Source: Microbulbifer sp. A4B17 (GTDB taxonomy: Bacteria; Pseudomonadota; Gammaproteobacteria; Pseudomonadales; Cellvibrionaceae). Taken from it: a stretch of DNA of 64,000 nt. The notes below the pieces were generated by a model. That model was not told the DNA's origin, did not search any database, and saw only the letters and a program-made list of their open reading frames with translations. The stretch's first letter is position 1. Each line of letters opens with the position of its first letter. Below, piece after piece: positions 1 to 64,000 of this stretch. Made by a program: the position numbers and the translations under genes. The stretch covers positions 4,320,001-4,384,000 of the forward strand of contig NZ_CP029064.1 in assembly GCF_003076275.1 (NCBI RefSeq). Direction: 5' to 3'.

Positions 1-210
1 GGGCAGCTCAAAATTAAAGAGCTACGTAGGGAGGCGGAGGAAACTCTGGATAGCAATTTCGACATCCGAAGCTTCCACGATACCCTGTTGGGGGCTGGTG
101 CGCTGCCACTCAATATTCTCGAAGAGCGTATGGACAACTGGCTGGAAAGCCAGGCCTCAGTGTCTGTTCACGTCGACATGCAGCAAGTTGAACAACCCGC
201 CACCAGCTGA
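1..210 (+). CDS. DUF885 family protein, C-terminal end (partial)
   Basis: The frame is open from the first base to a TGA at 208-210 and encodes 69 residues of a C-terminus; the start lies outside the window. The pattern of a basic helix (GQLKIKELR), then FDIRSFHDTLLGAGALPLNILEERMDNW, split here by its motifs FDIRSFHD and GALPLNILE, is typical of the end of DUF885 proteins. These are large proteins, often secreted or lipoproteins, of poorly defined hydrolase-like function. Nothing about its N-terminus or signal peptide can be judged. The call rests on recognition of the C-terminal motif only. Confidence 0.7.
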   Translation, partial: GQLKIKELRREAEETLDSNFDIRSFHDTLLGAGALPLNILEERMDNWLESQASVSVHVDMQQVEQPATS

Positions 211-221
211 CGATTTATTGC

Positions 222-238
222 GGCAGGAATTGCCTGCC
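222..238 (+). terminator. possible terminator after the DUF885 gene
   Basis: An inverted repeat (ggcagg / cctgcc with a 5-nt loop) starts 12 bases after the DUF885 stop codon and is followed within ten bases by a T-rich stretch. It would separate this gene from tcuA. The stem is short, so this is only a moderate call. Confidence 0.4.
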
Positions 239-311
239 CGCCTGTTTATTCTCTATTTTCACCTACCTTTTGCAATGAGACACAGGTCCATTGCAAAAGG
301 GTTTTCTACCG

Positions 312-1700
312 GTGAACAAGCACTACGACCTTGCCGTAATTGGGGGTGGCAATGCCGCCCTCTGCGCAGCTATAACTGCTGCCGAACTCGGGGCCAAGGT
401 GATTATCCTGGAAACTGCGCCCAAACCCTATCGAGGCGGTAATTCCCGCCACACCAGGGATATACGCTGTATGCACCGAGGCCCCCTGGGCCCACTGGAA
501 GGTGATTACAGTGAAGACGAATACTATGAAGATCTGTTAAAAGTTACCGGGGGTAAAACCAATGAGCAGTTAGCTCGGTTGGTGATACGCTCTTCGGAAA
601 GCGCACTTCCCTGGATGCAAAAGCACGGTGCCCACTTCCAACCACCTCTGTCCGGCACACTATCCCTCACACGCACCAATGCCTTTTTCCTCGGCGGCGG
701 TAAGTCCCTGGTTAACGCCTATTACCGCACTGCAGACAAATTAGGTGTTGATGTATTGTATCGGGCACACGTTAAGCACCTGCAGCTGAAAGGCAATCTT
801 ATTACTCGTGTCGACTATGTTTACGAGGGACAGCAATACCAAATTGAACCCAGCTCAGTTGTAGTTGCCTCCGGCGGATTTGAAGCCAATCTGGAGTGGT
901 TGGAAAAAGTCTGGGGGCCAGCTGCTGAAAATTTCCTGATACGCGGAACACCTTATAACCGGGGTGTGGTCTTGGAAGATTTACTGGAGCAAGGCGTGCA
1001 GTCCGTCGGAGATCCCACCCAGTGTCATGCAGTGGCAATTGACGGGCGAGCGCCGAAGTTTGATGGCGGCATAGTAACGCGCCTCGATTGTGTCCCCTTT
1101 TCCATCGTCGTTAACAAAGAGGCCCAGCGCTTTTATGACGAGGGAGAGGATATTTGGCCCAAACGCTATGCCATCTGGGGCCGCCTTGTCGCACAACAGC
1201 CAGACCAGGTGGCTTTTGCAATTATCGACTCCAAGTCTTTAAAAATGTTTATGCCGTCAGCATTCCCTCCTACCGAGGCGAATACCTTGGAGGAACTCGC
1301 GGAAAAAACCGGTTTACCCTCTGAAAAACTGATCGACACAATAGCGACCTTCAACTCTGCCTGTAGCAGTAGTGAAGCTTTTCATCCCACTGAGCTGGAT
1401 GGTGTCACCACCACCGGCCTGACACCAGAAAAAACCAACTGGGCCCGCCCCATCAACGAGCCACCATTTTACTGCTATAGCTTGCGCACCGGCGTTACCT
1501 TTACATATCTGGCACTCAAGATTGATGAGAATGCCCAGTGCAGCACTGCCACTGGGCTGGTAAAAAATCTGTGGGCTGCTGGGGAAACCATGGCCGGGTC
1601 AATTCTCAGTCAGGGATATCTTGCCGGGCTGGGTATGATGATCGGCACCGTTTTTGGACGTATCGCTGGCAGGGAAGCCGCTAACTATGCAAATGGATAA
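312..1700 (+). CDS. tcuA: FAD-dependent tricarballylate dehydrogenase (TcuA-like)
   Basis: The protein of about 462 residues starts with a Rossmann FAD-binding motif (YDLAVIGGGNAALCAA) and continues with the RGGNSRHTRDIR segment typical of TcuA/CobZ flavoproteins. A C-terminal FAD-binding segment (AGSILSQGYLAGLGMM) is present. In Salmonella TcuA oxidises tricarballylate to cis-aconitate and passes electrons to TcuB. An upstream in-frame TTG at 291 exists, but the GTG at 312 places the conserved Rossmann strand near the N-terminus and has AAGGG at 297-301 as a suitable ribosome site. It overlaps tcuB by 14 bases, so the two are cotranscribed. No tcuC transporter or tcuR regulator is next to the pair, so the physiological substrate is inferred from the family. 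Confidence 0.8.
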   Translation: MNKHYDLAVIGGGNAALCAAITAAELGAKVIILETAPKPYRGGNSRHTRDIRCMHRGPLGPLEGDYSEDEYYEDLLKVTGGKTNEQLARLVIRSSESALPWMQKHGAHFQPPLSGTLSLTRTNAFFLGGGKSLVNAYYRTADKLGVDVLYRAHVKHLQLKGNLITRVDYVYEGQQYQIEPSSVVVASGGFEANLEWLEKVWGPAAENFLIRGTPYNRGVVLEDLLEQGVQSVGDPTQCHAVAIDGRAPKFDGGIVTRLDCVPFSIVVNKEAQRFYDEGEDIWPKRYAIWGRLVAQQPDQVAFAIIDSKSLKMFMPSAFPPTEANTLEELAEKTGLPSEKLIDTIATFNSACSSSEAFHPTELDGVTTTGLTPEKTNWARPINEPPFYCYSLRTGVTFTYLALKIDENAQCSTATGLVKNLWAAGETMAGSILSQGYLAGLGMMIGTVFGRIAGREAANYANG

Positions 1701-2754
1701 TTTGGAAGAGGCGCGGCGGCAAGCAGAAATTTGTAATGCCTGTCGCTATTGCGAGGGCTACTGTGCCGTTTTTCCAGCACTTCAACTACACCGCTCTTTC
1801 TCAGAGGGAACCATCACCCAGTTGGCCAACCTCTGCCACAACTGTCGAGGTTGTTACTACGCCTGCCAGTATACCGCTCCCCACGAATTCAACATCAATA
1901 TTCCCCAAGTCATGGCCGAAGCGCGACAGAAAAGCTGGGAGTCTTTTGCCTGGCCCGGAGGTATCGCCAGAATTTTCCAAAAACGCGGCAGTCTGATCGC
2001 CCTGGCCACTATCATCGGATTTGCCGTTATCTTTTATGTCATAAGAGCACTGAAACCCAGTGGTGGCGAGGGCTTCTATGCAGTTATTTCCCACGCCACT
2101 ATGACCGGAATTTTTCTACCCGCTTTTCTATACCCGCTGTTTAGTATGGGGATCAGTTTACGTCGCTACTGGAGGAAAGTCGGCGGAGAAGAAATTACCT
2201 GGGATCACTTTAGAAGAGCATTAATTTCTGCAGGGAAACTAAAGAATCTATCCGGGGGCCACGGGGACGGATGTAACTTCGAGGAGGAAGACCGATTCAG
2301 CAACCAGCGAAGATACGCACATCAAGCTGTTTTATACGGCTTTTTATTGTGCTTTGCAGCTACCTGCTCGGGCGCTGTCATGTATTACTTTCTAAACATG
2401 CCAGGGCCTTACCCGATTTTTTCAATACCCAAATTACTTGGTATTCCCGGTGGTTTACTCATATTAGTGGGGTGTAGCAAGCTTATCCAACTAAAGCTCA
2501 AGGCTGATCCAGAACTGGGCTCTGCAAGGGTTTGGAGTGGGGAGATGGGGTTTGTTGGCCTACTGTTATTTATCGCACTCAGTGGCCTATTATTATTTGT
2601 CCTAGGGGGAACAGCCGCACTCCCCCTACTATTGGATTTACACTTGGGTGCAGTTCTCGCATTTTTTTTACTTACGCCCTACACCAAAATGGCTCATGGT
2701 TTTTATCGGATGGCAGCTTTGATTCGGGACGCTCAAATGAAAACTGAAAGTTAA
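1687..2754 (+). CDS. tcuB: tricarballylate utilisation protein B, iron-sulfur membrane protein
   Basis: TcuB/CitB-type electron-transfer protein of about 355 residues. Near the N-terminus are two cysteine clusters, CNACRYCEGYC and CHNCRGCYYAC, which fit [4Fe-4S] centres. The C-terminal two thirds contain several hydrophobic segments. In the known system TcuB reoxidises the FAD of TcuA and passes electrons to the quinone pool. The ATG at 1687 was chosen because AGGGAAG (1671-1677) lies nine bases upstream; an in-frame ATG at 1654 lacks such a site and would lengthen the overlap with tcuA. It ends 18 bases from the convergent TonB receptor gene with no evident terminator between. Confidence 0.82.
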   Translation: MQMDNLEEARRQAEICNACRYCEGYCAVFPALQLHRSFSEGTITQLANLCHNCRGCYYACQYTAPHEFNINIPQVMAEARQKSWESFAWPGGIARIFQKRGSLIALATIIGFAVIFYVIRALKPSGGEGFYAVISHATMTGIFLPAFLYPLFSMGISLRRYWRKVGGEEITWDHFRRALISAGKLKNLSGGHGDGCNFEEEDRFSNQRRYAHQAVLYGFLLCFAATCSGAVMYYFLNMPGPYPIFSIPKLLGIPGGLLILVGCSKLIQLKLKADPELGSARVWSGEMGFVGLLLFIALSGLLLFVLGGTAALPLLLDLHLGAVLAFFLLTPYTKMAHGFYRMAALIRDAQMKTES

Positions 2755-2772
2755 AAGCAAGCCCTTACTATA

Positions 2773-4857
2773 TTACCAATCAAAATTAATTCCGAAGTAA
2801 ATTGAGCGAGGCTCTCCGGGGAAATACCGGCTACCACCAAAACTACTGTAATCAGCACGCTCAGCGTAGGCTTTATCAGTAATATTCAGTATTCGAGTAG
2901 AAATTTCATATTGTTTCCACTGCCAGGCCAAATGGAGGTTCAGTAAGTCATGTCCTGGATACCGATGAGCATTTTGAGGATCTGTAAAATAGCTACCCTG
3001 ATGTAACCATTCAAGCTCCGCTGATACCAAAGAATTCGGGGACCAGTGAAGTCGATAACTACCAAAGGTCTTTGGCGCAGAATCTACAAGCTTTCCATCC
3101 AGTTCTACACCTTGCAACTCCCTTTGATCTGCATAGCGATGTTCTGCATAGCTGGTACTCACCTTTAGCCGTAAGCTTTCAGTGAATTCATAATCGACAG
3201 CCAACTCAACTCCCCAGTGCCGGGTTTTCCCATTGGACTGGTTAAAATAGTCAGCATCACGAAATATTACATTCTCCTTTTTCATCGTATAAGCCACCCA
3301 CTCATATGACAAAGAGTCGCCTATTTTCCTCAGCCCCACTTCAAAGCTATTAATTTCCTCTGGATCCAGCTCTGCAACTGTTTGTTCTCGTTGTAACCGA
3401 TATAACTCTGTAGCTTGGGCCACACGATAACCCTGGGCTAATTGAGCAAAAAATTGTAGCTCATTATTTAACCATAACAGCGCTCCCAACTTGGGTGAGA
3501 TATTGTTGAAGCGATCTTTTCGGTCATCTGGCCGGCTAAACCGACAGCCTCCAAAGTCACAAGGCAATCCATTCTCATCTGTGCGCCCAGAAAGCATTTG
3601 ATTGTCGTAGTCATAGTGTGCAGATTCAATCCTGACTCCGCCAGTGACTTCTAATTTATCATTAACCTTCCAGGTTGCCGATGTATAGGGAGCGACGTTC
3701 CAGGCTACGACTTCGTAATCGTAGTGCTTTCCCACTGGTATGGTTGCCTGCAGAAACTCAGAGCCCTCGATAACACTCTCTTGGGTTTCCAAGAGATATC
3801 CTTTACTTAATTCAGTATCAATACCGGTTAGCAGATTAAGCTTTTCGCCCAGCTCCAGATAATAACTGCTTCTTATACCAACACTCTCCTGACCATTTTC
3901 CTCCATTGGTTGCCCCGGTAAATAATGCTGTAGAAAACGCATGTCAGTTTTACGGAGGTAAGGAGCCAGATGTAATTGACTAGTTTGATTCATAGGTATA
4001 TCAATCAGAGAGTAAAATCTGAGAGAGTTGGCATCTCGAAACGCCTCTGGATTTGGGTTGGTACGACTCAATCGACGATTGCGGTAAACTCCGTCACCCT
4101 CGACGTAACCAGCCGTCTCCTGATTTAAGCTTGTCGCTACTAGACGAGTTCGAACTCTGCTATCACCGACCTGGTGAGTGTATTGAATGCTAGCCTTTTG
4201 CTGGTCCAATCCTGACTGGTCCCTATATCCTCCATCAGCCATCAAATACAAATCTGCACTGATCACATCACCTTCACTACTGAGGCGATGATCTGCTGAC
4301 ACACCCACTCGATAGTAATCGTGGGGCCCCGCTTCAGCGTTGAGAGACCCATTCTCTCCTTCTACAGGATCGCGGCTGATAATATTGATCAATCCATGCA
4401 TTGCATTAGAGCCATAGAGGGTACCAGCAGGCCCTCTAATAACTTCGACATGCCGAGCTGTCTCGCTGAAGGATTCAAATAGCTCGTTGATATTACAAAA
4501 TCCATTTGCTCTCAGTGGTATCCCATCTTCTGCTGTCAACAAACCACCACAGGCTCCGGTACCAGTCAGTACTGGAGAACGTAAAGCTGGCAGGTATTCC
4601 TGTCCATTCCCTCTTGTCAGGTTTGCTCCAGGTACACTCACCAGACTTTGTTGGATATGGGTATTACCACTTTTTCTGAGCACATCATTATCTACAACAG
4701 TAATACTCTCAACCCGCTGTAAAATATCCTGTTCATATCTACCCACAGTAACAACGAGGGTTTCAATCTGAGTTTCACCGCCATGTGAAAAATTGATCGG
4801 AAGCAGAGCCAGTGCAATATAACTCAAAGTGATCTTGTTTATGATCCTCAAGTCCAT
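2773..4857 (-). CDS. TonB-dependent outer-membrane receptor
   Basis: A receptor of about 694 residues with a signal peptide (hydrophobic LSYIALALLPINF after basic residues), a plug domain (VTVGRYEQDILQ, VEVIRGPAGTLYGSNAMHGLINI) and a long beta-barrel ending in aromatic residues (GINFDW). The general family imports ferric siderophores, vitamins or other ligands across the outer membrane using TonB energy. The start at 4857 places the signal peptide at the N-terminus; an in-frame ATG at 4926 would add a long leader. It lies on the same strand as speA and within 0.6 kb of it, so it may be the ferric-petrobactin receptor of the adjacent cluster. That is an inference: no Fur-box-like palindrome was seen in the 200 bases upstream. 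Confidence 0.8.
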   Translation of the reverse strand: MDLRIINKITLSYIALALLPINFSHGGETQIETLVVTVGRYEQDILQRVESITVVDNDVLRKSGNTHIQQSLVSVPGANLTRGNGQEYLPALRSPVLTGTGACGGLLTAEDGIPLRANGFCNINELFESFSETARHVEVIRGPAGTLYGSNAMHGLINIISRDPVEGENGSLNAEAGPHDYYRVGVSADHRLSSEGDVISADLYLMADGGYRDQSGLDQQKASIQYTHQVGDSRVRTRLVATSLNQETAGYVEGDGVYRNRRLSRTNPNPEAFRDANSLRFYSLIDIPMNQTSQLHLAPYLRKTDMRFLQHYLPGQPMEENGQESVGIRSSYYLELGEKLNLLTGIDTELSKGYLLETQESVIEGSEFLQATIPVGKHYDYEVVAWNVAPYTSATWKVNDKLEVTGGVRIESAHYDYDNQMLSGRTDENGLPCDFGGCRFSRPDDRKDRFNNISPKLGALLWLNNELQFFAQLAQGYRVAQATELYRLQREQTVAELDPEEINSFEVGLRKIGDSLSYEWVAYTMKKENVIFRDADYFNQSNGKTRHWGVELAVDYEFTESLRLKVSTSYAEHRYADQRELQGVELDGKLVDSAPKTFGSYRLHWSPNSLVSAELEWLHQGSYFTDPQNAHRYPGHDLLNLHLAWQWKQYEISTRILNITDKAYAERADYSSFGGSRYFPGEPRSIYFGINFDW

Positions 4858-5434
4858 ATCCCTATTCTTTAACAAGTAGAACATCTTATTTATTACCAGA
4901 TAATACCAGAAAACTACATTCATCATCTTTATAAATATAAGCTAATTCTAATTTTCTTACTAAATGGCGTAAAATTTCATATTTTGCTTCTCGCCACTTT
5001 TTACATAATAAGAAATGAAAGTAACAATTAGACAAAGAAACAAGAAAATTTAAAACTCTTAATAAATATTACAGGAAAGAAATCTTCAGACTACAAGCCT
5101 ACTGAAGATTAAAAGTAAGCATATTCAGAATCCTGCACTAGCTATAAAAAAGAATAGATCCTATATAAGTGTACAATCCGATCACTATAGAAAATTAGCT
5201 GATACTAAAGCAGCCAATATAAACCTACAACACTAAATCAGGATAAGTGCTAACAGCATAATTATATAAAACAGGAAATTTATTAACGTGGTCAGGAGTT
5301 AGCTTCACAGAGTAGGGCTTAAATATTTTAGCCAGATCAAAGATCTGGCATCGTCGACATAATTGGATTTAACCTTTCACATATACAGCTAATGATTTAA
5401 AAATGTCACATCTCTCACTGTTTTCTACTGTATT
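4858..5434. other. AT-rich intergenic region between speA and the TonB receptor
   Basis: No plausible gene was seen in this stretch. It contains two hairpins downstream of speA: a perfect 8-bp stem at 5331-5349 (listed separately) and a 9-bp AT-rich stem at 5081-5110 (aatcttcag / ctgaagatt, 12-nt loop) followed on the minus strand by a T-rich run. The receptor promoter must lie in the left part, but no convincing -35/-10 pair or Fur box was recognised. Confidence 0.5.
5331..5349 (-). terminator. hairpin downstream of speA, possible terminator
   Basis: Perfect inverted repeat gccagatc-aaa-gatctggc lies 86 bases after the speA stop codon. On the minus strand it is followed by TAAAATATTT, which is AU-rich but not a clean T tract. 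It is probably the end of the DUF2218-speA transcript, either as a terminator or as an RNA-protecting stem. Confidence 0.45.
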
Positions 5435-7369
5435 CTAATCTCTTTCATAATAGGTATAACCTTGCATACTTGCATTGAAGGTCTTAATTATTTGCTGACG
5501 TTCACGAGCGCTAATACGCCCACTGCGAACAGCCGCTTCAACCTTATTACGAAAACGCGTCTTTACTTCATGCGGCTGATACTCAACATAGCTTAAAACA
5601 TCCTCAATAGTATCCCCATGAACCTCTTTCACAAACTCAAAGCTGGCACCTGAATTCAGTCTCACACTGACAACATTCGTATCACCAAATAAATTATGCA
5701 GATCACCTAGAGTTTCCTGATAAGCGCCCACTAAGAAAACACCGAGGTAGTACTCCTCGCCTTGCTTTATTGAATGCAGAGGTAAGGTTCTTTCGATTTG
5801 CTGATTAACTACGAATCGCTCAATTTTCCCATCACAATCACAAGTAATGTCGGCTAAGATAGCACGCCGATTTGGAGTCTCATTTAGTCGATGAATAGGC
5901 ATAACAGGAAATAACTGATCAATAGCCCAGCTATCAGGTAAGGACTGAAATAAACTAAAATTACCATAATAGATATCAGCTAATGAGTCTGCCAACCCTT
6001 CCAGATCTTCAGGTATTCGCTCCATTTCTGAAAGAGTCTCTTTTATACGATGCAAAACATTGTAATAAATTGTCTCTGACACAGAACGAACACGAAGATC
6101 TATTTGACCACGCTTAAATAATTCACGAACTTCATCCCGATAAAACTGCGCATCATTGAAGCACTCTTGTAATCTTTGAGGCTTCAAGTAAGTCAGGATT
6201 TCACGCATATTTTGAAGCAATTGATGCTCATCTTCCTCAGCTTCCTTAAGCTCTTCTGAGTCGAAACTTACGAAATCAAGGATATTAAAGAGCAAAATTG
6301 ATGTGTAGGCTACAGTAGCACGACCAGACTCCGTAACAATTACCGGATGAGGTAAGTTTTTACTATCTAATGTACTCTTAATTGTATCAATAATATCTTC
6401 GCAGTATTCCTCAAGTGAGTAATTTCGGCTTTGCCCAGTACTTGACTGTCTGCCGGTGTAGTCAACTGCTAAACCACCACCTAAATCAATATACTTTAAT
6501 GCCACACCCTCTTTACATAAATCGGAATAATAGCGACAGGCTTCTAGTACACCACCGCGGATATCGCGGATATTAGGAATCTGAGAGCCCAAATGGCAAT
6601 GCAATAACTCAAGACAGTTGAGCATTTGATGCTCTTTTAAGTAATCAACCACATGTATAAGCTGGCTTGAAGAGAGCCCAAATACACTTCTCTCACCACT
6701 GGTAGCACTCCAATGACCACTTACTTGAGTCGTCATTTTAACGCGCACCCCAATATGAGGAAAAATATCTAACGCTTGACTTCGCTCTACAATAATTGGC
6801 AGTTCGGTTAAGGTTTCAATAACAAAGATACACTTCAATCCAAGCTTTGTTGCCTCTAATCCCAGCTCTATAAATTCTTGGTCCTTATAGCCATTACAAA
6901 TAATTAGGCTATCAAGTTCTTCGATGGTAGATAAAGCTGCAATCATTTCGGCTTTACTACCAACTTCAAATCCATGCTGATAACGAGAACCAAATTGAGC
7001 CACCTCATCAACAATTTGGGCCTGCTGGTTTACTTTAATTGGATAAACACCTTGGTATTTATTCTGATAACCCAGTTTTTCGATTATCTGACGAAAAGTT
7101 TCGTTAAGTGAGCTAATACTTTTATCAAGAATATTCTCGATACGCAGTAAAACAGGCATGTGTAAATCGCGGTCCTGCATACCCTCGATAATTTGCATCA
7201 AGGGAACAGCGTTTGCCTCGTCATGATTAGGGTTTTTTACGACAACATTACCCTGTGAATCTATATCGAAATAACCATTACCCCACTGATTAACACCATA
7301 AACATTCCCTGCCTCGGCTATACTCCACTGGGCATTAATTTCACTTTCGATTTTATCTTTCTCTAACAT
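5435..7369 (-). CDS. speA: biosynthetic arginine decarboxylase
   Basis: The 644-residue length and motifs match the PLP-dependent biosynthetic arginine decarboxylase that converts arginine to agmatine. The PLP lysine lies in GVYPIKVNQQ (K112). HCHLGSQIPN, the glycine-rich DLGGGLAVDYTG and the C-terminal arginine decarboxylase region are also visible. It begins 10 bases after the DUF2218 gene, so the two form an operon headed by a Fur-box-like site at 7788-7806. Placement beside the asb genes and Fur control are unusual for speA. Together with aguA and aguB at 18-20 kb it completes a route to putrescine, which suggests it supplies the amine of the siderophore rather than serving only housekeeping polyamine synthesis. 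This second copy idea is inference, as the rest of the genome is not visible. Confidence 0.93.
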   Translation of the reverse strand: MLEKDKIESEINAQWSIAEAGNVYGVNQWGNGYFDIDSQGNVVVKNPNHDEANAVPLMQIIEGMQDRDLHMPVLLRIENILDKSISSLNETFRQIIEKLGYQNKYQGVYPIKVNQQAQIVDEVAQFGSRYQHGFEVGSKAEMIAALSTIEELDSLIICNGYKDQEFIELGLEATKLGLKCIFVIETLTELPIIVERSQALDIFPHIGVRVKMTTQVSGHWSATSGERSVFGLSSSQLIHVVDYLKEHQMLNCLELLHCHLGSQIPNIRDIRGGVLEACRYYSDLCKEGVALKYIDLGGGLAVDYTGRQSSTGQSRNYSLEEYCEDIIDTIKSTLDSKNLPHPVIVTESGRATVAYTSILLFNILDFVSFDSEELKEAEEDEHQLLQNMREILTYLKPQRLQECFNDAQFYRDEVRELFKRGQIDLRVRSVSETIYYNVLHRIKETLSEMERIPEDLEGLADSLADIYYGNFSLFQSLPDSWAIDQLFPVMPIHRLNETPNRRAILADITCDCDGKIERFVVNQQIERTLPLHSIKQGEEYYLGVFLVGAYQETLGDLHNLFGDTNVVSVRLNSGASFEFVKEVHGDTIEDVLSYVEYQPHEVKTRFRNKVEAAVRSGRISARERQQIIKTFNASMQGYTYYERD

Positions 7370-7379
7370 CTTTTTACCA

Positions 7380-7709
7380 TTAAGAATTCATTAGATTCCA
7401 CTGAGGTGAACATTCCACACCTTTCGCAAATCGTAAGAAGTGGGAATCAATGCAATCTATGATCTCTTTTAACTCCGCACCAGAGTTAGCACCACAACGC
7501 AAATCCAACTGATCTCCACTTCCATTCATATCACAGAAACCCATATCAAACTCAATATGGCCGCGCTCACTGCTCCACCGGGCATTAACTTTGTGAGCGA
7601 AGTGCTTACACAAACGCCGAATCATCTTCTGGCTGTCAATGTGAATTACCGTTGAAAAAGCTAAAAATTGGCTATCATGCTCAGCCTCAACTTTATTAAT
7701 AGTGCTCAT
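7380..7709 (-). CDS. DUF2218 domain protein
   Basis: A 109-residue protein with the DUF2218 pattern: a RRLCKHFAHKV helix, then a GHIEFDMGFCDM strand pair, then DQLDLRCGANSGAELKEIIDCIDSHFLRFA, described here only by its ends DQLDLRC and SHFLRFA. DUF2218 proteins have no firmly assigned biochemical role but occur in iron-acquisition loci and other metabolic settings. It is the first gene of a two-gene operon with speA and lies just downstream of a near-consensus Fur box, so its expression should rise under iron limitation. There is no signal peptide, which suggests a cytoplasmic protein. The family assignment is fairly firm, the function unknown. Confidence 0.72.
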   Translation of the reverse strand: MSTINKVEAEHDSQFLAFSTVIHIDSQKMIRRLCKHFAHKVNARWSSERGHIEFDMGFCDMNGSGDQLDLRCGANSGAELKEIIDCIDSHFLRFAKGVECSPQWNLMNS

Positions 7710-8040
7710 ATCCCCACTTCTAAATTAATTCACTTTATGCTGAGCCAACTTTCAAACGAAAAGATGTATTCAGCAATTAACACCCCTGGTAATGATAATC
7801 ATTATCAAAGATGTTAATTGCTTTCATTGCCGAAAAAAACCACTTTTACAATTGTTACGACAGCATAATAGCTAATAAAAACTGTCAATAATTAAAATAT
7901 TTTGAGTTCAAAGGCAGCTTCAAGCTTGTTAATGTTAAACAAACCTGATTAGAGTTTTAGAGAAGAGAAAATACTTAAGTAATATCTAAGCCGATACTTT
8001 ATGCACCCCAATTTACCGTCTTAAATAAGCTAGTCTTTTA
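7710..8040. other. intergenic region with Fur box, between DUF2218 gene and response regulator
   Basis: This 331-base stretch holds the promoter region of the DUF2218-speA operon, with the Fur box at 7788-7806. The remainder, towards the stop codon of the response regulator gene, shows no recognisable gene or clear hairpin. Confidence 0.6.
7788..7806 (-). promoter_or_regulatory. Fur box upstream of the DUF2218-speA operon
   Basis: The sequence ggtaatgataatcattatc matches 18 of 19 positions of the Fur consensus GATAATGATAATCATTATC. It lies about 80 bases upstream of the DUF2218 start codon. Ferric uptake regulator bound to ferrous iron would repress the operon. This is the best match of the four Fur-like sites in the locus. 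Confidence 0.88.
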
Positions 8041-8724
8041 TTACGAAAATCTATAGCCTTTGCCATGAATCGTAGCAAAGCGGTCAGCCGATATACCAAC
8101 TTCAATAAACTTTTTCCTGATACGACTGAGGTGCATCTCAAGGCTTCGATCGTAACGAGAAAATTGTCTGTTAAGTACCGCACGATATAAAAATTGCTTA
8201 CTAACTACTTTGAACCGGTTCTCAGCGAGTATCCAAAGTAATCGAAACTGAATAGGTGTAAACGCTAAATTATCTCCCCTATAAAAAACCTGCTGCCTTG
8301 ATTTTAATAACCTTAAGTGATCGATATCAATCTCACCCTTAATGTTACTTTCCCCCTTGTTAGTTCGACGCAGTATTGCGTTTATACGCAGCACTATCTC
8401 AGTGGAATCAATCGGCTTGGATATGAAATCATCAGCCCCCTGCCGAAAGCTCTCTATCCTTTTTGCCGTTGTATTAATTGAAGAGAGAACAATTACAGGC
8501 GTTTGCCCCCAGCTACGTATAGCCTGTAAAGGTGATAAATCATCATTGGTGGGCAAAAACGCATTGACTAAAATAAGATCAAAATAGTCTGCGGGCATTA
8601 CCATCAACCCTTCACTAACATCTTGACATTGAGTGACATTAAATCCTTGCTTTTGCAAAGTACCGCTCAATTGTTTGCTTATTTTAGTATCACTTTCCAA
8701 TATTAAAATATGCGCAGTTGCCAC
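8041..8724 (-). CDS. OmpR-family response regulator with atypical receiver
   Basis: A 227-residue protein with an N-terminal receiver domain (about 1-120) and a C-terminal winged-helix domain (about 128-227; FTPIQFRLLWILAE, SRYDRSLEMHLSRIRKKF, TIHGKGYRF). The position of the phosphoacceptor aspartate is asparagine (ILVNAFLP, N54), and the upstream acidic patch is E-S-D (residues 10-12). The switch serine (VIVLSS) and the lysine of FISKP are kept. Such receivers usually cannot be phosphorylated in the normal way and act without a kinase or respond to other signals. No histidine kinase gene is in the window. It sits between the two Fur-boxed units of the petrobactin locus, so it could be a local regulator, but nothing visible proves this. 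Confidence 0.85.
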   Translation of the reverse strand: MATAHILILESDTKISKQLSGTLQKQGFNVTQCQDVSEGLMVMPADYFDLILVNAFLPTNDDLSPLQAIRSWGQTPVIVLSSINTTAKRIESFRQGADDFISKPIDSTEIVLRINAILRRTNKGESNIKGEIDIDHLRLLKSRQQVFYRGDNLAFTPIQFRLLWILAENRFKVVSKQFLYRAVLNRQFSRYDRSLEMHLSRIRKKFIEVGISADRFATIHGKGYRFS

Positions 8725-9202
8725 AACAGCCTCTTATTCATAACCAAATTAAAACTCGAATTTTTTGGATCCAAAATTATCCATAGCGTAAAAATACTCC
8801 CACCCGCCGACGACTTTAATATGAGGATACCCGCCTGAAACCAACGTATAAATTTTACTTTTGGCGACTAACAGGAGTTTTAATAGTACATTTTCTAAGC
8901 TATCTTCAAAGGAAGAACACGTGACTTACATGGACATTTAGCACTGCAAAACATCAATACTGCTGTGCACTTCCTGTACAACCACTGCACGGGACACTCT
9001 ATTAGCATACTTAGTGCCCGACACAATATTGCATTGGCCCTAAAACAAAATCTGTTCACATTTAGAGCATCAAAACTTCACGATGCAGCTTTATGTATCA
9101 ACCTGAATTTATCGATATTAATGATAATCACTATCATTTGCAATAAGTGGAATATATAATACTGCTCCAGAACCTATTTTTCTCATGATTTGAGACACTT
9201 TA
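8725..9202. other. divergent promoter region between response regulator and MATE exporter
   Basis: No gene of merit was seen here. It serves as the 5' region for both flanking genes and carries a Fur-like box at 9117-9135 near the MATE gene. A TATAAT hexamer at 9155-9160 may be the -10 element of that gene, with no good -35 element. Confidence 0.55.
9117..9135 (+). promoter_or_regulatory. Fur box upstream of the MATE exporter gene
   Basis: The sequence attaatgataatcactatc matches 16 of 19 positions of the Fur consensus. It ends about 68 bases before the start codon and just upstream of a TATAAT at 9155-9160, a position compatible with repression. Confidence 0.78.
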
Positions 9203-10585
9203 ATGTCAGCCCAAAATCCAGCGCTTTCCGGTCGTATCGTCAAGACTTTCTTTTACTATGTGCTACCTTCAATAGTCGGCTTAGTTGCAATAACAAGCGC
9301 CAACCTGATTGATGGCTTTTTTGTCGGCAACACCATAGGTACAGATGCTCTCGCTGCAATCACTCTAATGATCCCGTACTTCACCTTGTTGATAGCTATT
9401 GCCATCATGCTGGCAATAGGCGGGGCTGTGAGCGTAGGTAAAGCCATTGGTGAGAAAGATCCGAAAACAGCAAACGCGATTTTCAGCCAATCCCTTATTG
9501 CCGCTGTGGTTATTAACACTCTGCTAGCGCTGGTCAGCTTAGCCTTCAACGATCTACTTTTTGAAATACTCAATATTTCAGCCCAGGTTGCTGTATTAGC
9601 GAGGGAATATTTCGACGTCATTCGCTGGGTGTTCATTTTACAGTTAACCACAATGGTGCTGTATTATTTTGTACGTGCTGACGGCCATCCGATATTAGCC
9701 ACATGCGCATTAGTAATTGGCGCTGTTCTCAATATTATTCTCGATGCCTGGTTTATCGTTTACTTGGAACTCGGATTAGCTGGGGCAGCTTATGCCACTG
9801 CAATAGCGCAAGTTATACAATTTTTAGTATTGAGTCGTTATTTTTTTAGCAAAAAAAGAACTCTTAAGTTCGAATTACAACAAAGAAATTGGAAATTACT
9901 TTTTAACTCAGCTTATAACGGTATATCAGAGTTTATAAACGAGATATCTGTTGGTATTATTTTTTTCATTCTAAACACTTTAATGATTATGCGGCTAGGC
10001 GTAGATGGTGTAGCAGCATTTACTCTGGTCAATTACTTCATTTTCTTAAGTGTCATGCTCAGTTATGGTTTAGCAGATGCACTTCATATCGTTGTCAGTC
10101 AAAATTTTGGCGCTCAGCATTTAAATAGAGTGAAATCTTTTTTGTCAATTGCAATATTAAGCACCATCTGCTTGGGTATCATTATCGTTGCGCTGCTTGT
10201 TTTTTGGCCAGAAACTGTTCTGAGTTGGTTTACCAATGAACAAGATCAGGAAATATCCCAAGTCAGCATGCAATTGCTGCCATTGTTGCTTCCACTATTT
10301 TTAATTAACGGCACTAACATCGTCTTAACCTGTTACCTAACAGCAATACACAAACCAAAACCTTCAGCTTTAATTGCTATTAACCGCAGCTTATTATTCC
10401 CCGCCGTATTTTTGATTGCCTTTTATTATATGTTGCCCAGCTGGCACTTATTGCCAGCAGCAATAAGTGATTTGTCATTTATTGTTGCACTGCCATTAGC
10501 AGAATGGTGCACCTTTTTATTGGCCGCCTATTTTTGCTACCAATACAGGCCTACGAAGCTGAAAGTGAATCAAACTTCAGTCTAA
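9203..10585 (+). CDS. MATE family efflux transporter, probable siderophore exporter
   Basis: A 460-residue integral membrane protein with about twelve hydrophobic segments and the MATE pattern (SANLIDGFFVGNTIGTDALAA near residue 33, split here as SANLIDGFFVG and GTDALAAIT; GGAVSVGKAIGEKD near 75). MATE proteins export organic molecules using a sodium or proton gradient. Its own Fur-like box and its position directly upstream of asbA on the same strand suggest that it exports newly made siderophore. In Bacillus anthracis petrobactin is exported by an MFS protein instead, so use of a MATE carrier would be a different solution. Export function is inference from context; family membership is firm. 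Confidence 0.85.
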   Translation: MSAQNPALSGRIVKTFFYYVLPSIVGLVAITSANLIDGFFVGNTIGTDALAAITLMIPYFTLLIAIAIMLAIGGAVSVGKAIGEKDPKTANAIFSQSLIAAVVINTLLALVSLAFNDLLFEILNISAQVAVLAREYFDVIRWVFILQLTTMVLYYFVRADGHPILATCALVIGAVLNIILDAWFIVYLELGLAGAAYATAIAQVIQFLVLSRYFFSKKRTLKFELQQRNWKLLFNSAYNGISEFINEISVGIIFFILNTLMIMRLGVDGVAAFTLVNYFIFLSVMLSYGLADALHIVVSQNFGAQHLNRVKSFLSIAILSTICLGIIIVALLVFWPETVLSWFTNEQDQEISQVSMQLLPLLLPLFLINGTNIVLTCYLTAIHKPKPSALIAINRSLLFPAVFLIAFYYMLPSWHLLPAAISDLSFIVALPLAEWCTFLLAAYFCYQYRPTKLKVNQTSV

Positions 10586-10646
10586 GTAACGCCAAGTGAG
10601 ATACAGCTCTAAAACAATAGTAACAATTGTAAACTTGCTTGATGGT

Positions 10647-10665
10647 GAGAATGTGTATCATTATC
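10647..10665 (+). promoter_or_regulatory. Fur box upstream of asbA
   Basis: The sequence gagaatgtgtatcattatc matches 15 of 19 positions of the Fur consensus, with a perfect right half (atcattatc). It lies 45 bases before the asbA start codon. It would govern the whole asbA-F run, whose genes overlap or are closely spaced. Confidence 0.72.
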
Positions 10666-10710
10666 ATCTAGGCAAGTTCTTTTACTTAGTATCTCCAGGA
10701 GAATATCGTC

Positions 10711-12552
10711 ATGCCATTCACCGCAAAAGAGCTGGCGGAAAAGGCTTCTTTTCAAGCATTTGCTAATGCATATATAAGAGAAGTTGACCCCGGTGTTTGG
10801 CATACAAGCTCTGATTGGCAATTACAAACTGGTGTGGCTCTTGAAGAAGAAAATGGTTATGCGTTAGAACTTTATTTGAACGGAACTGGAGTTACACTTG
10901 CTTTAGAAGCTTCTTATCGTTCAATTGTCGGCCGACATGTATTTACTAAAAGCTACCGAAAATTAGCAAATCAATGGAATTGGCAATCCATAGATTTTAC
11001 TTCTGCGATTATGATGTTAATAGATAACATTTATGCAAAAGATAATAACCAAAACAATAAACCAAATACTCCAGCCAACAAAATAGAACTATTAAATCGT
11101 ACTTTAGAAAGTCTTCAGATCATGCAGGATTATCTTACTAAGCGACTAGATGATCCTACGCTTAATAGCTCCGATTATATTTGTTCTGAGCAGTCTCTGT
11201 TATTTGGACATTGGCTTCATCCAACACCCAAGTCACGCCAAGGCATTCACTCTTGGCAACATGAAAAGTATACGCCCGAATTGAAATCTAAATTTCAATT
11301 ACACTTTTTTGCCGTGTCAAAAGAGCTTCTGGAACAAGATTCTTTACTCGACGAGAGCGTTGAGGAAATTATCAATAATATGTTAGGGGCTGATATTGAT
11401 ATCGATATCGATAAACAGCTAATACCTGTACACCCTCTACAAGCACAGTGGCTGTTACACCAGGACTATGTTCAACATTTACAACGTGACGGACTAATTA
11501 TCGACTTAGGTCTTATGGGTAAGATGTTTACACCCACTTCTTCAGTGCGCACTCTGTACTGCAGTGAGCTTAATTATATGATTAAGCTCTCTATTCCCGT
11601 AAAAATAACTAATTCGCTACGAAAAAATATGGCTCATGAGTTAGATCCGGGTTTAAATGTTGGAAAATTGTTCTCATTAAGCAACTTCAAGCAAAAATTT
11701 CCACAGTTTGTTTTAATTGAAGATCCTGCATTTATTACTGTTAAATTACCTAATATGCAGGAAACAGGCTTTGAAACTATTATACGGAAAAATCCATTCA
11801 GTAAAGATACAAACAGCTTAGAACTACCCACAGTTTCAATCGCAGCATTAGTACAAGACCCTATTTTATCCGGCACTCAGTCTAAATTAGCCCAGCAAGT
11901 TTTAAGTTTGGCTTCCAAGCAGGGCATTAGTGTAGAGGAAGCAGCATTAAAATGGTTTAATTGTTATTGGCAATGTGCAATTGAACCAACAATTAGACTT
12001 TACGATAGTCAAGGTATTGGTTTAGAGGCTCACCAACAAAATTCTCTATTAACTATTTATGATGACTGTCCAATTAGATACTATTATCGAGACAATCAAG
12101 GTTTCTACTTGTCAGAAAAAATGCAGGATGAGTTGCTCGAAGCTGTACCTGAGCTAAGGAATAATCCTGACTTATTTTATCCTGACAATATGATTGCAGA
12201 TCGGTTTGGATACTATCTTTTTGTCAATCAGTTATTCTCAATTATTGGCCGTATGGGACAAGATGGCCTTATTGATGAGAATAAACTATTACAACTAAGT
12301 TACAGCAAGCTTAATTTTCTAAATTCTAAGGTGCTGACAGGCGTCGGCATAAATTTTATAAACAGATTATTTAATAATTCTAGCATTCCCTGCAAAGGAA
12401 ACCTTCTGACTCGCGTTGAAGATGTTGATGAGCTGGAAGCAGAAAAAGAATTAGCTGTTTATACTAATATACGAAATCCTTTTTTTGACCTGTATCAAGA
12501 AAGCTTGCCTATCCATAAGCAAGTTAACGAGGTGACTCTTGCTCACAGTTAA
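10711..12552 (+). CDS. asbA: petrobactin biosynthesis NIS synthetase AsbA
   Basis: A 613-residue IucA/IucC-family synthetase, close to the usual length of AsbA. Visible family motifs are GHWLHPTPKSRQG (ATP/citrate binding region, near residue 170), HPLQAQW (near 247) and GLEAHQQNSLL (near 435), with C-terminal FhuF-like segment. AsbA adenylates citrate and condenses it with a polyamine, spermidine in the known petrobactin pathway. It is the first of a run asbA-asbB-asbC-asbDE-asbF, each overlapping or adjacent to the next, under a Fur-like box. The start follows tatctccaggagaatatcgtc, split as CAGGAG then ATG nine bases later. Identity rests on the complete gene order, especially asbF. Confidence 0.9.
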   Translation: MPFTAKELAEKASFQAFANAYIREVDPGVWHTSSDWQLQTGVALEEENGYALELYLNGTGVTLALEASYRSIVGRHVFTKSYRKLANQWNWQSIDFTSAIMMLIDNIYAKDNNQNNKPNTPANKIELLNRTLESLQIMQDYLTKRLDDPTLNSSDYICSEQSLLFGHWLHPTPKSRQGIHSWQHEKYTPELKSKFQLHFFAVSKELLEQDSLLDESVEEIINNMLGADIDIDIDKQLIPVHPLQAQWLLHQDYVQHLQRDGLIIDLGLMGKMFTPTSSVRTLYCSELNYMIKLSIPVKITNSLRKNMAHELDPGLNVGKLFSLSNFKQKFPQFVLIEDPAFITVKLPNMQETGFETIIRKNPFSKDTNSLELPTVSIAALVQDPILSGTQSKLAQQVLSLASKQGISVEEAALKWFNCYWQCAIEPTIRLYDSQGIGLEAHQQNSLLTIYDDCPIRYYYRDNQGFYLSEKMQDELLEAVPELRNNPDLFYPDNMIADRFGYYLFVNQLFSIIGRMGQDGLIDENKLLQLSYSKLNFLNSKVLTGVGINFINRLFNNSSIPCKGNLLTRVEDVDELEAEKELAVYTNIRNPFFDLYQESLPIHKQVNEVTLAHS

Positions 12553-14458
12553 CCCACAGCAGTATTTATCTCAACAAGGCCCAGAAATCTCTCTTAATGA
12601 AAATTCTGACAGCCATTTAGCTGAAGAGAAAAGAGTGATTCGCCAGCTCCTGGAAGCATTATTGTTCGAGCATCTTTGTGATTACTCTTATCACGATGGT
12701 TTTTTCTATTTTACATTAGGAAGATCTTTTTATCGGGCTTCAGGAAGGATTTCTGGTTTTAGTCGAATTAGAATCAATGCAGAAGAAATGTTTTTTTCTC
12801 AAAGATATGGAAAGCATGCAGATACAAAACTTCAGGCACAATGGATAAAAGATATATCTCAAGGTATTGATTGGCAACCAATAACACTAAATGCCCTTGT
12901 TGAGGACTTGCCTGCTTCAGTAGCAGTAAAGAAAAAGCTGACAATTGAGCTTGAACAAACTGTAAAGCTTTGCCAGTGGAACAATAAGCATTTAAACCGT
13001 CATATAAGCCGTCGTGAATTAACATATACCCAGTTAGAGTCTGCAATTGATGAAGGGCACCCTTATCATCCATGCTTCAAGGCACGAACTGGGTTTAGCG
13101 AGCTTGATCATAAACTTTATGGTCCAGAGTTTGGCAATAATTTTCAACTACATTGGTTGGCGATTAGACGGTGCTATTTGAAGCGTCGATTTAACTCTGT
13201 AACTGAAAAAATATTTTGGGAAGCTGAGCTTGGCGAACAATGTTACCAGCAGTTAAATACAAAAATTAAAAATCTAACTTCCGATAGTGCTGCATTTTCA
13301 TTGATGCCCATCCATCCATGGCAGTGGAAGTTCTTAAAAGATAAACTTGAACCCGCTATTGCTGACGGACAAGTATTTTACCTTGGAGAGGCTGGCGATC
13401 AATATCAAGCCAGCATTTCAATTCGTACATTATTAAATATTAGCCATCCTGAAAAAGCTAATATAAAACTACCTCTGAATATAATTAATACTTCTTCACT
13501 ACGCACTATAGAAAGCCACACCATTTGTACTGCGCCTGCTATATCAAACTGGTTAATACAAATTCTAGAGTCGGATAACTACCTGAAGCAAAATATGATT
13601 TTGCTGGCGGAGTACGCCGGAATAAGGCCTACAAACGATGGCACTGAACACCAAGCATGGATTGAGAATCTTGATGGTCAATTGGGTGTAATTTTTCGAC
13701 AGAGCCTGCACTCATACTGTGATGAGAAAAATGTAATACCTTTTGTAGCCCTAAGTATAATAGAACAAGATGGCAGCCCTTTTATCGAGCCCTGGATTGC
13801 CGAATATGGTTGTTATAGTTGGCTGGAGAATCTGCTCGAAAAGGTGGTTATTCCCATATGGCACTTACTAGTTCATCATGGTATTGCAATTGAGGCGCAC
13901 GGGCAAAATATCTTATTGCAACATAAAGATGGTTGGCCTGAAAAAGTCATAGTGCGCGATTTTCATGAAAGTATGGAGTACGTTCACAGTTACTTAGCAC
14001 AACCGGAATTAGCACCTACTTTTACTGACTTCGAGGAAGAATATAGTTTTGGCGCGCCAAACCAATATTATTGGATGGAGAGTGTCGAAGCTTTGCGCGA
14101 ACTTTTAGTAGATACATTATTGGTTTTTAATTTATCTGACCTGGCTGTATTACTTGAAGATTACTACCAGTTTCCAGAAAGTGAATTCTGGAAATCAGTT
14201 TATCAGAGATTTAGGAAATATCAGCAATCAAACTTAACTGATCAAAAGCGTATAGCCCAAATCGATTTATTCCAGCCGGAAATTAAAACCGAATCACTAT
14301 TGGATAAGAAATTTCGCGGGAATCGTGAAACAGAATTTCATCATCAAATAAGAAATCCGTTAGCAGACGCTGCTCTGCATGATGCCCAAAAGGAAACCTC
14401 AAAGACATCAATATCAGTGCCAGCAGTACCAGGAAAATCCTATGCTTACAATAAATGA
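12539..14458 (+). CDS. asbB: petrobactin biosynthesis NIS synthetase AsbB
   Basis: Second IucA/IucC-family synthetase, 639 residues. Motifs seen are DEGHPYHPCFKARTGFS (near residue 173), MPIHPWQWKF (near 258) and IEAHGQNILL (near 454). In petrobactin synthesis AsbB adds the second amine or dihydroxybenzoyl-polyamine arm to the citrate core. The best start is a TTG at 12539, overlapping asbA by 14 bases and preceded by GAGGTG; no ATG or GTG lies at a suitable place downstream. Translational coupling to asbA is likely. The product of the two synthetases with the local amine supply is discussed in the findings. Confidence 0.9.
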   Translation: MLTVNPQQYLSQQGPEISLNENSDSHLAEEKRVIRQLLEALLFEHLCDYSYHDGFFYFTLGRSFYRASGRISGFSRIRINAEEMFFSQRYGKHADTKLQAQWIKDISQGIDWQPITLNALVEDLPASVAVKKKLTIELEQTVKLCQWNNKHLNRHISRRELTYTQLESAIDEGHPYHPCFKARTGFSELDHKLYGPEFGNNFQLHWLAIRRCYLKRRFNSVTEKIFWEAELGEQCYQQLNTKIKNLTSDSAAFSLMPIHPWQWKFLKDKLEPAIADGQVFYLGEAGDQYQASISIRTLLNISHPEKANIKLPLNIINTSSLRTIESHTICTAPAISNWLIQILESDNYLKQNMILLAEYAGIRPTNDGTEHQAWIENLDGQLGVIFRQSLHSYCDEKNVIPFVALSIIEQDGSPFIEPWIAEYGCYSWLENLLEKVVIPIWHLLVHHGIAIEAHGQNILLQHKDGWPEKVIVRDFHESMEYVHSYLAQPELAPTFTDFEEEYSFGAPNQYYWMESVEALRELLVDTLLVFNLSDLAVLLEDYYQFPESEFWKSVYQRFRKYQQSNLTDQKRIAQIDLFQPEIKTESLLDKKFRGNRETEFHHQIRNPLADAALHDAQKETSKTSISVPAVPGKSYAYNK

Positions 14459-15749
14459 TAAGTTTTATAGTAAAGAAGACTTTAACGAGCAAAAGCAGTC
14501 CTATGTCTCAATAAATACTATTAACCAGAGTAACGCTGTTGCGGTATGTGTTGAAGATAATTTTATTTGGCTGACTCTATGTTATTACTTAAAGTCAAAG
14601 AAAATATCTGCCATGCCTATCCACCCCAGTGTTCCGAAGGATACTGCAAAGCGTATGGCAGAAAAGGCTGGCTGCGAATTGCTGATTTATGGTGACTTAA
14701 CAGGATTAATCGAGCTATCGACAACTAATTTGAATAAATCTGAAGCAGGTATTATTCAAATGAGCTCTGGTACCACAGGTGAGCCAAAATGCATATTACG
14801 AAGCTGGGCGGATATTGATATTGAGATAAAGAGTTATTGCCAAGCTTTCAGCGAGCCAGATAGCATGACTCCAGTTATCGCCTGTCCCGTTACCCATTCA
14901 TATGGATTAATTTGTGGCGTAATGGTTGCTCTGAATCGGGGTCAGTCGCCACTGATAATTAGTAATATCAATCCTAAATACCTTATCAAGAAGCTGCAGA
15001 GTTGTCAGCGCCCGCTTTTGTATTCTTCTCCGGTAATGTTGCAGGGATTATTACGTTTATGGCCGGCCAATAGCAAACTATTTGCTGCCATGACTTCAGG
15101 TTCCACTATGCCACAACAGGTATTTGAGCAAATTCAGGCACGTGTAGAAAACTTATATCAACAGTATGGATGCTCTGAAGCGGGCTGTATTAGTATAGGA
15201 CAAGATTTATCTGCTGCTAACGATCAGGGAAAGCCATTACCTCATGTCGAAATTACCTGTGGTAATCTCGACAATAAACAGCAAGAAATAGTTGCTTATG
15301 TAAAAACTGCATCAGGAACTAAAACTGTTAAAACACAGGATGTCGGCTATTTGAGTGAAAATGGTCGACTGCATTTTCTTGCACGAATGGATGACACTAT
15401 CATCGTATCAGGCCTAAATGTATATCCTGCAGAAGTAGAAGATATCATACTTGAACACCCACAAGTTAATGATGTAGTGGTATTTAAGATAGATGATCAA
15501 TTTGCAGGCCAACGAGTTTGCCTACAGTATGTCGCTTCCCCAGCAATAAACCCCGCTGAACTACGTCAATGGTGCAGTCAACACTTAGCACTGTTTCAAG
15601 TACCGCAAATATTACAGCCGGTCGATGAGATAATGCGAATGGCTAACAGTAAAGTGAACCGTAAGCTGATTGCGCTGAACTATCAACAGAACATACTGAC
15701 CAGAACAAATAAAAGTAGTGAAGGAAAACAAGCTGAAAGAGCCAACTAG
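14442..15749 (+). CDS. asbC: 3,4-dihydroxybenzoate-AMP ligase AsbC
   Basis: A 435-residue adenylate-forming enzyme. It shows the phosphate-binding motif QMSSGTTGEPK (near residue 106), a YQQYGCSEAGC motif (near 240) and the C-terminal domain hinge around MDDTIIVSGLNVYPAEVED, split as MDDTIIVSGLN and YPAEVED. AsbC activates 3,4-dihydroxybenzoate and loads it onto the carrier AsbD. The ATG at 14442 has AGGAA about seven bases upstream and overlaps asbB by 17 bases; an in-frame ATG at 14379 would add 21 residues rich in Gln and is less likely. Substrate assignment rests on the neighbouring asbF dehydratase. Confidence 0.88.
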   Translation: MLTINDKFYSKEDFNEQKQSYVSINTINQSNAVAVCVEDNFIWLTLCYYLKSKKISAMPIHPSVPKDTAKRMAEKAGCELLIYGDLTGLIELSTTNLNKSEAGIIQMSSGTTGEPKCILRSWADIDIEIKSYCQAFSEPDSMTPVIACPVTHSYGLICGVMVALNRGQSPLIISNINPKYLIKKLQSCQRPLLYSSPVMLQGLLRLWPANSKLFAAMTSGSTMPQQVFEQIQARVENLYQQYGCSEAGCISIGQDLSAANDQGKPLPHVEITCGNLDNKQQEIVAYVKTASGTKTVKTQDVGYLSENGRLHFLARMDDTIIVSGLNVYPAEVEDIILEHPQVNDVVVFKIDDQFAGQRVCLQYVASPAINPAELRQWCSQHLALFQVPQILQPVDEIMRMANSKVNRKLIALNYQQNILTRTNKSSEGKQAERAN

Positions 15750-15792
15750 TAAGTAGGGGCTATCTATTGAGTAAACAAATAAAATATTAATT

Positions 15793-17169
15793 ATGCAAAA
15801 GACTGAAATAGTAGATTCGATTCAGAGCATACTTACTAATGAGTTGAATCTAACACATATAGAAGATATTCAGCTTCACTCCAAGCTAAATGAAGATTTA
15901 TATCTTGACTCCGTACTGATCCTGCAAGTACTTATTAGCTTGGAATTAAAGCTGGGAATTGATATACCCGATGAAGCCTTAAACTTGAAGGATTTTGATA
16001 CAGTCGATAGCTTTAGTGAGTTTATATTAGGCCGGGTTAACTATAAGGGTGAGAATGGCGCTTCTCCCAAGTATACAGATCCTCAAGAGAAATCAGGAGT
16101 CGAAATAGCCCCAGCAGAACAAACTGGAGAGCAGACAGAAGAATTTGAGGATATTAAAGTACATTGTTTTGTGAGTTGTCTATGCGAGTGTATCAAAGCA
16201 AATGATCACGTTGACCATAGACCATTTTATTTTGGTGTATGGGACGCCGATGTTGTAGTTGATAATGATTATTGTATCAACTATCACGCTGAGAATTTGA
16301 ACCATGACTTCTTTCGACACTGGTTCGAGAAAATTTATGGTGTCGAGGTAAAGTCCTGGTACAACCAAGGCTTATCCAAAAGCGATAATATTAATACATT
16401 ACTAACATTACTAGACAATAAATCTGCCAGTCAGAACATAATGGTAATGCTAGATATGTATAGGTTGCCAGAACGCGAAAATAAGTTTAACCAGAATCCA
16501 TTCCCTCACTACGTAATGCTGGAAAATAGTCAAGATCCAGAAATGTTATTTATGTGGGATCCTGATTTTCGTTGGGAAGGAAAGCAAAATAAAAAACAAG
16601 TATTACACGCAATTGAGTCGGACGCTGTTGCTGGCGGTTATATCTTTGATAGCAGCCAAATTAAACTAAGCTCCAACCAGTCAATCCATGACTATTTTAT
16701 TGCCTGTTTGAACTTAAAAAATAATCCGATGACGGATGCCGTGCGACAAATTGTCACGGCACATTTAACGCCTGAAAGTCAGCTATGCCCCTCTAATTTG
16801 AGCCGTGCTCTCACTCAACTTCCCGTATTGGCTATTCGAAAATATGCCTACGAACATGGCTTGGCATATTTTATGTTGCAGCTGAATTTGGATTTTGATG
16901 AATTTGAAACATGGTGCGACATTATTGAAGAGTTAGTTTCCACCTATAAGCAGATTCAATTTCGCTCTATGAAAATTGCGAATTACGCTACTGAAGGAAA
17001 CTATCCATCCGAATCATCGACAGATATTAAAACAGAAATCATGCAGCTACTGGATCAACAAGATCAGCGAGAATTTAAAATCAAACGTCAGCTACATACA
17101 TTATTTCAACAATGGCAAAACCATGTAGCTATTACTAATAAAGAACGTTCCAATGAGGTGTGCATATGA
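15793..17169 (+). CDS. asbDE: fused aryl carrier protein AsbD and petrobactin synthase AsbE
   Basis: A single 458-residue frame joins two proteins that are separate in Bacillus (about 91 and 327 residues). Residues 1 to about 82 form an acyl-carrier domain, with the phosphopantetheine serine in YLDSVLIL (S40). A Gly/Glu/Gln-rich linker spans about 84-115. The rest resembles AsbE, which transfers dihydroxybenzoate from the carrier to spermidine or to the citrate conjugate. The frame is open throughout, with no frameshift signature, so the fusion looks real. It starts 43 bases after asbC and its TGA overlaps the asbF ATG (ATGA). Fusion should tether carrier and transferase one to one. Confidence 0.86.
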   Translation: MQKTEIVDSIQSILTNELNLTHIEDIQLHSKLNEDLYLDSVLILQVLISLELKLGIDIPDEALNLKDFDTVDSFSEFILGRVNYKGENGASPKYTDPQEKSGVEIAPAEQTGEQTEEFEDIKVHCFVSCLCECIKANDHVDHRPFYFGVWDADVVVDNDYCINYHAENLNHDFFRHWFEKIYGVEVKSWYNQGLSKSDNINTLLTLLDNKSASQNIMVMLDMYRLPERENKFNQNPFPHYVMLENSQDPEMLFMWDPDFRWEGKQNKKQVLHAIESDAVAGGYIFDSSQIKLSSNQSIHDYFIACLNLKNNPMTDAVRQIVTAHLTPESQLCPSNLSRALTQLPVLAIRKYAYEHGLAYFMLQLNLDFDEFETWCDIIEELVSTYKQIQFRSMKIANYATEGNYPSESSTDIKTEIMQLLDQQDQREFKIKRQLHTLFQQWQNHVAITNKERSNEVCI

Positions 17170-18014
17170 TTTTATCTATCTGTACAATCTCTTTTCGCCA
17201 TCAACTGGTTTCAATTGATCATTTGGCAAAGTGGGCGAAGCATAATCATTTTCAGGGTATTGAATTGTGGGGAACTCACGCAAAAAATCTCGCCTCTCAA
17301 CCAGAATATAATAAAGATTGGTTGGCGGACTACGGCCTAAAAATCACGATGTTAAGTGATTATTTAGCGCTATATGCCACTGAAGCAGAGTTACATAAAC
17401 AAGTAGAACATTTATGTTACTTAGCAAAACATTGGGGCGCTAAGAAAATTAGGACTTTTGCCGGCTCCGAAGCAAGCGCAAACACATCTGAGCATGGCTT
17501 TGCACGATTAACAAAGACGTTGCGCAAGGTCTGTCATTGGATGTCCCGACATGACCTCAATTTGATTATTGAAACACATCCCAATACATATGCGGATTCC
17601 GTCCCAGCAACAAAGCATTTATTACAGAGCGTTGCTTGTGACAATCTTCAAATCAATTTTGACGTACTCCATGTCTGGGAATCAAAAACTGAAGTGATCC
17701 CAGCTTTTGAGGCTTTAAAAGATAATATTAATCATATCCACTTAAAGAATGTAAGTTCTGCAGAATTCCTGAATGTGTTCTCGCCTGCTAATGTATATTC
17801 TGCTTCTGGCTCGCGGGAAGGTATTGTCCCGCTGTTTGATGGCGCTGTTAATTATCAGGAATTCGTAAGTCATATTAGTCAACATCCAGACAAGAGAGTC
17901 CGCAACATTGAAGCTTCACTGGAATGGTTTGGTGATGACTGTAAAGAAACACTAGCTAGAGATAGATACCTAATTCAACAACTTCAGCAGTGTCGCGAAC
18001 CACTAGCCATTTAG
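17166..18014 (+). CDS. asbF: 3-dehydroshikimate dehydratase AsbF
   Basis: A 282-residue TIM-barrel enzyme that converts 3-dehydroshikimate to 3,4-dihydroxybenzoate. The match to AsbF is strong: SICTISFRHQL at the N-terminus, FQGIELWGTHAKNL, IIETHPNTYAD, INFDVLHVWES, HLKNVSSAEFLNVF and ASLEWFG at the end. Metal ligands of the family (Glu, Asp, His, Glu) fall in these motifs. The ATG at 17166 overlaps the stop of asbDE by four bases and has GAGGTG upstream; a GTG at 17160 is an alternative. This gene is the most diagnostic evidence for a petrobactin-type catecholate siderophore. Confidence 0.93.
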   Translation: MILSICTISFRHQLVSIDHLAKWAKHNHFQGIELWGTHAKNLASQPEYNKDWLADYGLKITMLSDYLALYATEAELHKQVEHLCYLAKHWGAKKIRTFAGSEASANTSEHGFARLTKTLRKVCHWMSRHDLNLIIETHPNTYADSVPATKHLLQSVACDNLQINFDVLHVWESKTEVIPAFEALKDNINHIHLKNVSSAEFLNVFSPANVYSASGSREGIVPLFDGAVNYQEFVSHISQHPDKRVRNIEASLEWFGDDCKETLARDRYLIQQLQQCREPLAI

Positions 18015-18018
18015 TAAA

Positions 18019-18056
18019 TTGGGTCTGCTAATTTCTAGGAAATCTGGCAGACCCAA
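18019..18056. terminator. bidirectional hairpin between asbF and aguB
   Basis: A 10-bp perfect outer stem (ttgggtctgc / gcagacccaa) encloses an inner 5-bp stem (atttc / gaaat). It lies in the 53 bases between the convergent asbF and aguB genes. It lacks a long T tract in either direction but its position suits a shared terminator. Confidence 0.6.
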
Positions 18057-18067
18057 GCTATCAACTC

Positions 18068-18955
18068 TTAATCACGGTAAATTTTCGTTAAGTCTTGGTA
18101 ATGATCGACACGTCTATCTCGCAAGTATGGCCAAATACGGCGTACTTGTTCACTTTTCTCCATATCTATATTCGCAATTAGTATCTCACCATCACTTTCA
18201 CTTGCACAGACAAGTAGCTCGCCTTGTGGACCGCAGATAAAGCTATTACCCCAGAAATCAATGCCGGCAGAACTTCCACTGGAATCACTTTCATGGCCCA
18301 CACGATTACAACTAATAACTGGTACGCCATTCGCTACCGCGTGGGACCTTTGTACAATTTTCCAGGCTTCAAGTTGTCGTTGCTGCTCAGCCGCATCATC
18401 GCGCGGGTCCCATCCAATTGCGGTTGGGTAAATCAGTAATTCTGCTCCAGCCATTGCCATCAGTCGGGCGGCTTCAGGAAACCATTGATCCCAACAAACC
18501 AATATGCCCAACTTGCCAATACTCGTCTCTATAACTTCAAAGCCCAAATCACCAGGCGTGAAATAAAATTTTTCGTAAAATCCCGGATCGTCCGGAATAT
18601 GCATTTTTCGATACTTTCCGGCAATAGAGCCATCTTTATCCAATACCACTGCAGTATTGTGATAAATACCTGCAGCACGCTTTTCAAATAGAGAAGTCAC
18701 TATGACCACGCCGAGTTCTTTTGCAAGCTGTCCAAAATAATCCGTACTGGGTCCAGGGATCGTCTCAGCTAAATCGAATAAACTTACATCTTCTGACTGA
18801 CAAAAATACAGGCTACGATGCAACTCCTGCAGCACTACTAAATCAGCGCCTTCACTCGCTGCGGCACGTATTCCCTGAGTTGACCTATCAATATTTTGTT
18901 GGCAATCAACAGTGTTATTTTGCTGAACAAGTGCCACTTTAACTATGTTACTCAT
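18068..18955 (-). CDS. aguB: N-carbamoylputrescine amidase
   Basis: A 295-residue nitrilase-superfamily enzyme with the full catalytic triad: Glu in VLQELH (E44), Lys in KYRKMHIP (K117) and Cys in ILVCWDQWFPEAAR (C154). The sequence around the nucleophile and the HIPDDPGFYEKFYF segment are typical of AguB, which hydrolyses N-carbamoylputrescine to putrescine, carbon dioxide and ammonia. It is the second gene of an aguA-aguB transcription unit, 58 bases after aguA, and so falls under the Fur-like palindrome at 20110-20128. Together with speA it supplies putrescine to the siderophore locus. Confidence 0.93.
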   Translation of the reverse strand: MSNIVKVALVQQNNTVDCQQNIDRSTQGIRAAASEGADLVVLQELHRSLYFCQSEDVSLFDLAETIPGPSTDYFGQLAKELGVVIVTSLFEKRAAGIYHNTAVVLDKDGSIAGKYRKMHIPDDPGFYEKFYFTPGDLGFEVIETSIGKLGILVCWDQWFPEAARLMAMAGAELLIYPTAIGWDPRDDAAEQQRQLEAWKIVQRSHAVANGVPVISCNRVGHESDSSGSSAGIDFWGNSFICGPQGELLVCASESDGEILIANIDMEKSEQVRRIWPYLRDRRVDHYQDLTKIYRD

Positions 18956-19013
18956 TAATAAATTCGCTAGATTATTTAATTTTAGATTAGATGCAATAAA
19001 TTATTTTTAACGC

Positions 19014-20048
19014 CTAATTAGCTAAGAAGTTTTTCGGCAGCTGCATAGTTAAACAATGCAAACTACCGAACTGTTCGATAATGGGCCGGCAATTAACTGC
19101 AACTATCTGATGCTCCGGAAATGCCATCTGGAGAGTTTGTAACGCCTCAGTATCTTCTTCAACATCATATATAGGAGCTAGTACCGCATCATTGATAATT
19201 AGAAAATTGGCATAAGTGGCAGGTAAACGCTCACCACTTGCATTAGCTTGTCCGCTAGGCCATGGTAATTCCAGCAAATTAAATGGTTTCCCATCAAGCG
19301 AGCGCATTTGTACTAAACTCTGCTTCATTTTCTCAAGCTCATCAAAAAAACGATAACCACTTTCATTACAGCCCTGATAGATAATGGTTTGGCCAGGTGC
19401 AAACCGTGCAAGAGTGTCGATATGGCTATCCGTATCATCGCCCTCTAATACGCCATGATCCAGCCATAGAATATTCTTTGCACCTAACTCAGTTTTTAGC
19501 AGTCCCTCGATATCCGCTCTTGTCATACGGTGGTTACGATTTTTATTTAGCAAACAGCGCTCAGTCGTTAAAAGGTTACCCTTTTCGTCAATATCTATTG
19601 CTCCACCTTCAAGAACGACGTCAATTTTTCGCCAATTACAGATACCCAGTTGTTTAAACATTTCCTGGTTAATCTGATTGTCTAAATCAGCCGGGTATTT
19701 GCTTCCCCATCCATTAAACGTGAAATCGAGAGCAACAACTTGTCCTTGGCTGTTCACTACTGAAATTGGGCCATGATCTCTCGCCCAACTATCATTTGTG
19801 GCAACAATAACAAACTGAACATTCTGAATTATTACATTAGCCCCATGTAATAACTGGCTAATATGTATTTTTAAAACCTCATCATGACAAACGACTACCA
19901 GTTTTTGCCGAGCAGTTATAGCTTCGCAAATAGAAACATAAACCGCTTCTACTTCGTTTAGTATCGGTTTCCAATCAGTATCCGCATGGGGCCAAGTGAG
20001 CATTATTGCATCTTGCTTGGCCCATTCAGGTGGCAATCTATTTGACAT
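19014..20048 (-). CDS. aguA: agmatine deiminase
   Basis: A 344-residue member of the peptidylarginine/agmatine deiminase family that turns agmatine into N-carbamoylputrescine. The N-terminal PPEWAKQDAIMLTWPHADTDW region (split: PPEWAKQDA, LTWPHADTDW), the NDSWARDHGPISV motif, LEGGAIDID, LDHGVLEGDDTDSHID and the C-terminal nucleophile region SLHCLTMQ (C332) are all visible. The usual GGGNIHC motif is degenerate before the cysteine (EQFGSLHC), a small departure from the family norm. It heads an operon with aguB and has a perfect 9-1-9 Fur-like palindrome about 60 bases upstream. The start codon has only a weak ribosome site. Confidence 0.93.
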   Translation of the reverse strand: MSNRLPPEWAKQDAIMLTWPHADTDWKPILNEVEAVYVSICEAITARQKLVVVCHDEVLKIHISQLLHGANVIIQNVQFVIVATNDSWARDHGPISVVNSQGQVVALDFTFNGWGSKYPADLDNQINQEMFKQLGICNWRKIDVVLEGGAIDIDEKGNLLTTERCLLNKNRNHRMTRADIEGLLKTELGAKNILWLDHGVLEGDDTDSHIDTLARFAPGQTIIYQGCNESGYRFFDELEKMKQSLVQMRSLDGKPFNLLELPWPSGQANASGERLPATYANFLIINDAVLAPIYDVEEDTEALQTLQMAFPEHQIVAVNCRPIIEQFGSLHCLTMQLPKNFLAN

Positions 20049-20109
20049 AAGTTTTAATTACTTTATCTGATAGTTATTTTAAATTTACAAGGGTATTGAA
20101 CCAGTACCA

Positions 20110-20128
20110 AATGATAATAATTATCATT
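20110..20128 (-). promoter_or_regulatory. Fur box upstream of aguA-aguB
   Basis: The sequence aatgataat-a-attatcatt is a perfect 9-1-9 inverted repeat and the classical Fur-box architecture. It lies 62 bases upstream of the aguA start codon. Its presence in front of a polyamine gene is the strongest sign that amine supply is tied to iron status here. Confidence 0.88.
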
Positions 20129-20196
20129 ACAATGATATAGAAAAATTCATTTCGCGCAAGTTTAGGCTCTGATTTAAATAGACTTTCGCACAGTTT

Positions 20197-20229
20197 TATC
20201 GTTTTCCAGATTTCATCTGGAAAACGATA
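20197..20229. repeat. 14-bp perfect inverted repeat (hairpin)
   Basis: tatcgttttccaga and tctggaaaacgata form a perfect 14-bp stem around a tttca loop. No T tract follows on either strand, so it is not a standard terminator. It could be an operator, an RNA-protecting stem or a remnant of an insertion end. It lies near the boundary of the AT-rich block. Confidence 0.7.
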
Positions 20230-20255
20230 CAAAGCCCTCTCAGTAAAGATTTTAT

Positions 20256-20411
20256 TTATTTAGCATGCTCCAACTTCCTCCGAAACAATGCACTTGGCAA
20301 TGTAACTAATAGATAGCGTTTTAAGAACTCAAACAGGTCCGGCTGCACTTTGAGATTAATTACTGGATGGGAGCGAGGCACAGCTCTCCACCTGACTTTC
20401 AATAAAGCCAT
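20256..20411 (-). CDS. weak candidate small protein (51 residues)
   Basis: An ATG-initiated frame of 51 codons ends 27 bases before the long hairpin. The product is basic and rich in Arg, Leu and Val, beginning MALLKVRWRAVP and ending RRKLEHAK. I do not recognise it. There is no good ribosome site, and chance or a decayed gene end are at least as likely as a working gene. Confidence 0.22.
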   Translation of the reverse strand: MALLKVRWRAVPRSHPVINLKVQPDLFEFLKRYLLVTLPSALFRRKLEHAK

Positions 20412-20523
20412 CTCAGCTATTCTCAACTATATCTGTTCTAATACGGGAAAGACTTGTTTACTGACATGTCAACATTGATTTCTACGCTAAAAGCAAATCG
20501 CCGAGTCTCTTTAAAGGAATATC

Positions 20524-20841
20524 ATGGCCTGGTTCTACTTAATACTCGCCGGACTATGCGAAATTGGTTGGGTGCTGGGACTGAAAATTTCACAGGGCAG
20601 TAACACCCGCCTTCTGGGTGTGGTTATGGCTGTGGTATTTATTGGGGTCAGTGGATTTCTTCTGTGGCTGGCGCAGCGGGAGATACCTATTGGTACTTCC
20701 TATGCGGTCTGGACTGGAATTGGTGCCGCCGGAGCCTTTGCGGTAGGGGTGCTGTTCTTTGGAGACTCCACCAGCCTTGGACGCTATCTGGGAGTTTTGC
20801 TCATTATCTTAGGTGTTGTCACGTTAAAACTCTCTCATTAA
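20524..20841 (+). CDS. sugE: SugE/Gdx-type small multidrug resistance exporter
   Basis: A 105-residue, four-helix membrane protein of the SMR family. The essential glutamate of helix 1 is present (LAGLCEIGWVLGLK, E13), and SYAVWTGIGAAGAF in helix 3 is typical of the SugE/Gdx branch rather than EmrE. This branch exports guanidinium ions and some quaternary ammonium compounds as an antiparallel dimer using protons. AAGGAATATC provides the ribosome site before ATG. It is a single-gene unit ending at a hairpin shared with rsgA. Confidence 0.9.
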   Translation: MAWFYLILAGLCEIGWVLGLKISQGSNTRLLGVVMAVVFIGVSGFLLWLAQREIPIGTSYAVWTGIGAAGAFAVGVLFFGDSTSLGRYLGVLLIILGVVTLKLSH

Positions 20842-20851
20842 TTGAGAAGCA

Positions 20852-20869
20852 CCCGGGAAAATTCCCGGG
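20852..20869. terminator. hairpin between convergent sugE and rsgA
   Basis: The palindrome cccgggaaaattcccggg lies in the 39-base gap between two convergent stop codons. The strong GC stem suits a shared terminator, though the downstream T content is modest. Confidence 0.65.
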
Positions 20870-20880
20870 CGCCAGTTCTA

Positions 20881-21999
20881 TTAATCCTCTGAATATTTGT
20901 GTTTACGCGCCTGGTTTTGTACAGATCGATACATCTGGGATAGCGCTCTCTCCCCTGCCCGTTTCTGCGCGAGAGTTTGACCGTTACGGCTTAGTTCCTG
21001 TTGCAGTTTTTGCCAATTGCGCAAGCGCCGATCATCCAACGAACCGCCCGTTATTGCCTCTTGTACCGCACAGCCTGGCTCCGACTGGTGCTGGCAGTCA
21101 GAGAAGCGACACTCTCTGGACAAGGCCTCAATATCAGAAAAAGTCTCCGCCACGCCATCTTCAACATGCACCAACCCCAGCTCCCGCATTCCAGGGCTAT
21201 CGAGTAACAGCGCTCCCCAACTCAGGGAGTGAAGAGAGCGTTTCCGTGTAGTGTGACGCCCTTTACTATCGGCTTCGCGAATGGTCCCAGTCTCAGCCAG
21301 GGATTCGCCAGACAGCGCATTTAGCAAAGTGGATTTACCCACTCCAGAAGAACCTAACAGCGCGATAGTTTCCCCAGGTAAGCACCACTGGCGCAGCTGT
21401 GCCACGCTTTCTCGATCCAGGCTATTTACCATTGCAACAGGTAATTCACCGAATGGGCGCAAAGCCTGAAGAAAAGGGGCAATGTCTTCACACAGATCGG
21501 CCTTAGTCAGTATCAGGTGTGGGCTGCAACCGGACTCCCGAGCCAGAGCCAAATAGCGCTCAATACGTGAGAGGTTAAAGTCATCATTCAGGGACGAAAC
21601 AATAAAAACACTATCGACATTGGCGGCGATCATCTGCACCTGATGCCCCCCAGGTGCCATGCGCTCAAACTGGCTGCTGCGACTCAACAAACGCACGAAA
21701 TATCCACTGCTCTTCTCTAACAACAGCCAATCCCCCACCGCGGGCAAATTAGCCACAAGACTCCCGGTTAGCGGAAGGGACACAGCCCCCTGCTCGCCGG
21801 CCAATTCCAGGCGACTGCGGTGTACAGCCATAATCCGCAGCGGCAAACACTGCTCGAGTTCTTCGAGCGTCAGCTGCTGTTGGAAAAAAGACTTCCAACC
21901 AAGTTTTTGCAGCGGAGAAGCTTCCCGCTCAATTTTGATAGATGGGGATTTAGTGCCGAATCTATTAACAGACCGGCGGGTAAAGTGAGATTTACTCAA
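20881..21999 (-). CDS. rsgA: ribosome small subunit-dependent GTPase A
   Basis: RsgA/YjeQ family GTPase of about 372 residues that tests maturation of the 30S subunit. The circularly permuted order is visible: G4 (LTKADL), then G1 (GSSGVGKSTLLNAL), then G3 (DSPGM), followed by a zinc-binding C-terminal region (CRFSDCQHQSEPGC). An N-terminal OB-fold precedes the GTPase. The frame is open far upstream, but a TTG at 21999 with GAGGG eight bases before it gives the normal family length; a start at 22149 would add 50 residues without family resemblance. Orn or other usual neighbours are absent. Confidence 0.88.
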   Translation of the reverse strand: MSKSHFTRRSVNRFGTKSPSIKIEREASPLQKLGWKSFFQQQLTLEELEQCLPLRIMAVHRSRLELAGEQGAVSLPLTGSLVANLPAVGDWLLLEKSSGYFVRLLSRSSQFERMAPGGHQVQMIAANVDSVFIVSSLNDDFNLSRIERYLALARESGCSPHLILTKADLCEDIAPFLQALRPFGELPVAMVNSLDRESVAQLRQWCLPGETIALLGSSGVGKSTLLNALSGESLAETGTIREADSKGRHTTRKRSLHSLSWGALLLDSPGMRELGLVHVEDGVAETFSDIEALSRECRFSDCQHQSEPGCAVQEAITGGSLDDRRLRNWQKLQQELSRNGQTLAQKRAGERALSQMYRSVQNQARKHKYSED

Positions 22000-22591
22000 G
22001 ATTGAAACCCTCTGGGCGCAACAAAGCACCAAGCGACCGCAGATACGCGGCCAACAGAGCTTTCTCAGGGAAAGCCCGACGTCTAGGAATCTATCGCCGG
22101 GCGTGGGCAGCTGGAGGCTGCTACTGGACCCGACGGAGGGCTGCAACAATCATCAATCATCCTCCGCAGTCATTGAGTTCTGGACTCCGCCATTTTACCT
22201 GGCGGGTTATGGGTAAATTAGCACTACCAGGGGACAGGAGCAAGTCGGTAATCCTGGGAAGCCTCTTAGTAATTGCCCCGCCACAAAAAGCAAAGCCGGC
22301 AAAAGCCGGCCTTCGAATCCGATTACAGCGAGTGCATCACCTTTCTCGACTCACCATAACCCGATCAGTTGAGTATAGATCCGGCTTTTTCTTTCGCCAT
22401 CGCGTTTACTCGGGAAACATCTTCTCCTGCGGGTGTTTCCACCAAGTGACGAATTTATAAAGGTTTTATGACACCCCCAACCACCTCTGCCAGACCTCCA
22501 CCTCCTCGGGGTGGGAGGCCGTCAATGCGTGACTGCGATTCAATACCAACTGAGAGAACCGCAACAAGTAAAACAAAAAATGGGAAGCGCT
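22000..22591. other. intergenic region upstream of rsgA and the pullulanase gene
   Basis: The divergent promoter region for both genes. It contains gccggc-aaaa-gccggc at 22295-22310, which on the minus strand is followed by a T-rich stretch and so looks like an orphan terminator with no gene in front of it. No regulator binding site for maltose or starch control was recognised. Confidence 0.45.
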
Positions 22592-25500
22592 ATGCCAACA
22601 ACAAAATTTACAGGACCCGGCACAAGGGCGGGGCTGATTCTGGGGGCAGTCTTCTGCTCCATCCAATTACCGGTTTGGGCATCTGACACACCAGATCCCA
22701 CAGAGGTCAATATTCCCGGCAACCTACAAAGCCAACTGGGCTGCGATGGCGACTGGCAACCAGGTTGTGTCGCCACCCTGCTCCGCTATGACAGCGAAGA
22801 CGACAAATGGCAGGGCAACTTTTGGATACCCGGCGGCAACTGGGAGTACAAAGCCGCTCTCAACAATAGCTGGGATGAAAATTATGGCTGGGGCGGCCAG
22901 CGGGACGGCGGTAATATTTCCCTTAGCCTGGATGAGGCCCGCGAAGTTAAATTTATCTACGACCACGAGAGTCACTGGATCACCGACAACCACAATAGCG
23001 TGGTCGCCACTGTAGCCGGCAACTTCCAATCCCTGCTCGGGTGTCCGGGAGACTGGCAACCCAGTTGCCTGCGCAGCTGGATGCAGGATGCCGATGGAGA
23101 TGGCACCTACACCTTTATCACCTCAGCGCTTCCTGCCGGTTCCTATGAATTCAAGGTAGCCCTGCACGAAGGCTGGGAGGAGAGCTACGGCAACAATGGA
23201 GCCAACGTCAACTTTACCGTGGCTGCCGATTACGACGAAATCTACTTTGCTTTTGACTCGAATAGTAAAGAAGTCACCGTCAGCAGTGATGGCTTCGCCA
23301 AGGGTGACCTGAGCAGCGATAAAGCGCACTGGGTGGATACCAGCAGCTTTGCCTGGGATATCCAGGTGCAGGAAGGCACCAAGGTTAAATTGCACTACAG
23401 CAACAGCGCCGAGCTAAAACTGGAGGACGGTGATATCCGTTCCGATGGCACCATCGATCTCACCCCTCTCGCCACCCTGCCCGGCAGCGCCCAACAAAAA
23501 TTCCCACACCTGGCCAGTTTCAGTGCCTGGCAATTGCCAGGGCAGGTTTCCATTAGTGATCTGGTAACCCAGCAGCTCGCCCTCGCCGCTTACGATGCGG
23601 AAGGCAAGTTACTGGATGCGACTGGTGTGCAGATGGCAGGTGCGCTCGATGACCGCTTTTACTACGACGGTGAACTCGGTGCCCGTGTCGGCGAGGAGAG
23701 TATCCAACTCGATCTTTGGGCACCCACCGCACGGGCAGTAAAGCTGTACCTGTTTACAGACTCCAGCAGCGATAGCGCCGATCAGGTGGTATCCATGCTG
23801 CACGATGAATCTACCGGGGTTTGGAGTGCCGATATCGATAAGCAGTGGGACCGCAGCTTTTACCTCTACGAGGTCGAGGTGTACTCCTACTTCAGCCGCC
23901 AGATTGAAACCAACCTGGTCACCGACCCCTACTCCCTGAGTCTCTCCATCAATAGCGGCAAAAGCCAGATCGTCAACCTGGATGACCGGGACCTGAAGCC
24001 GCGCGGTTGGGACCGCCTGCGCAAGCCCAAGTTAACCCAGCCGGAAGATATCAGTGTCTACGAGCTACACGTACGCGATTTCAGTATTGCGGATCAAACT
24101 GTCCCCGAAGCAGAGCGCGGCACCTTCAAGGCTTTCACCCGCAAGCACAGCGACGGCATGCGCCACCTCAATAAACTGGCCCGCGCCGGCCTCACCCATA
24201 TCCACCTGCTGCCGGCCTTTGACTTTGCCACAGTCAATGAGGATCGCACGCAGCAGCAGCAAACCCCGGACCTCTCAGACTACGCATCGGACAGCAGCGA
24301 GCAGCAGGCCCAGGTAGATTCTGTTCGCGATACCGATGGCTTTAACTGGGGCTACGATCCATTGCACTACACGGTCCCCGAAGGCAGCTATAGCAGCGCT
24401 CCCGATGGACCTGCGCGCATTCGCGAATTCCGTCAAATGGTGCAAGGGCTATCCCACTCCGGCCTGCGACTGGTGATGGACGTGGTTTACAACCACACCA
24501 GCTCCTATGGCCAATACGATAACTCCGTACTCGATAAAATCGTCCCCGGCTATTACCACCGCCGCAACCTGGAAGGCGGTGTGGAAATGAGCAGCTGCTG
24601 CGCAAATACCGCCAGTGAGCACGCCATGATGGAAAAGCTGATGATCGATTCCCTGGTCACCTGGGCCCGGGCCTATAAGGTGGACAGCTTCCGTTTCGAT
24701 CTGATGGGACACCACAGCCTCGACAATATCCTCAAGGCGCAAGCGGCACTGCAATCACTGACGCCGGCAGCCGATGGTGTCGATGGCAACGCTATCTATT
24801 TGTACGGTGAAGGCTGGAATTTTGGCGAGGTGGCTGACGATGCTCGCTTTGTACAGGCCCGCCAGGGCAATATGGCAGGCAGCGGTATCGGCACCTTTAA
24901 CGATCGCCTGCGCGACTCCGTGCGTGGTGGCAACCCCTTCGGAGGCTTTGAGGAGCAGGGCTTTGGTACCGGCCTGTTCACCGACAGCAACGGTAAGTTT
25001 GAGGGAGAAGATGAGCGTGCCACACTGCTAACCCTGGCAGATAAAGTCCGCGTTTCCCTCGCCGGCAACCTGGCAGATTATCCTTTTAAAGATGCCAACG
25101 GCAATATCATTACCGGCAGCGAGCTGGTCTATAACGGCCAGCCCACCGGCTATACCGCCGACCCGCAGGAATCCATTAATTATATTGCCGCCCACGACAA
25201 CGAGACGCTATTCGACGGAGTACAGATCAAAGCCAACGACAGCGCCGACTTGGCTGAACGAGTGCGTATCCAGGCATTCAGTAATTCCCTGGTTCTGTTC
25301 GCCCAGGGAGTGCCGTTTATCCACGCAGGCCAGGATTTCCTGCGCTCAAAGTCGATGGATCGGGACAGTTACAACTCTGGTGACTGGTTTAATGCACTGG
25401 ACTTCAGCCTCGCCACCGATAATTGGGGTGCGGGTTTACCTATCGCAGATAAAAACGAAGATAACTGGTCCCTGATGCAACCTTTACTGGCAAACCCGGA

Positions 25501-25918
25501 ACTGGCTCCCGAGCGCCGACACCGCTTGTGGAGTTCTGCTCTATTCCGCGAGCAGCTGGCGATTCGCAACAGCTCTCCCCTGTTCCGCTTGTCTGATGCA
25601 GAGTCCGTAGAGGCACACCTCAATTTCCTCAACACCGGACCCGACCAGATTCCTGGGCTGATTGTGATGGAGTTATCCGATTCCAGTGGCGGCATCGATC
25701 GCCGCTTTGAACGTATTGTGGTGCTGTTTAATGGCGATGACGAATCATTGGAATTTACCAGCGAAAACCTTATTGGTGAGTACCTGTTCAAGCACCCACG
25801 TCAGCGCCGATCAGTAGACTCACGCCTGCACAAAGTAAAATTTGATAGGAGCAGCGGCACCTTTACCCTGCCCGGCCGAACTACCGCAGTATTTGTGCAG
25901 CCACGCCGTAGATATTAA
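22592..25918 (+). CDS. secreted pullulanase-type alpha-1,6-glucosidase with two X25 modules
   Basis: About 1108 residues. A signal peptide ends near PVWAS. Two homologous N-terminal modules follow (IPGNLQSQLGCDGDWQPGC and VAGNFQSLLGCPGDWQPSC), each with a Cys pair; they match the X25-like starch-associated modules of pullulanases. After a pullulanase N2-type domain comes the GH13 catalytic barrel with VMDVVYNHTS, the nucleophile region VDSFRFDLMGHHS, the acid/base region YLYGEGWNF and the transition-state region YIAAHDNETLFD. The enzyme should cleave alpha-1,6 bonds in pullulan, starch or glycogen outside the cytoplasm. ATG 22592 has GGGAAG upstream; ATG 22580 is an alternative. No lipobox is seen. 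It ends at a strong terminator and stands alone, with no other starch genes near. Confidence 0.88.
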   Translation: MPTTKFTGPGTRAGLILGAVFCSIQLPVWASDTPDPTEVNIPGNLQSQLGCDGDWQPGCVATLLRYDSEDDKWQGNFWIPGGNWEYKAALNNSWDENYGWGGQRDGGNISLSLDEAREVKFIYDHESHWITDNHNSVVATVAGNFQSLLGCPGDWQPSCLRSWMQDADGDGTYTFITSALPAGSYEFKVALHEGWEESYGNNGANVNFTVAADYDEIYFAFDSNSKEVTVSSDGFAKGDLSSDKAHWVDTSSFAWDIQVQEGTKVKLHYSNSAELKLEDGDIRSDGTIDLTPLATLPGSAQQKFPHLASFSAWQLPGQVSISDLVTQQLALAAYDAEGKLLDATGVQMAGALDDRFYYDGELGARVGEESIQLDLWAPTARAVKLYLFTDSSSDSADQVVSMLHDESTGVWSADIDKQWDRSFYLYEVEVYSYFSRQIETNLVTDPYSLSLSINSGKSQIVNLDDRDLKPRGWDRLRKPKLTQPEDISVYELHVRDFSIADQTVPEAERGTFKAFTRKHSDGMRHLNKLARAGLTHIHLLPAFDFATVNEDRTQQQQTPDLSDYASDSSEQQAQVDSVRDTDGFNWGYDPLHYTVPEGSYSSAPDGPARIREFRQMVQGLSHSGLRLVMDVVYNHTSSYGQYDNSVLDKIVPGYYHRRNLEGGVEMSSCCANTASEHAMMEKLMIDSLVTWARAYKVDSFRFDLMGHHSLDNILKAQAALQSLTPAADGVDGNAIYLYGEGWNFGEVADDARFVQARQGNMAGSGIGTFNDRLRDSVRGGNPFGGFEEQGFGTGLFTDSNGKFEGEDERATLLTLADKVRVSLAGNLADYPFKDANGNIITGSELVYNGQPTGYTADPQESINYIAAHDNETLFDGVQIKANDSADLAERVRIQAFSNSLVLFAQGVPFIHAGQDFLRSKSMDRDSYNSGDWFNALDFSLATDNWGAGLPIADKNEDNWSLMQPLLANPELAPERRHRLWSSALFREQLAIRNSSPLFRLSDAESVEAHLNFLNTGPDQIPGLIVMELSDSSGGIDRRFERIVVLFNGDDESLEFTSENLIGEYLFKHPRQRRSVDSRLHKVKFDRSSGTFTLPGRTTAVFVQPRRRY

Positions 25919-25933
25919 TTCTTCATAAATTTT

Positions 25934-25962
25934 AAAAGGCCGGATTTTCCGGCCTTTTTTTC
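25934..25962 (+). terminator. rho-independent terminator after the pullulanase gene
   Basis: An 11-bp stem aaaaggccgga / tccggcctttt with a 3-nt loop runs into a T tract. It begins 16 bases after the stop codon. Confidence 0.92.
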
Positions 25963-26069
25963 ATTTTTTAGAAACTATTTCCCGGGTCTAATCAAGTAAT
26001 CAACTCGCAATTGTCATATTCCGCAGATTGATTTAGCGTGTACCTAAATAATAAATAGGTGTACAAATC

Positions 26070-27344
26070 ATGAAGCATCTCCTTCTCTGCGGCATAGCAA
26101 CTCTTCTCTCATCCGCAACACTGGCAAAAACTACTGTTATCCATGCAGGCACACTCCTCGCCGTTCCCGGTGAGAAACCTTTGCAAGAGCAAAGTGTAAT
26201 TATCGAGGACGGCAAGATCAGTGCTGTCAGATCCGGTTATGTAAGCCCGGATAACGCTGAAATCATTGATCTTAAGAATAGTTTCGTAATGCCGGGCTTA
26301 ATGGATATGCACGTGCATTTACAAGGTGAGCTGGGACCTAAAAATGATACCGAGGCTCTCAAGATGTCCATGCCGCTGACCCAGATGCGCTCGCAAATGT
26401 TTGCCATGCGAACCCTGGAGTCTGGTTTTACCACTGTGCGCGATGCTGGTAACAGTGGTGAAGAAATGTATGCGATGCGCGATGCGATCAATAAAGGTTG
26501 GGTAGATGGCCCGCGAATTATTGCAGCCGGCAGGGTGGGAATAACCGGTGGCCACGCAGATATCAGCGGGGTGAGTCCAGAGCTAATGGAGCTGCACGAC
26601 GACAAGACCAAAACTGTATGCGACGGCCCCTACGAGTGCCGACGCGCGACCCGCCATGCGATCAAATACGGTGCTGACTTTATCAAGATTACTTCTACTG
26701 GTGGTGTGCTCACCGATCGCGCTACCGGAACCGGTCAGCAGATGGAAATGGATGAGTTAAAAGAGGTGGTCCTTGCAGCCCAGCGTATGGGCCGCAAGGT
26801 GGCCAGTCATGCGCATCAGGAAGAAGGCATTATCGCCGCACTGGAGGCTGGTGTAGACAGTATTGAGCACGGCACCTACGCAGGTCCCCGCGCCCATAAG
26901 TTGTTTAAAGAAACCGGCGCTTACTTGGTTCCGACACTTCTCGCTGGCGATACCGTGGTACAGCTGGCAAAAAATACCGATGTCTTATCTGAAGCTCAGA
27001 AGGAAAAAGCCATTCGTGTTGGCACAGACATGCGCGGCAATTTCCGTAAAGCGGTCAATGCCGGAGTAAAAATTGCTTTCGGTACCGACTCAGGTGTATC
27101 CAAGCACGGCATCAATGCCCGCGAGGCGGTACTGATGAATGAAGCCGGTATGGACAATATGGCCATCCTGCAATCTGCTACCGTTAACGCCGCCGACCTG
27201 ATCGATATGAGCGATTCACTGGGCACCATTGAGTCCGGTAAGTACGCCGATATTATCGCCACCGATGGCTCGCCACTGGATAATATCGATGAGCTTTTAG
27301 ATGTGGATTTTGTGATGAAAGGGGGCAAGGTCTTTAAGAATTAA
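26070..27344 (+). CDS. exported amidohydrolase, Xaa-Pro/Lys-Arg dipeptidase-like
   Basis: A 424-residue metal-dependent amidohydrolase with an N-terminal signal peptide (MKHLLLCGIATLLSSATLA). Metal ligands are visible in order: MDMHVHLQ (HxH), the carboxylated lysine in DFIKITSTGG, histidines in ASHAHQEE and SIEHGTY, and the aspartate in FGTDSGV. This arrangement belongs to the subgroup of imidazolonepropionase/prolidase-like carboxypeptidases that hydrolyse dipeptides ending in Pro, Lys or Arg. The exact substrate cannot be read from the sequence. It acts in the periplasm and is a single-gene unit between two terminators. Confidence 0.83.
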   Translation: MKHLLLCGIATLLSSATLAKTTVIHAGTLLAVPGEKPLQEQSVIIEDGKISAVRSGYVSPDNAEIIDLKNSFVMPGLMDMHVHLQGELGPKNDTEALKMSMPLTQMRSQMFAMRTLESGFTTVRDAGNSGEEMYAMRDAINKGWVDGPRIIAAGRVGITGGHADISGVSPELMELHDDKTKTVCDGPYECRRATRHAIKYGADFIKITSTGGVLTDRATGTGQQMEMDELKEVVLAAQRMGRKVASHAHQEEGIIAALEAGVDSIEHGTYAGPRAHKLFKETGAYLVPTLLAGDTVVQLAKNTDVLSEAQKEKAIRVGTDMRGNFRKAVNAGVKIAFGTDSGVSKHGINAREAVLMNEAGMDNMAILQSATVNAADLIDMSDSLGTIESGKYADIIATDGSPLDNIDELLDVDFVMKGGKVFKN

Positions 27345-27412
27345 AAGCCTCTGAATAGTTTAAAACCGAAATTAGAATATCCGAACCCAGTTTTAAATAA
27401 TTTCTACAAAAT

Positions 27413-27442
27413 AAAAAAGGCCGGATAACTCCGGCCTTTTTT
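27413..27442. terminator. bidirectional terminator between amidohydrolase gene and ribA
   Basis: A stem of aaaaaaggccgga / tccggcctttttt with a 4-nt loop has an A tract on one side and a T tract on the other. It can therefore stop transcription from both converging units. Confidence 0.92.
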
Positions 27443-27469
27443 ATTGGGGTGCTTAAAGAAAAGTGAAAG

Positions 27470-28087
27470 TTAGTTTTCCTCTTTTCCTTCTTCATCCTCA
27501 TTTTCAATCAAGTGACCAAGTTTGCCTTTTTTGGTGGACAAATACTTGGCATTGTGGGGATTGCGTCCGGACTGGTGCGGCAGGCGCTCAGTCACATTGA
27601 TGCCCAAGTCCTCCAGCGCTTTTACTTTGCGCGGGTTATTCGTCATTAAGCGAATGGCATGGATACCCAGGTGTTCGATCATTGCCTTCAGAATCGAGTA
27701 ATCCCGCATATCGGCGCCAAAGCCCAACTGCTCATTGGCTTCCACCGTATCCGCACCACAATCCTGCAAGTGGTAAGCGCGAATCTTATTTAACAGGCCA
27801 ATACCGCGGCCCTCCTGGCGGAGATAGAAAATAGCTCCACGCCCCTCCATCGCAATACGATGCATAGCATGTTGTAGCTGGGCACCACAATCACAGCGCA
27901 GGGAGAATAGTGCATCTCCGGTCAGGCACTCAGAATGAATACGGGCCAACAGAGGCTCTTCGGTATCGAAGTCACCCATGGTGAGCACCACGTGCTCTTT
28001 TCCGGTTTCCACTTCCTCGAAACCGTGCATCTCAAACATACCCCAAGAGGTGGGCAGTTTTGAGGATTCCACAAAACGAATGGTCAA
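27470..28087 (-). CDS. ribA: GTP cyclohydrolase II
   Basis: A 205-residue enzyme that opens GTP in the first committed step of riboflavin synthesis. The zinc site [17 protein letters not shown] and the [12 protein letters not shown] motif are intact, as is the LMTNNPRKV substrate region. The acidic C-terminal tail ([10 protein letters not shown]) is unusual but harmless. It is the last gene of the riboflavin-nusB-thiL-pgpA run. This copy is needed because the RibA-like half of the neighbouring ribB gene lacks the zinc ligands. Confidence 0.95.
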
Positions 28088-28104
28088 CTTAATACCTCTT
28101 TAAA

Positions 28105-28740
28105 TCAGTGTCGGGCGCGCAGTACCAGCACACCACCCTGCTGTTCCATATCAACCTGGCTGAGAAAGCTGTTGCCAAGAAGTACCACCTGGGGGAAGTC
28201 ATCGGCATGAACTGTCGCATCAACATTGTGAACTTTGATTCCACCTATGGTGACACTGCTAAGATTCACTCGATAAACACTAGTAATACCATTAGCAGTA
28301 GAGACTAGTACTTCCTCGGCATTATCCAGATTCAGCCTTAGGCGACGAGCGGTAGGATAATTAATAGCAATATTGGTAGCGCCGGTATCCACCATCATCG
28401 GCACTCTCAGGCCATTGACCCAGGCATTTGTTAAATAATGTCCACGGCTATCGGCGGGAAGCCGTACTTCTGCTTTCGCCGCCTTGGCAAAACTAGTTGC
28501 TATAGGTGCATCCAAGGTCAGCTTCTGCTCCCGTCCAGACACACTAATCCGTGCATAACGAGTAGTCGCTTCCAACAGGGTGACACCCTCTGGGGATTTT
28601 TGTCCCGCCTTAAGAATTTTCTGGCGGCCATCAATTTCGAGCATGGCGCTATCGCCAAATAACCCCTTTAATTGAACCTGCTGCGCATTAGCACTCAGAG
28701 CAATAAAGAGACTTAAAAAAAATACAAAATAGCTGCGCAT
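28105..28740 (-). CDS. periplasmic retropepsin-like aspartic protease
   Basis: A 211-residue protein with a signal peptide (FFLSLFIALSANAQ) and a retropepsin-like domain in its C-terminal half. The active-site motif MMVDTGATNIAIN is present once, as expected for an enzyme that works as a dimer; the LLGNSFLS flap-side motif is also seen. The N-terminal 90 residues form a small beta-rich domain. It matches the TIGR02281-type clan AA aspartic proteases, which are widespread in gammaproteobacteria with unclear roles. It sits between pgpA and ribA with short gaps and is probably cotranscribed with them. Confidence 0.8.
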   Translation of the reverse strand: MRSYFVFFLSLFIALSANAQQVQLKGLFGDSAMLEIDGRQKILKAGQKSPEGVTLLEATTRYARISVSGREQKLTLDAPIATSFAKAAKAEVRLPADSRGHYLTNAWVNGLRVPMMVDTGATNIAINYPTARRLRLNLDNAEEVLVSTANGITSVYRVNLSSVTIGGIKVHNVDATVHADDFPQVVLLGNSFLSQVDMEQQGGVLVLRARH

Positions 28741-28757
28741 TGATCTTCCCTATCAAT

Positions 28758-29246
28758 CTAAGCGCCCAGTACCCACGCCGTTAATTGCAGTACCAGGGAC
28801 GCATAAACGGCGGCCAGTATATCGTCGAGCATAATCCCAACGCCACCTTGCACCTTGCGATCAGCCCAGCCAATGGGCGGGGGCTTGGCAATATCAAATG
28901 TCCGGAAGAGGACAAAGCCGTATAGCGCCCAAGCCCAACCTGTAGGAGCCATAAACATGGTGAGCCAGTAGCCCACCATTTCATCCCAAACAATACCGCC
29001 GTGATCGTGAACTCCCATTTTCTTGGCAGCTGCACCACATAGATAGCAACCTGCCACACCAGTAACAAACACAATGGCCAGATACCAGAATGGAGGCAAA
29101 TCCTTCATCAACCACCAAAAAGGAATCGCTGCCAGGGTACCAAACGTACCCGGCGCTTTGGGTACCAGCCCGGAGCCGAACCCAAATGCCAACAGTAGGG
29201 TGGGATCGCGCAACAGCTGGGGAAATGTCGGGTTGTTAATGCTCAT
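28758..29246 (-). CDS. pgpA: phosphatidylglycerophosphatase A
   Basis: A 162-residue inner-membrane phosphatase that makes phosphatidylglycerol from its phosphate. It shows the typical start FGSGLVPKAPGTFGTLAAIP, split as FGSGLVPKAPG and TFGTLAAIP, the HDHGGIVWDEMVGYW motif and the PPIGWADRKVQGGVGIMLDD C-terminal motif (ends PPIGWADRK and IMLDD). The order thiL-pgpA is common in gammaproteobacteria. Confidence 0.93.
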   Translation of the reverse strand: MSINNPTFPQLLRDPTLLLAFGFGSGLVPKAPGTFGTLAAIPFWWLMKDLPPFWYLAIVFVTGVAGCYLCGAAAKKMGVHDHGGIVWDEMVGYWLTMFMAPTGWAWALYGFVLFRTFDIAKPPPIGWADRKVQGGVGIMLDDILAAVYASLVLQLTAWVLGA

Positions 29247-29288
29247 GTTATTGAATTCTCACAAAGGCACTATGGTCTACACAATGAC

Positions 29289-30230
29289 TTAAAAGTGCCT
29301 ATAGCCTGGCGATTGAGCAACCCAGGGGTTCCCGTGATAGGAGCAACGTACCTGCGGCTCCCCCTCAACGAGTTTCCCTATGGGTGTGAAACCCAGCTGA
29401 CGAACTTGATCAACAGCGGCTGCCGGTGCAGTAAAACAGAGCTGGTAGTCATCCCCTCCACAGGCCGCCAGCTCTACGGCAGTATCAGCTGCCAATCGAT
29501 TGGCCAGGGGTGCTATGGGCAGAGACTCCAGGTTTATTTCTGCTGCCACACCGCTCGCTTTGCAGATATGGCCCAGATCCCCCAGTAATCCGTCGGAAAT
29601 ATCCAACGCACTGGTAGCAATGCCTGCAATCGCGTTGGCGGTTTCTAATTGCGGCTCGGGAAAATAGAAAGCCTGCTCCGCCTCCCGCCGCACTGACTCA
29701 GTCACATTCCGCTCAGCCAAAATAACGGGCAGGGCTGCTGCGGCAGCGCCCAGTGGGCCGCTCACATAAATATTGTCGCCGACAGAAGCGCCATCCCGCC
29801 GGAGGGGCTTTTCGGTATGGCCGATCACCTGAATCGTAATGGACAAGGGGCCAGCGGTAGTGTCACCACCCACAAGGGAAACCCCAAACTTGCCAGCAGT
29901 TTCCAGCAGGCCACTGGCGAATTTCTCCAGCCAAACGGAGTCGCTATCGGGTAAGGTCAAGGCAAGGGTAAACCAGAGGGGGCGGGCATTCATTGCCGCC
30001 AGATCACTGATATTCACACGCAGTGCACGGCTGGCAAGCATGAATGGGTCAGCACCTGTGGGGAAGTGACGGCCTGCTACCAGGGTGTCCATAGAAGTGG
30101 CCAGCTGCCCGCTGACAGGTGCTTGCAATAGCGCGCAGTCATCGCCAATCCCCAGGGCTACGCCTTCGCCCTGGGGAGCGCGGGCGAAGTAATCGCGAAT
30201 GATCTCAAACTCCCCCGGCGCTTTAGACAT
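29289..30230 (-). CDS. thiL: thiamine-monophosphate kinase
   Basis: A 313-residue kinase that phosphorylates thiamine monophosphate to the active pyrophosphate cofactor. Visible motifs are LGIGDDCALL, TSMDTLVAGRHFP, VGGDTTAGPLSIT, ALDISDGLLGDLGHI and the ACGGDDYQLCF segment. It lies 10 bases after nusB on the same strand, so the two are cotranscribed. Confidence 0.95.
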   Translation of the reverse strand: MSKAPGEFEIIRDYFARAPQGEGVALGIGDDCALLQAPVSGQLATSMDTLVAGRHFPTGADPFMLASRALRVNISDLAAMNARPLWFTLALTLPDSDSVWLEKFASGLLETAGKFGVSLVGGDTTAGPLSITIQVIGHTEKPLRRDGASVGDNIYVSGPLGAAAAALPVILAERNVTESVRREAEQAFYFPEPQLETANAIAGIATSALDISDGLLGDLGHICKASGVAAEINLESLPIAPLANRLAADTAVELAACGGDDYQLCFTAPAAAVDQVRQLGFTPIGKLVEGEPQVRCSYHGNPWVAQSPGYRHF

Positions 30231-30240
30231 AATTGCTGAC

Positions 30241-30684
30241 TCAGCCCTTCTTGTCTGCGGCTACCTCTGCCGAGCGCAGGTCCGCAGCGGTCTTATCCAA
30301 AATGCCATTGATGAACTTGAAGGCATCGGTGGGACCAAATTTTTTCGCCAGTGCCACCGCCTCATTAATGACAACCTTGTAAGGTACATCCATACGGCTT
30401 TTCAGCTCGTAAGTGGCCATGCGCAATAGCGCGCGGGATACAGGGTCCAGGTCTTCCACTTTGCGATCCAGGTGCGACGTGTAAGCGCCCTCTACCTCAT
30501 CGAGGTTTTTCGCTACGCCGTGGAAAATATCACGAAAATATTCCACGTCGGTTTTGCTCATATCATTATCGGCGTGAAACTCGGCCTCAATGGAATTGAG
30601 GCTGGCGCCGGCCATCTGCCACTGATAGAGCGCCTGCATGGCGTAGTGACGTGCCTTACGGCGGGCGGATGCAGTTACGGTCAT
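30241..30684 (-). CDS. nusB: transcription antitermination factor NusB
   Basis: An all-helical protein of about 147 residues, with the N-terminal ARRKARHYAMQALYQWQ and C-terminal YKVVINEAVALAKKFG motifs of NusB. It pairs with NusE (S10) to bind boxA RNA in rRNA transcripts. The ATG at 30684 with GGAAAAG upstream gives the usual N-terminus; the open frame to 30753 would add 23 unrelated residues. It follows ribH in the operon. Confidence 0.93.
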   Translation of the reverse strand: MTVTASARRKARHYAMQALYQWQMAGASLNSIEAEFHADNDMSKTDVEYFRDIFHGVAKNLDEVEGAYTSHLDRKVEDLDPVSRALLRMATYELKSRMDVPYKVVINEAVALAKKFGPTDAFKFINGILDKTAADLRSAEVAADKKG

Positions 30685-30753
30685 TGTCTTTTCCGGTAGA
30701 TACTTCACAGAATGGGCTGCACCGACACACCTTTTGTGCCGGTGCGCCGGCAA

Positions 30754-31224
30754 TTAAATCTTGCCGAGTAGGGAAACCATTTCCAGGGCGGTTTCGGCGG
30801 CTTCACAACCTTTGTTGCCAGCCTTGGTGCCTGAGCGCTCGATAGCCTGCTCAATGGAGTCCACAGTCAGCACGCCAAAGGTGACGGGAATACCAGTATT
30901 CATGGATACCTGAGCCAGGCCTTTGGTGCACTCGCCAGCCACATACTCAAAGTGCGGGGTGCCACCACGGATAACCGCGCCCAGGGCAATAATGGCATCA
31001 AACTTTTTAGTCTCAGCCAGCTTCTGTGCCGCCAGGGGAAATTCGAATGCGCCCGGGGCGTAGTAGATAGTGATATCTTCATCCTTGATACCCTTGCGGC
31101 GCAGGGTGTCCAGTGCACCATCCTTTAGGCTTTCAACCACAAAGCTGTTCCAGCGGCTCACCAACAGTGCGTATTTGCCCGTACTGCCGACAAAGTCCCC
31201 TTCGATCACTTGAATATTGCTCAT
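30754..31224 (-). CDS. ribH: 6,7-dimethyl-8-ribityllumazine synthase
   Basis: A protein of about 156 residues, the penultimate enzyme of riboflavin synthesis. It shows [15 protein letters not shown], the [13 protein letters not shown] substrate loop, [17 protein letters not shown] and [15 protein letters not shown]. The ATG at 31224 ([11 protein letters not shown]) fits the family start; an upstream ATG at 31251 is possible. The gap to ribB is 77 bases. Confidence 0.95.
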
Positions 31225-31301
31225 AATTTTCAATCCGTATTTCTTGTCCATCGCCGCCGCTATCAGGACAGTAGCGGCGCTTCAGTATTGTTACTCTTTT
31301 A

Positions 31302-32423
31302 TCAGAGTTGCGGCGCCTCTACGTTCAGGTATTCCTCTACTTCGAGATCAAACCCGGAAATAGCACTGAACTTGAACGGTGCGCTCATCAGACGCATCTT
31401 GCGCACCTTGAGATCCCGCAGAATTTGCGAACCGGTACCTACCTGCTTGTACACCAGGTCCTGGCTGGGGCGCTGTTGCTTGCCGCTGATCAGCCAATCA
31501 ATACTCTCTTCGATTTCTTCAGTGGTTTCGTTGTGGCAGATCAGTACCACAACACCCTTACCCTCTTCTTCAATACGCTGCATCGCGCGGCGAAAGGTCC
31601 ACGGGGTGAATTTTTCATCGCCGCGCTGAATCGTAAGCACATCGCGCAGAGTATTTCCCACATGCACACGAACCAGGGTCGGCTCTTCTGGGGTGGGGTC
31701 GCCTTTAACAAAGGCAAAGTGGCGTTCGCGGCGGGCCTTATCGAGATAAGTGCGCAGCTTGAACTCACCGAACTCGGTGCGCACCTTGCGCTCATTAACG
31801 CACTCGACGGTTTTCTCATTCAGGGCGCGATAGGTAATCAGATCGGCGATAGTGCCGATTTTCAGGTTGTGCTCTTTCGCGAACTTTTCCAGGTCCGGGC
31901 GGCGGGACATGGTGCCGTCTTCATTCATGATCTCAACAATCACCGCAGCCGCCTCAAAACCCGCCAGGCGGGCCAGGTCGCAACCGGCTTCGGTGTGGCC
32001 TGCGCGGCTTAATACACCGCCGGGCTGGGCCATAATGGGGAAGATATGGCCGGGCTGTACAATATCGCTGGGCTTGGCATTTCTGGCCACAGCGGCGCGA
32101 ACCGTGCGCGCGCGATCGGCGGCGGAAATACCGGTGGTGACACCCTCTGCCGCCTCAATGGATACGGTGAAGTTGGTGCTGAACTGGGCTCCGTTGTCCC
32201 GCGACATCAGCGGCAGGTCCAACTGCTCACAGCGCTCTTTGGACATGGGCATACAAATCAGGCCACGGGCATGAGTGGCCATAAAGTTGATGTCTTCAGC
32301 GCGAATCTGCTCCGCAGCCATCACCAGGTCGCCCTCGTTCTCGCGATCTTCATCATCCATCAGGATTACCATTTTGCCCTGGCGGATATCGTCGATCAGT
32401 TCTTCAACCGTATTTAGTTCCAT
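31302..32423 (-). CDS. ribB: 3,4-dihydroxy-2-butanone 4-phosphate synthase with degenerate GTP cyclohydrolase domain
   Basis: A 373-residue fusion. Residues 1 to about 200 are a complete RibB domain (DDEDRENEGDLVMAA, HARGLICMPM, GHTEAGCDLARLAG), which makes the four-carbon unit of riboflavin from ribulose 5-phosphate. The remaining part has the RibA fold pattern, but the zinc cysteines are gone: where RibA has SECLTGDxxxSxRCDC this protein reads VHVGNTLRDVLTIQRG. Such RibBX-type hybrids are known in proteobacteria and lack cyclohydrolase activity. The intact ribA at 27470-28087 supplies that step. Confidence 0.92.
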   Translation of the reverse strand: MELNTVEELIDDIRQGKMVILMDDEDRENEGDLVMAAEQIRAEDINFMATHARGLICMPMSKERCEQLDLPLMSRDNGAQFSTNFTVSIEAAEGVTTGISAADRARTVRAAVARNAKPSDIVQPGHIFPIMAQPGGVLSRAGHTEAGCDLARLAGFEAAAVIVEIMNEDGTMSRRPDLEKFAKEHNLKIGTIADLITYRALNEKTVECVNERKVRTEFGEFKLRTYLDKARRERHFAFVKGDPTPEEPTLVRVHVGNTLRDVLTIQRGDEKFTPWTFRRAMQRIEEEGKGVVVLICHNETTEEIEESIDWLISGKQQRPSQDLVYKQVGTGSQILRDLKVRKMRLMSAPFKFSAISGFDLEVEEYLNVEAPQL

Positions 32424-32501
32424 GGTTAACTCTGGATAAATTTATCAATTGCAAATAGAGCGGCTATCGCTGCTGTTTTCGCCGTGGTGCACGGCCCATC
32501 T

Positions 32502-33164
32502 TTAGCGCTTGTAAAACCCGTTCTGGGCCAAAAATTCGAGGGTCATACCCCCACCACTAGGCTTGGCTGCCTCATCACCGAGGAGTAGCCGCTCCAAGTA
32601 GCGCGCAATCAGGTCCACTTCCAGGTTGACCCGAGTACCGGCGGTATAGCCGGCCATAATCGTTTCCTGCAACGTGTGTGGCACTATGGTGAGTTCAAAC
32701 TCAGCCCCATCCACGGCATTGACCGTGAGGCTGGTGCCGTCGACGGTGATAGACCCTTTATGGGCAATATAGCGAGCCAGATTTTCCGGTGCGCGCAGGC
32801 GGAAACGCTCGGCGCGAGCCTCGGACTTGCGCCATACCACCTCGCCAATACCATCCACATGGCCGCTGACAATGTGTCCACCCAGGCGGGTCTGGGGTGT
32901 CAGTGCTTTTTCCAGATTGACCCGGTCGCCTTTTTTCCAGCGGCCCACCGTTGTCACATCCAGGGTTTCCGCAGAGACATCCGCCCAGTAACCATCACCG
33001 GGCAGGTCAACAACCGTGAGACAAACACCATTGGTGGCAATGCTGTCCCCCAGTTGCACATCACCCAGATCCAGCTTACCGCTGCGCACTCGTACACGCA
33101 GGTCGCCGCCCTGGGGTTTTAACTCTGCGATCTCGCCTAAGGCTTCAATAATTCCGGTAAACAT
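32502..33164 (-). CDS. ribE: riboflavin synthase alpha chain
   Basis: A 220-residue enzyme made of two repeated lumazine-binding halves; it dismutates dimethyl-ribityllumazine to riboflavin. [12 protein letters not shown] at the N-terminus and SGHVDGIGEV and SITVDGTSLTVN in the second half are typical. Its ATG shares one base with the TGA of ribD, so translation is coupled. Confidence 0.95.
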   Translation of the reverse strand: MFTGIIEALGEIAELKPQGGDLRVRVRSGKLDLGDVQLGDSIATNGVCLTVVDLPGDGYWADVSAETLDVTTVGRWKKGDRVNLEKALTPQTRLGGHIVSGHVDGIGEVVWRKSEARAERFRLRAPENLARYIAHKGSITVDGTSLTVNAVDGAEFELTIVPHTLQETIMAGYTAGTRVNLEVDLIARYLERLLLGDEAAKPSGGGMTLEFLAQNGFYKR

Positions 33165-34309
33165 CAGCGCTCGATATCGGTTGTTGCAGTAATGCGCCAG
33201 TCGTGACCAACTGCGCGCATATCGGTAATCGTAATCGGCAGCATCGAGCCCATACGCTCGATAGGCAATTCAAACAGCGGCCGCCCGGTGCTACCCAGCA
33301 GTTTTGGCGCCATATAAACAATGATTTCGTCGACATGGCCCCGGTAGAGGAATTCACCAGAGAGGGTCGCACCGCTCTCTACCAAAACTTCATTGCACTG
33401 GCGTCGCGCCAACTCCTTGAGCAGGGCGAGCAGGTCTACGCGACCTTCTTTGTCGTGGGGTAAAACCACGACTTCCGCACCCGTTTTTTCAATACGCTCG
33501 CGGCGCTCGGCCTCCGCGCACTCTGTCGTGCACACCAATGTGGGGGCATCCCCCTGCAAAATAAAGGCTCTCGCTGGGGTGCGCAGCTGGCTGTCAACAA
33601 TTACCCGCAGCGGCTGCACTTCGGCGGCTCGCTCTGCGGCCAGCATTTCCAGTGCCATTTCATCGGCGCGCACATTGAGATTGGGATTGTCGAAGCGCAC
33701 CGTCTCAACCCCGGTGATCACTGCACAACTGCGAGCACGCAGGCGCTGTACATCGGCGCGAGCCGCAGGGCCCGATACCCACTTTGATTCCCCACTGGCC
33801 ATAGCGGTGCGCCCATCCAGGCTCATGGCAGATTTGCTTCGCACCAGGGGCAGTCCCAGGGTCATACGCTTGATAAAGCCGGGGTTTAGAGCGCGACACC
33901 TCTCTTCCAGGATGGGGCCTTCCACTTCGATCCCAGCATCGCGCAATATTTGCAATCCGGCACCGCTGACATTCGGATTCGGATCCTGCATTCCGTAAAT
34001 AACCCGGGCCACGCCGGCCTTTACCAGCGCCTCGGCACAGGGACCTGTGCGGCCGGTATGGCTGCAGGGCTCAAGAGTGACATAAACACTAGCCCCCTGA
34101 GCCAGGTCGCCGGCATCACTCAGGGCTTCGATCTCAGCGTGGGGTTCGCCGGCCCGCTTGTGCCAGCCTTCGCCGACAATATTGCCATCCCCGTCAGTAA
34201 TCACACAGCCCACTCGCGGATTCGGCATAGTGGTGTAGAGACCGCGCTCTGCCAACTGAATAGCGCGGGCCATCAGTGCTTCCGCACTGTGTACAACAGT
34301 TTGACTCAT
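33164..34309 (-). CDS. ribD: bifunctional diaminohydroxyphosphoribosylaminopyrimidine deaminase / reductase
   Basis: A 381-residue two-domain enzyme. The deaminase half has the zinc site HAEIEAL and [15 protein letters not shown]; the reductase half has [13 protein letters not shown] and [14 protein letters not shown]. It carries out the second and third steps of the riboflavin pathway. Its start overlaps the end of nrdR by four bases. Confidence 0.95.
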
Positions 34310-34773
34310 TCCGTCTTCGATCCCTTACTGGTCAGGCGTTCAATCTCTTCTCTAAACTCGCTGACATCCTCAAAGCGGCGATAGACAGAAGCAAAGCGCA
34401 CATAGGCCACCTGGTCCAGCTCACGCAGCTGCTCCATCACCAATTCACCAATAGCACGCGCCGGCAACTCCCGTTCTCCGGTCGCCTGCAGAGCGTGTTT
34501 TATTTGAGATACCGCCGACTCCACCCGCTCAATACTTACCGGGCGCTTTTCCACAGCGCGCTGAATACCCGCGCGCAACTTGTCTTCATTAAACGGCTCG
34601 CGCTGGCCGTTTTGCTTGATCACTCGCGGCAGCAGCAGCTCCGCAGTTTCAAATGTGGTAAACCTCTCGTGGCACTCCAGGCACTCGCGCCGGCGGCGTA
34701 CTTGGTCGCCCTCAGCCACCAATCGGGAATCGACTACTTTTGTTTCTTCTGCGCTGCAGAACGGACAGTGCAT
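34306..34773 (-). CDS. nrdR: transcriptional repressor NrdR
   Basis: A 155-residue regulator with an N-terminal zinc ribbon ([17 protein letters not shown] and [17 protein letters not shown]) and an ATP-cone domain. It represses ribonucleotide reductase operons in response to ATP/dATP. It is the first gene of the nrdR-rib operon, an order common in gammaproteobacteria. Confidence 0.95.
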
Positions 34774-34882
34774 GTGGGATTATCCCCGGAATGGAAAATG
34801 GGCCGCAGTTTACCACAGCCGTTGCACTGTGTGACCGCAGCACGCACAGCCACAGTGCAACGCAAATTCAACAGGGACACAT

Positions 34883-34912
34883 AAAAAAAGCGGCTCTATG
34901 AGCCGCTTTTTT
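34883..34912 (-). terminator. terminator after glyA
   Basis: A GC stem (agcggct / agccgct) with a 5-nt loop is flanked by A and T tracts. It lies 15 bases after the glyA stop codon and could also act on transcripts from the other side. Confidence 0.92.
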
Positions 34913-34926
34913 GTCAGCAGTGCTGA

Positions 34927-36195
34927 TCAGCCTTTTTTATACACAGGAAACTCTGCGCAAATACCCAGAACCTTCTGCTTCACATCGGCGATAGTGGCTT
35001 CAACATCACCTTTCTCCAGTGCGTCCAGCACGTCGCAGATCCAGTGAGTGAGCTGTTGGGTTTCCTTTACACCAAAGCCGCGAGTGGTGATTGCCGGGGT
35101 ACCGACACGCAGGCCGCTGGTAATGAAAGGAGAGCGCGGGTCATTGGGTACCGCGTTCTTATTAACGGTGATGTTGGCGTTACCCAGGGCTTCATCCGCA
35201 TCCTTACCGGTGTACTCTTTGCCAATCAGGTCAACCAGCATCAGGTGATCATCGGTCCCACCGGATACAATGTTGATGCCTCGATCGAGGAAGGTCTCCG
35301 CCATTGCGCGGGCATTTTCCACAACCTTCTTCTGGTAGGCCTTGTATTCAGGGGTCATGGCCTCTTTGAAAGAAACCGCTTTCGCCGCGATCACATGCAT
35401 CAGCGGGCCACCCTGACCACCGGGGAATACGGCGGAGTTGAGCTTCTTCTCAATTTCTTCGTTGGCGCGCGCCAGGATGATACCGCCGCGGGGGCCGCGC
35501 AGGGTTTTGTGAGTAGTAGAAGTCACAACATCGGCGTGGGAGATTGGGGAGGGATACTCACCAGCGGCAACCAGGCCCGCAATGTGAGCCATATCCACAA
35601 ACAGGTAAGCACCCACTTTGTCAGCGATCTCGCGGAAACGCGCCCAATCCATCACTCGGCTATAGGCAGAGAAACCAGCCACGATCATCTTCGGCTTGTG
35701 CTCAAGCGCCAGGCGCTCAACTTCCTCGTAATCCACTTCGCCAGTTTCCGGGTTCAGGCCGTACTGTACTGCATTGTAGATCTTGCCGGAAAAGTTAACG
35801 CGGGCACCGTGGGTAAGGTGGCCACCGTGGGCAAGGCTCATACCCAGTACAGTGTCACCCGGGGCGCAGAGCGCCTGGTAAACAGCCGCATTAGCCTGTG
35901 ATCCTGAGTGCGGCTGCACATTGGCGTAGTCCGCACCAAACAGCTCCTTAGCGCGCTCAATGGCCAGGGTTTCCACTTTATCCACATACTCACAACCGCC
36001 GTAGTAGCGCTTGCCCGGATAGCCTTCAGCGTACTTATTGGTCAGGCTGCTGCCCTGAGCTTCCATCACCATTGGGCTGGTGTAGTTCTCAGAGGCAATT
36101 AACTCGATATGGTCTTCCTGACGAGAGTCTTCCTCCTGAATGGCTTCCCAAATTTCCGGGTCATAAGAAGCTAAAGTGACAGATGAATCAAACAT
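34927..36195 (-). CDS. glyA: serine hydroxymethyltransferase
   Basis: A 422-residue PLP enzyme that interconverts serine and glycine with tetrahydrofolate. The lysine motif [31 protein letters not shown] and [16 protein letters not shown] are clear. ATG 36195 has GAGGGAA eight bases upstream; the open frame to 36309 is leader DNA. It is followed by its own terminator and then by the nrdR-rib operon, an arrangement frequent in gammaproteobacteria. Confidence 0.96.
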
Positions 36196-36413
36196 GGTGT
36201 TCCCTCGGTAAAGCGGGCTTGAGTAGAGGCTTGTGAAACTCGATACCACAGTGCCCAGGCTTTTGAGTAGGACCAAAGGCTCCCAGTATGGGATGGCCCT
36301 ACTGCTCAATGCATTCTGGGCATTTTAGAAAGGCGCGCATTGTACACCAAGGGCAGTAAGAATGCGCAAATGTGAAGACGTGATAGATCACCACGCCTTC
36401 CCCAAAAAAACGA

Positions 36414-36908
36414 TCAGAATTTGTACACTACAGAGCCGGACCAATAATCCACATCAGATTCAATAAATGTGTAATCCAGTTCCAAAGCTGCCTTATCAGT
36501 CAGCTTAAAGCCCGCTCCAAACCCTGCAGATGCTCCACTATCTGAATAGTCGCTGCCCCAGTCATCTACCTCCAACTCCTCGTGCAGGTAGCCGATACGC
36601 CCCTTGAGATAAATATCCCCCTGGGTCCGATAAGTAGCGTAAACAGCCTGAGTGGTCAGAGAGTAGTTATAGTCGTACCAGTAAAGGTCGTACTCACCCT
36701 CAATAACAGAGTCAGTGACTTCTGCTTCAAATCCCCAGCCAGAACCCCAGGTATAACCGGCGCGAACGCCCGCATTAAAAGGACTATCGCCTGCGGCATC
36801 AACATCCATAACACCGAAAACACCACCAACATACGCACCTTGCGCCTGGACAGTAGCGGAACAGAGCAAAGCAGTAGCTACAGCCATCGCCTTGAGATTA
36901 AAGCTCAT
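36414..36908 (-). CDS. small outer-membrane beta-barrel protein
   Basis: A 164-residue protein with a signal peptide (MAVATALLCSATVQAQ) followed by amphipathic strands with alternating aromatic residues and a terminal phenylalanine (GSVVYKF). Length and pattern suit an eight-stranded OmpA-like/OMP_b-brl barrel. The ligand or role is unknown. GGAGAAG precedes the ATG. It is a paralogue of the next gene upstream, with which it shares ATYRTQGDIYLKGRIGYLHE-type segment (short form ATYRT and WYLKGRLG in the partner). Confidence 0.75.
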   Translation of the reverse strand: MSFNLKAMAVATALLCSATVQAQGAYVGGVFGVMDVDAAGDSPFNAGVRAGYTWGSGWGFEAEVTDSVIEGEYDLYWYDYNYSLTTQAVYATYRTQGDIYLKGRIGYLHEELEVDDWGSDYSDSGASAGFGAGFKLTDKAALELDYTFIESDVDYWSGSVVYKF

Positions 36909-37082
36909 TATCTTCTCCTTACATCTCGAAGACCGGTCAAAGGGCAGGGATTATAGGGGTAAGAGTAACTGGCACAAGTGTTCACTTAGACATGTTGCGA
37001 TTGGAGTCAAAAGTTTTTGCGGAATTTACTAAGGGGAAGTGTCGCCACCGGCCAAAAGCCGGGGCGAACCGGGAGGGGCTAA

Positions 37083-37571
37083 TTAAAATCTCAAGCTGAA
37101 TCCTCCAGACCAAAAGCTGACATCTCTCTCTAACACCGTGTATTCAAACTCCAAGCGATAAGCATCGCTCAGGTTGTAACCAATGCCCGCTCCCAAGCTG
37201 ATACCCAAATCATCACTGCTATCACTGCCGACGGTTACATCCTCATAAAGAACACCTAGACGCCCTTTCAGATACCAGTCTCCTTCAGTTCTATATGTCG
37301 CATAGGTTGCAAAGGTGTTGAGCTCAACATCTACATCCCGACCATAAACCTCAGTTTCACCACTTAACACAGAACTCGTATATTCGACCTCTACGCCAAA
37401 ACCCGAGGCGCGAACATAACCTGCACGTAAACCCAGATTGAGAGGATTATCCACTCCCTTAAAGTCAAAATCCGCCATCCCTGCCACACTCCCCCAATAA
37501 GCCCCCTCAGCAATTACACCAGCTGAAGCAAGGAACGCCAGCAAACCAATACACACTCTAATTTTTCTCAT
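37083..37571 (-). CDS. small outer-membrane beta-barrel protein, paralogue
   Basis: A 162-residue protein with a signal peptide (CIGLLAFLASAGVIAEG) and the same barrel pattern as its neighbour at 36414-36908, ending in FSLRF. Shared blocks include EGAYWGSVAGM/QGAYVGGVFGV, LGLRAGYV/AGVRAGYT and ATYRTEGDWYLKGRLG. The pair probably arose by tandem duplication followed by considerable divergence. ATG 37571 has GGAG upstream. A hairpin in the gap between the two (around 37043-37066) suggests separate transcripts. Confidence 0.75.
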   Translation of the reverse strand: MRKIRVCIGLLAFLASAGVIAEGAYWGSVAGMADFDFKGVDNPLNLGLRAGYVRASGFGVEVEYTSSVLSGETEVYGRDVDVELNTFATYATYRTEGDWYLKGRLGVLYEDVTVGSDSSDDLGISLGAGIGYNLSDAYRLEFEYTVLERDVSFWSGGFSLRF

Positions 37572-38050
37572 AAACACTCCAGCCTGGTTTTATTCGCTTT
37601 GTGCCCGCACATAAATAGAGCAACCCAAAATAAATTTATGCCAACACTCACCCTAAGGCTCCGTTAAACCACTAGAACAACAGGCAAAAGCGCAGCTATT
37701 CAGCATGTGCAACAACACATCATCGAAAATTATTGAAATAGGAAGAACCAGACATACCCTTACCCAAGTCCGACAGAAGAGCGTACTTGTGGAAAAACTG
37801 AAGAAAGGGTTTTCTGAAAATAGGTATTATTTACTTTGTGGTCAAATACATCGGAGCACAGATCAGCTATGGACTTGGACTTCAAAGGTGTAGCCGAGCC
37901 ACCCACAAAGTGATAGGTCTCCCTTACCCTATGTAGGTAGCGGTAAATTCTACCTAGCGTCCCATTAAGTCCCCCTCACTTGATCCAAATCAACTTTGCG
38001 CTTGTGCATATGGCAACAATAGGCCCATCGACAAATCGCGGAGGTCTGGG
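37572..38050. other. intergenic region with FNR box ahead of the hemerythrin gene
   Basis: No supported gene lies in this 479-base stretch. The right end carries the FNR box at 37980-37993 and the promoter of the hemerythrin-like gene. Confidence 0.55.
37980..37993 (+). promoter_or_regulatory. FNR/Anr box upstream of the hemerythrin-like gene
   Basis: TTGATCCAAATCAA is a perfect match to the FNR consensus TTGAT-N4-ATCAA. It lies 57 bases before the start codon, a position suited to activation under low oxygen. The very same 14 bases recur ahead of ompW at 47141-47154. Confidence 0.88.
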
Positions 38051-38626
38051 ATGAATACCATCTACCGACAACTGTGCTGTGACCACAAACATATGCAAGA
38101 GCTACTCAATGCTTTTGAACGGCTGCTCTTGGATCTTTTTGGCTGCGGCGACCGCGATCCCAGTACCTTATCGTTGATCCTCGATGCCTTGGATTATTTA
38201 TCGGTATACCCGGATCGGTATCACCACCCGATAGAAGATTTAATATTTTCTCGGTTATTAACTAAACCGATCCACGATAGAGAATCAATTTATGAGGCGC
38301 AAATGCAGCATGAAAAAATAGCAGCGACTACAAAACATATGTGCGCACTATTTTATGCTATTGCTAATGATGCGACTGTTGAGCGGAGAGTACTGCAGGA
38401 AGCTTGCAATACCTATCTTAAGCTACAGCGTAATCACATGGACCTGGAGAACAAATCAATATTTCCGCAGATTGAGCAATATTTGGGAACTACTGATTGG
38501 ATCTACATTCAGAAACAGGCAAGCGAATTAAGCTGCAAGTATTTTGACAGGGCAACGAGAAAAATCTATGAGTCACTGCATGAAAGTCTCACGCAAACTC
38601 AGATGCCCGCACTGGCATTAGCTTAG
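38051..38626 (+). CDS. hemerythrin-like domain protein
   Basis: A 191-residue helical protein with hemerythrin HHE-type iron ligands: CDHKHM (H12), YHHPIED (H58, H59, E62), QHEKI (H87) and RNHMDLE (H129, E133). The family binds a di-iron centre and is implicated in oxygen, nitric oxide or redox sensing and iron-sulfur protection. There is no signal peptide. A perfect FNR box lies upstream, and the following SpoIIAA-like gene starts 30 bases after its stop codon, so they form an operon. The exact gas or damage sensed cannot be read from the sequence. Confidence 0.85.
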   Translation: MNTIYRQLCCDHKHMQELLNAFERLLLDLFGCGDRDPSTLSLILDALDYLSVYPDRYHHPIEDLIFSRLLTKPIHDRESIYEAQMQHEKIAATTKHMCALFYAIANDATVERRVLQEACNTYLKLQRNHMDLENKSIFPQIEQYLGTTDWIYIQKQASELSCKYFDRATRKIYESLHESLTQTQMPALALA

Positions 38627-38655
38627 ATCTAGATAAAATCAGGGAGGAAATGATA

Positions 38656-39099
38656 ATGCAGTTTAAACGTCACGGTATATCCATTGGCATGGAACGCATA
38701 AACGATGATTTTTTCCTTTATATTAAGGCTATTGGCCAGCTGACACATGAGGATTATGAGCATATAGCGCCACTTTTGGAATATGCTCTAGGAGGGGTAA
38801 AAAAACCCCAGGTTCAATTGCTTATTGATCTCAGGGATTTCGAAGGCTGGGGGATGCACGCGGTCTGGGACGAGTTCAAGCTGGCGTTAAAGCATGGCAA
38901 CGAATTCTCACATATCGCTGTACTTGGGGATGAGGAGTGGCAGCAAATAGCCACAAAAGTCGGGAGCTGGTTTGTCAGCGGTGAAGTCCGCTATTTCAAA
39001 CAGCAACAAGAGGCCATGGACTGGCTACAGGAAACAAGGAAGAGGGATATTGGTCACAGGGAATCTGAAAAGGAATTAGCTTTCTCCACACACTCCTGA
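38656..39099 (+). CDS. SpoIIAA-like (STAS-type) protein
   Basis: A protein of about 147 residues resembling the SpoIIAA-like family (formerly DUF3478). It has the pattern YIKAIGQLTHEDYEHIAP, LLIDLRDFEGWGMHAVWDEF and RYFKQQQEAMDWLQE, all shown here as separate blocks. These proteins have a STAS-like fold and are often linked to stress responses or membrane association. GGGAGG at 38642-38647 favours the ATG at 38656 over the one at 38650. It is cotranscribed with the hemerythrin gene and ends at a strong terminator. Confidence 0.78.
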   Translation: MQFKRHGISIGMERINDDFFLYIKAIGQLTHEDYEHIAPLLEYALGGVKKPQVQLLIDLRDFEGWGMHAVWDEFKLALKHGNEFSHIAVLGDEEWQQIATKVGSWFVSGEVRYFKQQQEAMDWLQETRKRDIGHRESEKELAFSTHS

Positions 39100-39114
39100 T
39101 AAGTAGTGGATTAA

Positions 39115-39140
39115 GGGGGCGTTTCCGCCCCCCTTTTTTT
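39115..39140 (+). terminator. rho-independent terminator after the hemerythrin operon
   Basis: A 7-bp GC stem (gggggcg / cgccccc) is followed directly by a run of seven Ts. Confidence 0.93.
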
Positions 39141-39166
39141 GCCCCAAAGTTGGCAATTGAATATTA

Positions 39167-39832
39167 TCAAGTACTTACGCTCTGGTTCTTACTGTTCCAC
39201 GAGGGAGTACCAATTACAAAATTCTTGAAACTCACTTCACTGCGACAGAAAGAACAGTAAATATTCTCATAGTGCAATTTGTTTCTATGCAAAATATTCA
39301 GAACATCCACCAAGGTTGGATCGTCCATTCTCACCCTGTTGCGGATCGTCAACAAATCGGCCGTCATTACCGGTTTGATACCTGTCGCTGCTATAAAGGG
39401 TTGATGCATAGGGTTATTCGGGTCAAGGTTACTCACCATTTGATTATGGCTGTGCGCCTTATCAATAGCGCTTTGCATATCGGAATAGCTCTCTCCCTTG
39501 ATAAAAGGACGGGTGATACGACCGAGAATCTGCCCGGTCATTGTACCGTGATAGCCTTGATACTTGCTCAAGGTATAGTTATGACAAACCTTGCCCTTTC
39601 CAATCCACTCATGGTACTTGGCATGGCCGCTTAAGACGCTGTCAACCCCAGGGTCATTAAGTGAATACCCATGCGGTGAGAAAAAGAAAAGATTATCTCC
39701 ACCATGTCCCTTAGTATAAAAAATCTGCTTGGTCGTAGCACCATGAGCAGAAATAACCAAGTTCGGGGCCTCACCTACCTGAGTCCCCTCTGCCGAAAAT
39801 ATTTTCACTAAATCCAGTTCTTTGACAGGCAT
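39167..39832 (-). CDS. possible Stv-type putative adhesin/effector domain protein
   Basis: A protein of about 221 residues without a signal peptide. The N-terminal half reads LVISAHGATT, LFFFSPHGYSLND and CHNYTLSKYQGYHG, a pattern that resembles the putative adhesin Stv domain found in some secreted or effector-like proteins. The C-terminal part contains a CSFC pair. I recognise the domain only tentatively and cannot give a function. The ATG at 39832 has GAGGAA nine bases upstream; the ATG at 39841 lies too close to it. It stands alone amid the low-oxygen genes and borders a one-kilobase stretch of decayed DNA. Confidence 0.5.
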   Translation of the reverse strand: MPVKELDLVKIFSAEGTQVGEAPNLVISAHGATTKQIFYTKGHGGDNLFFFSPHGYSLNDPGVDSVLSGHAKYHEWIGKGKVCHNYTLSKYQGYHGTMTGQILGRITRPFIKGESYSDMQSAIDKAHSHNQMVSNLDPNNPMHQPFIAATGIKPVMTADLLTIRNRVRMDDPTLVDVLNILHRNKLHYENIYCSFCRSEVSFKNFVIGTPSWNSKNQSVST

Positions 39833-40822
39833 GGAATCCATTTCCTCTTATTTACGATTTGTTATGCAACCTATCTTGGCAAGACATCTGAGAGGCTACT
39901 ATGACTACTTGGACACTTGCGGATACTCCAATATCCGTTAACAGAAAAAATAATTGTGGAAAGAAATGCCAATCTTTTCTCGATGCCAGAGAAAACAATG
40001 GAAAACAAGGTTTCTTGTATCTTTGTAAAAAAGGGGTTAGTTGATAAAGATGCCGTTAAATCGGCAATAGTAGTCACACTATTGGCCAAACTGCCGCGAG
40101 CAGATCAATCAACGACGGCCAATCCCCTGAGACGGCACCAGGAAAGAGAAGCTTCGTAGCACTCTTTCAAGGCCAAAGAAGCAGCATTGAGGGATCACAA
40201 CATATAAGACCGAGTTCAGTACATCAGAGTAACGAGATATTCCAATCTGTTTATGTCACAGGAAACTGTGAATCAGGAACCGCTATTGATCACTCTCATA
40301 GCCACAGTGAGTTCCAGCCAATTCACTCAGAGCTAATAAATCCAAGATTTCTACTGTTCTGCCACAAACCCTTATCAATCCTTCGCGTTGAAACCGGGAA
40401 AACAAGCGGCTTACAGTTTCAGCTGTCAATCCCAGGTAGTTGGCAATATCTATTCGCGGCATTGAAAATTTTCATTATTTGACTCCCCCTAATTGGCGCC
40501 ATATAGAAAAGGCTACTACGACCTGCCAGGGCTTATCTAGCGAATGTAAAATCAATTCCGAAAAAAAATACTGACTAGCGAGTAAAAGCCTTCGATTAAA
40601 ACTTCGAAAAAAATAGGTAAATTTAAAAATTATTATAGAAATGCCCATCTAAATAGCACTACCGTTCAACTTTCTAGCGGCAATATTCGCAGCATTTATG
40701 GCCAAAATAACTGGCAGGAAGATAAATAATCAGATTGCACCTTAAAAGGATCAAAAACTCACAGACTATTCAACGAATACATCCGGATTAAAGGACAGCC
40801 AATAAATGATCAGTAGAAGAAC
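39833..40822. other. mostly non-coding region with a decayed fnr copy
   Basis: A 990-base stretch whose clearest content is the 3' relic of an FNR-type gene at 40283-40462. A plus-strand frame at 39901-40044 encodes 47 residues with four cysteines, but no ribosome site or family resemblance supports it. The rest looks like degenerate AT-rich DNA. Confidence 0.5.
40283..40462 (-). pseudogene. 3' relic of an FNR-family regulator gene
   Basis: The frame encodes 59 residues: MPRIDIANYLGLTAETVSRL, then FSRFQREGLIRV and a C-terminus ending GTHCGYESDQ. It is nearly identical in layout to the C-terminal helix-turn-helix part of the full-length gene at 40823-41554 (MPRTDIANYLGLTAETISRL ... GTHCGYEEGG). 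Homology stops abruptly just upstream of the first methionine, so the sensory domain is missing. It probably arose by tandem duplication and deletion. Because the helix-turn-helix region is still open and conserved, expression of a DNA-binding fragment cannot be excluded. Confidence 0.85.
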
Positions 40823-41554
40823 CTAGCCTCCTTCCTCATAGCCACAATGAGTTCCCGCTAAGTCACTTAATGCCAGCAGGTCAAGAATTTCAACAATCCT
40901 ACCGCTAACTGTTATCAACCCCTCTCGCTGAAAGCGGGAAAATAAGCGACTTATTGTTTCTGCCGTTAATCCGAGATAGTTAGCAATATCCGTTCTTGGC
41001 ATTGACAGAACAAACTCACGGGGCGAATAGCCTCGACAAGCATATCGACTCGAAATATTAATCAGTAATGCAGCGAGACGCGCATCCGCTGAACGCTTAC
41101 CCAACAGCATCAGGATTTCATTTTCCTGACGTAACTCTTCAGAGAAAATGCTATAAATTTGCTGCTGTAAAGTAGGGACTTCCTGAGCGAGGGTTTCCAG
41201 CTGATCAAATGGAAGTAGACACACACTGCTGTCTTCAAGCGCCTCTGCATAAGTGGGGTGGACGCGACAGCTATAGGCATCGAGCCCTAGAAGCTCACCG
41301 GGAAGGGCAAAATGGGTTATCTGGGTATCACCATCCGCAGCAATGACCACCGTTTTGACACTTCCGGACCGAATCGCGAACAGGTTTTGGAAGGTGTCGC
41401 CTGCGCGGTACAAAGTTTCACCCGCTTTAAACATTTTCTTTTTACGGGTAACACGCTCAAGTCGATCAATATCGGCCTGTAATAGCCCTGCAGGCAAACA
41501 CAAGCGCTTGACTGAACAGTTACTGCAACTTACAGCCACGGGGGCCTTGGTCAT
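40823..41554 (-). CDS. FNR/Anr-type oxygen-responsive regulator, copy 1
   Basis: A 243-residue Crp/Fnr-family protein. The four cysteines that bind the oxygen-labile [4Fe-4S] cluster in FNR are all present: CSNCSVKRLC (C10, C13, C19) and EDSSVC (C112). The helix-turn-helix recognition helix reads TAETISRLFSRF, keeping the E--SR residues that read TTGAT-N4-ATCAA. It should dimerise and activate or repress genes when oxygen is low. A second full copy lies at 44027-44755 and a relic at 40283-40462. The two perfect FNR boxes in this window are likely targets. Confidence 0.93.
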   Translation of the reverse strand: MTKAPVAVSCSNCSVKRLCLPAGLLQADIDRLERVTRKKKMFKAGETLYRAGDTFQNLFAIRSGSVKTVVIAADGDTQITHFALPGELLGLDAYSCRVHPTYAEALEDSSVCLLPFDQLETLAQEVPTLQQQIYSIFSEELRQENEILMLLGKRSADARLAALLINISSRYACRGYSPREFVLSMPRTDIANYLGLTAETISRLFSRFQREGLITVSGRIVEILDLLALSDLAGTHCGYEEGG

Positions 41555-41779
41555 AGCGAATCAACCAAAGGAACTCTTTTCTATTATATTGTTAGCCTCG
41601 CATATGAAACGGTATTTTCACTATTTTTACGCCTGACTCACCTTAGCGAGTTAACTTTATAAAATCGCAAACGGTCCAATACGTGACCAATTGATCAACC
41701 ACAAAGCAAAACAATTAAAATGGAATATAGGTTTTACCTTGTAAATAAATGATAAATTTTCCCTCTGAAAAATATAATT

Positions 41780-42646
41780 TTACAGGTTAGGTAAAAAGCT
41801 TTCTATCACCTGTTTTTGTTGCTTTTTCCCATCCTTATCCAGGCCGGTCTTAAAGTTACAAAACTTATTGGCCCAAGGGGATGTCCTGACCCGAATTGGT
41901 GGCTCCTCAGCCTGCACAACTTGTAAAACTACGGCTGCCACCTGATCAGCGGTTTGATATATTTCTTCTGTCTGCTCTGGGCTCCGCGATCTCATTCCGA
42001 CGATATACTGATCGAAGACCGACTGGTATTCATCTTCGGGATACCCTTGGCTCTGCTCCAACTGCGTAAGCAAATTGTTGGCAAATTCAGAGTGAATGCC
42101 TCCAGGCTCAACAGCGGTAAAGTTAATGTTAAAAGCCGGTGTTACATAACTTGCCAGAGCTTCCGTATAGCCTTCTACAGCAAATTTGGCTGCACAGTAC
42201 AGCTCATTAAATGGCTGTCCCACCAACCCACCTACCGATGAAATATTGATTACGTGACCACTGCGAGCCTTGCGCATATGCGGCAGAACCGCTTTGGTAC
42301 AACGCACTACGCCGAGATAATTCACATCGGTTACCCAGTGAACCTCTTGTTCACTGGCATGCTCGGTGGTCTTTACAAAACCCGCTCCGGCATTGTTGAT
42401 CAATATATCGATCCGCCCTGCATCCTGGATAATGGTATCCACGCAATGTTGGATACTGTCAGGGGCTGTTACATCCAGCTTCATTACTTCGATAGCAGCC
42501 CCCGGAGGAGCAGCAGTTGTCAGCTGACCGGCCTTGGAGAGATCTCTCATGGTGGCGTAAACCGTAAACCCCTGCCTGGCCATTTCCAGCGCCAAGCTCT
42601 GTCCCAGTCCAGTGGAAGTCCCGGTAATCAGCGCTACTTTAGTCAT
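41780..42646 (-). CDS. short-chain dehydrogenase/reductase (SDR family)
   Basis: A 288-residue classical SDR with the cofactor motif LITGTSTGLGQSLA, the NNAGAGF motif and the active-site pattern SSVGG with YCAAK. It should oxidise or reduce an alcohol/carbonyl substrate with NAD(P); the substrate is not evident. ATG 42646 is preceded by GGAGAGG; an in-frame ATG at 42673 is an alternative. An inverted repeat at 42686-42701 in the promoter suggests control by a TetR-type repressor encoded elsewhere. Confidence 0.88.
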   Translation of the reverse strand: MTKVALITGTSTGLGQSLALEMARQGFTVYATMRDLSKAGQLTTAAPPGAAIEVMKLDVTAPDSIQHCVDTIIQDAGRIDILINNAGAGFVKTTEHASEQEVHWVTDVNYLGVVRCTKAVLPHMRKARSGHVINISSVGGLVGQPFNELYCAAKFAVEGYTEALASYVTPAFNINFTAVEPGGIHSEFANNLLTQLEQSQGYPEDEYQSVFDQYIVGMRSRSPEQTEEIYQTADQVAAVVLQVVQAEEPPIRVRTSPWANKFCNFKTGLDKDGKKQQKQVIESFLPNL

Positions 42647-43974
<1,328 letters not shown>

Positions 43975-43983
43975 TGGATTGGG

Positions 43984-44021
43984 TAGTGTCCTGACTGACC
44001 ATAAAGCCAGGACACTATTTT
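43984..44021. terminator. terminator between adenine deaminase gene and fnr copy 2
   Basis: A perfect 10-bp stem (tagtgtcctg / caggacacta) with a 14-nt loop is followed by TTTT. It sits between convergent genes. Confidence 0.85.
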
Positions 44022-44026
44022 AAGAT

Positions 44027-44755
44027 TCAGTCTTCATCATAACCACAGTGAGTACCCGCAAGCTCACTGAGTTCAATTAAATTAATAATCTCAACTGATC
44101 GGCCACTCACCTTAATTAATTTTTCTCGCTGAAAACGCGAGAAAAGCCGGCTGACAGTTTCCGCTGTCAAACCTAGATAATTGGCGATATCAGTGCGCGG
44201 CATCGATAAAACAAATGCACTGTGAGAGTATCCACGGCGAGCATAACGGCTGGAAATATTAATCAGAAGAGCCGCCAAACGAGTATCAGCAGAGCGCTTA
44301 CCCAACAACATTAAAATATCGTTTTCCTGGCGTAATTCTTCAGAAAAAATGCTGTAAATCTGCTGCTGTAGGGCTGTCACCTGCTGGGCCAAAATTTCCA
44401 ATTGAGTAAAAGGCAACAGACAAACACTGCTGTCCTCCAATGCTTCCGCATAACTCGGGTGTACCCGTGTACTGTAGGCGTCCAGACCGAGCAGTTCCCC
44501 AGGTAAAGCGAAGTGAGTGACCTGAGTGTCACCATCTGCAGCAATCACCACAGTTTTAAAACTACCTGAGCGAATTGCGTAGAGATTGGCAAATGGATCG
44601 CCAGCTCTGTAAAGGGTCTCCCCCGCTTTAATTATTTTCTTTCGACGCGTGATCTGCTCTAGCCGATCAATATCAGACTGACACAAACCCGCAGGCAAGC
44701 ACAAACGCCTGACTGAACAGTTGCCGCAACTAACAGCTGTAGAGGAATCCATCAT
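44027..44755 (-). CDS. FNR/Anr-type oxygen-responsive regulator, copy 2
   Basis: A 242-residue Crp/Fnr protein closely related to the one at 40823-41554. The cluster cysteines are conserved at the same positions (CGNCSVRRLC: C10, C13, C19; EDSSVC: C112), and the recognition helix TAETVSRLFSRF is intact. It lies 70 bases downstream of hemN on the same strand, with a small hairpin between, so some transcripts may run through. The hemN-fnr linkage is common in gammaproteobacteria and suggests this is the ancestral copy. Confidence 0.93.
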   Translation of the reverse strand: MMDSSTAVSCGNCSVRRLCLPAGLCQSDIDRLEQITRRKKIIKAGETLYRAGDPFANLYAIRSGSFKTVVIAADGDTQVTHFALPGELLGLDAYSTRVHPSYAEALEDSSVCLLPFTQLEILAQQVTALQQQIYSIFSEELRQENDILMLLGKRSADTRLAALLINISSRYARRGYSHSAFVLSMPRTDIANYLGLTAETVSRLFSRFQREKLIKVSGRSVEIINLIELSELAGTHCGYDED

Positions 44756-44790
44756 ACTAAACCGGTCGGTAAACTAATTTGCCGCAATTG

Positions 44791-44810
44791 TAACGGCTGT
44801 CGAGCCGTTA
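44791..44810 (-). repeat. hairpin between hemN and fnr copy 2
   Basis: A perfect 8-bp inverted repeat taacggct-gtcg-agccgtta. No T tract follows, so it may attenuate or stabilise the hemN transcript rather than end it. Confidence 0.5.
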
Positions 44811-44825
44811 GTCTCCTGCCGGTAG

Positions 44826-46208
44826 CTATAGAACACGTGAATATTTCGCATCTGTTTGTTGACTGTGCAAATACATATCAAATGCAGCGGCAACATTTCT
44901 CACAAACCAACGACCTTCCTCTGTAACAATAATATTTTGGTTATCCTGATAAATTAGACCATCGTCAAACATAGGCTGTAAGCGCGCTAATTCCTCAGCA
45001 AAATATTCCTCAAAGGATGCACCTATGCGCTGCTCAACAAGGTTTTTATCCAGGCGCAAACGACACATTAATTCACTAATAACCCACTGGCGCAAACGAT
45101 CTTCATCATCCATTAACCAGCCCCGGCAGGCTGCAGATTTCCCTTCTCCAATCGCCTGAGTATATTCCTTTAAGCGATGTAAATTTTGCCAGTAGCCATC
45201 GCGACTGTAGCTGATCGCCGATGCCCCCAGGCCGACCAAAGCATCTGCCGGCATCAGGGTGTAGCCCTGGAAGTTGCGCTGCAACATACCGGCATGGGCT
45301 GCCTTAGCCAGTTCATCCCCAGGGCGGGCAAAGTGATCCATCCCCAAAAATTCATACCCCGCCTTACCCAGATGCTCTACAGCCGCCAGCTGCATCGCCA
45401 CCTTTTCTGAGGCTGAAGGGATTAAATCAGTATCAATCAGGCGCTGGGCCTTAAACCGGTGTGGCAGGTGTGCATAATGATAGAGAGCTATACGGTCCGG
45501 TTGCAGCTCCAGCACTTTATCCAAAGTGCGGTGCAAGCTGTTCAGGCCCTGCTTGGGTAGTCCGTAAATCAGATCGTAGGAAATAGATTCAAATCCGCGC
45601 TCACGCGCAGCTACGGTCAGCTCAGTGACCTGGTCGGCACTGCAGATACGATTAATTGAGCGCTGCACTTCGATATCGAAATCCTGCACCCCCAGGCTCA
45701 AACGGTTGAAACCCAGTTCTCGCAGGGTATCCAGGGTCTCTAATTCAAGGGTACGTGGATCGGCTTCAATACTGTATTCGACCCCGTCGCCTGGTCGCAA
45801 ATCAAAAACTTCGGCCAGCCCCCCCATTAAACGGCGCATATCGCCGTCACTTAAGAAAGTCGGTGTGCCACCGCCCAAATGCAATTGGGTAACAGGGACA
45901 TCAGCCACTTTATCCCGGTACCATTGAGCTTCTTGCAATAGATGGTCCAGGTAACTGGAAGCCAAGCCATACTGATGAGTAATTACTTTATTACAGGCAC
46001 AGAAGTAACAAAGGGAACGGCAAAAAGGAATATGAACATAAAGGGACAAGCTGCGAATATCCTGCAGTGCTGCCCAGGGCTCAATTCCATTTAATGTGTG
46101 AAAACGATCGGCGGTAGGATACGAGGTGTAGCGCGGGCAGGGTCCGCTATAACGGGATAAGAGTTCTTCAGACAGCCCTCCCACGGGGCTTTTAATCTCT
46201 TGCTTCAT
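44826..46208 (-). CDS. hemN: oxygen-independent coproporphyrinogen III oxidase
   Basis: A radical-SAM enzyme of about 460 residues that makes protoporphyrinogen IX without oxygen. The cluster motif is VHIPFCRSLCYFCACNK; GPCPRYTSYPTADRF at the N-terminus and QLHLGGGTPTFL (SAM-binding) are typical of true HemN. GAGGTG upstream suits the ATG at 46208 better than the one at 46214. Its place beside fnr and ompW fits low-oxygen control, though no FNR box was seen directly upstream. Confidence 0.94.
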   Translation of the reverse strand: MKQEIKSPVGGLSEELLSRYSGPCPRYTSYPTADRFHTLNGIEPWAALQDIRSLSLYVHIPFCRSLCYFCACNKVITHQYGLASSYLDHLLQEAQWYRDKVADVPVTQLHLGGGTPTFLSDGDMRRLMGGLAEVFDLRPGDGVEYSIEADPRTLELETLDTLRELGFNRLSLGVQDFDIEVQRSINRICSADQVTELTVAARERGFESISYDLIYGLPKQGLNSLHRTLDKVLELQPDRIALYHYAHLPHRFKAQRLIDTDLIPSASEKVAMQLAAVEHLGKAGYEFLGMDHFARPGDELAKAAHAGMLQRNFQGYTLMPADALVGLGASAISYSRDGYWQNLHRLKEYTQAIGEGKSAACRGWLMDDEDRLRQWVISELMCRLRLDKNLVEQRIGASFEEYFAEELARLQPMFDDGLIYQDNQNIIVTEEGRWFVRNVAAAFDMYLHSQQTDAKYSRVL

Positions 46209-46256
46209 ATTCATTCACACCTCGTTCGGTAGTTTGCTTGGAAATCCGACACAAAC

Positions 46257-46303
46257 AAAAAAGCAGCCACCGGGTCTTCGACCAGAAAACCACAGTGACT
46301 GCT
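46257..46303 (-). terminator. terminator after ompW
   Basis: A 9-bp stem (agcagtcac / gtggctgct on the minus strand, one G-U pair) is followed by a run of Ts. It lies 29 bases after the ompW stop codon. Confidence 0.8.
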
Positions 46304-46331
46304 CTACCCCAGACCTATTTATTGCTACCTT

Positions 46332-47033
46332 TTAGAAGCGGTAGCCCAGACCAGCCATGTAAACCAGCGGATCAATATCCACATTGGCAGTCACCTCACC
46401 CAGGCCAGGTACTTTGACTTTGGCGTCGGTCTCGATGTCCATCCAAAACACAGACATATTGAACAGCCAGCGTTGATCGGCACCGAAGGTAAAATCGATA
46501 CCGGCTTCTGCTGCCAGGCCAAATGAATTGTCCAGGGACAGTTCTGCATCACCGGTGGCGCCAAGGCCTTCGAAAGCGCTATCGGCGGTGCTGCTGATTT
46601 CTTCATCAAAGAAAGCGGTGTAGTTCACACCCAGGCCAACATACGGCTGAATGTTGGACTGCGGCTCCATCGGATACCACTGAACCAGCAGAGTCGGCGG
46701 CAGGTGCTTGGTTTCACCCAGGTTGAAGCTGCCCCCCAGACCCTGGCCTACAACTTCGATATCATGGCTGAACGGTGTCGCAGCAACCAGCTCAAGGCCC
46801 CAGTGGTCGCGGAACATGTATACGCCGGTAAGACCCAGAGCGGAGCCATCATCAACGTCAACGCCTGTCTGGGGAATGCTTCCCCCATTCAGGGACAGTG
46901 CGCTGGAACTGGTATCGGGTGCTACAGTGGCCATGCCACCACGCAGAATAAAACTGCCTTGTTCATAGGCCAGTACGGGTGCAGAAAGTACGGCGGTCAA
47001 AGCGGCTGTCGCACAAGCAGTTATACGATTCAT
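46332..47033 (-). CDS. ompW: outer membrane protein OmpW
   Basis: A 233-residue eight-stranded barrel of the OmpW family. The signal peptide ends at PVLAYEQ; the mature part starts with FILRGGMATVAPD and contains LPPTLLVQWYP and QPYVGLGVNYTAFF, and it ends in GLGYRF. OmpW forms a narrow hydrophobic channel and is controlled by FNR in E. coli. ATG 47033 has GGAGAAG upstream. A perfect FNR box lies 108 bases ahead of the start. Confidence 0.93.
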   Translation of the reverse strand: MNRITACATAALTAVLSAPVLAYEQGSFILRGGMATVAPDTSSSALSLNGGSIPQTGVDVDDGSALGLTGVYMFRDHWGLELVAATPFSHDIEVVGQGLGGSFNLGETKHLPPTLLVQWYPMEPQSNIQPYVGLGVNYTAFFDEEISSTADSAFEGLGATGDAELSLDNSFGLAAEAGIDFTFGADQRWLFNMSVFWMDIETDAKVKVPGLGEVTANVDIDPLVYMAGLGYRF

Positions 47034-47140
47034 TAACTTCTCCATAAAGCGATTAGGCATTTTTCCCGACTCAGGAAGGGCCCCCCTCCAGGCACAATCA
47101 CAAGTCGCGGACAGGTTACTCGCTGACTGCCTGAGACTGC

Positions 47141-47154
47141 TTGATCCAAATCAA
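47141..47154 (-). promoter_or_regulatory. FNR/Anr box upstream of ompW
   Basis: TTGATCCAAATCAA, a perfect FNR consensus, is identical base for base to the site ahead of the hemerythrin-like gene (37980-37993), including the four spacer bases. Confidence 0.88.
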
Positions 47155-47379
47155 GCTGCCGAATTACCTGGAAAAAAATCCATTGGAATGTGCAGCAGCA
47201 AGATAATTGCGCTGTTTAAGGGAGACCCGTTTCCGGGAAGGGGCGGGGAAGATAGCGGCTCAGAAAGTCCGAGGGAACCTAGCACTCAATGGTATTTGAC
47301 ACGATCTTGCCAAATTGAGAACTACCGCAAATTTTTTCTTTAGGCGACAGGATTGAGGGCAAACAAAACAGGCCAAAAT

Positions 47380-47413
47380 TGCACCACTGCCGACATTGCC
47401 AGACTGTGGTGCA
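47380..47413 (-). terminator. possible terminator after the hydroxyisobutyrate dehydrogenase gene
   Basis: A perfect 8-bp stem (tgcaccac / gtggtgca) with an 18-nt loop is followed on the minus strand by ATTTTGG. It lies just after the stop codon. Confidence 0.5.
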
Positions 47414-47430
47414 GGACCTTTAAACAAGCT

Positions 47431-48336
47431 CTAAGTAAGGCTACCCGCCGGACGCCGGAACATATTCTGAATACTGGAGAAATCCAGTTGCTGGTTTTCC
47501 TCACTGGCGCCATGCAGTTGGAAAAGATTTTTCGCCAGGGCTCCCATCGGAGTAGAAGATGCACTGGTTGAGGCGGCATCCATAGCTAGTCCCAGGTCCT
47601 TAAGCATCAATGCCACACTGAAACCACCGGCATAGCCCTTTGCCGAAGGCACGCTCTCCATAGTGCCCGGGTAGGGATTGTAGTTAGCCAGGGACCAATT
47701 ATTACCCGAACTTTCCCGCATAATATCGCTCAGTACCTTGGCATCCAGCCCCTTATCCACTCCCAGTTGCAAAGCTTCTGCGGTACCGGTCATATGGATT
47801 GCAAGCAAAAGATTGTTGCAAATCTTTGCCACCTGCCCGGCACCGGCAGCACCGGCGTGAAATATCTTGCTGCCCATAACCTGCAGCGGGGCCCGCGCTG
47901 CGTTGAATGCCGCTTCATCCCCGCCGCACATAAAGCAAAGCGTCCCCGCCTGTGCAGCAGCTGTACCACCGGATACCGGAGCATCTATCGCTCTCAACCC
48001 ATGCTCCTCGGCAGCCTGGCTGACCAGGCAGGCATCCTCTGCGGAGATAGTCGAACAGTCGATAATCAGGTTATTGGCCGGGAGTTGCTGCAACAGCCCA
48101 GCCTCTCCCAGGTAGAGCCCTTTCACCGCGTTGCCACTGGGCAGCATGGAAATTACGATATCCGCGCCCTCAACAGCCTGTTGGGCACTATCACAGGGCA
48201 GGCAGCCGTCTTGCTGTGCCTGTTCCAGAGCAACAGGGCTCAAATCAAATGCCGCTACGGTATAGCCGGCCTTCGCCAAGTTGGCAGCCATGGGGCCACC
48301 CATATTACCCAGACCAAAAAAGGCTATCTTTTCCAT
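47431..48336 (-). CDS. mmsB: 3-hydroxyisobutyrate dehydrogenase
   Basis: A 301-residue NAD-dependent enzyme of valine degradation. It has the Rossmann start IAFFGLGNMGGPMAANL, the DAPVSGGTAAAQAGTL substrate motif and the catalytic lysine in GQVAKICNNLLL. It oxidises 3-hydroxyisobutyrate to methylmalonate semialdehyde. ATG 48336 with GGGAG upstream is preferred over the GTG at 48345. It follows the hydrolase gene that makes its substrate. Confidence 0.93.
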   Translation of the reverse strand: MEKIAFFGLGNMGGPMAANLAKAGYTVAAFDLSPVALEQAQQDGCLPCDSAQQAVEGADIVISMLPSGNAVKGLYLGEAGLLQQLPANNLIIDCSTISAEDACLVSQAAEEHGLRAIDAPVSGGTAAAQAGTLCFMCGGDEAAFNAARAPLQVMGSKIFHAGAAGAGQVAKICNNLLLAIHMTGTAEALQLGVDKGLDAKVLSDIMRESSGNNWSLANYNPYPGTMESVPSAKGYAGGFSVALMLKDLGLAMDAASTSASSTPMGALAKNLFQLHGASEENQQLDFSSIQNMFRRPAGSLT

Positions 48337-48408
48337 AAAAGCCACTCCCTATTTTGTTGTTGGTATCCCCGGCGATTAACAGCCCGGGACGCTCGGTAAA
48401 TACGATCT

Positions 48409-49515
48409 CTACAGGTCGGCCAGCGGGTGCTCACCGCCCCAGGGTCCCTCAAAGCAGCTTTCCACCTGCGCAGGTGTAATCTGTTCCAAGCTGCCAGGTT
48501 GCCACTGGGGTTCACGGTCTTTATCAATCAACAGCGCCCGCACCCCTTCCTTAAAGTGGCCGCTGGCACAGAGATTTACCGCGAGTGCTAACTCCATGCG
48601 ATAAATATCCGCCAGGGACAGGTGTCGAGCCCGCTGTAATTGCTCCCACACAATCCAGGGTGTCAGCGGAGAGCCACCCGCCAAAGTGGCAGCTGCCCGC
48701 TGCAACCATTTATCCACACCCTGGTAAGCGCTGATGGCGGCACAAACTTCTGGTAAGGTGGCAAAATCGGTAAGTTGCTGGATTTGGTCATAATGCTCTC
48801 GCAGAGCAGACTCAGGCCGCTCCAGAAGGGGCAGCTCCAGGGATTTAAGGCAATTGCTAATTAACTGGTGATTGGCTTCCAGGTTTTCACCAAAACTGAG
48901 CCCCGCTAACGCAGACAAGACTGATTCCCGCTGGTCCTGACCGATTATGCGATCCGCCATACCGGCAAACAGGGCATCGGCGCCATTAAACTGCGCACCG
49001 GTCAGCCCCAGGAAAAGCCCAAGGCGCCCGGGCATACGATTCAGGAACCAGCTGCCCCCCACATCGGGAAACAAACCAATCGTAATCTCCGGCATTGCCA
49101 TGCGAGTGGTTTCGGTCACAATCCGGTGGCTGGCTCCCGCCATAATGCCGATACCGCCCCCCATCACGAAGCCACCGCCCCACACCACGACGGGCTTGGC
49201 GTAAGTGTGAATCTGGTAGTCCAGGCGATATTCGCGGGAGAAGAAGTCGGTGGTGAAGCCGTAGTCCGGTGTCTCACCATAGGCGGCGGACTCCTGATAC
49301 AGCGCCACCACATCGCCTCCGGCGCACAGCGCCTTTTCGCCACTGCCATCGATCCAGACTGCTGCCACTTCAGTATCTTCAGCCCAGCGGTCCAACTGGG
49401 CCGACAACAGGTCGATCATGGGTGAATTTAAGGCATTGAGAGCCTTGGGGAGGTTTAGTGTCGCGATCGCCAGGGCGCCGCGCCGGGAAAACAACACCGG
49501 GGAATCCTGATCCAT
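48409..49515 (-). CDS. 3-hydroxyisobutyryl-CoA hydrolase (enoyl-CoA hydratase family)
   Basis: A 368-residue crotonase-fold protein. The motifs ALCAGGDVVALYQ, VVVWGGGFVMGGGIGI, MPEITIGLFPDVGGSWFL and FKEGVRALLIDKDR mark the HIBYL-CoA hydrolase branch. It releases 3-hydroxyisobutyrate from its CoA ester during valine breakdown. The frame stays open up to 50529, but the part beyond 49515 is antisense to ettA and has no family resemblance. The ATG at 49515 gives the expected N-terminus. Confidence 0.9.
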   Translation of the reverse strand: MDQDSPVLFSRRGALAIATLNLPKALNALNSPMIDLLSAQLDRWAEDTEVAAVWIDGSGEKALCAGGDVVALYQESAAYGETPDYGFTTDFFSREYRLDYQIHTYAKPVVVWGGGFVMGGGIGIMAGASHRIVTETTRMAMPEITIGLFPDVGGSWFLNRMPGRLGLFLGLTGAQFNGADALFAGMADRIIGQDQRESVLSALAGLSFGENLEANHQLISNCLKSLELPLLERPESALREHYDQIQQLTDFATLPEVCAAISAYQGVDKWLQRAAATLAGGSPLTPWIVWEQLQRARHLSLADIYRMELALAVNLCASGHFKEGVRALLIDKDREPQWQPGSLEQITPAQVESCFEGPWGGEHPLADL

Positions 49516-49695
49516 TTTTATTCGTCTTATAGCTCTTGTACTAGATAGTGTCGCAGTTAAACACAGATCACATTTGACGTCAGCCACACGCGAGTACAGC
49601 GGGCTACCACAGACATGCCCGGTTGCACTTTTTACGCAAACTGATAAGTTGCGCGCAAAATCTGACCGATTCCAACACCCATTACGGAACCCCAA

Positions 49696-51360
49696 ATGGC
49701 CGAATACGTATACACCATGAACCGGGTGGGCAAAGTAGTGCCCCCCAAGCGCGAGATCCTCAAGGACATCTCCCTCTCCTTCTTCCCCGGCGCCAAGATC
49801 GGCGTACTCGGTCTCAACGGCGCAGGTAAATCCACCCTGCTGCGCATTATGGCTGGGGTCGACCAGGACTTTAACGGCGAAGCCCGCGCAATGCCCGGCA
49901 TCAAGGTCGGCTACCTGCCCCAGGAACCGCAACTCGATGCCAGCAAGACCGTGCGCGGCAACGTAGAGGACGGTGTACGCGAAGCCATCGACGCCCTCGC
50001 CGGCCTGGAGCAGGTCTACGCCGATTACGCCGAGCCCGACGCGGACTTCGATGCCCTGGCCAAGAAACAGCAACAGTTCGAAGACATTATCCAGGCCTGG
50101 GACGCCCACAACCTGGAGCACCGCCTGGAAGTTGCCGCAGACGCACTGCGCCTGCCGCCCTGGGATGCGGACGTCAACAATCTGTCCGGCGGTGAAAAAC
50201 GCCGTGTGGCCCTGTGCCGCCTGCTGCTGTCCCGCCCGGATATGCTGCTTCTCGACGAACCCACCAACCACCTGGATGCGGAATCCGTATTCTGGCTGGA
50301 GCGCTTCCTGCACGATTTCACCGGCACTGTGGTAGCCATCACCCACGATCGCTACTTCCTCGACAATGTTGCCGGCTGGATTCTGGAACTGGACCGCGGC
50401 CACGGCATCCCCTGGGAAGGCAACTACACCACTTGGCTGGAACAGAAAGAAAAACGTCTGGAGCAAGAGCAGCGCGGCGAACAGGCTCGCGCCAAAGCCA
50501 TGCAAAAGGAACTCGAGTGGGCCCGCCAAAATCCCAAGGGCCGTCAGTCCAAAAACAAGGCCCGTTTGTCCCGCCTGGAAGAAATGCAGTCCCAGGACTT
50601 CCAGGCCCGCAACGAGACCAACGAAATCTACATTCCGCCCGGCGAGCGTCTCGGCGACAATGTGATTGAGTTTAAAGGTGTGAGCAAAGGCTTCGGCGAG
50701 CGCCTGCTGATCGACAACCTGTCTTTCCGCGTGCCCAAGGGCGCAATAGTAGGTATCGTCGGCGGTAACGGTGCCGGTAAGTCCACCCTGTTCCGTATGA
50801 TCAGCGGCACCGAGCAGCCGGACTCCGGCGAGATCAAGACCGGTGAAACCGTTAAGGTCGCCTACGTTGAACAGGGCCGTGAAAACCTGGATGACAGCAA
50901 GACCGTATGGGAAGCCATCTCAGACGGCCACGATATGCTCAAGATCAACAACTACGAAGTGGGCTCGCGCAACTATGTTGGCCGCTTTAACTTCAAGGGC
51001 AGTGACCAGCAGAAGCGCGTAGGCGAACTCTCCGGTGGTGAACGCGGACGCCTGCACCTGGCCTATACCCTCAAGCAGGGCGCCAACGTACTGCTGCTGG
51101 ACGAACCCTCCAACGATCTGGATATCGAAACCCTGCGCGCCCTGGAAGAAGCCCTGCTCAACTTCCCCGGTTGCGCCCTGGTAATCTCGCACGATCGCTG
51201 GTTCTTGGACCGCGTTGCCACCCATATCCTCGCCTATGAGGGTGAGAGTGAAGCGGTATTCTTTGAGGGTAACTACACCGAGTACCACGAGGACTTTGTG
51301 CAGCGCAAAGGTGAGGATGCAACACCGCATCGCATGCATTATAAGAAGCTTAAGACTTGA
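49696..51360 (+). CDS. ettA: energy-dependent translational throttle protein EttA (ABC-F)
   Basis: A 554-residue ABC-F protein with two ATP-binding domains and no membrane part. Walker A motifs are LGLNGAGKSTLLRI and VGGNGAGKSTLFRM; signatures LSGGEKRRVALC and LSGGERGRLHLA; Walker B LLLDEPTNHLDA and LLLDEPSNDLDI. A charged linker with many Lys, Arg, Glu and Gln residues joins them. EttA binds the ribosomal E site and gates initiation complexes according to the ATP/ADP ratio. It ends at a strong terminator. Confidence 0.95.
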   Translation: MAEYVYTMNRVGKVVPPKREILKDISLSFFPGAKIGVLGLNGAGKSTLLRIMAGVDQDFNGEARAMPGIKVGYLPQEPQLDASKTVRGNVEDGVREAIDALAGLEQVYADYAEPDADFDALAKKQQQFEDIIQAWDAHNLEHRLEVAADALRLPPWDADVNNLSGGEKRRVALCRLLLSRPDMLLLDEPTNHLDAESVFWLERFLHDFTGTVVAITHDRYFLDNVAGWILELDRGHGIPWEGNYTTWLEQKEKRLEQEQRGEQARAKAMQKELEWARQNPKGRQSKNKARLSRLEEMQSQDFQARNETNEIYIPPGERLGDNVIEFKGVSKGFGERLLIDNLSFRVPKGAIVGIVGGNGAGKSTLFRMISGTEQPDSGEIKTGETVKVAYVEQGRENLDDSKTVWEAISDGHDMLKINNYEVGSRNYVGRFNFKGSDQQKRVGELSGGERGRLHLAYTLKQGANVLLLDEPSNDLDIETLRALEEALLNFPGCALVISHDRWFLDRVATHILAYEGESEAVFFEGNYTEYHEDFVQRKGEDATPHRMHYKKLKT

Positions 51361-51370
51361 TTTTGATAAT

Positions 51371-51398
51371 AAAAAAGCCCGCGTAAGCGGGCTTTTTT
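51371..51398. terminator. bidirectional terminator after ettA
   Basis: A stem aaaaaagcccgc / gcgggctttttt with a gtaa loop has A and T tracts on both sides. It can serve ettA and the minus-strand small peptide frame at 51457-51525. Confidence 0.94.
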
Positions 51399-51456
51399 AT
51401 TTAGAAAGTAAAAATACAAGCTTATTTTATGAGCTCTTATAAATTTATACGAGACC

Positions 51457-51525
51457 TTAAGCTTGAGCACGCGGCGGATCAAATGCACCATCAGGACCTG
51501 CAGAAATATCAGTTTCAATGTTCAT
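51457..51525 (-). CDS. 22-residue peptide frame with strong ribosome site
   Basis: An ATG is preceded by AGGAGA with a five-base gap, the best Shine-Dalgarno sequence in this AT-rich region. The frame encodes 22 residues starting MNIETDISAG, continuing PDGAFDPP and ending RAQA before TAA, and it is followed by the shared terminator. It is acidic, Pro/Gly-rich and locally GC-rich compared with the surrounding DNA, as expected of a coding segment. I do not recognise the peptide. It lies on the same strand as the C39-peptidase exporter operon but about 2.2 kb beyond its end, so a link as cargo or signal peptide is only a hypothesis. Confidence 0.5.
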   Translation of the reverse strand: MNIETDISAGPDGAFDPPRAQA

Positions 51526-53688
51526 ATAAATCTCCTGTCGTATAATTTTTTCAACAAATATCCAAAAAAATCTCATTAGATTATTGGATAGCGATAAGCT
51601 TAACCCGATTACAGCACAATACACCATAAATACTCAACAATTATGGGGGAGTGGTCACAACTAAAGTCTCTTTCATGGCATCGAAAACAACTCAAAGTAC
51701 GACTTAAAAATCCAGAAAAAGTGGTTATGGGCTGCATTCTTAAACAATCAACATTACTTTTCACCAAAGTGGTACGTATGACATAAATAGCACACCTTAC
51801 TCTTCGTAGAGTAAAACCATCCACTTTGATTTGAGTTAGTGTTTACCACACAATATTTTTAACTTAAGCTCATCACAAAAATGATAATTTTCTAATATTC
51901 CCTTCTCATTGTAGACAATTCTTTTAGTAGACTAAAATACGATGCACTTGGACAACCTGATGTTACTTAATTTAATACAGTGAATACTCCAAGCTCAACT
52001 AATTACTTACCCAGCAGGAACTATAGTACCTATTAGATTGTAACAGCTTTAAGATTGCCTTTAGGGAGATCATTATGATCTACTGGTTCATTCGGTTAAT
52101 TTTGTATCGAACAATATGCTTTTGCTACTGAAGCCATTCTTTTACTGGCAGACCTCATTGTTTTAAATGACTTGAAGCTACAGTGTTGTGAACTTTAAAA
52201 GTTTTTTCAGCCCTGACTTCAGCTCCAAAACAGTCATAAATACTTTCAGGTAAGGCGCTCTATACCCTAGTTTAGAAACCCTTCCTGTACCACATTCAAG
52301 CACGATGAACTAGGAGGGTAATGAAGGCGGGTACGCTAACTTGATTTTTTCAATCTCTAACTACTTTTACTTTCGGTAAGCTCTCTGAAGTCATCTTAAA
52401 TTATATGATGGCCTTTTCTTGGTTAAGTGCAATGTTTGGTCAGCGTCAAAATTATAGGAACTCTTTGCTGACTATCCTATCCGCAACCCTTCCACTCTCC
52501 CAGCAATCGTATTTAAGAAGCAAACAAAATTTTCAACCATGTTTCTTATAGCAATTGACCCAAATTCCTATTCGTCTCCAATTTAGGGGCGATCGAGTGG
52601 CATTCAATACAAGCCTTGGTTTCGGATAATAAATGCAATTGGTAAGAGGGGTGTCAGCATCCCTCCAGGCCAAGAGAAAAACACGATGAGCTACCAGCAA
52701 CTGAGCAAGAATGAACGATACCAGATTAAAGCCTATGAAAAAGTGGACACTCTCAGAAAGAAATAGAAAAATTGTTGGAAAGGCATCCCTTGACGACCAG
52801 CCGATAGCTGCAACGCAATAAAGATTTGCGAGGATATTACTCAGGGTAAGCACAGAAGCTTACGGATCTTAGGCGCCTGCAAGCATATGAGGCACAGAAA
52901 ATAACCGATGGTGTGTGGCAAAAATAGACACTCTAACTTGGAAAGAATTAATTCCTCAGCAAGCTAATTAAAGAGACATACAGATGTATCATGACAACAC
53001 GAAATGATCTATCAGCCGATCTATTTATGGAGATTTATACAAATAGCTTAGGATTACATCAAAGCCCTTTCGCAAGTGTTATGGAAAGCATGATAGGCAC
53101 GAAAAATCAAAAAAAGTGTGAACATAGATAATTGTGCAATTGTTGTTGACCTAATGAATCGGATAGGTGAAAGGGAAGGTGACACTTTTATAGGCAAGGG
53201 GCCTGGCGGAGCTTTGCTGACGATGGGCGAACGCAAGACGTTATTTCTATTATTGTTCGATTGACAGGTAAGTGATCAGACTTATTGGCTGAAGCAATGG
53301 TTAATCATATGGTGTGTATCAAAGATAAAATAAAAACAACTATCATTCAATGATGATCTTGAAGGCCCTGATCATGAAACGATTATAGAAGGCTTAGAAA
53401 CCGATATTTATTTTCCTTCCCCATAATTATTCTGGAATAGGGGCATCAATAAAAATACTAATGGAGTCATTCAACAGTATTCCCCAAGGGATACCATCTT
53501 TAATAAAGTAACAGACAAGTAGGTTCAATTTGTAATGGATCGCCTGAATATTAGTCCAAGAGCGAACCTGAATAAAATATCAACGAATAAGTTTTTTATA
53601 GAGCTGCAAAAAATCTGCTTGCAGTATGAAAAAGTTCCAGTTATTACTTGAAATCAAGACTCATAAATTTTTTCTATATTGTAATCAA
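51526..53688. other. long gene-poor AT-rich region with mobile-element debris
   Basis: A 2.16-kb stretch without a supported intact gene. The right half (52686-53651) is a decayed IS30-type transposase. The left half contains the promoter and ribosome site of the 22-residue peptide and a nested inverted repeat at 51765-51828 (caaagtgg / ccactttg enclosing ttactct / agagtaa). A further segment around 52250-52530 looks like degenerate coding DNA but could not be assigned. Confidence 0.6.
52686..53651 (+). pseudogene. decayed IS30-family transposase
   Basis: The first 18 codons read MSYQQLSKNERYQIKAYE, a typical IS30 transposase N-terminus, followed by repeated stops and frame changes. Family blocks can still be found in order in different frames: SIIVRLTGK with LAEAMV (near 53240-53305), IYF with GINKNTNGVIQQY (near 53401-53485), FNKVTD with VQFVMDRLN (near 53499-53550). 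These correspond to the DDE catalytic region of IS30 transposases. The copy is inactive. It ends about 40 bases from the stop codon of the second ABC transporter, whose C-terminus looks cut short. Confidence 0.85.
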
Positions 53689-55812
53689 CTATGGGTGAGC
53701 AATAACCATTAGGGTTTTCGCATGCTCCTGCACACAAGCTACCGCCACCCGTAGATTCTCCGGATCAAGTGCCGCAAAACTTTCATCCAGCACCACTAAC
53801 TCAGCATTTTGCAAGAGTGCACGAGCGATAAATAAACGGCTCATCTCGCCGTGAGATAGCTGCCATCCCATCTCACCAACCGTTTGTAAAATTCCCGCAG
53901 GCATTTTTTCCAATAATGGGGTCAACCCCAACTCATCGCAGATTGCATAAGCCCTGCGCAAGCTCTCACGGCGAGGTGGCCACTGATCTCCCATCAATAA
54001 ATTAAAAAGAAATGAATCTCCCAACACATGATTTTCATGAAATTGCGGAGCTGAAGCGACCATCCTGCGCCAAGATTCGGCACCAATACTTGCGCGGTCG
54101 TAGCCATTAAGCAGCAACAGGCCATCATCCGGTTTCTGGATACCGGTGAGGACATTCGCCAAAGTGGATTTCCCTGAACCGGAAGCGCCCTGCAGCAAAA
54201 GCCGGTCACCGGGATAAATACTGAGATTACAACCCGCCAACACCGCTTGATTTTTTCCCTCGTAGGTAAAACGGATATCGCGTAAATAACACAGAGGCTG
54301 TGAAGAGCTTTTCTGGCCCGCCGACGCTACCATTGCCGAACCGGCACTGCCCCTTAAGTGGCTATCTTCCAGGGAAAATAATTCACGTACTTTTTCCCAG
54401 GAAACTGCAGCACTTAAGGCGCTGGTAAAGCCATTCATACACTTTAAAACTGCGCGATATCCCAACAACATGCTCCCGAAGGCAATTGCGAGTTGGGTGC
54501 TACTGGCACTGTCGCTAATAAATATTGGGGCCAGCCCCACGATCCCTAAAAGTAACCACAGGCGCGGCAAAAAAGCCTGCAAACGCGCCATGGTATTATC
54601 CATGTGAGAAGAACTTTCCAGGTAGTCATTTAACTCACTGTCTTCGCCCCGGTGCCACTCGCCGGGTGCCTGCTGCGCGAGCCGGGTGCGGTGGCCGATC
54701 ATTTTCTCAATCAGACGGTGGGTCATTGACAGGCGCTGTGCTGTCCACTCTTTGCGTCCGTAGTACTGTGCCCGCCCCAGAAAAAATGCAACCGCTAAAA
54801 ATAGGGGCAAAACTGCTGCATAGATAAGGCCACCAGCTCCCATCAGTAAAATTGAGGCTGCAATTAACAGTTCTACAACGCCGAGCAATAATAAAAAGGC
54901 ACCCTGTAATGCACTGGCTTCTATATTCTCCGCATCGTAAACCCTGCCCAATACCTGACCCGAACCCATATGGCGAATACGACTGGGAATGACGCGCAGC
55001 GCGCTGGCGAGCAATCGCTGTTTCAGGAGTACGCCGGTCTCAACGGAGACCACACCGCGCAGCCGGGCTGTGAGCAGGGATAGGGGAACCTGAGTCACCA
55101 TCAACAATACCCAGGCAGATAGCCAGCCGGTATCAATATGGCCCTCGAGCACAGCCCTACCTATCACCCACCAGCCGCACAGAAAAATAGCCATCTGGGC
55201 ACTGTGACACACAAGCATGGCGGCAAAGCGCCAATACAGCCCACGCTGGCGAAGCTGTAAGCGGAAAGACCGGTGATTGGATTGACGCAATAGCCAGAAA
55301 TCATCCAAGCGTACGCTGGCAAGATTCTCCCGCAGCAGAGCAGTCATGGCTGTCCTGCGGCGACGCCCTTGAATGTGTGCGCTATCCAGCAATTGTTCGA
55401 TACGCTCGCGCTGGGGCCCTTCAAGCTCGCAAGCCAGCTGCTGAATTACCAACTCTAGGCAAACTTTCTCCAGGTGCAATGCCGGTGTGAGCAGCTGTAA
55501 CTTATGCCCCCTGCCACCACACAGTGCTATAAAATATTCCCCCTCGGGAAAGCGAACCCGCAACAGTGCAGGGGCGGCTCCCAACAGCATGGTTTCGAGC
55601 TCTGGATAGCTACAACTCACCTGCTCCACTTGCAAGTCTAAAGCTTCGGCACCTGCCTGCAACCTGGCATTCAACTCCAGGGCGCTTCCAAGGGATTTGC
55701 GCTCCGCTACCTCAGGCTCCAAGCCGCTGTATTTTGCCAACGCTTGTAAAGCAGCCTCCAGCTGCGACACTGGCCAGCAATAGGGCATTAATTCTTTACT
55801 GCTCACTGGCAA
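53689..55812 (-). CDS. ABC transporter with degenerate C39-like N-terminal domain
   Basis: A 707-residue permease/ATPase fusion. Residues 1 to about 130 resemble a C39 domain in layout (LLGAAPALLRVRF, EGEYFIALCGGRGHKLQLLTP) but lack the catalytic Cys and His. Six hydrophobic segments occupy roughly 190-440. The ATPase has Walker A LQGASGSGKSTLANVL, a non-canonical signature LSHGEMSRLFIARAL and Walker B ELVVLDESFAALDP. The protein ends at the H-loop (LMVIAHP), so the usual last 30-40 residues are missing, next to the IS30 relic. It overlaps the C39 transporter gene by 17 bases and probably forms a heterodimer or paired exporter with it. The catalytic status is uncertain. Confidence 0.85.
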   Translation of the reverse strand: MPVSSKELMPYCWPVSQLEAALQALAKYSGLEPEVAERKSLGSALELNARLQAGAEALDLQVEQVSCSYPELETMLLGAAPALLRVRFPEGEYFIALCGGRGHKLQLLTPALHLEKVCLELVIQQLACELEGPQRERIEQLLDSAHIQGRRRRTAMTALLRENLASVRLDDFWLLRQSNHRSFRLQLRQRGLYWRFAAMLVCHSAQMAIFLCGWWVIGRAVLEGHIDTGWLSAWVLLMVTQVPLSLLTARLRGVVSVETGVLLKQRLLASALRVIPSRIRHMGSGQVLGRVYDAENIEASALQGAFLLLLGVVELLIAASILLMGAGGLIYAAVLPLFLAVAFFLGRAQYYGRKEWTAQRLSMTHRLIEKMIGHRTRLAQQAPGEWHRGEDSELNDYLESSSHMDNTMARLQAFLPRLWLLLGIVGLAPIFISDSASSTQLAIAFGSMLLGYRAVLKCMNGFTSALSAAVSWEKVRELFSLEDSHLRGSAGSAMVASAGQKSSSQPLCYLRDIRFTYEGKNQAVLAGCNLSIYPGDRLLLQGASGSGKSTLANVLTGIQKPDDGLLLLNGYDRASIGAESWRRMVASAPQFHENHVLGDSFLFNLLMGDQWPPRRESLRRAYAICDELGLTPLLEKMPAGILQTVGEMGWQLSHGEMSRLFIARALLQNAELVVLDESFAALDPENLRVAVACVQEHAKTLMVIAHP

Positions 55813-58534
55813 CCTCCGTAAACCGGGAGGCTGGTGTCGCCCCAGAAACTCCTTGCACTTCTGTCAATTGGCCGCTGGCCATGCGCAAGTGACGCCAACT
55901 GCTACTCTGCCAACACTCTTGCCAAAGACTGCTTTCAGCTGCCAGTAGCTGCGCATAGCGCGTGTCGCCCTGGGCTTGAAGCTCACTGGGCTTACCATCT
56001 TCAATAATGCAACCATCGCCCACGACCAAAACACGAGGAAAGTCCCGGGTTTCGCTGATATCGTGGGTAATACAGATCAGGGTGACCCCCTGCCAAACCT
56101 CCCGTACCCGGTTCATCAGGCGCTGCCGCTGTTGGCGATCAAGACCCCTGAACGGTTCATCCAGAATCACACAAGCAGTTTCCTCGCGGCCAAGTGCGCG
56201 CCCAAGACGTACGCGCTGCCCTTCACCACCACTGACCAGGGCACCACTTTCGCCTAGCGGGCTTTGCAGCCCCTCCGGTAGCGCTGCTACCAGCTTGAGT
56301 AAATCCGCTTGCTGTAAAATGGGGTAAAGGGGAGCTCCCGGCTTATTGCCGTAACTCAAGTTCTCTAAAAGGCTGCTATTCCACAACTGAATTGCGGGAT
56401 CAACCCAGGCACAGTGAAGGCGAAAACGATGCAGTAATTCTCCCTTCAATTCTCCGCCGTTGAGCATTACACGGCCACTGGCCGGTTTGTGCCACCCCAG
56501 CAATACCCCGGCAAGGCTCGATTTGCCAGCGCCGGATGCCCCGACCACAGCAATTTGCTCGCCGGGGCTGATCTCCAGATTTACCCCGTTGAGAATAGTG
56601 CGGCCGCTGGCATTAACGCTGACATTCTCAAACTTGATTCCCACTGGTTTTGCCGGGGAAAATTCCACACTATCAGCGGAATTTTTATCTGTATCAGTCT
56701 CAGTGACTGCTTGCAGCGGTTCGAGGGCTCTCAGTAAGAAATTTCGCTGCCGTGGATAACTTCGCATCAGCCCCGAAATTTCTTCACCCAGTGGTGGTAG
56801 TGCCAGTACCCAGTAAATCAGCAAAAGCAGATCGGGACTTGCCCCTCGTGCATTAACACAATAAATCACCAGCACGCTACTGAGGGTACAATTCACTAAT
56901 AGCTGCACTGCCTGACTATTGAGTTGAAAGCGTAATGAGGAATAACCAGCTCTAATCCACTCGGTGAGTAGGCTTTCATGCTCTCGTTGAACGGACTCAC
57001 TGGCGCCGTGAGCCCTAATTGGTATTACTCCCAGTAGCGCATCCATATAAAAGCGAGCCAGAGCCCCGGCGTGAGTCTGTACTCGCATACTGTAATCAGT
57101 GAGCACTGGATGAAATATCAAAGGTACAGCAACCTGCAACACAGCCATGATGAGTACTAAAGGCGCAGCGGTAGGTGCGAGCCAGATAATTCCCATTGCA
57201 GTTGCCAACAGAGTAAAAACCTTAAAAATAATACTGGTCCCAAGGACAGGTAAATCTCTCAAGGTGGAAATGCGGTGCGAGCGCTCGGCAGTATCAGACG
57301 TGGGGCGACTCTGAAAGAAGTGATCGGGTATTTTTGGTAGTGCAGCTAGAAAACGCATACGAAAACGGTTTTCCAAATGGCGCCCTATCATCATTTGAAC
57401 TTTTGCCGTGGGAAACTGCAATAGCAATAGAGTAACCATAAAGCCAATTAGCAGGCCAATCGTACCAGCTCGTTGTACCTCTGTCGCTAGTTCACTATGG
57501 ATATCTATCAGTCCGCGGAAAAGCAGTGCTTCAAACATTAATCCCAGTACCGATCCGAGCATAGCGATAAAAATAGTAAGTGGAGCAATTACTCCATCTT
57601 CACGCATAAACCTCCAGAGCTGCTGGAGAGGTTTAGCTGGCGGCTCACTTAAAGCTCTCGACAGCGCTTCCGATTTTGGCTCTACTTCATTGAGATCACG
57701 TACACCTTTAACACTTACGATGACCGCACCACTGAACTCCAGCAGCTCGGGAGCAAGTTCAATTTTTTCTTCAAGCTCACTTCCACGTGGGTGGGATGGA
57801 CGCACGCACCAGTAATTTTCCGGTACTAATGAAAACCCTTGGCTGGTATCTGTAGAAAATTCAACTGATAACCTTCGCAACATTCCACTAACTTCAGCCC
57901 CACGTTTTATTGCTCCAGACATAACCAGTGAAACAAGCATCCGAATGGAGGCATCAAGAAAAGCCAATGAGAGCCAACTCTCATCCTTTAATGCTCTTTC
58001 ACATAGAGCGGTGGCCACAGTACTTCCGACCTTAAGTGCTGCGATACGCTCTTTGAGTGGCCCAATAAAGTCGTCACTACCGGCCCAGCTTCGCCACCTC
58101 TGAGGAGGGATCCGAGCAGTGTGAACGTGCAACTCATCCAAAAAACGGCGTGCACTGGGCCAACGCCTACCGCTTGCTGGGTCCATCACTTGTACAATTC
58201 CGCAATGATTTCTCCAAGCTACAACAAAGTGGGTATTACCGTTAGGCAGTCGCACCACAACTAGCCCGGGTAAGTAACCAGGAATATCCAATAATAGATG
58301 GTCAACAGGAACCACCATCTGAACAGCGTCCAATCCCAGCTCTACTGCAATTTTCTCCAGTGTATTTATGGAAGTACCGTCCACATCCGTCTGGCAGGCA
58401 TCGCGCAAATGGCCGTAGTGTGTACTTACACCAAAACCTTCAAGTAAGCACTTTAAGGATGCCGGACCACAATCCATATTGGAGGTTTGAACTACCTCAG
58501 GAACCAACCAGCGTAATTTCTGTTTCAAGATCAC
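55796..58534 (-). CDS. C39 peptidase-containing ABC transporter (peptide export and leader processing)
   Basis: A 912-residue protein. The N-terminal peptidase has the complete C39 set: Gln16, Cys22 (VVQTSNMDCGPASLK), His102 (NTHFVVAWR) and Asp118 (VMDPASGRR). Residues about 150-310 form an extra domain not found in standard bacteriocin exporters of about 700 residues; it contains VPENYWCVRPSHPRG. Then come a six-helix membrane domain and an ATPase with VVGASGAGKSSLAGVL, LVSGGEGQRVRLGRAL and CVILDEPFRGLDR. C39 domains cut after double-glycine-type leaders while the transporter moves the cargo out. Its start overlaps the stop of the membrane-fusion gene by four bases. The cargo is not evident. 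Confidence 0.92.
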   Translation of the reverse strand: MILKQKLRWLVPEVVQTSNMDCGPASLKCLLEGFGVSTHYGHLRDACQTDVDGTSINTLEKIAVELGLDAVQMVVPVDHLLLDIPGYLPGLVVVRLPNGNTHFVVAWRNHCGIVQVMDPASGRRWPSARRFLDELHVHTARIPPQRWRSWAGSDDFIGPLKERIAALKVGSTVATALCERALKDESWLSLAFLDASIRMLVSLVMSGAIKRGAEVSGMLRRLSVEFSTDTSQGFSLVPENYWCVRPSHPRGSELEEKIELAPELLEFSGAVIVSVKGVRDLNEVEPKSEALSRALSEPPAKPLQQLWRFMREDGVIAPLTIFIAMLGSVLGLMFEALLFRGLIDIHSELATEVQRAGTIGLLIGFMVTLLLLQFPTAKVQMMIGRHLENRFRMRFLAALPKIPDHFFQSRPTSDTAERSHRISTLRDLPVLGTSIIFKVFTLLATAMGIIWLAPTAAPLVLIMAVLQVAVPLIFHPVLTDYSMRVQTHAGALARFYMDALLGVIPIRAHGASESVQREHESLLTEWIRAGYSSLRFQLNSQAVQLLVNCTLSSVLVIYCVNARGASPDLLLLIYWVLALPPLGEEISGLMRSYPRQRNFLLRALEPLQAVTETDTDKNSADSVEFSPAKPVGIKFENVSVNASGRTILNGVNLEISPGEQIAVVGASGAGKSSLAGVLLGWHKPASGRVMLNGGELKGELLHRFRLHCAWVDPAIQLWNSSLLENLSYGNKPGAPLYPILQQADLLKLVAALPEGLQSPLGESGALVSGGEGQRVRLGRALGREETACVILDEPFRGLDRQQRQRLMNRVREVWQGVTLICITHDISETRDFPRVLVVGDGCIIEDGKPSELQAQGDTRYAQLLAAESSLWQECWQSSSWRHLRMASGQLTEVQGVSGATPASRFTEVASEQ

Positions 58535-59760
58535 GCTCCCTCCTCCATAACATCTTTGGGAGCTTTACCTGAGAGTATTTCTCCTGCCCGCTGTAAAAGC
58601 AGCTGATAAGGTGTCTTCTTACCCGTGGCAATTTCTACCCGCGCTGGCAAATCATGTAATAGCGGGAGGTGAGGTGGAACTTCACCTTGCAGAGAAAGCT
58701 GTACGAGGACTTTACCCTGTTGAACGGCACTGGCCACTCGTTCCACACGCGCTTCCAGTTGTCCATATCGGGCCCAGGAAAAACCATCCAGTTTTACCCG
58801 AGCCTGCTGCCCGGGCTGGATATGTCCCAAGGCTAGCGCCGGTGGAAAAAATGCCTGAATCGAGATAAGGCCCTCTGCCTGAATAGTCGCTATTTGTTGA
58901 CCCGCCGCAAGAACCTCGCCCTCCCTAATTTCTGCAAGGGCGGCGAGTTTCCCGGCGATTGGTGCCCGCAATTTTTGCTCACTCACCGCTAGGTGGCTTT
59001 GTTGAATACGGGTATCTACTTCTGCAAGCTTGCCATCTATATCTTGATTTCGTTGTTTGAGGGTACTCACCTCCAACTCATATTCACTGATCAACTGTGC
59101 TCTTCGATCCTCCAGAGCACGAATATCCGCTTGTATTTTAAGTGTCGCCATTGCCATTTGCTGGTAGGTACGCTTTGCAGCTAAGTAATCCAACTCTGAA
59201 CTTTGCTGTTTCTCCAGTAATCGCTCATAGCGATCGGCAACCTCCGCTTGAATCTTTTGATTGCTAGCCTGAAGCTGGTACCTCTGTTCCAGTATCTTCA
59301 ATTGATCGCTAAGGGCTTTTTCATCTTCGCCAATTTTTTTATCTAGCAACCGTCGCTCTCGCTGGACAGAGTCAAGTTGGTCCCTCAAACTTTCAGATAT
59401 TTTGGTATCACCCTTTAAACTCAAATCAAGTACAGACGTATCAAGTTGTACCAGGATATCCCCGGCCACAAGGGTATCACCTAGTTCAGCATCAACAGTG
59501 ATCACCCGACCAATCCTCTGGGTACTCACATGAATTGTGTTTTGCTCCTGCTCCAACCTAGCATCATCACTTACGCTATAGATGGTAATATCTTTCGTAA
59601 AAAACCAAATTAACCAAGCAATCAGAAGTAAAAATCCTAACAAGGTAACAACGACCAAAGCGCGGATAGAGTCTGAGGCAATAGCTCGGGTAGTATGAGA
59701 AAAAGGCGTTGACAATGCATTAAACCTATTAGTCGACCTGCCGGGCAGGCAAAAAATCAA
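58531..59760 (-). CDS. HlyD-type membrane fusion protein of peptide exporter
   Basis: A protein of about 409 residues with one N-terminal membrane helix (ALVVVTLLGFLLLIAWLIWFF), split here as ALVVVTLLGF and LLIAWLIWFF, a biotinyl-lipoyl-like half (GRVITVDAELGDTLVAGDIL and KLRAPIAGKLAALAEIREGE, by their ends), and a long coiled coil between (about 120-250, rich in Gln, Glu, Leu, Arg). Such adaptors link an inner-membrane ABC exporter to an outer-membrane channel. It is the first gene of a three-gene operon. The TTG at 59760 has no good ribosome site; an in-frame TTG at 59715 is an alternative. No TolC-like gene is near. Confidence 0.85.
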   Translation of the reverse strand: MIFCLPGRSTNRFNALSTPFSHTTRAIASDSIRALVVVTLLGFLLLIAWLIWFFTKDITIYSVSDDARLEQEQNTIHVSTQRIGRVITVDAELGDTLVAGDILVQLDTSVLDLSLKGDTKISESLRDQLDSVQRERRLLDKKIGEDEKALSDQLKILEQRYQLQASNQKIQAEVADRYERLLEKQQSSELDYLAAKRTYQQMAMATLKIQADIRALEDRRAQLISEYELEVSTLKQRNQDIDGKLAEVDTRIQQSHLAVSEQKLRAPIAGKLAALAEIREGEVLAAGQQIATIQAEGLISIQAFFPPALALGHIQPGQQARVKLDGFSWARYGQLEARVERVASAVQQGKVLVQLSLQGEVPPHLPLLHDLPARVEIATGKKTPYQLLLQRAGEILSGKAPKDVMEEGA

Positions 59761-60698
59761 ATCTTTATTTTTTGCAGATTATTGTAAATTAAGTGCTCAA
59801 AATTAGATGTGTTAAATTTAAATTTCTTACATAGAGGAGTCAATTAAAATCTATACTTCATTTATCGGTAAATAACAATCACTTCATACTTTTAATCCAT
59901 GCTTTACAAACTACCCAGAACAACCTCTGATATTTCCGCTGTCAATTCATTCTGAACTTCTCTATTAGGAGCAGCCAAGAGGAAGCAAGATATAGAGATA
60001 TCTCCATATCCTCATATTGGATTCGTACAAGGCCACATAGAAATATAATTTTCGGATGGGAGCGCTCTTCGCTTATTATAAGTTTTCCTTCCAAAAGATT
60101 CAGCCTACAAATGGAAACCAGATGGTCTATATACTTCGCTCTTACATATACCTCTCTCATACCGCTAACTCGTTAACTACTTTTACTGAACAAGCTATAT
60201 TGATTAGTAACCGAAAAAATATTTTTAGACTTGAGAGGTTGATACCTCTATAAGAGACCCAATCCAACCAGTCATTATCCATTCAATATCAAAATATGAT
60301 TTTTACCAGCCTTGAGTAGCAACTATTTTTGGAGAGGCACTCAACCCAGTAAAACCTACTAAAAAATACTTTCCTGCTTTGCATACCTGTAAGTATAGCG
60401 CTGCCGTATAAATTTCTACTGAAGTGACACATAAAGCTTATCAGTCGACTCATCTAAAGCCCTCAGCCATCTACCCTATATAATAAATCGTTATAGTCAT
60501 ATATAGATAATCTAAAAAATTGAGTGGCGCATGCTAGGATCCTCTACTATGAAAAGTATGGTGAAATATATTAGTTATATACTTTTATTTACCAAAAAAC
60601 CTAAAAGCAGGTTTTAGAGAATTGCCATTCAAGGCGAGCTTATTGTAAGGACACTTCAGGACAGGCACCAAATCAACTAATCAAACTGGAAACTAAGT
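59761..60698. other. AT-rich intergenic region ahead of exporter operon and orphan gene
   Basis: A 938-base stretch with no convincing intact gene. On the minus strand a 72-codon frame (59942-60160) and a 34-codon open segment at 59904-60011 overlap; the latter resembles the start of a 4-oxalocrotonate tautomerase-like protein and may be a relic. A 22-codon plus-strand frame at 60549-60617 is basic and hydrophobic but poorly supported. Confidence 0.45.
59904..60011 (-). pseudogene. possible tautomerase-like gene fragment
   Basis: Between a TGA and a TAA the frame reads ISISCFLLAAPNREVQNELT then AEISEVVLGSL. The strand-then-helix pattern resembles the first 30 residues of 4-oxalocrotonate tautomerase-like proteins. 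There is no start codon at the expected place and stops follow at once, so if real it is a relic. The match is by eye over a short segment. Confidence 0.25.
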
Positions 60699-61016
60699 AT
60701 GGCCAGCTGTAAAATTTATCTTGATAAATCTAAGTTATCTCCAGATTCAACCCCATCTTTTTTAGCAGACTTACTAAACAGGGCGCTTGATGTAGAAGAA
60801 GATACTGCTGTCGTGATAATACCAGCCACTTTAGCGGTTCCGGCAGGTTGCTATATTGAAATATTATGTAAAAAGCAACCTAACAGGACTCATCAGGTCT
60901 TGCAGAATCTTGCCATTCAGATTGATGAATCCGCTCGTAGGATGTTTCAAATTGAAGAGCCAATTAGAGTTCGGATTGTTATGCTGGAAGAAGATTTTAT
61001 TTTTGGGGTAAATTAA
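60699..61016 (+). CDS. orphan 105-residue protein, MIF/tautomerase-like fold suspected
   Basis: A small protein without signal peptide or membrane segment, starting MASCKIYLDKSKLSPDS. I do not recognise it with certainty. Its order of predicted elements (strand, helix SFLADLLNRAL, strand TAVVIIPATLAVPAG, strand CYIEILCKK, helix VLQNLAIQIDESARRMF, strand IRVRIVMLEED, end FIFGVN) parallels macrophage migration inhibitory factor-like tautomerases, where a VHVVPDQ strand and a VYINYYDM strand fall at the same places. The catalytic Pro-1 of that superfamily is absent (Ala follows Met). It stands alone, divergent from the exporter operon, and ends at a terminator shared with the TonB receptor gene. 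Confidence 0.65.
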   Translation: MASCKIYLDKSKLSPDSTPSFLADLLNRALDVEEDTAVVIIPATLAVPAGCYIEILCKKQPNRTHQVLQNLAIQIDESARRMFQIEEPIRVRIVMLEEDFIFGVN

Positions 61017-61064
61017 AAATAAGAAATCTTATAACACAGACAAATAACTATAAATCTAAGCCTA

Positions 61065-61100
61065 TAAGTTCAGGCAAGTTTTTTCACTTGCCTGAACTTA
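61065..61100. terminator. bidirectional terminator between orphan gene and TonB receptor
   Basis: A perfect 14-bp stem (taagttcaggcaag / cttgcctgaactta) with an 8-nt loop lies between two convergent stop codons. Confidence 0.85.
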
Positions 61101-61125
61101 GCAAGAACTAAGTTAAAAATATAAT

Positions 61126-63999
61126 CTAATTAAAATCGTATCTTAAGCCTAAGCGAATGCTGCGTGGCGTTTGATAATAATAAGCACGCCCAAAGTAATC
61201 ATATGGCTCCGTCGTCCCATCAAGATCTCCTTGTTCTTCCACCTCTAAAACAGCATCATTATTAAAAACATTAAAAACATCCAAGCTAACTAACAATCTC
61301 TGATTGTCAGCAAACTCAATCGGGTATTGTGCATTTAGGTCAAGATTCCAGTAATCATCAGTTCTTCCCAGACTACCTCGTGAATTGAGCTCTCCTTGAC
61401 AGTAAAAAGACTCAGATCCATATTCCTGGGCAAACACATCATTCGGATGCATTCCAAAGCAGTTTTTTGGACGGCCTGTCTGCCACATGAAATTGGCCCC
61501 TAATCTCAACCCCATATCAAAACTATAGGTACCAAAAGCTTTGACCGTGTGCCTGCGGTCATTTGGCAGATCGCCATACCCACCCTCTATCAATCCCGGT
61601 TGATCAAAGTTAGTTGTTAACCCTGAATCTGTTTGTCCATTATCTGAACGAACGTACCCTTCATTGTTACCCCAGCTATGCCCCCAAGTATATGAGGCAT
61701 CTAATGACCACCTGCCATCAAATGGGCGCTTGAAAGTAAATTCAACAGCACCGTATTGTCGCTTAGCCTCAGGATACCCTAGTTGAGCTGCCGATAAATT
61801 AATATACTCCCCCTGTTCAGGAATATAAATTCGCATATCGTTGCCAGGGTTAGTCAATACATACTGGTGGAAACCACCAAATATATCTTCGACGCTGGCA
61901 CCATCGACCTTAGATGCATCCCAAGTACCAGAGGAGTTATAGTAGTCAATTACTGCTGCATCAATAGCCAAATCTTCTAACGCAACTTCCAAGTTGCGAT
62001 AAATACCGCGAACACCAAGCTGAATACCGCTATCCATAATATATTCATATCCGAGAATATACTCAGACTGATACATTGGGTCGATATTCTTATCTACAAC
62101 ACTTTTGGTATCTTTTAGACTACCATCAGCATAATATCCGAGACCATCGGATTCACCTAAATTGCAAGGCGTTGAATCACTATTCAGGCAAGAACCATCC
62201 CAATCGAACCACTCAGTGGTATATAATTCTGTACCAGCAAGTCTTACATTGGTATTTGAAGCTACAGGAAGGTAATAAAGACCAAAATTTGCAAATATCT
62301 TTTGCTTTCCTTCACCAGTTGGATCCCATACAGTAGAAAATCGCGGTGCCCACTGATCACTCACGTCAATAAATTCCTCTCCTGCTGCATTCTTATTGGT
62401 GAAAGTCTCATTCCGCAAACCCAACTGAACAGACCAGTCATCTGTTATCTGCCAGGTATCCTGTAAATAAAAAGCTGTAGACTCTGTTTCAAAACTGCCA
62501 ACATTTTCGTAGATAAGGTTGCGAGCCCGTCCTAGCTCTGGATAGAGCCTCCACACCTCTCCCCCTGAATACGTGGTATTTTCTGTAAGGTTATTTGTCT
62601 CATTATCAATACCAACTTCAACAAAATGATCCTTAATAACCCAGGAGAAATCAATACGGAACATTTCCCGTGTATCTTCTCCAACTTCTACTGTCGATCC
62701 AACCCAATCACCAATTGATACTCGACCCGGGTTGTACCAATAAACGGTAGAAGCATCTTTGTTTTCTGGTATTTCACTTCGATCCTGTGTGTTTTCACCA
62801 TAGGAAATACTTAAAGTCATATCATCATTTAAGTTGCCGATATAGGAAGCTATCCAGTTGAAACCTCCCCTTCCATAGACAATATCGCCGATATAATCGC
62901 CTGTTTGCTCTGTCTCAGAATCATAGTTATAAATACCTTCTACAATATCTCTTTCATCACTAAAGGCGGTAAGCTCTATTCGATGGTCTTCAGTAATATA
63001 GCCATCTATTTTCACCCCCCAAAAGTCTGATTCGGTTTCCTCTTTATAGCCACGACCACTGGTCATCCCATAGTATTCTTTATTTTTTAAAACACCACTA
63101 TAGAGAGCATAAAAAAACAATCTGTCTTCTATGATTGGCCCCGAAGCATAAATATTTGCCTCCCGAGCATTTAGTTCATCCTGATCATTATCGTAGACAA
63201 AGGTATTTGGAGCGGTTTCAGTCTCCTCATCATAATAAAAACTAGTACCAAATTTAAATTCATTAGAGCCACTCTTGGTAGTAGCGTTCATTACCCCACC
63301 CGTAGAGCGACCAAACTTGGCTGAATAGCCACCAGTTTTTACTTGTATATTATCGTAAAATTCAAATGGAACTGTAGAGTAACCCAACCCATTCCTAAAA
63401 TTAGTAGTATTCAATCCATTAATGTAACTTACATTTTCTGCAATTGATGCTCCTGCAAAACTAGTCCCACCACCGAACTCATCAAAAGTACGATCACCCC
63501 TAGAAACACTTGGTGCAAGAAGAGTAACCGAGTCCAAGTTTCGTGCCACAGGAAGCTCTATAATTTCATCTGATGATATCACCAAACCTGACTCAGCAAT
63601 TCCTGTATCTACCTGAGAAATTCTCTGCCCTTGAACAATAACTTCCTCCATTTCAGAACTATCGCCGAGAGCAATATTAACAGTCCCCCCCAAACTCACC
63701 GATACTGAACGAGATTCCGTGACTTGGCCACCAGAATAAAGGTCCAACTGGTATTCTCCAGGAGGCAGGCTTCCCACTCTAAATTCTCCGCCATTACCTA
63801 TGGAAATATCTTTAGAAATGCCTCGAGCAACATCTGTAATTCTTACTTTGTCTGATTTTGCTACATTTAGCACAGACCCCCTAATTGTACCAGTCGTATT
63901 ATCTGCTAGAGAAATTGAGCTTATTGAAAGAGTTGCACCAATTGAAATTGCTAACAGGCTCTTAGAAAAACCCTTCTTAACTTCATATATAGAAATCAT
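61126..63999 (-). CDS. large TonB-dependent receptor with carboxypeptidase-regulatory-like N-terminus
   Basis: A 957-residue outer-membrane receptor whose first possible start is one base from the window edge, so the true start may lie outside. A signal peptide (SLLAISIGATLSISSISLA) precedes a carboxypeptidase-regulatory-like Ig-fold domain (TGTIRGSVLN, FRVGSLPPGEYQLDLYSGG), then a plug (VIVQGQRISQVD, IQVKTGGYSAKFGRSTGGVMNATTKSG by its ends), then a long barrel ending SIRLGLRYDFN. This Oar-like class typically binds peptides, proteins or oligosaccharides rather than small siderophores. It is the nearest receptor to the peptide exporter, but a functional tie is not shown. Confidence 0.85.
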   Translation of the reverse strand: MISIYEVKKGFSKSLLAISIGATLSISSISLADNTTGTIRGSVLNVAKSDKVRITDVARGISKDISIGNGGEFRVGSLPPGEYQLDLYSGGQVTESRSVSVSLGGTVNIALGDSSEMEEVIVQGQRISQVDTGIAESGLVISSDEIIELPVARNLDSVTLLAPSVSRGDRTFDEFGGGTSFAGASIAENVSYINGLNTTNFRNGLGYSTVPFEFYDNIQVKTGGYSAKFGRSTGGVMNATTKSGSNEFKFGTSFYYDEETETAPNTFVYDNDQDELNAREANIYASGPIIEDRLFFYALYSGVLKNKEYYGMTSGRGYKEETESDFWGVKIDGYITEDHRIELTAFSDERDIVEGIYNYDSETEQTGDYIGDIVYGRGGFNWIASYIGNLNDDMTLSISYGENTQDRSEIPENKDASTVYWYNPGRVSIGDWVGSTVEVGEDTREMFRIDFSWVIKDHFVEVGIDNETNNLTENTTYSGGEVWRLYPELGRARNLIYENVGSFETESTAFYLQDTWQITDDWSVQLGLRNETFTNKNAAGEEFIDVSDQWAPRFSTVWDPTGEGKQKIFANFGLYYLPVASNTNVRLAGTELYTTEWFDWDGSCLNSDSTPCNLGESDGLGYYADGSLKDTKSVVDKNIDPMYQSEYILGYEYIMDSGIQLGVRGIYRNLEVALEDLAIDAAVIDYYNSSGTWDASKVDGASVEDIFGGFHQYVLTNPGNDMRIYIPEQGEYINLSAAQLGYPEAKRQYGAVEFTFKRPFDGRWSLDASYTWGHSWGNNEGYVRSDNGQTDSGLTTNFDQPGLIEGGYGDLPNDRRHTVKAFGTYSFDMGLRLGANFMWQTGRPKNCFGMHPNDVFAQEYGSESFYCQGELNSRGSLGRTDDYWNLDLNAQYPIEFADNQRLLVSLDVFNVFNNDAVLEVEEQGDLDGTTEPYDYFGRAYYYQTPRSIRLGLRYDFN

Positions 64000-64000
64000 A

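Follow-up and report, generated by a model that had tools for sequence, protein, structure and literature searches.

A petrobactin-type siderophore locus of Microbulbifer sp. A4B17 and its putative Fur-controlled putrescine supply

The siderophore petrobactin contains spermidine. A petrobactin-like cluster accompanied by genes for arginine decarboxylase, carboxynorspermidine dehydrogenase, carboxynorspermidine decarboxylase and agmatinase is described in Epibacterium ulvae DSM 24752, and the authors propose that these extra genes make the polyamine backbone (PMC7989816). The speA-speH-speE-speB operon of Clostridioides difficile is induced when iron is low or fur is mutated, and a potential Fur box is marked for its speA (PMC6311696). 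The statement of an initial annotation of the present DNA, that polyamine genes are rarely iron-regulated, leaves this operon out (PMC6311696). The asb cluster of Alteromonas macleodii is upregulated under iron limitation (PMC8776838), and Shewanella oneidensis makes putrescine-based siderophores and has a SpeA-AguA-AguB route to putrescine (PMC8891985).

The locus presented here lies in a stretch of 64,000 nucleotides of Microbulbifer sp. A4B17 (contig NZ_CP029064.1, positions 4,320,001 to 4,384,000), referred to below as the window, and very probably combines a petrobactin-type siderophore cluster with its own iron-responsive putrescine supply under Fur control. The siderophore genes are on the plus strand. 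They consist of an asbA-like NIS synthetase of the IucA/IucC type (10711..12552; PF04183, PF06276), an asbB-like NIS synthetase (12539..14458) whose best solved relative is AsbB (3to3, E 5e-100), an adenylating enzyme (14379..15749; NF006167, 527.9 bits, cut-off 513) called asbC-like from its position in the operon, an asbD-asbE fusion (15793..17169) and an asbF-like 3-dehydroshikimate dehydratase (17160..18014) whose only solved relative is AsbF (3dx5, E 3e-68). In the fusion, an acyl carrier domain (residues 1-78, covered by the AsbD model NF005798 below its cut-off) is joined to DUF6005 (residues 120-452; PF19468, E 7e-137); in a class-wide DUF6005 search of 369 genomes, only this genome scored above the cut-off. 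The petrobactin gene set asbA, asbB, asbC, asbD, asbE and asbF is thus complete in the window, with asbD and asbE fused, and the gene content suggests a product of the petrobactin type.

A gene for a MATE family transporter (9203..10585, plus strand; PF01554, and TIGR00797 above cut-off) precedes asbA and is a candidate siderophore exporter. Each of the 19 further asb loci that were read has a relative of it, in one case on the opposite strand; two of these loci belong to one genome. The kinase that accompanies the nearby OmpR-type response regulator gene (8041..8724, minus strand) in relatives has no match in the window. Elsewhere in the genome, one relative of the petrobactin-type ABC permease was considered and set aside, as its identity is 38%, compared with 64-70% for four full-length matches at other asb loci. 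The TonB receptor of the window (2773-4926) was also rejected as the petrobactin receptor: it is little alike to the receptors of the relatives, and no Fur-like box of at least 14/19 precedes it.

The polyamine genes of the locus are located on the minus strand at both sides of the asb cluster. The asb-linked gene speA2 (5435..7369) encodes a biosynthetic arginine decarboxylase of 644 residues (TIGR01273, 736.6 bits, cut-off 624.1), which has 67-72% identity to the asb-adjacent SpeA of six other genomes and 55% to the other SpeA of its own genome. The first gene of its unit encodes a DUF2218 protein of 109 residues (7380..7709; PF09981, E 7e-21); in five relatives (G515, G530, G420, G374 and G414) this gene has the ATPase gene of a siderophore-type ABC transporter on one side and speA on the other. 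On the other side are aguB (18068..18955), for an N-carbamoylputrescine amidohydrolase of 295 residues, and aguA (19014..20048), for a short-form agmatine deiminase of 344 residues (PF04371, E 8e-116), the only PF04371 place in the genome. AguB scores E 9e-93 and 310.6 bits against TIGR03381 (cut-off 410.25), and has the solved relatives 6mg6 and 5h8i (E 3e-76 for 5h8i). AguA scores 233.7 bits against an NCBIfam equivalog cut-off of 381.8, and its solved relative 3hvm is an agmatine deiminase (E 3e-80). The GSLHC stretch of AguA is conserved in the alignment with 2cmu, and the CWDQWFPEAAR stretch of AguB is kept in the alignment with a solved relative; these stretches presumably hold the catalytic cysteines. 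Though both proteins fail the NCBIfam equivalog cut-offs, the pair is predicted to work like AguA-AguB.

Each of the four units is preceded by a Fur-box-like site, scored here against the 19-bp Fur-box consensus. The site at 7788-7806 (18/19) is 78 bp upstream of the DUF2218-speA2 start codon, that at 9117-9135 (16/19) is 67 bp upstream of the MATE gene start codon, and that at 10647-10665 (15/19 on the plus and 16/19 on the minus strand) is 45 bp upstream of the asbA start. The fourth, at 20110-20128, is a perfect 9-1-9 palindrome 61 bp upstream of aguA-aguB; it matches the consensus at 13/19 in its own register, and the overlapping 20113-20131 at 16/19. An SMR-type transporter gene at 20524, divergent from aguA, is 395 bp from this box. 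In the 7-1-7 form the best matches of the four sites are 14/14, 13/14, 11/14 and 14/14, respectively, the asbA box being the weakest. Counting the best overlapping match, each of the four sites scores 16-18/19 and lies 45-78 bp from its start codon, as expected of a classical Fur box near a promoter. The four palindromes reported by the initial annotation were all found upstream of the units it named, and its scores of 18/19, 16/19 and 15/19, with one perfect 9-1-9 repeat, were reproduced on rescoring. A promoter-like match (10639-10667) overlaps the asbA box. It means little, since the region has 20 such matches and the shuffles a mean of 41, and the promoter scan was set aside as such matches are rarer in the region than in shuffles.

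At up to three mismatches, 100 dinucleotide-shuffled versions of the window gave no match, and a backwards control pattern had no match across the whole genome. The scan of the 5.04-Mb genome gave 11 rows, corresponding to nine distinct places, four of them inside the 12.3-kb region. Going by the density elsewhere, 12,341 bp should hold 0.012 places; the Poisson P is about 9e-10, uncorrected for the choice of the region by its boxes. Among the five places outside the region, one is 37 bp upstream of a TonB receptor gene, three are inside open reading frames and one precedes a short open reading frame with no evident iron role. The genome encodes a Fur protein.

The genome contains two speA genes and one aguA. 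The other speA is found in an unlinked locus, speA1-CASDH-CANSDC-speB, where the agmatinase gene is in the same run as speA1. No Fur-like site of at least 14/19 occurs in the stretches of this locus that were read, and the sites before its genes reach at most 11/19. The existence of this separate, Fur-site-free locus makes the speA2 and single-copy aguA of the window look like an extra supply. The 64-kb window has no CASDH or CANSDC match. As petrobactin contains spermidine, the unlinked CASDH and CANSDC would still be needed to process the putrescine, unless the siderophore carries putrescine itself. A SpeE (spermidine synthase) route was also considered; the single weak PF01564 match (E 1e-8, a 271-residue frame) was not taken for SpeE.

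The linkage is not confined to this species. Of the 16 asb-bearing genomes of the order, nine (the present one included) carry a speA no more than 20 kb from asbE, and these nine loci contain the near relatives G530/G420, G374/G414 and G713/G623. Two further genomes have CASDH and/or CANSDC matches without a nearby speA, and at the remaining five asb loci no polyamine gene was found in the 20 kb read. Loci L023, L024 and L025 have no polyamine gene within 10 kb, and their SpeA is on another contig or was not found. Both CASDH and CANSDC matches occur near asb in G596, G713, G623, G515, G530, G420, G374 and G414. In G596, asb is preceded by SpeA2-CASDH-(Tsx, PPTase)-MATE and followed by CANSDC-CASDH-AguA-AguB-SIP. 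In the SpeA tree, seven asb-linked SpeA form one clade (support 97/94) and two fall in a second; the unlinked SpeA of G713 and G593 are sister to the first, and well-supported branches force two changes between the linked and unlinked labels.

Fur-like boxes follow this linkage. With the second of two operon rules, which was chosen after the outcome of the first had been seen, a box of at least 14/19 is found in the speA run of eight of nine linked and none of 26 unlinked loci (Fisher P 4e-7), and the same eight linked loci, again with none of 26 unlinked, have a shuffle p of at most 0.05. The first rule gave four of nine against none of 26. In several linked loci its run either overshot the receptor gene or ended before it, and an open reading frame was called wrongly in G530; both lowered the count. 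At five of the nine linked loci, the box precedes a TonB receptor gene, and several further genes follow before speA. A box is expected there anyway, so that control of speA in these loci would depend on read-through. For aguA, the linked boxes score 16/19 in the present genome and 14/19 in G713 and G623, where they stand at the start of the run, compared with best scores of 10-13 for 15 unlinked aguA runs (1.5-kb flanks only). In G596, the scored part of the aguA run reaches at most 11/19, and a 15/19 site precedes asbA.

Four things are seen directly in the sequences: the boxes, the family-level identities of the genes, the second locus and the linkage in relatives. Binding and repression by Fur, the flux, the export and the nature of the product are inferred as follows. 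With sufficient iron, Fur on the four boxes would silence DUF2218-speA2, the MATE gene, asbA-F and aguA-aguB, and when iron is short all four units would be released together. SpeA2 would then convert arginine to agmatine, AguA agmatine to N-carbamoylputrescine, and AguB the latter to putrescine. The unlinked CASDH and CANSDC would give the amine backbone; should a putrescine analogue be made instead, no further step would be needed. AsbA-F would join this backbone to 3,4-dihydroxybenzoate and citrate, a chemistry taken from what is known of petrobactin, and the MATE protein would probably export the product. The separate speA1-CASDH-CANSDC-speB locus, which lacks a Fur-like site, would supply the polyamines for growth. 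The annotation had already suggested that putrescine is made on demand for the siderophore under shared Fur control, and judged from the sequences this is the best reading. It is backed by the Fur-site-free second locus of the same genome, the speA-asb linkage, the boxes found at linked loci only and the two label changes of the SpeA tree.

It is important to consider what else the locus could mean. If the siderophore carried putrescine or another diamine instead of spermidine, this would account for the retention of only the arginine-to-putrescine steps. The window lacks a CASDH or CANSDC match, unlike the eight relatives with both near asb, and the petrobactin pathway is reported to accept norspermidine instead of spermidine in vitro (PMC8776838). 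However, CASDH and CANSDC are encoded elsewhere in this genome and the asb set is complete, which makes such a product rather unlikely. It might also be supposed that speA2 and aguAB merely adjoin the siderophore genes and serve general polyamine supply, nitrogen use or stress, their Fur control being incidental. The C. difficile spe genes, under iron and Fur, are discussed by their authors in terms of protective polyamine roles (PMC6311696). This explanation appears improbable in view of the other polyamine route in the genome, the linkage in nine of 16 genomes, the two changes needed on the SpeA tree and the polyamine genes that flank asb on both sides in G596.

The boxes at 7788 and 20110 could, in principle, serve other genes or be chance AT-rich palindromes. 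In fact, the 20110 box is located between divergent genes, aguA and the SMR-type transporter gene, but it is much closer to aguA (61 against 395 bp), and the 7788 box is between two genes of the same strand with no divergent gene. Control of neighbours rather than of the polyamine genes is thus unlikely from the positions, and chance palindromes were rejected: the shuffles and the backwards pattern gave no match, and the genome has nine such places in 5.04 Mb, four of them here. Taken together, this alternative is very improbable.

Dedicated putrescine supply under Fur remains the preferred reading, and if it is true, the cell funds a polyamine-based siderophore through a second, iron-switched pathway and spares the polyamine pool used for growth. 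Linkage of a polyamine gene to asb, together with a Fur-like box, could then be a genomic marker for other precursor-supply modules. A wider proposal, to which we give somewhat less than an even chance, is that, among bacteria of this order, an arginine-to-spermidine pathway was recruited into petrobactin loci and placed under Fur on more than one occasion, as a dedicated iron-switched set insulated from growth polyamines. The present species would use deiminase and amidohydrolase for the siderophore and agmatinase for growth. In G374 and G414, the sole speA found in the genome sits in a receptor-transporter run headed by a Fur-like box, which might place basal polyamine synthesis under iron control.

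In the open-licence literature, which leaves most subscription journals and bioRxiv preprints outside, we found no description of an asb-linked speA with aguA and aguB under Fur. The asbABCDEF clusters of A. macleodii, Marinobacter hydrocarbonoclasticus and Bacillus anthracis have the same asb genes as here; they differ by the fusion of asbD and asbE in the window, and the legend of the cluster figure names no polyamine genes (PMC8776838). The C. difficile operon is similar in having an arginine decarboxylase gene with iron and Fur control, but it belongs to another phylum, uses another spermidine route (speH, speE) and, in the passages on it, is not said to adjoin siderophore synthesis genes (PMC6311696). 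In S. oneidensis, the same three enzymes feed putrescine to a siderophore producer, but there SpeA-AguA-AguB is described as the primary putrescine pathway (PMC8891985), while the asb-adjacent speA of the present genome is a second copy. DesA (PMC8503589) and FigC (PMC7857480) also represent decarboxylases recruited to make or finish the amine part of a siderophore, but are single enzymes of other kinds and not a whole putrescine pathway. The E. ulvae cluster likewise has polyamine-synthesis genes alongside siderophore genes; it contains an agmatinase, whereas agmatine deiminase and N-carbamoylputrescine amidohydrolase form a separate unit here, and neither Fur sites nor an additional housekeeping copy are mentioned in the passages describing it (PMC7989816). 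The loci of G374 and G414, with agmatinase, are closer to that cluster than is the locus of the window (PMC7989816). A petrobactin-like cluster with spermidine genes (PMC7989816) and iron-controlled spe genes (PMC6311696) are therefore already known. What appears to be new is a unit that encodes an agmatine-deiminase route and has a Fur-like box of its own, alongside a housekeeping agmatinase route.

Upstream of each of four transcription units, DUF2218-speA2, the MATE exporter gene, asbA-F and aguA-aguB, the initial annotation had placed a Fur-box-like palindrome, and all four sites were found as described, starting at 7788, 9117, 10647 and 20110, respectively. It read this layout as a way to supply the siderophore pathway with putrescine when needed. 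Scored against a 19-bp consensus that we take to represent the Fur box, the site at 7788 matches at 18/19 positions, that at 9117 at 16/19, and that at 10647 at 15/19 (16/19 on the opposite strand). The site at 20110 matches at 13/19 in this register, but it is a perfect 9-1-9 palindrome and reaches 16/19 three bases further. The 7-1-7 core motif is matched at 14, 13, 11 and 14 of 14 positions, respectively, so that the asbA site, with 11/14, is the weakest of the four. The boxes are located 78 bp (DUF2218-speA2), 67 bp (MATE), 45 bp (asbA) and 61 bp (aguA) from the start codons.

Allowing 3 mismatches at most, 100 dinucleotide shuffles of the window gave no match. At this threshold the whole genome (5,035,829 bases), which encodes a Fur protein, gave 11 rows, corresponding to 9 distinct places, and 4/9 are located in the region of the four boxes; a control pattern had no matches in the whole-genome scan. 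With the 5 places elsewhere as background, 0.012 sites are expected in the region, and the Poisson P of 9e-10 overstates the case because the region was chosen for its boxes. Of these 5 places, one is upstream of a TonB receptor gene with a PepSY_TM gene behind it, three fall within reading frames, and the fifth shows no gene with an evident role in iron metabolism.

DUF6005 (AsbE) was found in 16/390 genomes of the order, including this one, and the 20 kb around it were read in the 15 other genomes. The MATE gene and relatives of the asb genes are present in all 15, with MATE on the opposite strand in one. A search with SpeA2 of the 16 genomes, together with 14 more from the same family as this one that lack a DUF6005 match, gave 35 speA places in the 30 genomes. 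A speA gene is no more than 20 kb away from asbE in 9/16 asb genomes, this one included. Three relatives (G515, G530, G420) share the order receptor, binding protein, permease, ATPase, DUF2218, SpeA2, carboxynorspermidine dehydrogenase (CASDH) and decarboxylase (CANSDC). G374 and G414 have the same type of order with a different SpeA and an added SpeB, and the asb-linked SpeA is the only one found in each genome. In G713 and G623 a SpeA2-CASDH-PPTase-MATE run points toward asb, and a HGSNAT_cat-AguA-AguB-SIP run begins in the opposite direction. In G596 SpeA2, CASDH, a Tsx-like gene, PPTase and MATE are upstream of asb, and CANSDC (over its NCBIfam cut-off), CASDH (under it), AguA, AguB and SIP are downstream. 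Only CASDH and/or CANSDC matches occur in G482 and G467, the latter match being partial at the edge of the stretch, and no polyamine gene was found in the 20 kb read at 5/16 loci (G422, G687, G574, G614, G723).

Four named asb loci, one of which duplicates G530, were also compared. SpeA was found on a contig other than that of the asb locus in Alteromonas portus and Methylophaga thiooxydans, and no SpeA match was found in Marinobacterium lutimaris at the threshold used. The eight other genomes searched from the genus have one SpeA each and no DUF6005; therefore, the locus is an accessory feature. In four asb loci where no speA is close by (L043, L046, L053, L024), DUF2218 likewise comes after the ATPase gene of a siderophore-type ABC transporter, which suggests that DUF2218 acts in taking up or releasing the siderophore and not in making polyamines.

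The best Fur-like site was then scored at each of the 35 speA places. Under a first rule (operon head, gap up to 250 bp), 4/9 linked and 0/26 unlinked places had a shuffle p of at most 0.05. In several linked loci this rule either passed over the receptor gene or did not reach it. A second rule, set after the first result, therefore allowed the site to precede any gene of the co-directional run, with a gap up to 450 bp. The best scores were then 13-18/19 for linked and 9-12/19 for unlinked places, and 8/9 versus 0/26 reached at least 14/19; the Fisher P of 4e-7 must be read with caution, because 5 of the boxes precede receptor genes, which would have a box anyway, and some loci are near relatives. 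In the ninth locus, G623, a site of 14/19 is located 223 bp upstream. In the window, as in G596, G713 and G623, the box immediately precedes speA or DUF2218-speA. In G374 and G414 (L112, L113) the only SpeA found in the genome belongs to a run of receptor and transporter genes with a 17/19 box at its head, and the gap in front of speA, about 180-190 bp, could accommodate its own promoter. Among 19 aguA places, the linked ones have sites of 16/19 (this genome) and 14/19 at the run head (G713, G623); for G596, the best site in the part of the run that was scored has 11/19, and a 15/19 site is located upstream, before asbA. The 15 unlinked aguA runs have 10-13/19 within 1.5-kb flanks.

Linkage to asb, mapped as a label on a tree of these 35 SpeA proteins, requires two changes, forced by well-supported branches: seven asb-linked proteins form one clade with two unlinked ones as sister, and those of G374 and G414 are placed elsewhere. 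The window arrangement looks like a reduced G515 type, with DUF2218-SpeA2 placed behind the box. No receptor, binding protein, permease, ATPase or kinase was found in the stretch that separates DUF2218 from the response regulator gene (8041-8724), and the G515 permease has 38% identity to its nearest counterpart in the rest of the genome; the receptor-transporter-kinase part was presumably lost by deletion. No kinase gene for the regulator was found in the window. A kinase gene adjoins the regulator gene in several asb-bearing relatives, with a HK_sensor domain in G515.

The window SpeA scores over its curated cut-off and the asb set is complete; the nearest solved chains to AsbF and AsbB are 3dx5 (AsbF) and 3to3 (AsbB). 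AsbD and AsbE are fused in one protein (15793-17169). DUF6005 open frames of at least 425 residues in 13/16 genomes are consistent with the same fusion, and those of G723, G574 and G614 have 352-375 residues. The TonB-dependent receptor gene at 2773-4926, between tcuAB-like genes and speA2, encodes a protein little alike to receptors of asb-bearing relatives, and no Fur-like site of at least 14/19 precedes it. Elsewhere in the genome (L120:5674-9091), a 17/19 box stands 37 bp ahead of a gene for a TonB receptor, and a PepSY_TM gene comes next. Since a PepSY_TM gene is also near asb in G596, this pair may be the siderophore uptake route of Microbulbifer sp. A4B17.

Besides a single aguA, the genome contains two copies of speA and two arginase-family genes, one of them an agmatinase. 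The unlinked speA1 is grouped with CASDH (under its NCBIfam cut-off), CANSDC and speB at about 381.8-387.3 kb. No site of at least 14/19 was found in the stretches read at this locus, the best before its genes being 11/19, and a search of the genome for spermidine synthase gave no convincing match. Polyamines for growth can therefore come from this locus, with speA2-aguA-aguB as an additional route. Another PLP decarboxylase of ornithine/diaminopimelate type (PF02784, PF00278), between an AMP-binding enzyme gene and a further gene (L015:2-3591), is perhaps part of another biosynthetic cluster.

Most likely, the four units are switched by iron through Fur, and two of them supply putrescine for the siderophore; we infer the binding, the regulation, the flux and the product alike. 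In ample iron, Fur would repress all four units, and in short supply they would be freed together. SpeA2, AguA and AguB would then produce putrescine, the unlinked CASDH and CANSDC would convert it onward to spermidine, and the Asb enzymes would assemble the siderophore.

This kind of system is already known. A petrobactin-like cluster described in Epibacterium ulvae encodes arginine decarboxylase, agmatinase and two carboxynorspermidine enzymes, a dehydrogenase and a decarboxylase, and its authors made the same functional proposal (PMC7989816); speA-speH-speE-speB of C. difficile is induced by iron limitation as well as by mutation of fur, and speA has been marked with a potential Fur box (PMC6311696); and putrescine in Shewanella oneidensis comes mainly via SpeA-AguA-AguB (PMC8891985). 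Two features are new as far as the literature searched shows: the deiminase-amidohydrolase route, which has a Fur-boxed unit to itself and exists alongside an agmatinase route for housekeeping, and the recurrent linkage of speA with asb in this order.
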